Source: Saprospiraceae bacterium (GTDB lineage: Bacteria; Bacteroidota; Bacteroidia; Chitinophagales; Saprospiraceae). Taken from it: a stretch of DNA of 35,977 nucleotides. Positions 1 through 35,977 of the stretch are shown here, one piece after another (position 1 is the stretch's first letter; every line of letters begins with the position of its first letter). The notes under the pieces were generated by a model. That model made no database searches and had not been told where the DNA came from. It saw only the letters and a list, made by a program, of their open reading frames with translations. The stretch lies in the NCBI GenBank assembly GCA_020628725.1, contig JAHDEO010000004.1:1-35977 (forward strand), given 5' to 3'. The translations under genes were made by a program, and so were the position numbers.

Positions 1-40
1 ATATTGTTTTTGTTGATAAAAATTCAAAACTAACGCGGTG

Positions 41-55
41 CAGGCTGGAAGCCTG
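41..55. repeat. REP-like mini-palindrome at the amidase 3' end
   Basis: Perfect 6-bp stem CAGGCT/AGCCTG around a GGA loop. The core GGCTGGAAGCC recurs in complementary form (GCTTCCAGC) near 31220. The palindrome ends three bases before the amidase stop codon (complement of 58-60), so it could act as a 3' end structure for that gene. It belongs to a set of short palindromes scattered through the intergenic spaces of this window. Confidence 0.55.
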
Positions 56-57
56 TG

Positions 58-1686
58 TTACTTTAAAAATTTTGGTGCTTGGCGGTGTTTCGTCGCTTGC
101 TCATACGCATACGCAATTTCCAATAAATCTCCTTCACTCCACGCTCTGCCAAATATCGAAATATTCACAGGAAGTCCACCAATAAAACCCATTGGCACAC
201 TGATATTCGGATAACCGGAACGCGCCGCAGGTGTTGAGCTACTTCCAATATAATTGTCGCCAACCACTAAATCTGTCTTCCACGCGGGTGCGCCTGTAGG
301 GGCAACAATCGCATCCAAACCATTATCATTCATTACTTTGTCAATGCCATTTTCACGATAGGCAGCGAGCATTTTTTTGAGCGATGTTTTGTATTCGGGC
401 GAATTAAGGTCGCCGAGTGCTTGTGATTTTTCTAAGAGGTCTTGGTCAAAATATTTTAATTCGACGTCATCTTTTTTGTTAAATTCAATTAATTCCTCCA
501 ACGATTTTACAGGCGCATTTGTTCCCAATGAATCAAAATATTTATTCAAACCATCTTTAAATTCATATAGTAAAACGTCGAAAGATTCCTTCCCGACATT
601 TTCTGTTGTAATTTTGTCAATTTCAATCACTTCCGCGCCTTGTAATTCCATTATTTTCACAGCATTTCTCACCATTTCATCCACCTTAAAATGAAAGCCC
701 ATACACCCCGTCCACAAGCCGATTTTCTTGCCCTTCAAACCGTCTTTTTTCAAAAATTGCGTGTAATCGGTCAGGGAGTTTCCTGCACTTTTATCCGTAG
801 CAGGGTCACGCTCGTCTATACCTGTAAGTGCGCCCAAACACAAGGCAGCATCACGCACAGTACGCGCCATCGGACCAGCCGTATCTTGTGTCACCGAAAT
901 CGGAATAATACCCGACCTCCCGACCAAACCCACTGTTGGTTTGATACCTACGATACCATTATTATTTGACGGGCAGACGATAGAGCCGTTAGTTTCAGTT
1001 CCGATAGCGAGCATACACAAATTGGCAGAAACCGCTACGCCTGACCCTGCACTCGATCCGCAGGGATTGCGGTCAAGCTTGTATGGATTTTTGGTCTGCC
1101 CCCCTACCCCACTCCAACCGCTTGATGAGATATTCGCACGAAAATTTGCCCATTCACTAAGATTGGCTTTGGCGAGAATAATGGCTCCCGCTTCGCGCAA
1201 TTTTGCTGCTACTTGGCTGTCTTGCAAAGGTTTAGACCCCGACAATGCGCGTGAACCCGCAGTGGTATTCATGCGGTCTTTGGTATCAATATTATCTTTC
1301 AGAATGACGGGAACGCCATGCAATGCACCACGCGATTTACCGTCTTTTAGTTCTTTTTCCAACTCCTTCGCAATCTCCAAAGCATCAGGATTGACCTGAA
1401 TAATGGAATTGAGCGCAGGACCGTTTTGGTCGATGTCTTCAATTCTGTTGAGATACATTTGTACAATTTCACTAACCGTAAAATTGCCGTTTTGAAAGCC
1501 TTTTTGGAGTTGGGCAATCGTCATTTCTTCTAATTTGTATATTGTATTGCCGGAAGTTCCCGAAGATAAATCAAGCATAGTCAGGTCGGTAGGTTTCGGG
1601 TTGGTGGATTGGCAAGCGAGAGCGTCCAATAGCCCAAAGCCAATGAGCAACTTGCCGGAATGGTGTATGAAAGTGCGCCTTTTCAT
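58..1686 (-). CDS. Amidase-signature family hydrolase, exported lipoprotein
   Basis: A 542-residue amidase-signature enzyme, a family that hydrolyses amide bonds with a Ser-cisSer-Lys triad. The triad is visible: Lys130 in GVPVILKDN, Ser211 in NPCGSSAGSG and Ser235 in TETNGSI; the 24-residue spacing between the serines is as in fatty acid amide hydrolase. The N-terminus has twin arginines (MKRRTF), a hydrophobic stretch and a lipobox LAC with Cys25, so it is probably exported, possibly by Tat, and lipidated. It therefore is unlikely to be the cytoplasmic GatA subunit, and no gatB or gatC lies nearby. The substrate cannot be told; such stand-alone amidases are often annotated as peptide or acylamide amidases. 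It is divergent from the BatA-like gene with a 272-bp spacer. Confidence 0.9.
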   Translation of the reverse strand: MKRRTFIHHSGKLLIGFGLLDALACQSTNPKPTDLTMLDLSSGTSGNTIYKLEEMTIAQLQKGFQNGNFTVSEIVQMYLNRIEDIDQNGPALNSIIQVNPDALEIAKELEKELKDGKSRGALHGVPVILKDNIDTKDRMNTTAGSRALSGSKPLQDSQVAAKLREAGAIILAKANLSEWANFRANISSSGWSGVGGQTKNPYKLDRNPCGSSAGSGVAVSANLCMLAIGTETNGSIVCPSNNNGIVGIKPTVGLVGRSGIIPISVTQDTAGPMARTVRDAALCLGALTGIDERDPATDKSAGNSLTDYTQFLKKDGLKGKKIGLWTGCMGFHFKVDEMVRNAVKIMELQGAEVIEIDKITTENVGKESFDVLLYEFKDGLNKYFDSLGTNAPVKSLEELIEFNKKDDVELKYFDQDLLEKSQALGDLNSPEYKTSLKKMLAAYRENGIDKVMNDNGLDAIVAPTGAPAWKTDLVVGDNYIGSSSTPAARSGYPNISVPMGFIGGLPVNISIFGRAWSEGDLLEIAYAYEQATKHRQAPKFLK

Positions 1687-1851
1687 ATTGTACTTTTTGT
1701 GAAGTTAAGCATCTTTTGGGAGTTTGGCAAATGATTCGTAGTGAGTCACGGGGCGTCAATAACGAGTTTTCCGATTTAAAGAGCATTTTGTTAAAAACTT
1801 TAACACCTTAAAACATTCCCCAAACCCTATCTGCTAAGTCCTAAAAAAAGT

Positions 1852-1859
1852 TAATTTTG
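1852..1859 (+). promoter_or_regulatory. Candidate -7 box for the BatA-like gene
   Basis: TAATTTTG matches the Bacteroidota -7 consensus TAnnTTTG exactly and lies about 100 bp upstream of the ATG at 1959. I see no convincing TTTG -33 box at the expected spacing, so this is a motif match only. Confidence 0.35.
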
Positions 1860-1883
1860 CAGGTCGAAAACGGTTGAAGCTGA

Positions 1884-1947
1884 ACGATAGACGATAGATG
1901 GTGATACAAATTCGCCGCCTGCCGTCTGCCGTCCACCGTCCACCGTC
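1884..1947. repeat. Short heptamer tandem repeats upstream of the BatA-like gene
   Basis: Two tiny 7-bp-period arrays. ACGATAG occurs twice in tandem at 1884-1897. CCGCCTG, CCGTCTG, CCGTCCA, CCGTCCA and a partial CCGTC follow each other at 1915-1947. The second array ends 11 bp before the ATG, inside the presumed 5' untranslated region. A comparable heptamer pair (AGTCCAT) follows the metalloprotease gene near 12916, so this is a dispersed repeat type in this genome. Confidence 0.6.
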
Positions 1948-1958
1948 AAAAAAATAGC

Positions 1959-3998
1959 ATGAGTTTTTTATATCCGTCATTTTTGTGGGCATTATTGGCG
2001 ATAGCCATTCCGATAATTATTCACCTGTTTTACTTTCGTCGCTTCAAGAAGGTCTATTTTACCAATGTAAAATTCCTGAAAGAAGTGAAAGAGGAGACGA
2101 GTTCGCGCAATCGGCTCAAGCACCTGTTGATACTCTTGAGTCGTATCGGGGCTATCGTAGGATTGGTCTTGGCATTCGCGCAACCCTTTATTCCGAATAA
2201 AGATGTGGAGGTGAAAAAGGGGAAAAAAGCGGTGAGTTTGTTTGTAGATAATTCATTTAGTATGAGTTCCTTGAGTCAGGATGTGCCGTTATTGGAGAAG
2301 GCGAAGCAACGGGCGCGGGAAATCGTAGCGGCGTATTCCGTAGAGGATGAATTTCAAATCATTACGAATGATTTTGAGGGGCGTCATCAGCGATTGGTGG
2401 GGAAAGACGATGCGATGTCCTACATTGATGAAATCGAAATTACGCCCGCCGTCAAAGAAATTTCCAAGACGATGACCCGCCAAAAACAAGCCCTCAACAC
2501 AGGTAAAGCAGACAACAAAACGCTCTATATTATTTCTGATTTCCAAAAAAATATTACGGATATTGACGAAAAAATGTTAGCAGATACGACGGTAGAGGTC
2601 AATCTCGTGCCGTTACAATCCGTCCAAAGACGCAATATTGCGATTGATTCTTGTTGGTTTGAAGCTCCGGTGCAAATGTTGAATCAGACCAATTCGCTCA
2701 TCGTGAAGGTGAGTAATTTGAGTGACGAAGCGGTGGAAGATGTACGCCTCACTCTTAATCTCGACAATCAGGTGAAGCCCCTTGGCGGTATGGATATCAA
2801 GGCACGCGAATCGGCTTATGATACAGTAAATGTAACGATTCTGCGGACGGGTTGGCATGAGGCAACACTGGAAATCACGGATTTTCCCGTTCAATTTGAC
2901 GATAAATATTACTTCACATTTAACGTGGCGGAACAGGTCAATATCTTGGTCATCAACCGCAGTCGGACGAATAAATATTTAGATGCTGTTTTCCGAAAAA
3001 ATAATTATTTTAAAACGGATAATGTCACTGCAGGAAAAATTGATTATTCAAAACTCAAAGACTATCAGTTGATTGTGGTGAATGAATTGCGGAATGTTTC
3101 ATCGGGCTTGAGCTCAGAACTGCATCAATATGCGAAAAATGGTGGTCACGTCCTTGTCTTCCCCAATGCGGATGCCAAGCGCGACGATTACCGTAATTTG
3201 CTCCGTGCTTTCCGTGCCAACGAACTTGAATCTTTCCAAAAACAAGACCGCACTGTTTCCCGCATCAATCGTGAGGAATTTACCTTTAAAGATGTCTTTG
3301 AAAATACGCGCCGCAACATCAAATTGCCCGATACACGCGGCAATTTCAGCCTTACGCGCTACGGCGGTAGCCGTGAGGAAGTGATTATGCGTTACCGCGA
3401 CGGCAGTACGTTTTTAGGGAAATATCGCGCCGAAAAAGGTGCGCTCTTCTTGTGTTCTGCGCCATTGGATGTGAAGCATAGCGACTTGGCGCGTAGCGGT
3501 GAAATCTTCGTGCCGATGCTCTACAAAATGGCATTGGCATCGGGTCAGGATTGGCAGATTGCCTATACGATTGGTGATGATAATTTGCTGGAAACAGATA
3601 ATCGAATTACAGGTAATGAATTGGTTTACAAGCTAAAAGGCAGCGCAGAGGAATTTATTCCGGAACAAAAAAATATCGGTCCGAAAGTCATTTTGGGTAT
3701 TAATAATCAAATCAAAGAAGCGGATTTTTATGAGTTGTTTTTAGAAAAAGAAAAGCCACTTTCGGTTTATGCCTTCAATTATGACCGCAAAGAATCCGAA
3801 CTCGAATATCGCTCCGAACCCGAACTCGAAGCCCTCGCAGGCGAACAGGCAAGCGTAATACTTTCAAGCAAGCAGACGAATTTTACGGAACTTATCGGTG
3901 AGCGTAGTCGCGGCGTGATTTTGTGGAAATGGTTTTTGATAATGGCTTTGGCGTTTTTGTTGATTGAGACGCTTTTGGTGCGCTTGTGGCGGAATTAA
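1959..3998 (+). CDS. BatA-domain / vWA-like double-transmembrane protein
   Basis: A 679-residue membrane protein. Its N-terminus is the BatA-type double-helix region: helix 1 at about residues 6-26 (SFLWALLAIAIPIIIHLF) and helix 2 at about 54-78 with the family-typical LKHLLILLSR lead-in. A von Willebrand A-like domain follows, and its MIDAS start is intact (D97-N-S99-F-S101). The large remainder is extracytoplasmic, and a third helix closes the protein (WKWFLIMALAFLLIETLLV). Bat/BatA proteins are linked to aerotolerance operons with MoxR ATPases, but none of those partners is here, so the gene stands alone as in many Bacteroidota. The exact role is unknown. The start is supported by the hydrophobic N-terminus right at the Met. 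The AT-rich three-gene cassette starts 31 bp downstream. Confidence 0.85.
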   Translation: MSFLYPSFLWALLAIAIPIIIHLFYFRRFKKVYFTNVKFLKEVKEETSSRNRLKHLLILLSRIGAIVGLVLAFAQPFIPNKDVEVKKGKKAVSLFVDNSFSMSSLSQDVPLLEKAKQRAREIVAAYSVEDEFQIITNDFEGRHQRLVGKDDAMSYIDEIEITPAVKEISKTMTRQKQALNTGKADNKTLYIISDFQKNITDIDEKMLADTTVEVNLVPLQSVQRRNIAIDSCWFEAPVQMLNQTNSLIVKVSNLSDEAVEDVRLTLNLDNQVKPLGGMDIKARESAYDTVNVTILRTGWHEATLEITDFPVQFDDKYYFTFNVAEQVNILVINRSRTNKYLDAVFRKNNYFKTDNVTAGKIDYSKLKDYQLIVVNELRNVSSGLSSELHQYAKNGGHVLVFPNADAKRDDYRNLLRAFRANELESFQKQDRTVSRINREEFTFKDVFENTRRNIKLPDTRGNFSLTRYGGSREEVIMRYRDGSTFLGKYRAEKGALFLCSAPLDVKHSDLARSGEIFVPMLYKMALASGQDWQIAYTIGDDNLLETDNRITGNELVYKLKGSAEEFIPEQKNIGPKVILGINNQIKEADFYELFLEKEKPLSVYAFNYDRKESELEYRSEPELEALAGEQASVILSSKQTNFTELIGERSRGVILWKWFLIMALAFLLIETLLVRLWRN

Positions 3999-4029
3999 AC
4001 ATTTTACTCAAACATAAAACACGAAAAAA

Positions 4030-4860
4030 ATGTCAGGAAAAAAGAAAGTGAGTGAAAAAAAGATTTTAAAGGAGGTTCTGAAAAGAGGTAGTGTTTCTGA
4101 GAAATTATTAGTTGAGTTGGGAATTGATACTAATCAACTACCATTAGATTACAAAAACTTGATAATTGATAGGCACTGGCTTTGGGGAGTTCGTGCTAAA
4201 GTCAAAAATAAAGATGCTGATTTAAGCGGTAATCCCATTAAATCAAACGAAAAATTAATCAAAAGAGCAATAAAAAATTGGCACTCAAATGAGAAGGACA
4301 TCCTTTTCACAGAAATGTTAGATTTAGGTATATATACACCTGAAACTCGACTTAAAATTGGAGAAAATATCCTACTTATTAGTGATGAGGATGATAGATT
4401 CTCAATAAGAAGATTCGATAAAAAGAAAGATCTTGAAGGAAAATGGGAAAACCATGTCGTTGATTTAAAAAAAGTAATGAATTCACTAAGAAGTTATGAA
4501 TATAATGCTACAAGACAAAAAATGAAAGAAGTTACCTTGAACAACGATTTGGTAATATTTCTGAAAAATTACTTCACAAAGGTAGAGAAGCCCACAAAAG
4601 GAATTCAAATTGATGTGATTATAGGCGAAGGAGAGAATCGTGTGTTGATTGAGTTGAAATTAGCAAGAGAATTAAGGCAAAAAGCTAAAAGTAGGCAGGC
4701 TCGAAGTCAGATAGAAGATTATAGAAAAGAATTTAAAGCAGAAGATATAATATTGCTGATTGCAGGAAATAAAGAGGATAAAAAGCATCCTTACGTGATT
4801 GAGTTAATTGAAAAAGCCAAAGAATTAAGCATAAAAGATTTATTTTTGATTGCTCAATGA
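4030..4860 (+). CDS. PD-(D/E)XK nuclease-like protein, defence-cassette gene 1
   Basis: A 276-residue protein I do not recognise over its full length. The C-terminal third fits a PD-(D/E)XK nuclease core: Asp195 in QIDVII, then Glu208-Leu-Lys210 in VLIELKLA on the next strand, then a helix rich in Lys/Arg/Gln with QIEDY at 227-231, as in restriction-type and DUF-class nucleases. The first 190 residues are charged (Lys-rich, RHWLWGVRAK near 48-57) and may bind nucleic acid or a partner. Base composition is low: 16 of 60 bases are G or C at 4441-4500 against 31 of 60 at 3301-3360 in the gene before. The ATPase gene follows after 41 bp on the same strand. Function as a nuclease is inferred from the motif only. 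Confidence 0.7.
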   Translation: MSGKKKVSEKKILKEVLKRGSVSEKLLVELGIDTNQLPLDYKNLIIDRHWLWGVRAKVKNKDADLSGNPIKSNEKLIKRAIKNWHSNEKDILFTEMLDLGIYTPETRLKIGENILLISDEDDRFSIRRFDKKKDLEGKWENHVVDLKKVMNSLRSYEYNATRQKMKEVTLNNDLVIFLKNYFTKVEKPTKGIQIDVIIGEGENRVLIELKLARELRQKAKSRQARSQIEDYRKEFKAEDIILLIAGNKEDKKHPYVIELIEKAKELSIKDLFLIAQ

Positions 4861-4901
4861 TAAAAAATGAGATTTTATCCGATTTTTTGTAATTTTATTG
4901 A

Positions 4902-5777
4902 ATGGTCAAGGAAAAAACAGTCGTGACACCTCATCATATCGCCTCGATTCATATTGAAGGGATGTGGGGGAAGTATAATGTTGACTGGGAACCTGACCCA
5001 AAAGTAAATATACTTGGAGGCATTAATGGGAGCGGTAAGACGACTATCTTGAATATTTTGGGAGAGTTGATACAAGGTAAAATTAATCGCCAAAAAGATA
5101 CATTTCGTGAGGCTCAAATTCGCTTTAATAATTTTGAACTTGACTATCCACATCATTTTAAAGGCAATCAATCTCAATATCTAATTCCTAACTTTACTCA
5201 AATTAGTACTTTTGATATACCCATAAAAGATAGGAGAAAAATCAGTAAGTATAATACACAACTTGATGTAGAATTAAAAGAATTAATTGATGGTAATTCC
5301 TTAGATTTCAATTTTGTCAAGTTATATTCTAAAGTGCAATCGAAAACGATTGAATTATATAAAGCAAATAAAAGACAAGAAGCTGAACAAGAGGAGCTCA
5401 GTATAAATCATTTCTTTAGCATTATTGATAGTTTTTTCCAAAAAACCAATAAGCACATTCAGTTTACAGAGGATAAAAATATTATTTTTCAAAATGGAAT
5501 TAATGCACTAAAAATCAATCAATTATCATCCGGCGAAAAGCAATTGCTTATCATTTTGTTTCAAGTGTTTTTGCAGGAACGTAAGCCCCATATTTTATTA
5601 CTGGATGAACCCGAAATTTCATTGCATCTAAATTGGCAATTCAAACTGATAGAAACGATACAAACCATAAATCCAAATTGTCAACTCATCATAGCGACTC
5701 ATTCGCCGGCTATTTTCGGGGAAGGTTGGGGCGATAAGGTGGTTGATATTGAGACTAAAAAACATTCTTATGGTTGA
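4902..5777 (+). CDS. ABC/OLD-type AAA ATPase, defence-cassette gene 2 (AriA-like)
   Basis: A 291-residue SMC/ABC-fold ATPase. Walker A is GINGSGKT (residues 40-47, Lys46), the ABC signature is LSSGEKQ (208-214), Walker B is ILLLDEPE (231-238, Asp235/Glu236), and the H-loop is IATHSP with His267. The insertion between Walker A and the signature is only about 160 residues, so there is no long coiled coil. This compact form resembles AAA_15/AAA_21 ATPases paired with TOPRIM or DUF4435 effectors in phage defence (PARIS AriA, OLD, Gabija). The stop codon overlaps the start of the DUF4435 gene, which implies translational coupling. Very AT-rich (13 of 60 bases G or C at 5461-5520). The nuclease-like gene ends 41 bp upstream. 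Confidence 0.88.
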   Translation: MVKEKTVVTPHHIASIHIEGMWGKYNVDWEPDPKVNILGGINGSGKTTILNILGELIQGKINRQKDTFREAQIRFNNFELDYPHHFKGNQSQYLIPNFTQISTFDIPIKDRRKISKYNTQLDVELKELIDGNSLDFNFVKLYSKVQSKTIELYKANKRQEAEQEELSINHFFSIIDSFFQKTNKHIQFTEDKNIIFQNGINALKINQLSSGEKQLLIILFQVFLQERKPHILLLDEPEISLHLNWQFKLIETIQTINPNCQLIIATHSPAIFGEGWGDKVVDIETKKHSYG

Positions 5778-6717
5778 CTTCAACGTTAGAGCCAATTTTT
5801 ATAAATACGCCACACAACAGCCTGGAACCGACTTTGATTTGGTTTGTATAGTAGAAGATGAGGAAGATGAATCTTTCTGGCAGGATGTTTTCCTGAAAAA
5901 TAGTTTCACACGAAATCCTAAGTTTATTCCTTATACAAGGGACTTTCGACCGGACGGCACAACCAACGATCGAAGAGGCAAAGATACTGTCCTGCGATAC
6001 CTACCCTACACCGACAACCGCCTCGCCCTCTGCATCGACAGCGATTACGATTTATTGACGAAAACGAATAACCCAAGCATTCAAGACCACGTTTTCCAAA
6101 CCTACACACATTCAATCGAAAACTACAAATCATACGCGCCTTCCTTGATGAACTTGTGCTTAGAAGCCACACATTCTACTGATAATCAATTATTTGATAT
6201 TGAAAAATTCTTGTCTGATTACTCTGAAATCATTTATCCTTTATTTGTCGTTTTCATTATTTCTGAATCAAACGCTAATAGTGGTGTAAACCGATTTTTA
6301 ACAGGTCAAAAATTCGCAGAAACAGCGGTTTTAAAAGGTGATTTTGACGTGAAAAATAATGGCAAAGCAGAGTTGGAAGATTTGAAGGATAGAATAAAAA
6401 ATCGACTGGATACATTGCTTACAAGCTACACATCTGCAGAATTTCAAGCTACCGAACAACGTATCAAAACCTTCGGAATTACTCCACAAAATACATATCT
6501 CTTTTTCAGAGGACATAGTTTATATGATGCTGTGACTATGCCAATTGTTCGGTCAGTCTCGAAGTCGCTTAAAAATAATGAAATAAAGAAACGCAGACCC
6601 AACGTTCAACTCTACATTGATTCCTGTAAAGACATTGCCCAGCTATTGAAAGAAAACAAAAACTACCATTCCTGTTTTTTGATGAATAAAATACAGGCAG
6701 ATGTCGCCGCATTTTAA
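5770..6717 (+). CDS. DUF4435 (TOPRIM-like) protein, defence-cassette gene 3 (AriB-like)
   Basis: A 315-residue DUF4435-type protein. I chose the ATG at 5770 because it overlaps the ATPase stop by 8 bp (ATGGTTGA), a typical coupled start; an in-frame ATG at 5743 would add nine residues. The TOPRIM-like acidic residues are visible: Glu29 in CIVEDEEDESFW and the D90-S-D92 pair in LALCIDSDYD, followed by the family-typical HSIENYK stretch. In PARIS the DUF4435 subunit AriB is the effector released by the ATPase sensor; here that role is inferred from the pairing. Composition is uneven: 33 of 60 bases are G or C at 6001-6060 in an otherwise AT-rich gene. A 379-bp AT-rich spacer follows, so the cassette probably ends here. 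Confidence 0.85.
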   Translation: MVDFNVRANFYKYATQQPGTDFDLVCIVEDEEDESFWQDVFLKNSFTRNPKFIPYTRDFRPDGTTNDRRGKDTVLRYLPYTDNRLALCIDSDYDLLTKTNNPSIQDHVFQTYTHSIENYKSYAPSLMNLCLEATHSTDNQLFDIEKFLSDYSEIIYPLFVVFIISESNANSGVNRFLTGQKFAETAVLKGDFDVKNNGKAELEDLKDRIKNRLDTLLTSYTSAEFQATEQRIKTFGITPQNTYLFFRGHSLYDAVTMPIVRSVSKSLKNNEIKKRRPNVQLYIDSCKDIAQLLKENKNYHSCFLMNKIQADVAAF

Positions 6718-7174
6718 TATTCTGAACTTACCTATTTCAAAAATCCTCTCCATTTCCCCTATCACATTTCACACCATTCAAAAAGTGACATAGTAAATTA
6801 CTTTAATTTATTTAAAAATAAATTTAAATATAATTTCATTTAAAAACATGATAAATATTTTTAATTTAAAATAAATTAAACACTCAAAAAATAATAAATT
6901 AAAAATAGTTTAGTGCTTAAATCACCTCCAAAAGCCTCAACACACTACACATAAAAATCATTTTTAATTCATAATCACCATTTTACCATGTCATTAAACG
7001 TGTGCTTTATTGACATGTAAAAACTTCCTTTCTAAGTACGTTTGCCGAGCAAACTCTCCTATGTGAACCACAAAAACCAACGCAACCAACCACTGTGTGA
7101 ATATTCATTCACTAATAAATCACATCCGAAAAATAATAGAACATAATTGCTCATTATCAAACACATTTAATATC
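6718..7174 (+). other. AT-rich spacer and leader of the metalloprotease gene
   Basis: A 457-bp stretch without a credible gene. From about 6790 to 6910 it is almost pure A/T (runs of TTTAAAT and AAATTTAA type), which may mark the right boundary of the AT-rich cassette. A GTG at 7097 opens the protease frame early, but the added 26 residues look like translated leader. I see no terminator hairpin directly after the DUF4435 gene. Confidence 0.5.
7010..7044 (+). promoter_or_regulatory. Candidate promoter of the secreted metalloprotease
   Basis: The -7 box TACGTTTG (7037-7044) matches TAnnTTTG exactly. A TTGAC at 7010-7014 could serve as the upstream box, though the 24-bp gap to the TA is a little longer than the usual 19-21 bp. 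It would give a leader of roughly 125 nucleotides before the ATG at 7175. Confidence 0.45.
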
Positions 7175-10100
7175 ATGCATTTGAAGCACTACTTAGCTAA
7201 ATCTTTTTTAGCAGCACTACTTGTCTGTTGCTGTTTAACCTCAAACGGACAAAAAATCATCCAACAGAAAATAAGTCAACAATTCGCTACTGCACAAGAT
7301 GTGGCAACTTACACGCCACTCACAGCAGTCGAAGCAAACGCTCTAAAAAGCAACATTCCGGAGACTGTGCTTTCCAAAAAGCAATTCTTTCAAATCCAAG
7401 CACAGCAATTTCAATCCATCAAGGAGAGTAACGCCGAACAATTGGTCTTATCGTTGCCCATAGAAGGGCAGCAGGTAGCGTTTCAATTGGTAAAAGCCGA
7501 CATCTTTAGCGATGATTTTCAGGCAGTAACGGCTTCGGGTGCAGCAATATCGCAAGATATGGGCGCACACTACTGGGGTGCTGTAACAGGTGATGCAAAT
7601 AGCTTCGCCGCTTTTTCGTTTATTCAAGACGAACTTATCGGAAACATACAGTTCGGTGGAGCGAAATACACATTGGGCAAAGTAAAAAATAGCGATACGC
7701 ATATTTTATACAATAATGCTGATTTGAAAAGTGATTCAGGCTATGAGTGTCAGGAACTACTGCCCCCCGGCATGAATGAATCGGATATGCCGCCTATTGA
7801 TGCTACACCATTGAGCAATTCGGTGGCAAATTGTGTGAATATACACATGGAAATTGACCATTCGGTCTTTTTAGCTGCCAATTCAGATGCAACGCTTGTT
7901 TCAAATTATATTGCGGGATTATTCAGTCAAACATCTGCTTTGTACCTCAATGAAAGCATTAGTGTACAAATCAGTTATATGCAAATATGGGATATTCCTT
8001 CTCCCTATGGCAATGGTACCGAACTTGACGACCTTGTTGCACAAAACTATGGCAAAGCTTTCGGTGATTTGGTACATGTTATCCACATGAATGGATTGCG
8101 TGGATTGGCTTATCGTGATGTGATTTGTAATAACTTTGTTAATGCTGCGGCAAGCGGTATTCAAGGTTCTTACAATAATATTCCTGTTTTCTCATGGGAT
8201 GTTGAAGTTGTGACACACGAAATTGGTCACAATCTCGGCTCACCACATACACACGGCTGCTATTGGAATGGTAATAATACCGCAATTGACGGTTGTGGTC
8301 CTGCTGCGGGATATAGTGAAGGTTGTGATGCAGCCTTACCAACTTCGGGTACGATTATGAGTTATTGTCATTTGGTAGGAAATGTCGGCATTGATTTCAA
8401 TTTAGGATTCGGGCAGCAACCCGGCGACCTTATCAGAAGTCGCGTTAGCAGTGCTTTTTGTTTGGGAGAATGTAGCGTTAGCGGTTGTCCCAATGGTAAT
8501 CCCGGTGATACTTGCGATGATAGCAATGCATGTACCGTAAATGACGTAATAGATGACAATTGCAACTGTGTAGGTACATTCGCAGATGCGGATAGTGATG
8601 GTGTTTGTGATGCAGATGATGTTTGTCCCGGTCTTGATGATGCCTTGATAGGTACGACTTGCGATGATGGTGATGCATGTACAACCGGCGATGTTTATAC
8701 ACAAAACTGCGCTTGTGCAGGTACATTTGCAGATGCGGATGGAGACGGTGTTTGTGATGCAGATGATATTTGTGAATTTGGCGATGACAATCTTGATACC
8801 GATGGCGACGGTATACCTGACGCCTGCGATTTCTCAAATGGCAGCATGGATACTGACCAAGATGGCGTACCGGACGATGAAGATGTTTGCCCCGATTTTG
8901 ATGATAATTTAATTGGTACGCCTTGTGATGATGGCGATGTATGTACCGATAATGACATGTATACTGCAAATTGTATTTGTGAAGGTACATTGATAGACAC
9001 CAATAATAACGGCGTCTGTGATGCCGATGAATCCGCAGCTTCTTACGACCTTTCATTTAGCGTAGCCGAGGTTGATTGTCAAAATCAAACCATTAGTATT
9101 GATTTTGCGGTACAAGCTACCAATGCAGGTTCAGGTTTTAACATAGCCGACCAGAATTACCGTATGTCTTTCGACCGTTCGCTTGCCAACCCGACTATTA
9201 TTCAGGAATTGGGCTTGTCGGGCATCTATCCTTTAGCCAGTAATGGATTTGCATTGTATAGCCCACACTCATTATTGGGTTCTATGGATACGGTGGTTTC
9301 TTACAACATTGCACTACAAACAAACAACGGATTCCCAATCACCACTACCCCTGTACCTGTGGGTAGACTTGGTTTTGACATCGTAGATAACAGCAGTGAA
9401 TGTTTTGAAATTATATGGCATACGCCTGCGATTTACCCATCTACAGTAATTATCGAAGAAGATAACGGAGCACTCATTCCGATTAATAACGGCAACTTTA
9501 ATAACCTTACCATTTGCCTTGATGAGCTCTGTCCATCTTGCGATGTAGGAGCCACTTGCGATGATGGCGATATTTGCACAACAAACGATGTAATAAACGA
9601 AAATTGCGAATGCGAAGGACAATTAGCGGATACTGACCAAGATGGTGTTTGTGATGCAGAAGATGTTTGTCCCGGGTTCGATAATGCATTAATCGGTACG
9701 GCTTGTGATGATGGTGATGATTGTACTATAGATGATGTGTATACAGAAAACTGCGAATGTGTAGGTACATATGTTGATAGCGATGAGGACGGTTTCTGTG
9801 ATGCGGAGGATGTTTGTCCTGATTTTAATGACGAATTAATCGGAACGCTCTGTGATGATGGCGATCCATGCACGGTTCAAGATATTTTCACAGAAAATTG
9901 TGAATGTGTAGGTACTTACCTTGATTCTGATGAAGATGGTATTTGTGATGAAGAAGATATTTGTCCTCAATTCGATAATGCACTCATTGGAACTCCTTGT
10001 GATGATAATAATGCTTGTACAACGAATGACGTGTATACAGAAAATTGCGAATGCGAAGGTACGCCCACAGATAGCGACCAAGACGGCGTATGTGATGCGG

Positions 10101-12904
10101 AAGATGTCTGTGAAGGGTTTGATGATAATTTAATCGGAACACTTTGCGATGATGGTGACCCATGCACGGTTCAGGATTTTTATAATGAAAATTGTGAATG
10201 TGCGGGTACATACATTGATTCTGACCAAGATGGTGTTTGCGATGAAGAAGATGTTTGTCCCGGATTTGATGATTCATTGGTAGGTACTTCGTGTGATGAT
10301 GGCAATGACTGTACGGTAGATGACATTTTCACTGAAAATTGTGAGTGTGAAGGTACATTGCTCGACAGCGACAACGATGGTTTCTGCGATGCAGAGGATG
10401 TCTGTCCTAATTTTGACGACGAACTAATCGGCTCACCTTGCGACGATGGTGACGCATGTACTGTTCAAGATTTTTATAATGAAAACTGCGAATGTGCAGG
10501 TACATACGTGGATTCTGACCAAGACGGTGTTTGTGATGCAGAGGATGTTTGTCCTGATTTTGATGATTCATTAATTGGCACTGCATGTGATGACGGTGAC
10601 GATTGTACAGTGGATGATACCTACGTTGATTGTGAATGTGTGGGTACATTCCTCGATAGTGATGACGATAGTGTTTGTGATGCAGAAGATATTTGCCCTG
10701 AATTTGATGACACCTTAATCGGCTCACCGTGCGACGATGGTGACGCATGTACTGTTCAAGATTTTTATAATGAAAACTGCGAATGTGCAGGTACATACGT
10801 TGACTCTGACCAAGATGGTGTTTGTGATACGGAAGATGTTTGCCCTGATTTTGATGATTCATTAATTGGCACCGCATGTGATGATGGCAACGCTTGTACA
10901 GTGGATGATGTCTATACAGAAAACTGTGAGTGTGCAGGTACATTTGCCGATGCTGACGAAGACGGTGTTTGTGATACGGATGATATTTGTCCTGAATTGG
11001 ATGATAATTTAATCGGCACACCTTGTGACGATGGTAATGCATGTACAGTTCAAGATTTTTATAATGAAAATTGCGAATGTACAGGTACATACGTGGATAC
11101 TGATCAAGACGGCGTTTGCGACGAAGAAGACGCTTGTCCGGTCTTAGACAACTCACTTATCGGTACGCCTTGCAACGATGGCGATGCCTGTACTACGGGC
11201 GACATCTACACACCTAACTGCGACTGTGCAGGTACATTTGCCGATGGCGACGGCGATGGTGTTTGTGATGCAGATGATATTTGTGAATTTGGCGATGACA
11301 GTCTTGATGATGATGGAGACGGCATTCCTAATGCTTGTGATTTCTTTGACGATACAGACAGCGACGGCGACGGTGTACCCGACAGCGAAGACATCTGTCC
11401 CGGTGGTGATGATACCGTTGATGCTGACCAAAACGGCATCCCTGATGATTGTGATACCGACGGAGATGGTGTTCCTAATGACGAGGATGTTTGTCCGGGC
11501 GGTGATGATACTGTCGATGAGGATGGCAACGGCATACCGGATGATTGCGAAGGTTGTCCAACTTTCAATTTCATTGATTATCCTGTGGGTACTTATGGCA
11601 ATAATCAAGATAGAGGTACAGTCACGACTTCTGCTGATGGTACGACTATCGAATTGAATGAAAATGCATGGAAAGCGATTGTTTTGGATTACGAAATAAC
11701 ACCTTTCACGGTAGTAGAATTTGACTTCAAGAGTACCCAAATTGGTGAGATTCATGGTGTTGGATTTGACAATAATACATCAATCAGTTCAGGTTTGACA
11801 TTCAAATTATACGGTACACAAAATTGGGGTATTCAAGATTTTAATACCTACTCAGGAAGTGGTGAATACGAACACTTCATCATCCCTGTTGGTGAATTCT
11901 ATACAGGTCAGGCGGAATATTTCTTCTTCGTAACGGACCACGATGCACAGCCACGCAATGGTAATTCATTCTTCGCCAATCTCAAGATTTACGAAGATGC
12001 CAATGGCGACGGACTCTGTGATAATCCGGACGACTGCACCGATGAAGATGGCGATACCGTCTGCGATGAAGACGATGTATGTCCCGGCAATGACGATACG
12101 CTTGACGCTGATGGCGACGGCTTACCCGATGCCTGTGACCTTTGTCCTGAAGACCCGAACAATGCTTGTGATACACCACCGGATTACTGCGAGTCATCAG
12201 GTTTCAATACAGATTACGAGTACATTGACCGCGTAATATTCGGCAATATCGACAATACTTCCGGCGATGATGGCGGCTACGGTGACTACACCAATCAAGT
12301 AGCTACGGTAGGCTTAGGCGACATTGTACCGCTTGGCTTGACGCCCGGATTTACCGGTTCGCCTTATAATGAAGGTTGGAGAGTATGGATTGATTTCAAC
12401 AGAGACGGCGATTTCAATGATGATGGCGAACGCGTATTTAGCGGCGATGGAGCAGGTGCACTCTCAAGCACGATTGAGATTCCGGCAGATGCTGCGCTTG
12501 GTCTCACGGGTATGCGCGTATCCATGCGTTGGAATCGATTCATGAATCCTTGCAGCGATTTTGCTTACGGTGAAGTAGAAGACTACACCGTCAATATCAC
12601 TGCCGAGCCGCAGAATTATCCACCGCTTGACCTGCGTGGAGAGGAATACTTTGTCGAAAGTCCGGCGATGCGTATCTTCCCGAATCCTGCGACGGAATAC
12701 ATTAATATCAATTTCCAAAACATCCGCGAAGGTGGTTCGATTGCGATTTACAGCACGTCCGGTCAGTTGATTGGCACACAAGCTATCGACGCTGAACACC
12801 TATACGTGCCACTTAATCACCTCCCGGCAGGCGTATACATCCTGCACCTACGATATGGTGACGATACGTATGCTACGGAGCGTTTTGTGAAACTTTCAAA
12901 TTAG
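7175..12904 (+). CDS. Secreted M12B-like metalloprotease with Cys/Asp repeats, GEVED and T9SS tail
   Basis: A 1909-residue exported protein. The ATG at 7175 is chosen because the signal peptide begins there (MHLKHYLAKSFLAALLVC, cleavage near SNGQ); the frame stays open upstream to a GTG at 7097. Order of parts: propeptide-like region; reprolysin-like zinc protease with HEIGHNLGSPH (His348, Glu349, His352, His358) and Met-turn SGTIMSYCH (Met395); three Cys/Asp repeats (about 440-625); a beta-sandwich region (about 628-790); twelve more repeats (from 795 to about 1459, thrombospondin-3-like DxDxDG at the end); a lectin-like jelly-roll region (about 1463-1610); a GEVED domain (about 1672-1810); and a T9SS C-terminal sorting domain (about 1832-1909, MRIFPNPATEYI). 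It is probably a cell-surface or released protease stiffened by calcium. Substrate unknown. Confidence 0.9.
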   Translation: MHLKHYLAKSFLAALLVCCCLTSNGQKIIQQKISQQFATAQDVATYTPLTAVEANALKSNIPETVLSKKQFFQIQAQQFQSIKESNAEQLVLSLPIEGQQVAFQLVKADIFSDDFQAVTASGAAISQDMGAHYWGAVTGDANSFAAFSFIQDELIGNIQFGGAKYTLGKVKNSDTHILYNNADLKSDSGYECQELLPPGMNESDMPPIDATPLSNSVANCVNIHMEIDHSVFLAANSDATLVSNYIAGLFSQTSALYLNESISVQISYMQIWDIPSPYGNGTELDDLVAQNYGKAFGDLVHVIHMNGLRGLAYRDVICNNFVNAAASGIQGSYNNIPVFSWDVEVVTHEIGHNLGSPHTHGCYWNGNNTAIDGCGPAAGYSEGCDAALPTSGTIMSYCHLVGNVGIDFNLGFGQQPGDLIRSRVSSAFCLGECSVSGCPNGNPGDTCDDSNACTVNDVIDDNCNCVGTFADADSDGVCDADDVCPGLDDALIGTTCDDGDACTTGDVYTQNCACAGTFADADGDGVCDADDICEFGDDNLDTDGDGIPDACDFSNGSMDTDQDGVPDDEDVCPDFDDNLIGTPCDDGDVCTDNDMYTANCICEGTLIDTNNNGVCDADESAASYDLSFSVAEVDCQNQTISIDFAVQATNAGSGFNIADQNYRMSFDRSLANPTIIQELGLSGIYPLASNGFALYSPHSLLGSMDTVVSYNIALQTNNGFPITTTPVPVGRLGFDIVDNSSECFEIIWHTPAIYPSTVIIEEDNGALIPINNGNFNNLTICLDELCPSCDVGATCDDGDICTTNDVINENCECEGQLADTDQDGVCDAEDVCPGFDNALIGTACDDGDDCTIDDVYTENCECVGTYVDSDEDGFCDAEDVCPDFNDELIGTLCDDGDPCTVQDIFTENCECVGTYLDSDEDGICDEEDICPQFDNALIGTPCDDNNACTTNDVYTENCECEGTPTDSDQDGVCDAEDVCEGFDDNLIGTLCDDGDPCTVQDFYNENCECAGTYIDSDQDGVCDEEDVCPGFDDSLVGTSCDDGNDCTVDDIFTENCECEGTLLDSDNDGFCDAEDVCPNFDDELIGSPCDDGDACTVQDFYNENCECAGTYVDSDQDGVCDAEDVCPDFDDSLIGTACDDGDDCTVDDTYVDCECVGTFLDSDDDSVCDAEDICPEFDDTLIGSPCDDGDACTVQDFYNENCECAGTYVDSDQDGVCDTEDVCPDFDDSLIGTACDDGNACTVDDVYTENCECAGTFADADEDGVCDTDDICPELDDNLIGTPCDDGNACTVQDFYNENCECTGTYVDTDQDGVCDEEDACPVLDNSLIGTPCNDGDACTTGDIYTPNCDCAGTFADGDGDGVCDADDICEFGDDSLDDDGDGIPNACDFFDDTDSDGDGVPDSEDICPGGDDTVDADQNGIPDDCDTDGDGVPNDEDVCPGGDDTVDEDGNGIPDDCEGCPTFNFIDYPVGTYGNNQDRGTVTTSADGTTIELNENAWKAIVLDYEITPFTVVEFDFKSTQIGEIHGVGFDNNTSISSGLTFKLYGTQNWGIQDFNTYSGSGEYEHFIIPVGEFYTGQAEYFFFVTDHDAQPRNGNSFFANLKIYEDANGDGLCDNPDDCTDEDGDTVCDEDDVCPGNDDTLDADGDGLPDACDLCPEDPNNACDTPPDYCESSGFNTDYEYIDRVIFGNIDNTSGDDGGYGDYTNQVATVGLGDIVPLGLTPGFTGSPYNEGWRVWIDFNRDGDFNDDGERVFSGDGAGALSSTIEIPADAALGLTGMRVSMRWNRFMNPCSDFAYGEVEDYTVNITAEPQNYPPLDLRGEEYFVESPAMRIFPNPATEYININFQNIREGGSIAIYSTSGQLIGTQAIDAEHLYVPLNHLPAGVYILHLRYGDDTYATERFVKLSN
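9557..11550 (+). repeat. Tandem Cys/Asp repeat block coding for 12 units of about 49 residues
   Basis: Each unit is close to 147 bp and reads CDDGDxCTxxDxY, ENCECxGT, DSDQDGVCDxEDVCP, FDDxLIGT. Twelve units are counted here and three more at about 8512-9030. Units alternate between a TVQDFYNENCEC type and a TVDDxYTENCEC type, and the stretches beginning at 10439 and 10730 are nearly identical at the DNA level over about 145 bases, which points to a recent two-unit duplication. The Asp spacing (DxDxDG) suggests calcium binding. Long frames read on the other strand here are by-products of this composition. Confidence 0.85.
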
Positions 12905-12914
12905 TCCGTAGTGA

Positions 12915-12974
12915 CAGTCCATAGTCCATAGTTTGTTGTGAAGCATTTCACACCAAACTATGGACTGCGGACTG
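12915..12974. repeat. Heptamer-containing hairpin after the metalloprotease
   Basis: Arms of about 28 bp around a short loop. The left arm starts CAGTCCATAGTCCATAGTTTG and the right arm ends with CAAACTATGGACTGCGGACTG. The left arm contains AGTCCAT twice in tandem (7-bp period). It begins 10 bp after the stop codon and has no T-run, so it is better seen as a dispersed repeat or mRNA 3' stabiliser than as the terminator, which follows at 13026. Confidence 0.65.
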
Positions 12975-13025
12975 ACAAACTGAAAACATTCAATCAAACA
13001 TCTGATAATATTTCTGTTTCTTTGG

Positions 13026-13058
13026 AAGGCTGTCCATTTTGGGCAGCCTTTCTTTGTT
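13026..13058 (+). terminator. Rho-independent terminator of the metalloprotease gene
   Basis: Stem GGCTGTCCA/TGGGCAGCC (13028-13048, one G-T pair) with a TTT loop, extended by AA/TT on both sides, and a T-rich tail TTTCTTTGTTT. Confidence 0.75.
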
Positions 13059-13109
13059 TGCTGAAATCTACAAAGTATTTGCTATATTGGGGTTCTAAAA
13101 TATCACGAT

Positions 13110-13331
13110 ATGCAAATCAAATTATTATCCTGCACTGCAAAACGCCCCGACAAACGCGCCATCAGCAAAATGCTCACCGAAGTAGCCGACAATATGGACA
13201 GCTCGCTCGCTACCGAACTCACAGGCTATCTACTCGAAGGCACAGAAATCGAAATCGAAGTATCCGGCACCACTAATGCGGCGTTTCGCGCTTTACGCAA
13301 GTTGGATATTGATTATGAGATAATGGAGTGA
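13110..13331 (+). CDS. Small conserved-looking protein of unknown function (73 aa)
   Basis: I do not recognise a family. The product is acidic at its C-terminus (DIDYEIME) and reads like a real folded protein: a short strand (MQIKLLSC), a helix (KRAISKMLTEVADNM), and two more strands (TEIEIEVSG, then LDIDYEIM) around a helix with RALRKL, a possible alpha/beta mini-domain. It follows the terminator of the preceding gene and precedes the SDR gene by 82 bp on the same strand. A weak promoter match lies upstream (TTTG at 13057-13060, TATATTGG at 13083-13090). No signal peptide or metal motif is seen. Confidence 0.6.
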   Translation: MQIKLLSCTAKRPDKRAISKMLTEVADNMDSSLATELTGYLLEGTEIEIEVSGTTNAAFRALRKLDIDYEIME

Positions 13332-13413
13332 GAATAATTTTGAATGATACAAAATACAATTTTCAACATTTTATCTCATTCAAAATTCATTCATTCAACA
13401 TTCAAAATTAAGC

Positions 13414-14202
13414 ATGAATTGGCAAAATAAAACCGTCTGGATAACCGGTGCGTCTTCTGGTATCGGCGAAGCACTCACTTACCAACTCGCCGAAAAGGGC
13501 GCGACTTTAATCCTTTCTTCGCGCAAACAAGCTGCACTTGAAGCAGTCAAATCAAAATGTGCGCATCCTGAAAAGATTGTAGTAGCTCCACTCGATTTAG
13601 CGGACGCCGCAAGTATTGAAACAGCCGCAAAGCAGGTATTAGCCAATCATCAAATTGATATTTTGGTGAATAACGGCGGTATCAGCCAACGTTCTCTATT
13701 AGCCGAAACGAATATGGAAGTATATCGCAAATTAATGGAAGTCAATTACTTCGGCACTATTCACCTTTCCAAAATTGTATTAGAACAATTTGTCAAAAAT
13801 AAAAAAGGACACTTCGTGAATGTCACGAGTTTGATGGGGCGTTTTTCTTCTCAATATCGTTCCGGTTATTGTGGTTCTAAACATGCCTTGCATGGCTTTT
13901 TCGATTGCCTCCGCCTCGAACATGATACCGATAATGTGAAAGTCACAATGGTCTGTCCCGGCTTTGTCAAAACGCGCATCTCATTAAATGCACTTACTGC
14001 CGACGGTTCACCGCAAGACCAGATGGACGACATGCAAGCACAAGGACTCTCCTCCGAAGAATGCGCCAAACAAATGATACGAGCTATCGAACGCGAGAAA
14101 CATGAAGTTTACATCGGCAAGCGAGAAGTGATGGGCATTTATTTGAAACGATTTTTCCCGGGACTACTACATAAGTGGTTGTTAAGAGCGCAGGTTAAGT
14201 GA
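13414..14202 (+). CDS. SDR-family oxidoreductase (DHRS7-like classical SDR)
   Basis: A 262-residue short-chain dehydrogenase/reductase. The cofactor motif TGASSGIG is at residues 11-18, the NNGG motif at 86-89, and the catalytic tetrad is Asn111, Ser139, Tyr152 (YCGSK) and Lys156. An Arg at position 37 (SSRK) after strand 2 favours NADP(H). The sequence around VTSLMGRF and the CPGFVKTRIS segment recall the DHRS7/SDR34 group, but the substrate cannot be assigned. The C-terminal part (KRFFPGLLHKWLLR) is basic and hydrophobic and could touch the membrane. The gene ends 7 bp before a foldback element. Confidence 0.88.
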   Translation: MNWQNKTVWITGASSGIGEALTYQLAEKGATLILSSRKQAALEAVKSKCAHPEKIVVAPLDLADAASIETAAKQVLANHQIDILVNNGGISQRSLLAETNMEVYRKLMEVNYFGTIHLSKIVLEQFVKNKKGHFVNVTSLMGRFSSQYRSGYCGSKHALHGFFDCLRLEHDTDNVKVTMVCPGFVKTRISLNALTADGSPQDQMDDMQAQGLSSEECAKQMIRAIEREKHEVYIGKREVMGIYLKRFFPGLLHKWLLRAQVK

Positions 14203-14208
14203 GTGTTG

Positions 14209-14376
14209 AAGTTTATTAGGTTTCTTAATTCCCCTTGGGCACTCAGAAGGTTTTTCACACTTTTTGAATCATCCAAGTGGGTTTTAATCCCTTGTCATTA
14301 ACATAGACAACGGGCTAAAGCCACGTTGGAAAGTTAAAGTACCAAAGTAGAATTAAGAAACAGAACAAATAAACTT
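14209..14376. repeat. 168-bp foldback element with a nested REP-like hairpin
   Basis: Outer inverted arms: AAGTTTATT then GTTTCTTAATTC on the left (14209-14231) and GAATTAAGAAAC then AATAAACTT on the right (14350-14376). The 12-bp part is a perfect inverted match. Inside sits a second hairpin (14273-14329) with arms of about 24 bp, CCAAGTGGGTTTTAATCCC...TTGTC against GACAAC...GGGCTAAAGCCACGTTGG. No open frame. It looks like a small non-autonomous mobile or REP-type element. Confidence 0.65.
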
Positions 14377-14480
14377 AATGAACTCAATAAACTAATCACT
14401 TAAATAGTTTTTTCCCTTATAAAATTTTAAAAATTAAGCTGAATTTAAATTAATCTTTCGCATTTCTTCTTTTTTTTATC

Positions 14481-14510
14481 TAACTTCGTGTCATCCTCAC
14501 ACAAAGCTAA
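14481..14510 (+). promoter_or_regulatory. Shared promoter-proximal element of the T9SS paralogues, copy 1
   Basis: Starts with TAACTTCG, a variant of the TAnnTTTG -7 box, and continues into an inverted repeat CTTCGTGT/ACACAAAG, ending AAAGCTAA. The same 30-bp stretch with three differences lies at 28813-28842 before the paralogous gene. It is 131 bp upstream of the ATG at 14642. Confidence 0.6.
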
Positions 14511-14546
14511 ACACTGCTAGTCAATTTACTTTTCAAATACTATTAA

Positions 14547-14632
14547 TTAAGATTGGGACAGGTTTCAAGTTCAATTTATTTCTAACACAGAAAAAGATTG
14601 AAGCTCAAACTTCTACTTAAACTTAATCTTAA
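14547..14632 (+). promoter_or_regulatory. Possible folded 5' leader of the 609-residue T9SS protein
   Basis: TTAAGATT (14547-14554) pairs with AATCTTAA (14625-14632), and inside, GTTTCAAGTTCAAT pairs imperfectly with ATTGAAGCTCAAAC. The structure would end 9 bases before the start codon and could affect translation. No known riboswitch class is recognised. Confidence 0.3.
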
Positions 14633-14641
14633 ACACGAATT

Positions 14642-16471
14642 ATGAAGAACAATCTACTACTTACTTTTGCCTTGATGATGGGGCTGTTTACTTTGAATGC
14701 CCAAACAACCATTCTTGACTTTGAAACTCCGGCTACCACAGCTCAATTTGAATATTTCGGCAGCAGCCTTCCCGGAGGATTTATGGACGTAGCTATTGCC
14801 AATCCTGCACCCGGCGGCATCAATACGAGTGCTACGGTGGGGCAATTCGACAAACCGGCAGGTTCGGAAGTATGGGCAGGAGCATTTGCCGACCCTTCAA
14901 CCCTGATAGATTTTACAACAGACAACGAAATCTGTCTCAAAGTATGGCTCAACGAGCCGACCAACCTCCTTCTAAAGGTCGAAGGAAGTGCTAATGGTGC
15001 ACCCAACTGGGAATTTGCACAGCAAATTGATGATACACAGACATGGGTGGATGTGTGCTATAATGTTGAATCCCCTTCTGCTGCCGGACCTTTCCAACCT
15101 GCTACCGGAGGGATATACAGCCGCTTGGTTTTATTCTTTGATTTTGGGACGAGCCTTGGCGTTCCACAGGTTTATTATTTTGATGATATTACTGTCAAAA
15201 CCGGTGAGCTTCAAACTATAGATGTTACCTTCTCGGTCGATATGAGTAATTACACGGAGGCTTTTGATTCGCTTTTTGTGAGTGGTACATTCAATAATTT
15301 TGATGATAATTCTAATCCACTCGACGATAGCGATGGTGACAATGTATGGACAACAACAGTAGAAGGACTTGCTCCGGGCAATTACGAGTATTTATTCCAA
15401 TTGGATAAATTTGACATCATTGAAGATTTTAGCGATAAGTATTATGATTGCACCAATACAACTTTTGGTGGAGGCGGTGAAGTATTTATCAATCGCGTAT
15501 TAACTGCCGGTTCAACGACCACATTACCAACGGTTTGTTGGAATAGTTGCTATGAGTGCGGCGGGGCAATTACACTCACTTTCCAACTTGGTGAGGGTAC
15601 TGCCACACCAAGTCCTGAAGGTTTCTATGTAGCCGGCGGTGGCAACTTTAGCGTACCCGGAGCATTTTCAATGGCTAATAATGGTCAGGATATACATATC
15701 GCAAGATTCGAAAAACCCGTAGGTTTCGCTTCCTACTATACCTATACCAACGGTGCCTGTGGTGATTTTAGTTGCAAGGAGAATATTGCAGGTCAGCCCT
15801 GTGCCGACCCAAATAATTTTGACGATAGATTCTTGGGACCACTTACCGAAGATACATTTATCCGAGATTGCTTTGAATCATGTAATACCACTCTCATGGA
15901 CGGCAGCGACTGCCTCGCGGGATTGCCTATTGAGTTGCTATCTTTTACAGGTCGCAATATCAATGGCATCAATGAATTAGCATGGAAAACAGCAACGGAA
16001 GAAAATAGTGATTTCTTTGAAATACAGAAGAGTATAGATGGTGTGAATTTCGCAAGAATAGGTGTAGTTGATGCAGCGGGAGAGTCGCTTGTGACGCTTT
16101 CTTATACTTTTGAAGATGCTATGCCTGCCATCGGGAATAATTATTATCGTCTACGTATGGTAGATTTGGACGGTACATTTGAATACTCGAATGTTGTAAC
16201 AATCGCCACGCGACTTTATGGCGACATTTCGGTGTATCCTGTTCCTGCAAATGATGCTATTTATGTGGCTTATGAATCGGATAATACAAGCGAAATCCAA
16301 ATTCAAGTAGTTAGTTTTGTTGGACAAACACTACTCACACGCACAGAAAATACTGTACAAGGACTCAATTCCTTTGAATTAGATATCAGCCAACTCGCTA
16401 CCGGGACTTACCTCATTCAAATAACGAATGAAGATGGGCTTCCAATATCGAAGCGATTTGTGAAAAATTAA
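14642..16471 (+). CDS. T9SS-secreted multidomain protein with E-set-like modules (paralogue 1)
   Basis: A 609-residue exported protein. Signal peptide MKNNLLLTFALMMGLFTLNA; a jelly-roll-like first domain (about 22-190, opening TTILDFETP); an E-set/glycogen-binding-like module (about 193-280, DVTFSVDMSNY...VSGTFNNF); a third Cys-containing domain (about 299-420, with CYECGG and GACGDFSCKENI); an FN3-like domain common in Bacteroidota surface proteins (about 427-525, LPIELLSFTG...ELAWKTATEE); and a T9SS sorting tail (about 527-609, DISVYPVPANDAI). No catalytic motif is seen, so a glycan-binding or structural surface role is inferred. It shares the first three domains with the 620-residue protein at 28902. 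Confidence 0.85.
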   Translation: MKNNLLLTFALMMGLFTLNAQTTILDFETPATTAQFEYFGSSLPGGFMDVAIANPAPGGINTSATVGQFDKPAGSEVWAGAFADPSTLIDFTTDNEICLKVWLNEPTNLLLKVEGSANGAPNWEFAQQIDDTQTWVDVCYNVESPSAAGPFQPATGGIYSRLVLFFDFGTSLGVPQVYYFDDITVKTGELQTIDVTFSVDMSNYTEAFDSLFVSGTFNNFDDNSNPLDDSDGDNVWTTTVEGLAPGNYEYLFQLDKFDIIEDFSDKYYDCTNTTFGGGGEVFINRVLTAGSTTTLPTVCWNSCYECGGAITLTFQLGEGTATPSPEGFYVAGGGNFSVPGAFSMANNGQDIHIARFEKPVGFASYYTYTNGACGDFSCKENIAGQPCADPNNFDDRFLGPLTEDTFIRDCFESCNTTLMDGSDCLAGLPIELLSFTGRNINGINELAWKTATEENSDFFEIQKSIDGVNFARIGVVDAAGESLVTLSYTFEDAMPAIGNNYYRLRMVDLDGTFEYSNVVTIATRLYGDISVYPVPANDAIYVAYESDNTSEIQIQVVSFVGQTLLTRTENTVQGLNSFELDISQLATGTYLIQITNEDGLPISKRFVKN

Positions 16472-16499
16472 TTTTTGTTTTTTTTTATTGTGAAAAGAG

Positions 16500-16532
16500 A
16501 AGAGGATTTTGCGAGAGTAGAATCCTCTTTTT
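16500..16532. terminator. Terminator between convergent genes
   Basis: Stem AAGAGGATT (16500-16508) / AATCCTCTT (16521-16529) with a 12-base loop and T-run on the plus strand. On the minus strand it is followed by CTTTTC, so it may work both ways between the T9SS gene and the convergent lipoprotein gene. Confidence 0.75.
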
Positions 16533-16534
16533 CG

Positions 16535-17422
16535 TTAGATTTTAATGTCTTTAAAATTAGCATGGTGCCTGAAATAATTCGTGTAGATTCTTATTTTGGT
16601 CGATTCCGGGAAACATATATTTGACGCATTAAAATCGAATTCCTTTTCCATTATTAAATCTCCTTTTTCATCTAAAAGATAAATTTTCTGCTTCGATATT
16701 TTTGTGATGTCTGCATCTTCCAGTAAGGCAATTTTGCCGTCATTTGCTATGGCAATATCAATTATTTCGGTCTTACGCATTGATTTTTCCCATAATAACT
16801 CTCCATCATTAGAAAACCTTCTTATTATCCAGTTTTTTAAATAACTACCGTGTTCGTCGATATAACAAACCGCAAATTCGTCATTATTATTCAATGCTGT
16901 AGTTGGATAGTATAGGATATTTTCTCTTCCTGTTAATGATTTTTTCAAAAGGGTTTTCCCATTTTTATTCAACATTAAAATATGCTCTTTGGAAATACCT
17001 GTGTCGTCAGTAGTTCCCCAAAGTAGAATATTTCCATTAGGAGCAGTGGTTATTCTTATTCCGGGCTGTGACGATTTAAAAATTGGATTGAAGTAGTTGG
17101 TATTGAATATTTGTTTACCCTTTAGGTTTCTTATTTCTAAATAGAGTTTTTGATTACTCTTCCCTACTGCTCGATTGATTTGGTATAATCTATTTTGTTC
17201 TAAATTGGCGATTTCTTGCTGTTTTAAAGTTGTCCAAAACTTGCTTTCTTTAATCTGAATCAGGTGGTGGTTATCTTTAACTGCATGGATGCCCACAGAA
17301 TCACCTTTATAATCAAAAATAGGTCTTTCTACATCGTAACTATCAGGAAATGTGTCGGGTGTTTGTTCCCTAAGGCATGAGTTTAACATCAGTGGAATTA
17401 GCAACAAAAAATATGTTTTCAT
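16535..17422 (-). CDS. Lipoprotein with a probable beta-propeller fold, function unknown
   Basis: A 295-residue protein with a short hydrophobic leader and a lipobox (LMLNSC, Cys16), so it should be a lipidated envelope protein. The body consists of repeating strand-turn-strand units with phrases such as NGNILLWGTTDD, LMLNKNGKTLL, FSNDGELLWEKS, NDGKIALLED and LLDEKGDLIME, the look of WD/PQQ-like propeller blades. No enzyme residues are seen. It is slightly AT-rich and stands alone: the 165-bp foldback element lies 56 bp upstream of the start, so any promoter is within or close to that element. Confidence 0.75.
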   Translation of the reverse strand: MKTYFLLLIPLMLNSCLREQTPDTFPDSYDVERPIFDYKGDSVGIHAVKDNHHLIQIKESKFWTTLKQQEIANLEQNRLYQINRAVGKSNQKLYLEIRNLKGKQIFNTNYFNPIFKSSQPGIRITTAPNGNILLWGTTDDTGISKEHILMLNKNGKTLLKKSLTGRENILYYPTTALNNNDEFAVCYIDEHGSYLKNWIIRRFSNDGELLWEKSMRKTEIIDIAIANDGKIALLEDADITKISKQKIYLLDEKGDLIMEKEFDFNASNICFPESTKIRIYTNYFRHHANFKDIKI

Positions 17423-17477
17423 TTGCGTTTTTAGTTTATATGAGAATTATCAACTCTCCTCCTATATTCAACTTGGA

Positions 17478-17642
17478 TTATACTCTTTTAGGCTAAGAAT
17501 TAAACATTTTGACGGCAACTTTTCCACTTACTTTTCCCCTTGAAAACAGTTATTTATCCAGATAAACGCCCGTTTCCAAGAGAAAAATTAAGCGCAAAAT
17601 TCCCTCGTCAAAAAAGTTAAATTCTTAACCTAAAAGAGTATA
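17478..17642. repeat. 165-bp foldback element (MITE-like long palindrome)
   Basis: The two ends are 37-bp inverted repeats: the left arm 17478-17514 begins TTATACTCTTTTAGG, the right arm 17606-17642 ends CCTAAAAGAGTATA. Pairing continues inward (CTTGAAAAC against GTTTCCAAG) to a centre TTATCCAGATAA near 17556-17567, so nearly the whole element folds on itself. No open frame inside. Target duplications are not obvious. It separates the end of the anti-sigma-like gene and its terminator from the promoter region of the lipoprotein gene. Confidence 0.75.
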
Positions 17643-17648
17643 AAGATA

Positions 17649-17690
17649 CAAAAAAACCTCTGCACTGACTTTTCGGCGCAGAGGTTTTAA
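17649..17690 (-). terminator. Terminator of the sigma/anti-sigma-like operon
   Basis: Stem AACCTCTGC (17655-17663) / GCAGAGGTT (17678-17686). Read on the minus strand it is followed by a run of T (the A-run at 17649-17656 on the plus strand). It lies about 45 bp past the stop codon at 17735. Confidence 0.8.
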
Positions 17691-17734
17691 ATCAAATGAA
17701 ACCTTCTTTCATTTTGGAGTTTTACTTTGTCTTT

Positions 17735-19141
17735 TTAATCATTTTTCAAGCGGTATCTTAATCCAATTTGCAAACCGTAAAGCAAAGGACGAGTAGCTGA
17801 ATTGCTACTGTCAAGTTCCCAATTGGTGATGTACTTCGTCGTGATGATTTGTGAAAACAAATTGATATTTGTATTGAGTTGATAATTATAGTGGATACCA
17901 AAGCGCAAACCAAATTGACTCTTTTGAAATAAAGGATTGTTATCATCAAAAGTGATGACGTCAAGCTCGTCATTTAAGCGTTTTCCTTTGCTATTGAGTT
18001 GTAATAGATAAGATGCCCCGATGTAGCCGCCAAAGGACGATTTCTTTCTTATTATTTGGTCGAAACGATAGCCTAAACTCAGGGCATGTAGCTTGTATTC
18101 ATTATACTTTAGCTCACGATAACGACGAAAGCCATCTACCGTAACATCTCGTTCTGTTGAATAAAGTAAATTACCGGTTAGGCTGCTGACTACTTCGACC
18201 GTTTGGTTCCTTGTCACCTCTATCGGGCGCGTACCTTCGTAATCAAACAATTCTTTTAAAGCACTATATTGATAATCAATTTGGAAGGCATGTTTAGGAG
18301 AGAGGGATAAGCTCACTGATGGATTGAGGTGATAACCGGGAAAACCACTAACATGATCATGGTTGATATTAGTGGCGTCAAGGGCAGCCCAATTGGTCAT
18401 ACCTCCTGCAATACCCAACGATAGGTATTTTTTGAAGTTGGATGTTTTTATATGCTCCGGGGTACTCGTGGAAGCAAGATTGGATGGCTTGTTTTTAATT
18501 AGCTCGAAAGTTATTGCAGGTAATGTATTTACGTCGTTTGTTATTTCCTTTGCAACAGTAACTGATTTGGTATTTGATGGCTTAATTATTTCCTGTTTTT
18601 GAATTGTATTGACAATACGGCTGCTTGAAATATTTATTTTATTTTCCTCAGTTTTTTTGTTTTTCTCTGCTGTATAATTGATCGTTTCTTGGGGTATTTT
18701 TACAATCAATTTCTTTGTATTTGTATGTGTTAATTTGCTTGGTTTATTTTTCTTACTTACTGTTTTTTCTTGCTTTTGTTTGGGTTGAGAGCGTATATCT
18801 TCAACTGAATCAAGGTTGTTGTTTTGTGGTGAAGTCTTGGTTTTAGATTGAATGTTTTCTGAGTCAGTATTTATCTTTTTTGTATCTGCTTGATTGAATG
18901 TCGTGTGATTAATAGTAGTTTTTTCTTCGTTCAAATAATCTAATACAAACCAGCTACCCGTGCCGCCAGCTATCAACAATAGCAACAGCAACCAGTACCA
19001 AGGCCGATTATTTTTCTTCGGCTTGGTGGTTTGCATCTTTTCGTAGATGCCCTCTCTCATGTCGTCCCATCCGAACCCTTCGGGAAGCTCCGAGTGTTGG
19101 TCGAATTGGTCATTTTTCCAATTTGAGTTAAAGTCATCCAT
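17735..19141 (-). CDS. Anti-sigma-like membrane protein with a C-terminal outer-membrane beta-barrel domain
   Basis: A 468-residue protein encoded just after an ECF sigma factor with an 8-bp overlap. The cytoplasmic N-terminus (residues 1-46, GWDDMREGIYEKM) could bind the sigma factor. One membrane helix follows (about 48-67, WYWLLLLLLIAGGTGSWFVL). Residues 75-235 are a low-complexity Lys/Thr/Asn/Ser-rich linker. The rest (about 236-468) has alternating aromatic strands as in PorT-type or outer-membrane beta-barrel families (YLSLGIAGGM, HAFQIDYQY, SLGYRFDQI, LQIGLRYRL). It could span the periplasm and link an outer-membrane event to sigma release. The function is inferred from architecture and position; no sequence match to a known anti-sigma domain is claimed. 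Confidence 0.75.
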   Translation of the reverse strand: MDDFNSNWKNDQFDQHSELPEGFGWDDMREGIYEKMQTTKPKKNNRPWYWLLLLLLIAGGTGSWFVLDYLNEEKTTINHTTFNQADTKKINTDSENIQSKTKTSPQNNNLDSVEDIRSQPKQKQEKTVSKKNKPSKLTHTNTKKLIVKIPQETINYTAEKNKKTEENKINISSSRIVNTIQKQEIIKPSNTKSVTVAKEITNDVNTLPAITFELIKNKPSNLASTSTPEHIKTSNFKKYLSLGIAGGMTNWAALDATNINHDHVSGFPGYHLNPSVSLSLSPKHAFQIDYQYSALKELFDYEGTRPIEVTRNQTVEVVSSLTGNLLYSTERDVTVDGFRRYRELKYNEYKLHALSLGYRFDQIIRKKSSFGGYIGASYLLQLNSKGKRLNDELDVITFDDNNPLFQKSQFGLRFGIHYNYQLNTNINLFSQIITTKYITNWELDSSNSATRPLLYGLQIGLRYRLKND

Positions 19142-19679
19142 ATAATTCTCTTTGAACGTTATCTCTCAAATAACGCTTGGTCCATTTTTTAGCGCGAGCC
19201 AGTTGAGAGCGGGAAGTTGCTTCGCTAATATCAAGTTGCTCGCCAATCTCTTTATGCGTGTATCCGTCAATGACAGATAACATAAAGACCATCTTGTATC
19301 CGCCGGGCATATTGTTGATGATCAACTCAATATCTGACCGCTTCAAATCTGTAGGAAGGGGTGTGTCATCCTTTATATCAAATGATGCTTCAATAATTTT
19401 TGCACCATTCAAGGGGCGTTTTTTTCGGGTGTGTTGCAGACACTCATTAATCGCAATTCTCTTAATCCAGCCTTTAAAATTTCCTTTTTGGGGGTCGAAT
19501 TGCTTAATGTTGATAAATACTTTTGCAAAAATTTCCTGCATAATATCCTTTCGGAAATCTATATCGCTGATATACCTTTTCACATGACTGTACACGTAGG
19601 GCGCGCAGTCTTTGTACAACTGTGCGTGTCCACGTTCTAACCCCTTTTTGCACCATTCTATATTCTGCGAATCAGTCAA
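19134..19679 (-). CDS. ECF-type RNA polymerase sigma factor
   Basis: A 181-residue sigma-70 family factor. Region 2 is at about residues 20-88 (DFRKDIMQEIFAKVFINIKQF, then GNFKGWIKRIAINECL) and region 4 at about 122-175 (MPGGYKMVFMLSVIDGYTHKEIGEQL, then the recognition helix SEATSRSQLARAKK). No region 3, as expected for ECF factors. The start codon is backed by the usual ECF length. Its stop overlaps the downstream membrane protein start by 8 bp, an arrangement typical of sigma/anti-sigma pairs. The promoter was not identified; the lipoprotein gene ahead is closed off by a strong hairpin. Confidence 0.92.
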   Translation of the reverse strand: MTDSQNIEWCKKGLERGHAQLYKDCAPYVYSHVKRYISDIDFRKDIMQEIFAKVFINIKQFDPQKGNFKGWIKRIAINECLQHTRKKRPLNGAKIIEASFDIKDDTPLPTDLKRSDIELIINNMPGGYKMVFMLSVIDGYTHKEIGEQLDISEATSRSQLARAKKWTKRYLRDNVQRELYG

Positions 19680-19741
19680 ATGCTTTCTTTTTTACAAAGT
19701 GTTTAAAATTCCAAGTGGTTATTGTTTACGGAAAATATAGT

Positions 19742-19769
19742 ATCTGTTCCGCCCGGAGGCGGAACAGAT
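19742..19769 (-). terminator. Hairpin terminator after the repeat lipoprotein
   Basis: Perfect 12-bp stem ATCTGTTCCGCC / GGCGGAACAGAT with a 4-base loop, 10 bp past the stop codon of the lipoprotein gene. The T-tail on the minus strand is weak (ACTATATTTTCC); on the plus strand TATTTTT follows, so it may be bidirectional. Confidence 0.65.
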
Positions 19770-19778
19770 TATTTTTGC

Positions 19779-20987
19779 TTATTGACAGTTATATATATAT
19801 TCGAAGTAAGATTCAATGTCCTCAAAAGTCACTTCATTTCCTGTTTCGATTTCAGTGACCGTTACAGGTAAAACAACTTCGTGAAAACCCGGCGTACTGC
19901 TAAGATATACTTCAGCGGCAGCAGCATCTTCTATGCTTCCGGTTTCTCCTGTTTCGACATCTATATACTCCAGTGGATAGTTGACAGAATAACATGCGTC
20001 ATCAGTCGGAAAGACATCTGATATAAGCAAGAAGAAAACCAAATCCAATCCGGTTCCACCACCTGAATAGCCCCAACAATCTGCCCAGGCTGCCTCAAGT
20101 TCTTCCAAGTTATTTACAACGAGTTCTTCACCACCGCCATTGGCTAATGTCAAAGGAAAAACAAACTCTAATTCCAAACCATAAAGGGCAGCACTACAAA
20201 GATCTTCGTGACTATTAATTTCGTAAACATTGCCATCTTGGTCAACCATGCTGAATGGATAAGTGAAATCCCAGCAATCGTCATTATCAGGATTGCCGCC
20301 ATCCGGATTGTCTACTCCACCCTCACAATCAAATAAAAGCACAAATAATTCATCTACATCGTTGGCTGTTACGGTATTTCCTTCATCATCGGTAAGACTA
20401 AGTGGAAATTGGAAAAACAATATATCTTCGTAACCGGAAATCAAGTCGATAAACTCATCTTCATCATTAGCAGTAACAACATTGCCATCAAGGTCAACCA
20501 GATTTACAGGGTAAACCATTTGGTAGCAAGAGCTTTCCTCGTCAATTAAGAAGGCAGGGAAGAAATTTTCATCCCAACCATCATCAGGAACACAAGAAGC
20601 AAAGGCTTCTCCTAAAGCCTCTCCATCAGCAATCGACGCTGTTGTTCCATCTACATTATACGTGATATTTATCGGATAGACGAAATCTACGTATTCTGCT
20701 TCCGGTTCATTGATTAATACTGCTTCAAAATCTTCGATACTACCGATGGTATAAGTTGTTCCATCTACGATAAGGTCGAAAGGAAAGTCTATTGAAAAGC
20801 ACCCCAAGTCCAATCCGTCGGTTGCACCGCCGGTTTCCATTTTATATACCAGTGGGTTAGTTATTTGTGTTTCTGTGGGTACTTGTGGGATAACGTCATC
20901 TACCTGAGAAATTTCCTCTTTTTCGCAAGAAGAAAAAGCTAAAAGCATAGCCAATATACCAAAGAGAAATAATTTCGAATAATTCAT
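19779..20987 (-). CDS. Lipoprotein built of eight degenerate repeats
   Basis: A 402-residue acidic lipoprotein (lipobox AFSSC, Cys21; many Asp/Glu). The mature part is eight units of about 35-50 residues, each starting with a strand of the type FxFP or YP and then a DGxxxxxxxxEEL helix: CFSIDFPFDL, DFVYPINI, CYQMVYPVNL, FFQFPLSL, CWDFTYPFSM, EFVFPLTL, CYSVNYPLEY, EVVLPVTV. Odd-numbered units begin with Cys, even-numbered ones lack it and often end in Cys, so units may be joined in pairs. No catalytic motif. Position upstream of the sigma/anti-sigma pair may be chance, since a strong hairpin lies between them. Surface or envelope role inferred. Confidence 0.8.
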   Translation of the reverse strand: MNYSKLFLFGILAMLLAFSSCEKEEISQVDDVIPQVPTETQITNPLVYKMETGGATDGLDLGCFSIDFPFDLIVDGTTYTIGSIEDFEAVLINEPEAEYVDFVYPINITYNVDGTTASIADGEALGEAFASCVPDDGWDENFFPAFLIDEESSCYQMVYPVNLVDLDGNVVTANDEDEFIDLISGYEDILFFQFPLSLTDDEGNTVTANDVDELFVLLFDCEGGVDNPDGGNPDNDDCWDFTYPFSMVDQDGNVYEINSHEDLCSAALYGLELEFVFPLTLANGGGEELVVNNLEELEAAWADCWGYSGGGTGLDLVFFLLISDVFPTDDACYSVNYPLEYIDVETGETGSIEDAAAAEVYLSSTPGFHEVVLPVTVTEIETGNEVTFEDIESYFEYIYNCQ

Positions 20988-21402
20988 TTTTTTAATTTAA
21001 TATTGATTGAATAAATTGTGTTTTTTGCGGAAATCTATGCTCTTTTGTTGTTATGATAGTTTCAATCGATAAAAAGTAGCTATTATCATCTTTTTGGGCG
21101 AGCTCATCATACTATATGCGAAAAGACACCATTTCGCTGCACATCAGTAAAATAATTTGAAAAAAATAAAGCTCGTATGGAAAACTACTTGAAACAAACA
21201 CCCACCAAAATATTGATTATCAATTATTTAATAAAAAAATAGCGATATACGATATTAATACATTTAGATTGATTTAAATGCGGATTATTCGTTCCGTAAA
21301 TTCGCAACTTATTTATAAAACAATCGTTTATGCTCTAGTGCTATTATCTACTCAAAATTTAAATGGGTTCTTATCTAATCAATAATCCTAAGCCACGTTA
21401 TA
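20988..21402. other. Divergent spacer between repeat lipoprotein and sensor kinase
   Basis: 415 bp without a gene, AT-rich, carrying the start regions of two divergent genes. The only motif I can name is TAAATTCG at 21297-21304, a TAnnTTCG-type -7 box for the kinase gene, similar to the boxes at 14481 and 28813. I see no clear repeats or hairpins. Confidence 0.4.
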
Positions 21403-23490
21403 TTGACTTCTAACATATTTCATAGAATTTTCCTTGCTGCCATTTTTTGTAGTTTATTGAGTCATACCTTACTCATAGGGCAGTCTGATGCCATTGAACA
21501 GTTGGAAAAATTAGAACAATTTATCCCGGAAATGACCTCCGATACGGCAATGATAAATGCATATAATAAACTGAGCTACGATTATTATATGATAGACATT
21601 GATAAGACAAGACTATATAGTAAAAAAGCATTAGAAAAAGCGAAAGCAATAGACTACAAATACGGAATTGCCCAAGCACTCAACTATATGGCAATAAGTC
21701 ATGGCGTAAAAGGAGATGCATTGGGTGCCATTAAATTGAACAAGCAATCTTTGGAAATTGCACTTGAGATGAACAATCCGCTCTTAGTATCCAATTGCTA
21801 TAATGATTTGGGGATTTCATATCATGATATCAACTTCCCGGAAAAAGCCTTGGAAGCCTATCAAGAATCTTTAAGATATTCAACCCTATCTAATGATGAC
21901 AAATTAACTTGCTTTACACTTAATAATATTGCTATAATCTACCACGAATTAGGTGAAAAAAAAATAGCCCAAGAATATTATGAACGAATCATAGAAACGG
22001 CTCAAAATAGCGACCATAAAATGGTTCAGTATTATCCCTCATATATTACAGCGGAAAGATTGATGGAAGAAGGAAAATACGCCCAAGCCATGGAATCCTA
22101 CAATGTAGCTTATGAGAAGGCTTATGGATATTATCAAAAGTCAGAAATCTATTCAGCGCAAGCCTATCTTTTGCAATTACAAGAGAAATATGATGAAGCA
22201 GAAGCTAAAATACTCGACGCCATCGCATTATCCAATAAAATGGGTGATAACGAGATCGCATTTTCAATATTTAGCCATTGTGATATTCTAATTAAAAATC
22301 GAAAGTATAAAAAAGCGATAGCTAAAATAAACACCCTCTTATCAGGGAAATCAGATATTCCGGTAAATCTTTTACAGCGAAAAGAACTCATTGAGTTGCG
22401 TATTAAAGCCAATAAAGCAATCGGTAACAACCAAGCAATAGCGGATGATTTTGAATTGTTTTCACAACTGCAAGACAGCATATCTTCAAAGGAAAGATAT
22501 AGGATAATGTCTGAGATGGAAGTCAAATATAAAATCGAAGAAAGCGAAAGAGAAAACCAATATTTGCGCAAACAAAAAGACCAAGCTGAACTGCTTTTAA
22601 GCGAGCAGAAAAAAAACATCTACTACTTACTCGGACTTATTCTTTTGGGTGTGTTATTAGCCATATTACTTTACAAGTCTCTCCAAAATCACAAATCATT
22701 CAATACCGAACTCAAGAAGCAAGTAGATGACCAAACAAAAGAACTCAAAAAGTCAAACCAATTGTTAAAAAGCTCGAATGAAGAATTGGAGCGATTTGCA
22801 TTTATTGCTTCTCATGACTTGAAAACGCCTTTGCGCACTATCATTAGTTTTTCGGGTTTGATTGAACGAGAACTTAAATCAGATGAAGACAAAACAGTAC
22901 ATGAATACCTCACAATAATCAAAGATGCAGCTAATAGAATGAATAATCTTATAGTTGATGTCTTGGAATTTTCACGGCTTTCTTACTTAGAAAAAGAAGC
23001 CGAAACAGAAGTCATAAATACCAATAATTTGCTCCATGAAATATTGAACTCATTATCAGATTATATTGAAGGAAGAAATGCTAAAATCATAAATACCAAC
23101 AAGTTACCATCAATAAGAGCACACAAATCTTCTATTACCGTATTATTTCAAAACTTAATTGAAAATGGTATCAAATACAATGATTCCGCTATTCCGATTA
23201 TAAAGGTATATGCCACAGAATCCCCGGAATTTACATCCATTTTCTTTGAAGATAATGGAATCGGAATTGCTGAGGAATATCACGATAGGATTTTCATTAT
23301 GTTTTCCCGATTACATACGCATGCCGAATATGAAGGCAGTGGGCTTGGGCTTTCCATTTGCAAAAAAATCATTAATAATCTCAACGGCGACATCCTACTT
23401 CACGGCGAAGAAGGCAAAGGCAGTACTTTTGAACTTAGGTTGCCACATGACATAATCGTCCAGCAAGCATCCGATGCAGACAATACCTAA
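21403..23490 (+). CDS. TPR-containing sensor histidine kinase
   Basis: A 695-residue kinase. I accept the TTG at 21403 as start because the signal peptide (NIFHRIFLAAIFCSLLSHTLLIGQ) begins there, a stop codon lies upstream at 21376, and the next in-frame ATG is beyond the leader. A periplasmic TPR array covers about residues 30-330 (ALNYMAISHGVKGDALGAI, CYNDLGISYHDINFPEKAL and similar), then a coiled coil, a membrane helix at about 407-427, a second coiled coil, the HisKA domain with His471 (FIASHDLKTPLR), and an ATPase domain with N-box (NLIENGIKYND, about 583), G1 (DNGIGIA, about 617) and G2 (GSGLGLSI, about 645). There is no fused receiver and no response regulator gene nearby, so its partner is encoded elsewhere. 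Confidence 0.9.
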   Translation: MTSNIFHRIFLAAIFCSLLSHTLLIGQSDAIEQLEKLEQFIPEMTSDTAMINAYNKLSYDYYMIDIDKTRLYSKKALEKAKAIDYKYGIAQALNYMAISHGVKGDALGAIKLNKQSLEIALEMNNPLLVSNCYNDLGISYHDINFPEKALEAYQESLRYSTLSNDDKLTCFTLNNIAIIYHELGEKKIAQEYYERIIETAQNSDHKMVQYYPSYITAERLMEEGKYAQAMESYNVAYEKAYGYYQKSEIYSAQAYLLQLQEKYDEAEAKILDAIALSNKMGDNEIAFSIFSHCDILIKNRKYKKAIAKINTLLSGKSDIPVNLLQRKELIELRIKANKAIGNNQAIADDFELFSQLQDSISSKERYRIMSEMEVKYKIEESERENQYLRKQKDQAELLLSEQKKNIYYLLGLILLGVLLAILLYKSLQNHKSFNTELKKQVDDQTKELKKSNQLLKSSNEELERFAFIASHDLKTPLRTIISFSGLIERELKSDEDKTVHEYLTIIKDAANRMNNLIVDVLEFSRLSYLEKEAETEVINTNNLLHEILNSLSDYIEGRNAKIINTNKLPSIRAHKSSITVLFQNLIENGIKYNDSAIPIIKVYATESPEFTSIFFEDNGIGIAEEYHDRIFIMFSRLHTHAEYEGSGLGLSICKKIINNLNGDILLHGEEGKGSTFELRLPHDIIVQQASDADNT

Positions 23491-23535
23491 TGCTTCGATT
23501 CATAAATAATTTTCAAGCAAATAGACTTCATATTA

Positions 23536-23856
23536 CTAAAGTTTCGGATCCGGATTCAAGGTATTCACACCACCATCTTGCACCAATAACATATGCATCG
23601 TAGATGAAGCATGACGAAATTTCATAGCTTCTTGATACTCCGGGTCATTAAACCATGCTTCAATACTGGCTTTATCAGGAAATTCCAGAATAACCATTCT
23701 ACCCTCGTACGGCGTGCCTTCCATAGTCGTTACCTCTTCACCGCGCGTTAAGAATTTGCCGCCGTATTTTTTTACTATCGGTGGAGTTCGGTCTGTGTAC
23801 TTGCTGTATCCTTCAGGGTCATTGACGGTCATCATTGAAATTACGTAAGTTGACAT
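23536..23856 (-). CDS. DUF1330 family protein
   Basis: A 106-residue protein with the DUF1330 pattern of a ferredoxin-like alpha/beta-barrel dimer: strand YVISMMTVNDPEGYSKY, then GGKFLTRGEEV, then MVILEFPDKASIEAWFNDPEYQEA and a C-terminal strand HMLLVQDGG. Length fits the family (about 95-105 residues). Members are small cytoplasmic proteins with no settled reaction. It is the last gene of a minus-strand run, 60 bp after the leucine-dehydrogenase-like gene. Confidence 0.85.
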   Translation of the reverse strand: MSTYVISMMTVNDPEGYSKYTDRTPPIVKKYGGKFLTRGEEVTTMEGTPYEGRMVILEFPDKASIEAWFNDPEYQEAMKFRHASSTMHMLLVQDGGVNTLNPDPKL

Positions 23857-23916
23857 AGATTTAATTTTAGATACAGGGATTACATTATAGCGTAGTAATA
23901 CTTTGATTTACAAATA

Positions 23917-24966
23917 TTAATTCTTACCATTAGCAATAATCTCCAAAGCCATTCTATCTGCTACCTCGGACGTAGGGCTATTTTCATTTCTCGCTTTTTC
24001 CAAAAGCTTCATAATCGTATCGTATAATCCCAATACTCTATTTCTCGAATCTTCCATTGAAGGTTGGGAAAAAATCCTCGTTCCTGCGCCCATCATTCCA
24101 CCTGCATTCACCACATAGTCGGGTACATAGGTAATACCTTTTTCCATCAGCATAACACCATGCTGTTCGGATGCGAGTTGGTTATTGGCGAGTCCGCAAA
24201 TGGCTTTTGCTCGAATTTCGTGAATGGAAGTATCATTGATAATACCGCCCATCGCACAAGGCGCAAAAATATCGACCTCCAAAGCATGTATTTTATCCGG
24301 CGATACGGGCGTGGCATTATAATTATCGACGACATATTGAAGTGCCGTTTCGTTAATATCCGTTACAAACAACTCAGCGCCAGCCTCATACAATTGACGC
24401 GACAAATCCCGCCCCGTTGCACCAAGTCCCTGTATAGCTACTTTCATTCCTTTCAAATCCGACTTCCCCCAAACGTGTTGAGCAACCGCCCTTATGCCCG
24501 TAAAACCACCCAAAGCCGTAAACAAAGACGGATTAAATCCTTCGGGATATTCGCTGGCTCTGGCAAAAATATAATCGCAATTTTCGGCAAGTATATCAGC
24601 ATCTTTCGGACCGACACCCACATCTATAGCCGTCCAATATCTGCCGCCCAGCGATTGTACATGTTTCGAGAACGCCCTCAACAAATCAGCTTTATCCGGT
24701 CGCTTAGGGTCAGCTATAATGACGCATTTACCGCCGCCCAATGGCAGTCCCGCCATCGCGTTTTTATAACTCATTCCCTTCGACAAGCGTAATACATCCT
24801 TCAAAGCCGCCTCGGTAGATGCGTAAGGAAACATTCGACAACCTCCCGCAGCCGGACCAAGTGCCGTGCTGTGTATGGCAATAATTCCATAAAGCCCGAC
24901 CGCATCATCATGACAAAACAAAACTTGTTCGTGGGTATCAAAATCAATTTGTGAAAAAACGGACAT
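23917..24966 (-). CDS. Glu/Leu/Phe/Val dehydrogenase, leucine-dehydrogenase type
   Basis: A 349-residue amino-acid dehydrogenase that would deaminate a branched-chain or aromatic amino acid to its 2-oxo acid with NAD+. The substrate site Lys68 (MSYKNAMAG) and catalytic Lys80 (LPLGGGK) hold exactly the numbering known from Bacillus leucine dehydrogenase, and the glycine-rich GGCR at 41-44 lies before them. The Rossmann motif is GLGATGRD near residue 184, and the segment PCAMGGIIND follows. Leucine and phenylalanine dehydrogenases cannot be told apart by eye; leucine/valine is more common in Bacteroidota, where the enzyme feeds branched-chain acid synthesis. In the minus-strand run after the quinone oxidoreductase gene, across a 170-bp spacer with a large hairpin. 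Confidence 0.88.
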   Translation of the reverse strand: MSVFSQIDFDTHEQVLFCHDDAVGLYGIIAIHSTALGPAAGGCRMFPYASTEAALKDVLRLSKGMSYKNAMAGLPLGGGKCVIIADPKRPDKADLLRAFSKHVQSLGGRYWTAIDVGVGPKDADILAENCDYIFARASEYPEGFNPSLFTALGGFTGIRAVAQHVWGKSDLKGMKVAIQGLGATGRDLSRQLYEAGAELFVTDINETALQYVVDNYNATPVSPDKIHALEVDIFAPCAMGGIINDTSIHEIRAKAICGLANNQLASEQHGVMLMEKGITYVPDYVVNAGGMMGAGTRIFSQPSMEDSRNRVLGLYDTIMKLLEKARNENSPTSEVADRMALEIIANGKN

Positions 24967-25022
24967 CTAAATTTGTATTTGAAAATGGTTTTGGTAAACT
25001 TTGTAGAATCAATTTGCCCGCC

Positions 25023-25098
25023 CGCACCTTATCCTAAAGGAAACCACACGCAAACTGAGGTGTGTGGAGCTTATCCCTTTAGGGAATTAAAGGGTGCG
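25023..25098. repeat. 76-bp imperfect hairpin between minus-strand genes
   Basis: Nested inverted repeats: CGCACC (25023-25028) pairs with GGTGCG (25093-25098), CCTAAAGG with CCCTTTAGGG, and CCACAC with GTGTGTGG around the loop. The frame that runs across it (24973-25161) is not credible as a gene. Its position suggests either a REP-like element or an mRNA processing/attenuation structure ahead of the leucine-dehydrogenase-like gene. Confidence 0.6.
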
Positions 25099-25136
25099 CG
25101 AAGGCAATTTCACGAGATTTTTCAAAGAACCCAAAA

Positions 25137-26111
25137 TTACGGAATTAAAACAATCGGCTGAGTCGTCTTTCTCGAAGCCAACATTTCATGTGCTTTTGCG
25201 GCATCTTTTAATGGCAATTCGATAGGTACTCGCGGCTTTATTTTTCCGCTCAATAATGACGCAAAAAGAGCCTTACTCATATCCAATAATTTATCCCTCT
25301 TTCGGATATAATGAAAAATCATTGGTCTGGATAAAGTAGAAGACTTTTTAGCTAACATTGGAATTTCAAAACCCTCAATCGGACCGGAAGATTGTCCAAA
25401 ATTGACCAAATGCCCCTCAAATGCTAAGGACGCTAAAGAATCATGAAAAGTATCTTTTCCCACGCTATCATATACAACATTGAGTCCCTCGCCGTCCGTG
25501 ATTTTCATGACGCTGTCCAACACCTTTTCTTCCCTATACAAGATAATATGGTCGCACCCCAGCTCCGTCGCTATCTTTGCTTTAGCCTCTGAACCTACCG
25601 TGCCGATAACCATCGCTCCCATTTGTTTGGCTGTCTGCACCAATAGCTGTCCTACTCCCCCGGCGGCAGCGTGTACCAAAATTCGGTCATTGGCATTCAA
25701 GCGAACTACTTGATTCACCAACATTTGCACAGTCAGTCCTTTAAGTATAACAGCAGCGGCAGTAACATCACTTACTTCATCAGGAATAGGTACTGCTATG
25801 GCAGCGGAGATAGTGCGTTCAGAGGAATATCCTCCATATTTTGAGGTGATATAAGCGACCCTATCACCAACATTGAAGTCCTCGACATCTACTCCTTTTC
25901 CCATGACTATTCCTGCTCCTTCAATGCCCGGAATACCCGGTAAAGCTAAGGTTTTATACAAACCTGAACGACAATAAATATCATGAAAATTAATCCCAAC
26001 GGCAGTTTGTTGAATCAGTAATTCATCAGACTTTGGAACAGGAGAAGGGATTGTTTCTAACTGGAGGACTTCGGGGTCGCCATATGTTCTAACTATGATT
26101 GCTTCGGGCAT
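25137..26111 (-). CDS. Zinc-free MDR oxidoreductase, NADPH:quinone reductase-like
   Basis: A 324-residue medium-chain dehydrogenase/reductase of the quinone oxidoreductase (QorA) branch. The N-terminal GroES-like domain has GINFHDIYCRSG and LPGIPGIEGAG; the Rossmann domain carries HAAAGGVGQ (residues 147-155), the usual nucleotide motif of this branch. The structural-zinc cysteines of alcohol dehydrogenases are absent, as expected. It likely reduces quinones or enones with NADPH in the cytoplasm; the true substrate is open. The next gene upstream on the same strand (BNR protein) ends 45 bp away, so co-transcription is possible. Confidence 0.88.
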   Translation of the reverse strand: MPEAIIVRTYGDPEVLQLETIPSPVPKSDELLIQQTAVGINFHDIYCRSGLYKTLALPGIPGIEGAGIVMGKGVDVEDFNVGDRVAYITSKYGGYSSERTISAAIAVPIPDEVSDVTAAAVILKGLTVQMLVNQVVRLNANDRILVHAAAGGVGQLLVQTAKQMGAMVIGTVGSEAKAKIATELGCDHIILYREEKVLDSVMKITDGEGLNVVYDSVGKDTFHDSLASLAFEGHLVNFGQSSGPIEGFEIPMLAKKSSTLSRPMIFHYIRKRDKLLDMSKALFASLLSGKIKPRVPIELPLKDAAKAHEMLASRKTTQPIVLIP

Positions 26112-26156
26112 GGTTTAGTTTTTATTTTCTGATAATAAATTTTTCTTAGAGGCTGT

Positions 26157-28073
26157 TTAAAACGTAACTCCAAGTTTTTTCAACGTATCATAATCTAAAT
26201 TGCCTTGCGGTAGTTTGTGCTTTTTTTGAAATTCCAATACAGCATTTTTCGTCTTTTCGTCCAAAATTTCGGTTACTTCGACTGCGTAGCCTCTTTCTTT
26301 TAATGCTTTTTGAACATTCCTTACAAAAGGCAATCTTATCGGCTTCCATGATTTTCCTCCATCCTCGGTTACATACTCTCTTTTCGAATGAGAAGACATC
26401 CCATACCCTTTTACAAAACCGGTTTTATCGTCTTTAAAATAAAATTCATTGGGATAAAAATTCGCCGGATAGGTAATTTCCTTACTATTTTCATCATAGG
26501 TTATCAGAGTATCTACTGTAAGATTTTCATCTGTCCAAGTCAAAAATTGTACAGAACCCTGTTTTGATTTGATATAAATGCTGTCTTTTGACCTGATGAA
26601 AATATCGCTCAACAATTCGTTTTCCCAATTATACAGCAAATTCCAATTCAAAGTATCATCAGAATACAGTAATTTACCGGTAGAAGTTGTATCATATCCA
26701 TATGCAAATAATCTATCTTCAAAAGTGTCAATTTCCATTATATAGGTTTGCTTCAAAATTTCAGGTTCATAATAAGCGTAGTTTTTAGTATCAAAATACA
26801 AAAGGTTAGAGGCTACCCCCTCAAGTTTTTGAAAACGACTCTCAAAAAAAAGAACTATAAAATCGCCGACAGTTTTGGGATAAGGTCGGTATGATGTTCG
26901 AAAACCCCACGAATGTCTGTCCAATCCCTCATAGAAGTAATTTTCGGCTACTCTGTACCACTTGTCACTTTTAAGCATGTATATTCCATCAAAATAATGA
27001 TTGTATCCAAACTTTGTATCGCCAAATTCATGGATATACCGAGGCGGTTTTATCTCAATATCATATGTAAATAAGTGGTTTTTTTTGCACTCAAAACTAT
27101 GTGGTGTGATTCTGTAAAAATCATCAAAATTTGTTTGGGCATAAACAGTATCGTCAATGATTTGCCAATTAAAATGAGAAAGTCTTAATACCGAATCTCT
27201 TACTGCGATATGCTCGTCAAAAGACTTTAAATCATCGTCAAATTTCACAAAGTCGCCTTTTTTACTCCGCCCAAATAGACAGTTTGTTTCCCTATCTAAT
27301 TTCAAGCTGGAAAATTGGTTATCAAAAAAGGGTTGCCAGATAGTATCTCCATACATTGTAGAGAAATGTTCACTTGATTGCCTGACTATCAAATGGTTAT
27401 TGTATAAAAAAACATGGTTTATGCCTTGATTCTTAGCAAGCTTTTGGTCATGTGGAGTGGGTATTTTTATAGAAGTTTCAAAATTATCTCTTGTAATAAT
27501 GATGTAGTTATTAAACATAATCGCTACACCTGTACTATCATTTTGCATAGCCACTTCATCCACATAATCAGTAAGATGTTTGGTTGTCCAAGTAGCTCCA
27601 AGGTCTTCCGAATAGTATATAGTGCGTTCACTACCCACTAACCAAATTTTACCATTTCCTAATTGAAAAAGCTCGTTAAATCCTCCCCAATACTGTTCTT
27701 TTGTGTATCCAACAATTGTTTTCTCCCACGTTACACCTCTATCGGTGGTCCTTTGAATAATCAAAGGCTTTTCATTTTCCGTTCCATCCAATCTATTTGT
27801 TTTATGTGCTAACCAAATATCGGAATTGATAAATTCCAAACTTATCCGCTTATTTTTTTCTCCGTTTTGATAAATAAAATCCTCCTGTCTCCAATATTTA
27901 TCTTCAAATTCTTGACTGTAAACATGAGCATCATCAAAGAACATCAATTCCCCTTGTGGAGTCACATATAAATCCCACAATGTTTCTAATTTTATAACCG
28001 CACTCGAATCAAGATTTTGCCCGAATACCGGCAAAACACAAAGTACGAAAATGAGTATTACGATATTTCTCAT
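26157..28073 (-). CDS. Exported BNR beta-propeller protein with C-terminal peptidoglycan-binding domain
   Basis: A 638-residue exported protein. Signal peptide MRNIVILIFVLCVLPVFGQ. Three Asp-box (BNR) motifs are visible: TTDRGVTW (109-116), SEDLGATW (155-162) and TEDGGKSW (569-576), marking sialidase/photosystem-stability-type propeller blades. The last 55 residues (584-638, VQKALKERGYAVEVTEILDEKT... LEFQKKHKLPQG) form a peptidoglycan-binding-1 domain. No sialidase catalytic FRIP/RIP motif, so enzyme activity is doubtful; a wall-anchored sensor or binding role is more likely. The GNAT gene stop lies 7 bp upstream of its start, so the two are in one operon. Confidence 0.8.
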   Translation of the reverse strand: MRNIVILIFVLCVLPVFGQNLDSSAVIKLETLWDLYVTPQGELMFFDDAHVYSQEFEDKYWRQEDFIYQNGEKNKRISLEFINSDIWLAHKTNRLDGTENEKPLIIQRTTDRGVTWEKTIVGYTKEQYWGGFNELFQLGNGKIWLVGSERTIYYSEDLGATWTTKHLTDYVDEVAMQNDSTGVAIMFNNYIIITRDNFETSIKIPTPHDQKLAKNQGINHVFLYNNHLIVRQSSEHFSTMYGDTIWQPFFDNQFSSLKLDRETNCLFGRSKKGDFVKFDDDLKSFDEHIAVRDSVLRLSHFNWQIIDDTVYAQTNFDDFYRITPHSFECKKNHLFTYDIEIKPPRYIHEFGDTKFGYNHYFDGIYMLKSDKWYRVAENYFYEGLDRHSWGFRTSYRPYPKTVGDFIVLFFESRFQKLEGVASNLLYFDTKNYAYYEPEILKQTYIMEIDTFEDRLFAYGYDTTSTGKLLYSDDTLNWNLLYNWENELLSDIFIRSKDSIYIKSKQGSVQFLTWTDENLTVDTLITYDENSKEITYPANFYPNEFYFKDDKTGFVKGYGMSSHSKREYVTEDGGKSWKPIRLPFVRNVQKALKERGYAVEVTEILDEKTKNAVLEFQKKHKLPQGNLDYDTLKKLGVTF

Positions 28074-28080
28074 ATTTGTT

Positions 28081-28683
28081 TTAATTTGCGATTATTTTCC
28101 TTCTCAATTCCTCCCTCACACGTCCATCCCATTCCTCCCACAAAATACTCATCAAAACAATATCTACTCGTTCATTCCCATCCACACCCGGCATAAAACT
28201 CCGCAATACGCCCTCCTGCGTACAGCCCACGCTACGCATCGCGTGTATGCTATGTACGTTTTCAGCACTCGCGCCAAAACCTATTCTTTTCATGTTCATT
28301 TGGTCAAATAAAAATTCAAAAAGCAGGTATTTACAATTTTTGTTCAGTCCCGTTCCGTGAAATGCTTTGCCTATCCAAGTGTGTCCTATTTTGGCATTTT
28401 TCAAATCATTATTTACTTCATAAATTCTGGTAATACCTGAGTATGTATCGCTTCTTTTATCCTTAATGACAAATGGATATTCGAGTCCTTGTTTTCGTTT
28501 TTGAATAGCATTTAAAACATAGCGTTCAAAATTTTCTCTACCATAACCATGCTCAATAAAATACGTCCAAATCTCCTTATCCTGTGAGACTTCGAGCAAT
28601 GAGTCGATATGTTCTTCCTTCAAAGGACTTAACTCAACGACCTCATTTTCTATCAAATATACTTCTTCAAAATTAAATTTCAT
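28081..28683 (-). CDS. GNAT acetyltransferase, RimJ/RimL-like
   Basis: A 200-residue acetyltransferase with the RimL-type order of elements: VVELSPLKEEHIDSLLEVSQD at the start, IGHTWIGKAFHGTGLNKNCKYLLFEFLFD as the acetyl-CoA-binding loop and helix, then MNMKRIGFGASAENVHSIHAMRSVGCTQEGVLR (the typical N-x-x-S-x-x-x-x-x-x-x-G motif). Acceptor could be a ribosomal protein N-terminus, another protein or a small amine. First gene of the minus-strand run and divergent from the 620-residue T9SS gene with a 218-bp spacer. Confidence 0.87.
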   Translation of the reverse strand: MKFNFEEVYLIENEVVELSPLKEEHIDSLLEVSQDKEIWTYFIEHGYGRENFERYVLNAIQKRKQGLEYPFVIKDKRSDTYSGITRIYEVNNDLKNAKIGHTWIGKAFHGTGLNKNCKYLLFEFLFDQMNMKRIGFGASAENVHSIHAMRSVGCTQEGVLRSFMPGVDGNERVDIVLMSILWEEWDGRVREELRRKIIAN

Positions 28684-28812
28684 TTATGTATTAATCATTT
28701 AAAATCAAAATTTAGAGCTGTACATACCAAATATAACTACTCCAAAGAATGTTAAAATCCAACTAAAGTTCTAAAAAACTGTTCATTTCAAATGAATATC
28801 CTGATTTTTTAC

Positions 28813-28842
28813 TAACTTCGTGTAATCTTTACACAAAGCTAA
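28813..28842 (+). promoter_or_regulatory. Shared promoter-proximal element of the T9SS paralogues, copy 2
   Basis: Begins TAACTTCGTGT and ends ACACAAAGCTAA, with an inverted repeat CTTCGTGTAA / TTTACACAAAG that fits nearly end to end. It differs from the copy at 14481-14510 in three of 30 bases, all in the middle. It is 60 bp before the ATG at 28902. The first eight bases fit a TAnnTTYG -7 box; the inverted repeat would then lie at or just after the transcription start, a place for an operator. Confidence 0.6.
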
Positions 28843-28901
28843 TTGAGCACTTTCCGGCACTTCCCCATTTTTTTATTTCATTCAAAACAAAATACAAAAA
28901 T

Positions 28902-30764
28902 ATGATAAGAAATCTACTATTTACGACCTGTTTTATGATGTGCATTTTCAGCTTGAATGCACAAACCACTATTCTCGATTTCGAGACTTCTGAAACAAGT
29001 ACTACTTTCTCTTATTTCGGTAGTAGCCTCGAACCCGGCACTACAACTATCATCGCTAATCCCGATGCATCAGGCATCAACACAAGCGCGATGGTGACAG
29101 AATTTATGAAACCAACAGGCGCACAAGTATGGGCGGGCGCATTCTCCGACCCCAATCCGGTAACACCCGTTGATTTTACCTCTGACAACGAAATTTGCCT
29201 CAAAGTCTGGACGGCTCAACCCACCAATCTCCTTGTCAAGTTGGAGCAAAGCACCAACGGTTTCGGCAATTGGGAAAATGCACAACAAATTGACGAAACC
29301 AATACTTGGGTAGAAGTCTGTTACAGCTCACTCGCCCCCGATAGCAGCAACGACCAAAACGGACCTGCCGCCGGAGGTATTTTCAATCGCATTGTGTTGT
29401 TTTTTGATTTTGGTAATACGCCTACTGAAGACCTCACTTTTTATTTTGATGATATTATCACAAAATCCGGCGAAGCTGCTCCCGTTGACATTACTTTCTC
29501 GGTAGATATGAATGACTACACGGGAACCTTTGAGACAGTTTATGTAGGTGGAAGTTTCAACGATTGGTCAGACGCCAATCCACTTGCTGACGACGATAAC
29601 GATGGCGTATGGACAGGCACAGTTGAGGGTATCGCTGTAGGCGGTCATGAGTACAAATTTATGCTGGACAATTGGGCGATGGAGGAAAACTTTAACGATG
29701 CTGACTACACCTGTACTGTCAGGACTTTTACGGATACAGATGTATTCACTAATCGCAGTCTTGCAGCTACCGAAAATGCTTCATTGCCGTTGGTTTGTTA
29801 CAACAGTTGCTACGCTTGTGGTGAGGCAGTTATACTTACAGTCAATCTTGGTGATGGTGGTATTCCTGTGGCAGAGGAAGGCTTTTTTATAGCTGGTGGC
29901 GGTAATTTCGGCAATCCCGGTCAATACCCACTCACCGACGACGACGGTGATGGTGTACATTCCGTTAGCTTTGAGCGCGCACTTGGTTTTGAGTCTTATT
30001 ACACTTTTACAAATGGCGCATGTGGCGATTTCAGTTGCAAGGAAAATATCGTCGGTCAGGATTGCTCCAATCCTGATAATTTCGACGACAGACTCATGGG
30101 ACCACTCAACGAAGATACGACCATCAACACCTGTTTTGGCGAATGTACGGACAATACGGACTGCATGGCAAGTGTAGGTAATATCACTTTTGAGGTGGAC
30201 ATGAATGGTTACATGGGCACTTTCAACCAAGTTTATCTTTCCGGTTCGCTCAATGGTTGGTCAGGCGAAGCTAATCCACTGACAGATAACGGCAATGGTA
30301 TCTGGTCAACTACCCTTCCACTTGTTTTTGATGCTTATGAATATAAATTTACCATCGACAACTGGACAGTACAAGAAGAATTTGCGGGTGGCGAGGAATG
30401 TACCATGCAATCCGGCAACTATGTTAATCGTACCATCATAGTTGATGGTGATGGCGCCGTGTGCTTTGAATGGAATACCTGCAATTCATGCCTTGTTAGC
30501 GTAGATGGTGTCGAAAACACCATTTTCAGCGTACAACCTACACTTGTCAATGAGCAAACGACGCTCATTTTCGGTGACGATTTCACAGCAGAAAAAGAAA
30601 TTCGCTTATTCAATGGTACAGGTCAAAACATCAGCACGATGAATGTCGCATCCGGCATACCACAATACACCATTAATGCCCGCGAATTGCCCAACGGCAT
30701 TTATTTCATCCACATTCAAACAGAAAATTTACAACAAACACAACGCATCGTTGTGAATAAGTAA
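28902..30764 (+). CDS. T9SS-secreted protein with two E-set-like modules (paralogue 2)
   Basis: A 620-residue exported protein, paralogue of the protein at 14642. Signal peptide up to about LNAQ; first domain TTILDFETSETS (about 22-190); E-set/glycogen-binding-like module 1 (about 195-285, ITFSVDMNDY...VGGSFNDWSDANPL); Cys-containing domain (about 299-415, CYACGE, GACGDFSCKENI); then, instead of the FN3-like domain of paralogue 1, a second E-set module (about 426-515, ITFEVDMNGY...LSGSLNGWSGEANPL); and a T9SS tail (about 537-620). The GSFNDW/GSLNGW phrases recall CBM48/AMPK-type glycogen-binding domains, so glycan binding at the cell surface is likely. It lies ahead of susC/susD, fitting a role in that uptake locus. 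Confidence 0.85.
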   Translation: MIRNLLFTTCFMMCIFSLNAQTTILDFETSETSTTFSYFGSSLEPGTTTIIANPDASGINTSAMVTEFMKPTGAQVWAGAFSDPNPVTPVDFTSDNEICLKVWTAQPTNLLVKLEQSTNGFGNWENAQQIDETNTWVEVCYSSLAPDSSNDQNGPAAGGIFNRIVLFFDFGNTPTEDLTFYFDDIITKSGEAAPVDITFSVDMNDYTGTFETVYVGGSFNDWSDANPLADDDNDGVWTGTVEGIAVGGHEYKFMLDNWAMEENFNDADYTCTVRTFTDTDVFTNRSLAATENASLPLVCYNSCYACGEAVILTVNLGDGGIPVAEEGFFIAGGGNFGNPGQYPLTDDDGDGVHSVSFERALGFESYYTFTNGACGDFSCKENIVGQDCSNPDNFDDRLMGPLNEDTTINTCFGECTDNTDCMASVGNITFEVDMNGYMGTFNQVYLSGSLNGWSGEANPLTDNGNGIWSTTLPLVFDAYEYKFTIDNWTVQEEFAGGEECTMQSGNYVNRTIIVDGDGAVCFEWNTCNSCLVSVDGVENTIFSVQPTLVNEQTTLIFGDDFTAEKEIRLFNGTGQNISTMNVASGIPQYTINARELPNGIYFIHIQTENLQQTQRIVVNK

Positions 30765-30767
30765 TAC

Positions 30768-30918
30768 GTAGCGGCTGCTTTAGCTGCTGCGAAAAATAGA
30801 GTGGCGGCTAAAGCCGCCACTCATATTTAATTCAATAAAAATCAAATAACTAACTCAAGTTGCAGAAGCGCAACTTGAAATAATTACAAATATTTTTCGC
30901 GGCAACTAAAGTTTCCGC
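30768..30918. repeat. Cluster of four REP-like palindromes
   Basis: Four short hairpins in 150 bp: CGGCTGCTTTAGCTGCTGCG (30771-30790); GTGGCGGC/GCCGCCAC around TAAA (30801-30820, a perfect palindrome that may double as terminator of the T9SS gene); CAAGTTGC/GCAACTTG (30856-30877); GCGG-AACT/AGTT-CCGC (30899-30918). The TAAA/TTTA or AACTAAAGTT core is shared with the element near 14310. The last one ends 10 bp before the next start codon. Confidence 0.65.
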
Positions 30919-30928
30919 TACTATTATC

Positions 30929-31210
30929 ATGAACAAATACGCAAGCATTCAACAATTATTCGACGACAACGGATTAATAGAACGCTGGCCCTCTCGCAAA
31001 AAGAAAGACAAGCAACTGTTGGTCTTAGAATATTTGTTTGAAAAATTTGACCAAGAAAAAAAATACACTGAAAAAGAAGTCAACGAACTACTCAACCAAT
31101 ACCATTCATTTGGTGACCCTGCCATGCTACGCCGCGAATTATTTGAAAAGAAAATGCTGCGTCGTACATTAGACTGTCGGGCGTATTGGGTCAATAAAGA
31201 AATAACGTAA
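30929..31210 (+). CDS. DUF2087 domain protein
   Basis: A 93-residue basic protein whose second half carries the DUF2087 pattern: RKKKDKQLLVLEYLFEKF, then KKYTEKEVNELL, then FGDPAMLRRELFEKKML and RTLDCRAYW. DUF2087 is a winged-helix-like domain seen alone or behind ArsR/other HTH domains; here there is no extra HTH, so it is the minimal form. It probably binds nucleic acid or a protein partner and acts in the cytoplasm, but no function is set. It sits between the T9SS paralogue and susC with REP-like hairpins on both sides, so co-transcription with either is uncertain. Confidence 0.82.
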   Translation: MNKYASIQQLFDDNGLIERWPSRKKKDKQLLVLEYLFEKFDQEKKYTEKEVNELLNQYHSFGDPAMLRRELFEKKMLRRTLDCRAYWVNKEIT

Positions 31211-31230
31211 CACGGTGCTTCCAGCCCGTG
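31211..31230. repeat. REP-like palindrome upstream of susC
   Basis: CACGG/CCGTG arms around a GCTTCCAGC core, the complement of the GCTGGAAGC core at 41-55. It lies directly after the DUF2087 stop codon. Further on, ACGATTT (31262-31268) and AAATCGT (31272-31278) form a 7-bp inverted repeat that could be an operator for susC. Confidence 0.5.
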
Positions 31231-31300
31231 CCTCGCGTAATACATGCAAAATGAACGCAGTACGATTTGTAAAATCGTTTTACGTTTTAATCAAAAATTT

Positions 31301-34300
31301 ATGAAAGGAAAACATCTACTAATATTGCTGCTGCTTGCTTGCGCTTTCACGCTAAAAGCTCAACACAAAGTCAGCGGCGTCATTACCGAACAAGGCACAA
31401 ATTTCCCCTTGATTGGTGTGACTATCTACGAAAAAGACCAAACAAACGGTACAACCACCGACTTCGATGGCAAGTACGAATTGGAGGTGTCCGACAAAAA
31501 CGCCACATTGGTTTTTTCCTATATCGGCTACACCACACAAGAGATTGAAGTGGGCGGAAAACCGAGCATTGACCTTGTGATGGAAACCGATGTCGCAAGT
31601 CTTGACGAAGTAATCGTAGTCGGCTATGGTACGCAGAAAAAAAGCGTTATTACAGGTGCAATTTCAAAGGTCAAATCCGATGATTTGGAAGATATGCCTG
31701 TTACCCGTTTGGAGAGTTCCTTGCAAGGGCGTACATCTGGTGTGCGCGTCACTTCCAACTCCGGACAACCCGGCGAAGGCGGTACGGTGCGCATACGCGG
31801 TACGAGTTCCATTAACAATAGCGAACCTTTATATGTCGTTGACGGTGTGCCGATTGGGGGCGGAATTGACTTTTTGAATCAAGGCGATATTGAATCCATT
31901 GAGGTGTTGAAAGATGCAGCGTCGGCGTCGATTTATGGTGCACGTTCTGCAGGTGGTGTTATTTTGGTGACCACTAAAAAAGGTAGAACAGACCGCATGA
32001 GCGTCAATTATAATGCTTACTACGGTACACAAGCCCCATGGAAAAAACTCGCCTTGCTCAATGCCCGCGAATACGGTATTTTGATGAACGAATCTTCCGT
32101 AGCGGCGGGTGGAAATATCTTGTTTGAAAACCCTGAATCACTCGGCGAAGGTACCGACTGGCAAGACGCCGTTTTCAATAATAATGCGCCCATTCAAAAC
32201 CACGAATTGAGCATTTCAGGTGGTACTAAGAAATCACAATATCATTCCTCATTTGGCTACTTCGACCAATCGGGTATCGTGTCAGATGCACAGTCGCGTT
32301 ACCAGCGTTTTACGGTACGTTTCAATTCTACACATGAGGTTACTGACCGTATCACTTTCGGAAATACGTTGGCATATTCACGCATCAAAGGCGTTGGAAT
32401 TTCGACCAATTCGGAGTTTGGCTCGCCCTTGAGTCGTGCAGTCAATATCGACCCCGTCACACCGATTCTCGAAACAGATCCCGATGTATTGGGCAACGAT
32501 GTTTTTAGCAATTTCAATGTCGTCACCAATCCTGACGGCGTGCCTTACGGAATTTCTAATTATGTGACTTCCGAAGTTTTGAATCCCGTAGCTGCCCTGT
32601 CTATTCAACAAGGATTCGGCTGGAGCGATAAGATTGTAGGGAATGTTTTCGGAGAAGTTGAACTCATTGAAGGCTTGAAATTCCGTAGTAGTATCGGTAC
32701 AGATTTGGCATTTTGGGGTGGCGAAGGCTTTACGCCAATTCACTATTTGAATGCGACCAATCGCGCCGATATTACGAGTTATAATCGTTCACAAAACAGA
32801 GGTTTATATTGGATTTTCCAAAATAATCTAACTTATTCCAAGCAATTAGGCGACCATTATTTTCAGGTATTTGCAGGTACGGCTGCAGAACAAAATGCAG
32901 GGCAAGGCATTGGCGGAACTATTCAAGACATTCCCGTGGAAAGCATTGAAGATGCCTCACTTTCTTTCTCTACACCTATCGAATCACAGAATTTTTACGG
33001 CTTTGAATATGAAAATCGTTTAGCATCTTATATAGGTCGTATCAATTATAATTTTGCAGAAAAATACATCCTCTCGGCAACTATGCGAGCAGATGGTTCT
33101 TCGCGTTTTGGAGACAATAATAAATTCGGCTATTTCCCCTCTGTATCAGCAGGTTGGGTCATTACCAATGAAAATTTTCTACGCGGAAATAAGACGCTTA
33201 ATTTCTTCAAAATTCGCGCTTCATGGGGTGTGAACGGCAATGACCAAATCGGTGATTTCCGTTACGTTTCTACTGTCGGCGGCGGGCGAAGTTATACTTT
33301 CGGACTTGACGAAAATCTCATCAACGGCAGCAGCCCGAACGCGATTGCCAACCCCGATTTACGTTGGGAAGAAACCTCTCAAACGAATATCGGTTTTGAT
33401 GCTAAAATCTTCAACAACGTCAGCGTCACCTTCGATTGGTTCAATAAAAGAACAACGGATATGTTGTTGGGCATCGCCGTTCCCGGCTATGTCGGCAATG
33501 CCGGACCTGTCGGCAATATCGCCACGATGGAAAACAGAGGCGTTGAACTCGAATTGGGTTACGGCAAAAACTTTGGCGGCGTCGGTATAGATTTTAGCGG
33601 CAATATTTCTTATGTAGAAAACGAAGTCACCGACCTCGGACCGGATAAAGAATTTCTGCCGGGACAAACATTCAGCCCGCAAGGATTAGAAATTACACGT
33701 ACTGCTGTCGGTCAGCCTATTGGCTTTTTCTACGGCTTCCAAACGGATGGTATTTTTCAGAATGATGCCGAAGTTGCTGCCTATACAAATGCCGACGGTG
33801 CGCCCATTCAGCCTGATGCGAGTCCCGGCGACTTTCGTTTTGTAGATGTTGACGGCGATGGCGCTATCACACCCGACGATAGAGGTTTTATTGGCGACCC
33901 AACGCCAAATTGGACTTACGGATTCAACTTTAGTGCAGATTGGAAAGGCTTGGATGTCAGACTATTCGGACAAGGTGTAGCAGGAAATGATGTCTTCAAA
34001 GCCACTCGCCGCTTCGACCTTCAAATGGCAAATATGACCGCCGATGCCCTTGACCGCTGGACAGGCGAAGGCACGACTAACGACCATCCGCGGCTCGTCA
34101 TGAACGACCCAAATAAAAACTTCAGTCGCAGCTCGGACTTTTACGTAGAAAACGGTGCATTTTTCAGAATAAAAACGGCACAAATCGGTTATGCATTACC
34201 AAGAAATGTGATAGAAAAAATTGGTTTCCAAAAAGCACGCTTGTATGTTTCGGGAAATAATTTGCTCACATTTACACAGTATAGCGGCTTCGACCCCGAA

Positions 34301-34384
34301 ATCGGTGGCGGTAGTTTTGGCGTGGACAGAGGTATTTATCCGCAACCGCGTTTTTATTTAGTAGGTGTCAATGCGACATTTTAA
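31301..34384 (+). CDS. susC: SusC/RagA-type TonB-linked outer membrane transporter
   Basis: A 1027-residue TonB-dependent outer-membrane channel that would import a glycan or peptide held by its SusD lid. I start at 31301 because the signal peptide begins there (MKGKHLLILLLLACAFTLKAQ); the frame opens upstream at 31244. Then come a carboxypeptidase-regulatory-like domain (about 22-100, KVSGVITEQGTNFPLIGVT), the SusC-type DEVIVVGYGTQKK segment from about residue 102, the plug with RGTSSINNSEPLYVVDGVP and SIEVLKDAASASIYGARSAGGVI, and a 22-strand-type barrel ending LVGVNATF with a C-terminal Phe. The length fits the family. susD follows after 109 bp. The substrate cannot be read from the sequence. 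Confidence 0.93.
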   Translation: MKGKHLLILLLLACAFTLKAQHKVSGVITEQGTNFPLIGVTIYEKDQTNGTTTDFDGKYELEVSDKNATLVFSYIGYTTQEIEVGGKPSIDLVMETDVASLDEVIVVGYGTQKKSVITGAISKVKSDDLEDMPVTRLESSLQGRTSGVRVTSNSGQPGEGGTVRIRGTSSINNSEPLYVVDGVPIGGGIDFLNQGDIESIEVLKDAASASIYGARSAGGVILVTTKKGRTDRMSVNYNAYYGTQAPWKKLALLNAREYGILMNESSVAAGGNILFENPESLGEGTDWQDAVFNNNAPIQNHELSISGGTKKSQYHSSFGYFDQSGIVSDAQSRYQRFTVRFNSTHEVTDRITFGNTLAYSRIKGVGISTNSEFGSPLSRAVNIDPVTPILETDPDVLGNDVFSNFNVVTNPDGVPYGISNYVTSEVLNPVAALSIQQGFGWSDKIVGNVFGEVELIEGLKFRSSIGTDLAFWGGEGFTPIHYLNATNRADITSYNRSQNRGLYWIFQNNLTYSKQLGDHYFQVFAGTAAEQNAGQGIGGTIQDIPVESIEDASLSFSTPIESQNFYGFEYENRLASYIGRINYNFAEKYILSATMRADGSSRFGDNNKFGYFPSVSAGWVITNENFLRGNKTLNFFKIRASWGVNGNDQIGDFRYVSTVGGGRSYTFGLDENLINGSSPNAIANPDLRWEETSQTNIGFDAKIFNNVSVTFDWFNKRTTDMLLGIAVPGYVGNAGPVGNIATMENRGVELELGYGKNFGGVGIDFSGNISYVENEVTDLGPDKEFLPGQTFSPQGLEITRTAVGQPIGFFYGFQTDGIFQNDAEVAAYTNADGAPIQPDASPGDFRFVDVDGDGAITPDDRGFIGDPTPNWTYGFNFSADWKGLDVRLFGQGVAGNDVFKATRRFDLQMANMTADALDRWTGEGTTNDHPRLVMNDPNKNFSRSSDFYVENGAFFRIKTAQIGYALPRNVIEKIGFQKARLYVSGNNLLTFTQYSGFDPEIGGGSFGVDRGIYPQPRFYLVGVNATF

Positions 34385-34392
34385 TTTGCTCT

Positions 34393-34463
34393 CGCAGGGT
34401 TGAAACCCTGCGCTGTTGTCATATTTTCACGTATGATTCGCAAAAGCGGTGGGTTTTAACCCA
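34393..34463. repeat. Two REP-like palindromes between susC and susD
   Basis: CGCAGGGTT/AACCCTGCG with a GA centre (34393-34412) is a perfect stem. TGGGTTTTAACCCA (34450-34463) is a second one and resembles the GTGGGTTTTAATCCC arm of the element at 14273. They could lower readthrough from susC to susD and so set the ratio of the two products. Confidence 0.65.
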
Positions 34464-34493
34464 TCGTGAAATAAAAGATATAATTCATTGAAA

Positions 34494-35977
34494 ATGAAAA
34501 ATATAACACAAATCATATCGCTATCTTTTGTCATTTTGCTACTCTCGGCTTGCGGCAAAGATTGGCTCGACCTCGACCCGAAAGGCACAGTACTCGAAAC
34601 CAATTTTTACACCAACGAAGAAGAAATCTTCGAAGCACTCGTTGCCTCATACGATGTATTACAATGGGGCGGTACAGATGGCTGGACAATGAAACTCGGC
34701 TTGCTCAATGCCGCTTCGTACGATTGCTACGCCGGAGGCAGCGACGCTTCTGACCAACCAAGCTGGGTAGCTTTTGACAACTTTACGGTTGACCCATTTC
34801 TCGGTCCGCAATCGGGCTTGTGGCGCAAGGGCTACACGGGTATTTATCGTGCTAATTTGGTTTTGGAAAAGCTCGAAACTGTGGAAGGATTGAGTAGTGA
34901 ATTTATTGCTCGTACCGGTGCAGAAGCGAAGTTTTTACGCGCATTTTACTACTTTGACTTAGTACGTTATTTTGGAAACATTCCATTGATAGACAAGGTA
35001 TTACCTGCGGATGAAATCTACAACCAAACACAGGCAGACCCCGCCGCCATCTATGCCCTCATCGAAAGTGACCTCAACGATGCTCGCAATACATTCGAAT
35101 TGCCCGAAACGCTTCCTTCTTCCGAATTAGGACGTGTCACAAAGTTTGCAGCAACCGCACTTTTGGGCAAGGTTATTTTATATCAAAATAATGAAGGACG
35201 CATGGCAGAAGCAGCCATGATTTTTGAGGAAGTCATCAATTCCGGTTTGTATGATTTGGAGCAAGATTTTGGAGATATTTTCAAAAATGAAAATGAATTT
35301 GGTATCGAATCTATCTTTGAAATTAATTACTCCAACAACCAGCGCGGTGGTTGGGGCAACTTTGGTAATGGCGACACCGAAGGTAATTATGATGTACAAT
35401 TTTTCGGAATGCGCGATTACGTCGGACCACTCTACGCGAATGGTTGGAGCTTCTGCCCTATTACAGAAGATTTGGCGGCAGCTATGCAAAATGACCCGCG
35501 TTTCGTACATACGATTATTGATGGAGAAATGCTGCGTCAGCAAGGCGCGAGTTATACCGAAGGTTATCAAAATACTAATTATTTTATTCGTAAATACGCT
35601 GCTTTTCAAGACGATAGAGCCTTAGACGGCGAACCCGCTTTGAACTGGGGCAATAATGTCCGCGAGATTCGCTTGGCAGATGTTTATTTGATGGCAGCCG
35701 AAGCCCTCGCTCGTAGCGGCGGCGATATGCAAGCTCGAAGTTATCTCAATCGGGTGCGTACGCGTGTGGGTTTACAGCCTGTCGGTGGTATTTCCGGTAA
35801 TGATTTATTAGAAGTCATTTACCGTGAAAGACGCTTCGAACTCGCTACCGAAGGACATCGCTTTTTCGACTTGATACGTACAGGGAAAGCTGCGGAAGTC
35901 TTAGGAAGTCAAGGTTTTACGGCAGGTAAAAATGAGGTATTGCCTATTCCACAAACTGAAATCGACATTACCGAAGG
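34494..35977 (+). CDS. susD: SusD/RagB-type glycan-binding lipoprotein, cut by the window end
   Basis: An open frame of 494 full codons plus two bases that runs off the right edge with no stop. It starts MKNITQIISLSFVILLLSAC, with lipobox Cys20, so it is an outer-membrane lipoprotein. SusD features follow: KDWLDLDPKGTVLE after the lipobox, RAFYYFDLVRYFGNIPLI in the TPR-like helices, and near the end NNVREIRLADVYLMAAEALARSG, YLNRVRTRVGL and VIYRERRFELATEGHRFFDLIRTG, which is the signature C-terminal part of the family. It works as the lid of the SusC channel. Only some tens of residues can be missing, judging by the usual length of 500-550. Confidence 0.93.
   Translation, partial: MKNITQIISLSFVILLLSACGKDWLDLDPKGTVLETNFYTNEEEIFEALVASYDVLQWGGTDGWTMKLGLLNAASYDCYAGGSDASDQPSWVAFDNFTVDPFLGPQSGLWRKGYTGIYRANLVLEKLETVEGLSSEFIARTGAEAKFLRAFYYFDLVRYFGNIPLIDKVLPADEIYNQTQADPAAIYALIESDLNDARNTFELPETLPSSELGRVTKFAATALLGKVILYQNNEGRMAEAAMIFEEVINSGLYDLEQDFGDIFKNENEFGIESIFEINYSNNQRGGWGNFGNGDTEGNYDVQFFGMRDYVGPLYANGWSFCPITEDLAAAMQNDPRFVHTIIDGEMLRQQGASYTEGYQNTNYFIRKYAAFQDDRALDGEPALNWGNNVREIRLADVYLMAAEALARSGGDMQARSYLNRVRTRVGLQPVGGISGNDLLEVIYRERRFELATEGHRFFDLIRTGKAAEVLGSQGFTAGKNEVLPIPQTEIDITE

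Follow-up and report, generated by a model that had tools for sequence, protein, structure and literature searches.

The window, that is, the whole stretch of DNA analysed here, comprises 35,977 nucleotides of the genome of an uncultured Saprospiraceae bacterium (G000; 7.2 Mb in 683 contigs). This family degrades glycans and is represented mostly by metagenome assemblies, and little is known of how its genes are switched. The window contains two genes for T9SS type A secreted proteins (PF18962; TIGR04183), which are paralogues, as the original prediction had it, with 44% identity, and each is preceded by a 30-mer of nearly the same sequence. The features are the following:

14481..14510, plus strand: putative promoter-operator, copy 1, TAACTTCGTGT-CATCCTC-ACACAAAGCTAA (from its sequence and its recurrence in the genus)
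14481..14488, plus strand: -7-like box TAACTTCG, copy 1, predicted transcription start at about 14493 (from the fit to TAnnTTTG at -12 to -5; PMC9723704, in excerpt)
14484..14506, no strand assigned: 23-bp palindrome CTTCGTGT-N7-ACACAAAG, copy 1
14642..16471, plus strand: T9SS type A secreted protein of 609 aa with a sub-threshold CBM48 match, ATG 135 nt past the palindrome
28813..28842, plus strand: putative promoter-operator, copy 2, TAACTTCGTGT-AATCTTT-ACACAAAGCTAA (from its sequence and its recurrence in the genus)
28813..28820, plus strand: -7-like box TAACTTCG, copy 2, predicted transcription start at about 28825 (from the same fit; PMC9723704, in excerpt)
28816..28838, no strand assigned: 23-bp palindrome CTTCGTGT-N7-ACACAAAG, copy 2
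28902..30764, plus strand: T9SS type A secreted protein of 620 aa with AMPK1-CBM/CBM48 domains, ATG 63 nt past the palindrome

The two 30-mers match at 27 of 30 positions and differ only within the 7-base spacer, and the sequences around them are unlike each other. When as many as 3 mismatches were allowed, a search of the whole window for TAACTTCGTGT-N7-ACACAAAGCTAA returned these two places only, both exact (mean of 0.00 in 100 shuffles). The predicted inverted repeat is present but imperfect, with 7 of the 8 arm positions pairing and a C opposite an A at the remaining one.

In the rest of this genome, ACTTYGTGT-N7-ACACRAAG is found exactly at two more places, making four with those of the window: one precedes a SusC/SusD pair (C491) and the other lies 24 nt ahead of a GH81 glucanase gene (C171). 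The palindrome search gave 15 rows, comprising the four exact places, the same four on the opposite strand and seven rows for five others (C385, C404, C457, C550 and C582), where C550 is a NAD-type box at prs and C385, C404 and C582 are undecided or chance. Joint control with SusC/SusD, offered as a possibility in the original prediction, is suggested for pairs elsewhere that have the site, such as the one on C491, but not for the window's own pair (31244, 34488), where no site was found.

Exact copies were identified in all five congeners. Across the six genus genomes, 14 places lie within one mismatch of TAACTTCGTGT-N7-ACACAAAG, every genome having at least one, and all 14 are located 23-275 nt ahead of an ORF start (start codons picked by eye) and oriented toward the ORF. 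The genes behind them encode T9SS relatives of the window proteins (8), SusC (3), GH81 beta-1,3-glucanase (2) and a sugar-isomerase-like protein (1), the last site sitting between two sugar-isomerase-like TIM-barrel genes. A fifteenth site with two mismatches (G005:C89) lies 88 nt ahead of a SusC gene; the two SusC types behind the genus sites are 40% identical. One match in G001 (C25) lies inside an ORF. The alignment of these 15 sites was collected with a pattern fixing TAACTTCGTGT and ACACNAA and hence favours both arms. Less biased evidence comes from the six-genome search with up to 3 mismatches free anywhere, which gave 28 rows against 13 for the control: the 14 strict sites, five of the same places on the opposite strand, the SusC site of G005:C89, three at prs, two at pyk/gap and three judged to be chance (C582, C516 and G005:C53).

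Outside the genus a single match with one mismatch was found in 4 of 54 genomes (G006, G015, G019 and G022, counted by pattern), against 7 of 54 for the reversed control, and a protein search for relatives among genome contigs gave 70 pattern matches, none of which was confirmed. A public genome collection contained 31 matching stretches, of which nine belonged to Saprospiraceae MAGs and 22 to Firmicutes. The latter, in a few genomes of which there are many copies of a nearly identical palindrome, together with the paralogy of the two window genes, could suggest that the 30-mers were left by a gene duplication or belong to a dispersed repeat. This reading is scarcely credible: the flanks differ, and GH81, SusC and isomerase-like genes, unrelated to the window pair, carry the site in a fixed orientation; a duplication relic was rejected on these grounds. 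The Firmicutes palindromes were set aside as dispersed ones; 21 of the 22 have a C...G spacer that extends the palindrome inward, unlike the genus sites, and L088 has another spacer. The genome scan and the listing of genes behind each match place the sites non-randomly, in front of glycan genes and facing them. A common operator on a -7-like box that controls both surface proteins, as originally proposed, is supported by this recurrence before unrelated glycan genes in 6/6 genus genomes; operator and shared control of the genes behind the sites are well supported.

The left 11 bases are invariant in all 15 sites and the right arm is slightly variable, the four mismatches tolerated in the alignment all being in the right arm, outside ACAC; the flanks differ from gene class to gene class. 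TAACTTCG is found in 15/15 sites, as the search pattern favoured, and matches a TAnnTTTG-like -7 box. In Flavobacterium psychrophilum this box occupies -12 to -5 (PMC9723704, in excerpt). With TAACTTCG in that place, the overlapping palindrome would reach from about -9 to +14. This is a position expected of a repressor site, in which a dimer on the DNA would prevent initiation. No conserved element further upstream, including TTTG at about -33, was seen in the alignment of the 15 sites, and according to the excerpted text of PMC7366714 the -33 element could likewise not be recognised in F. johnsoniae. After masking of the operator sites, TAnnTTTG before genes was counted 66 times in sense and 49 times in antisense in 156 regions, a weak enrichment. 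The TTCG form gave 13 against 9 after masking, which is weak support, and 26 against 13 with the operator sites included.

The constancy of the left 11 bases and the fixed orientation toward the gene could also be read as a special core promoter used by an alternative sigma factor, where the right arm is a signal of the 5' leader and the palindrome is incidental. An ECF-type CGT box has been described in Flavobacterium (PMC9723704, in excerpt), and TTCGTGT contains CGT. However, ACACNAA in the right arm is likewise constant and reverse-complementary to the left arm (both arms being favoured by the pattern), its tolerated mismatches spare ACAC, no upstream element is conserved, and TAACTTCG fits an ordinary -7 box as well. 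This reading is quite improbable. A start-site hairpin had been offered as the other possibility for the inverted repeat. With its 8-base arms and 7-base loop it would be an RNA hairpin at the transcript start that regulates stability or translation, and it can hardly be maintained: in 13 of 14 distinct sites one of the eight pairs between the arms is open, and covariation is seen at none. Given the -7 box at -12 to -5 (PMC9723704, in excerpt), the transcript would begin within the spacer, that is, in the loop, without the left arm.

The candidate for the reader of a DNA operator is an AraR-like protein of the NrtR family. Bacteroides has sugar repressors of this family, AraR and XylR (PMC3878776, in excerpt), and BtAraR (BT0354) is a Nudix-type arabinose repressor whose structure has been solved on DNA; its operators read GTGT-N7-ACAC and the residues defining GTGT have been named (PMC4666351, in excerpt). 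In the window's genome the AraR-like regulator (G000:C148:405-1121) comprises a degenerate Nudix sensor domain and a winged helix. It was identified in five of the six genus genomes, its own and four of the five congeners, as a second NrtR-family protein. The best PDB match of the genus protein is BtAraR (2e-54). Asp178, Lys179, Arg180, Asn181, Arg183, Lys184 and Arg205 of BtAraR are kept and the wing residue Lys204 is replaced by His. The Nudix catalytic motif is eroded, the Glu residues of REUXEE being replaced in the five genus proteins (by eye). Of the three residues that hold arabinose in BtAraR, the G000 protein retains Arg86 and His131 but has Ser in place of Arg34; therefore a sugar other than arabinose is expected as effector. 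In a tree made by a quick method, the genus proteins are the sister group of the AraR-like clade of the family, separate from the NAD type, and BtAraR stands on a very long branch with its placement unsure.

In G000 and G004 the AraR-like gene is directly ahead of a T9SS alpha-amylase gene. GTGT-N7-ACAC is absent upstream of the regulator gene in all five genus genomes having it, and was not found before the adjoining amylase gene in G000. Regulator and sites occur together in 5/6 genus genomes. The exception is G005, with three strict sites, where the assembly yielded the NAD-type NrtR only; its aroE neighbourhood lacks the AraR-like gene, though G001, G002 and G003 keep it there, and its amylase contig, corresponding to the location of the gene in G000 and G004, ends 380 bp upstream in a repeat, so that an assembly gap is possible.

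In other genera of the family the AraR-like clade is linked with GTGT-N7-ACAC. The orthologue from G006, used as query, gave matches in 156 of 199 family genomes (E up to 1e-40). Among the 30 best-matching orthologues, 21 have GTGT-N7-ACAC within 400 bp upstream of their own gene and nine lack it; none has it downstream or inside the gene, and nine other spacer lengths gave three upstream matches altogether. The longer form TAGTGT-N7-ACACTA was found 23 times when 10 family genomes having such orthologues were searched, 9 of which contain it (reversed control, 0). In five cases it is the box of the regulator gene itself. All of the other 18 were inspected, and 15 lie ahead of sugar, glycogen or SusC genes: a BadF-like gene with pfkA (7 genomes), AMPK1-CBM-type proteins (3; one by profile, two by eye), SusC/SusD (1), and GlgB, GlgE, phosphoglycerate mutase and aldolase (1 each). 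The remaining three (L225, L228 and L234) have no clear target.

With 2 mismatches allowed, a second box, TTAGTGTA-N5-TACACTAA, was found in the genus genomes at 49 sites, whereas the control gave 26, so about half of these may be chance; gene contexts cover 32 of the 49. It recurs at orthologous genes for beta-phosphoglucomutase (3 genomes), GMC oxidoreductase (3) and pyruvate kinase (2), and is also present before enolase, GAPDH, PEP carboxykinase, a SusC-like gene and a sodium:solute symporter gene, the last 41 nt behind the site at C491:12755. Among 20 of the sites, three lie inside ORFs (L277, L278 and L280), three have no clear sugar link (L270-L272) and three are at nadA, in three genomes, and are probably NAD-type. 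The genus badF gene has a box in G005 only; part of the upstream region in G000 reads N.

The same operator and regulon could be served by another reader: the NAD-type NrtR paralogue, a LacI-type protein encoded beside the C491 site or some further factor. G005 carries sites without an AraR-like gene, and the NAD-type NrtR, the sole NrtR-type protein found there, has the same GTGT-N7-ACAC architecture near prs. This box reads TTTGTGT-N7-ACACAAA and precedes prs in G000 (C550), G004 (C494) and G005 (C10); in the latter two genomes it lies downstream of an NrtR-family Nudix-wHTH gene. The paralogue is distinguished from the AraR-like protein by an intact-looking Nudix motif and by these separate boxes. 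However, the targets of the genus sites are glycan genes and not NAD genes, and in G002, one of the genomes with sites, no NAD-type NrtR was found (this assembly being only 69% complete). The LacI-type gene and the C491 SusC gene are divergently arranged, but the former has its own palindrome, GTTTAAACGTTTAAAC, and no LacI gene adjoins the other sites inspected by eye, and this protein was rejected as reader. A different reader is on the whole doubtful, and the AraR-like protein is most likely the one that reads the genus sites, at about two in three.

The explanation preferred for the 30-mer, to which we give a probability of roughly 0.64, is that of a promoter-operator most likely read by the AraR-like NrtR-family repressor, released by sugar, that co-controls glycan genes. 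The left end would be the -7 box TAACTTCG, and the palindrome CTTYGTGT-N7-ACACRAAG overlaps both this box and the position where transcription is predicted to start. The regulator would most likely bind GTGT-N7-ACAC as a dimer and would exclude RNA polymerase until a sugar from glycan breakdown frees the operator. In this way the surface glycan-capture genes of the genus, comprising T9SS proteins, GH81, SusC/SusD and the sugar-isomerase-like gene, would be controlled together. Through TTAGTGTA-N5-TACACTAA, a box that differs slightly, the control may include some genes of glycolysis and of glucose-phosphate metabolism.

A wider reading, for and against which the chances seem evenly balanced, is that a Nudix-type (NrtR-family) sugar sensor represses the whole central sugar metabolism across Saprospiraceae. 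The targets would be phosphofructokinase, aldolase, phosphoglycerate mutase, glycogen enzymes and SusC/SusD in other genera, and enolase, pyruvate kinase, GAPDH and beta-phosphoglucomutase in the window's genus. Under this same reading the genus operator would be split in two forms, one for glycolysis, TTAGTGTA-N5-TACACTAA, and one for glycan capture, TAACTTCGTGT-N7-ACACAAAG, welded to the -7 box. With an operator defined by sequence and a named candidate regulator, it becomes testable whether surface glycan capture is tied to glycolysis and glycogen by one Nudix-type sugar sensor, and the operator gives a rule to predict the glycan regulons of uncultured relatives. In the open-licence literature no paper was found that ties such a regulon to Saprospiraceae or to NrtR-family proteins, which does not imply absence from print, and for Nudix sugar regulators of the NrtR/AraR type in Bacteroidetes that literature gave only PMC4666351 and PMC3878776.

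Among the known systems, the Crp-type motif of Bacteroides, wwwTATGTTnTAnAACATAwww (PMC3878776, in excerpt), is not matched, since the half-sites of the genus differ and their centre is of odd length. SusR and the hybrid two-component regulators of Bacteroides likewise control SusC/SusD and glycan enzymes, but the sites predicted for them consist of direct repeats set far apart instead of a compact palindrome (PMC3878776, in excerpt). NAD-type NrtR proteins such as MsNrtR belong to the same protein family and read a 23-bp palindrome with a 7-base spacer, GTTTTCGA-N7-TCGAAAAC, whereas the half-site is another one and the targets are NAD genes (PMC6800001, in excerpt). BtAraR differs in that the genus operator has the outer bases CTTY/RAAG and is fused to a -7 box, that the genus lacks an autoregulatory site, and that its targets belong to glucans and glucose metabolism and not to arabinose, with Arg34 replaced in G000. 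In common with BtAraR are the core GTGT-N7-ACAC (PMC4666351, in excerpt), a Nudix-like sensor with an eroded Nudix motif and a winged helix with the DNA-reading helix KRNFRK, and the control of SusC/SusD and glycan enzymes, described for BtAraR in the excerpted sources and predicted likewise in the genus.

The contig C491 of the window's own genome carries an operator site before a SusC/SusD pair, a locus that may be served by two regulators. A perfect palindrome, GTTTAAACGTTTAAAC, is located immediately upstream of the LacI-type gene adjoining its SusC gene.

L003, 1656-1671: palindrome of C491 (L numbers denote sequence stretches, with positions counted inside each)
L056, 781-8103: operator site locus of the congener G005, flanked by divergent sugar-isomerase-like TIM-barrel genes

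Being placed between divergent genes, this G005 site may work in both directions; nearby genes encode a transporter of the MFS class and an oxidoreductase of the Gfo/Idh/MocA family. G005 also presents a repeat of ~130 bp with inverted ends on two contigs, one of which terminates within it, just 5' of an amylase gene.

L158, 3060-3190, and upstream end of L169: G005 repeat

Boxes identified in the genus upstream of prs (TTTGTGT-N7-ACACAAA) and nadA (ATTGTGTA-N5-TACACTAA) likely form the regulon of its NAD-type NrtR.

L118, 2060-2135; L136, 2776-2851; L022, 199-224; L261, 2350; L262, 1438; L263, 3232: prs and nadA boxes

The window itself contains a T9SS metallopeptidase with a GEVED domain and numerous repeats of the DDGDACT...DSDQDGVCDAEDVCP type.

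Window, 7097-12904: metallopeptidase (M12/reprolysin-like), 1935 aa

Outside the genus, AACTTCGTGTC-N5-GACACGAAGTT palindromes are present in many copies in Defluviitaleaceae MAGs and Hydrogenoanaerobacterium saccharovorans, probably as a dispersed palindromic repeat family; the copy in Dysosmobacter (L088) has a different spacer.

L059-L063, L065, L068, L071-L078, L081, L082, L084, L086-L089: stretches with these palindromes
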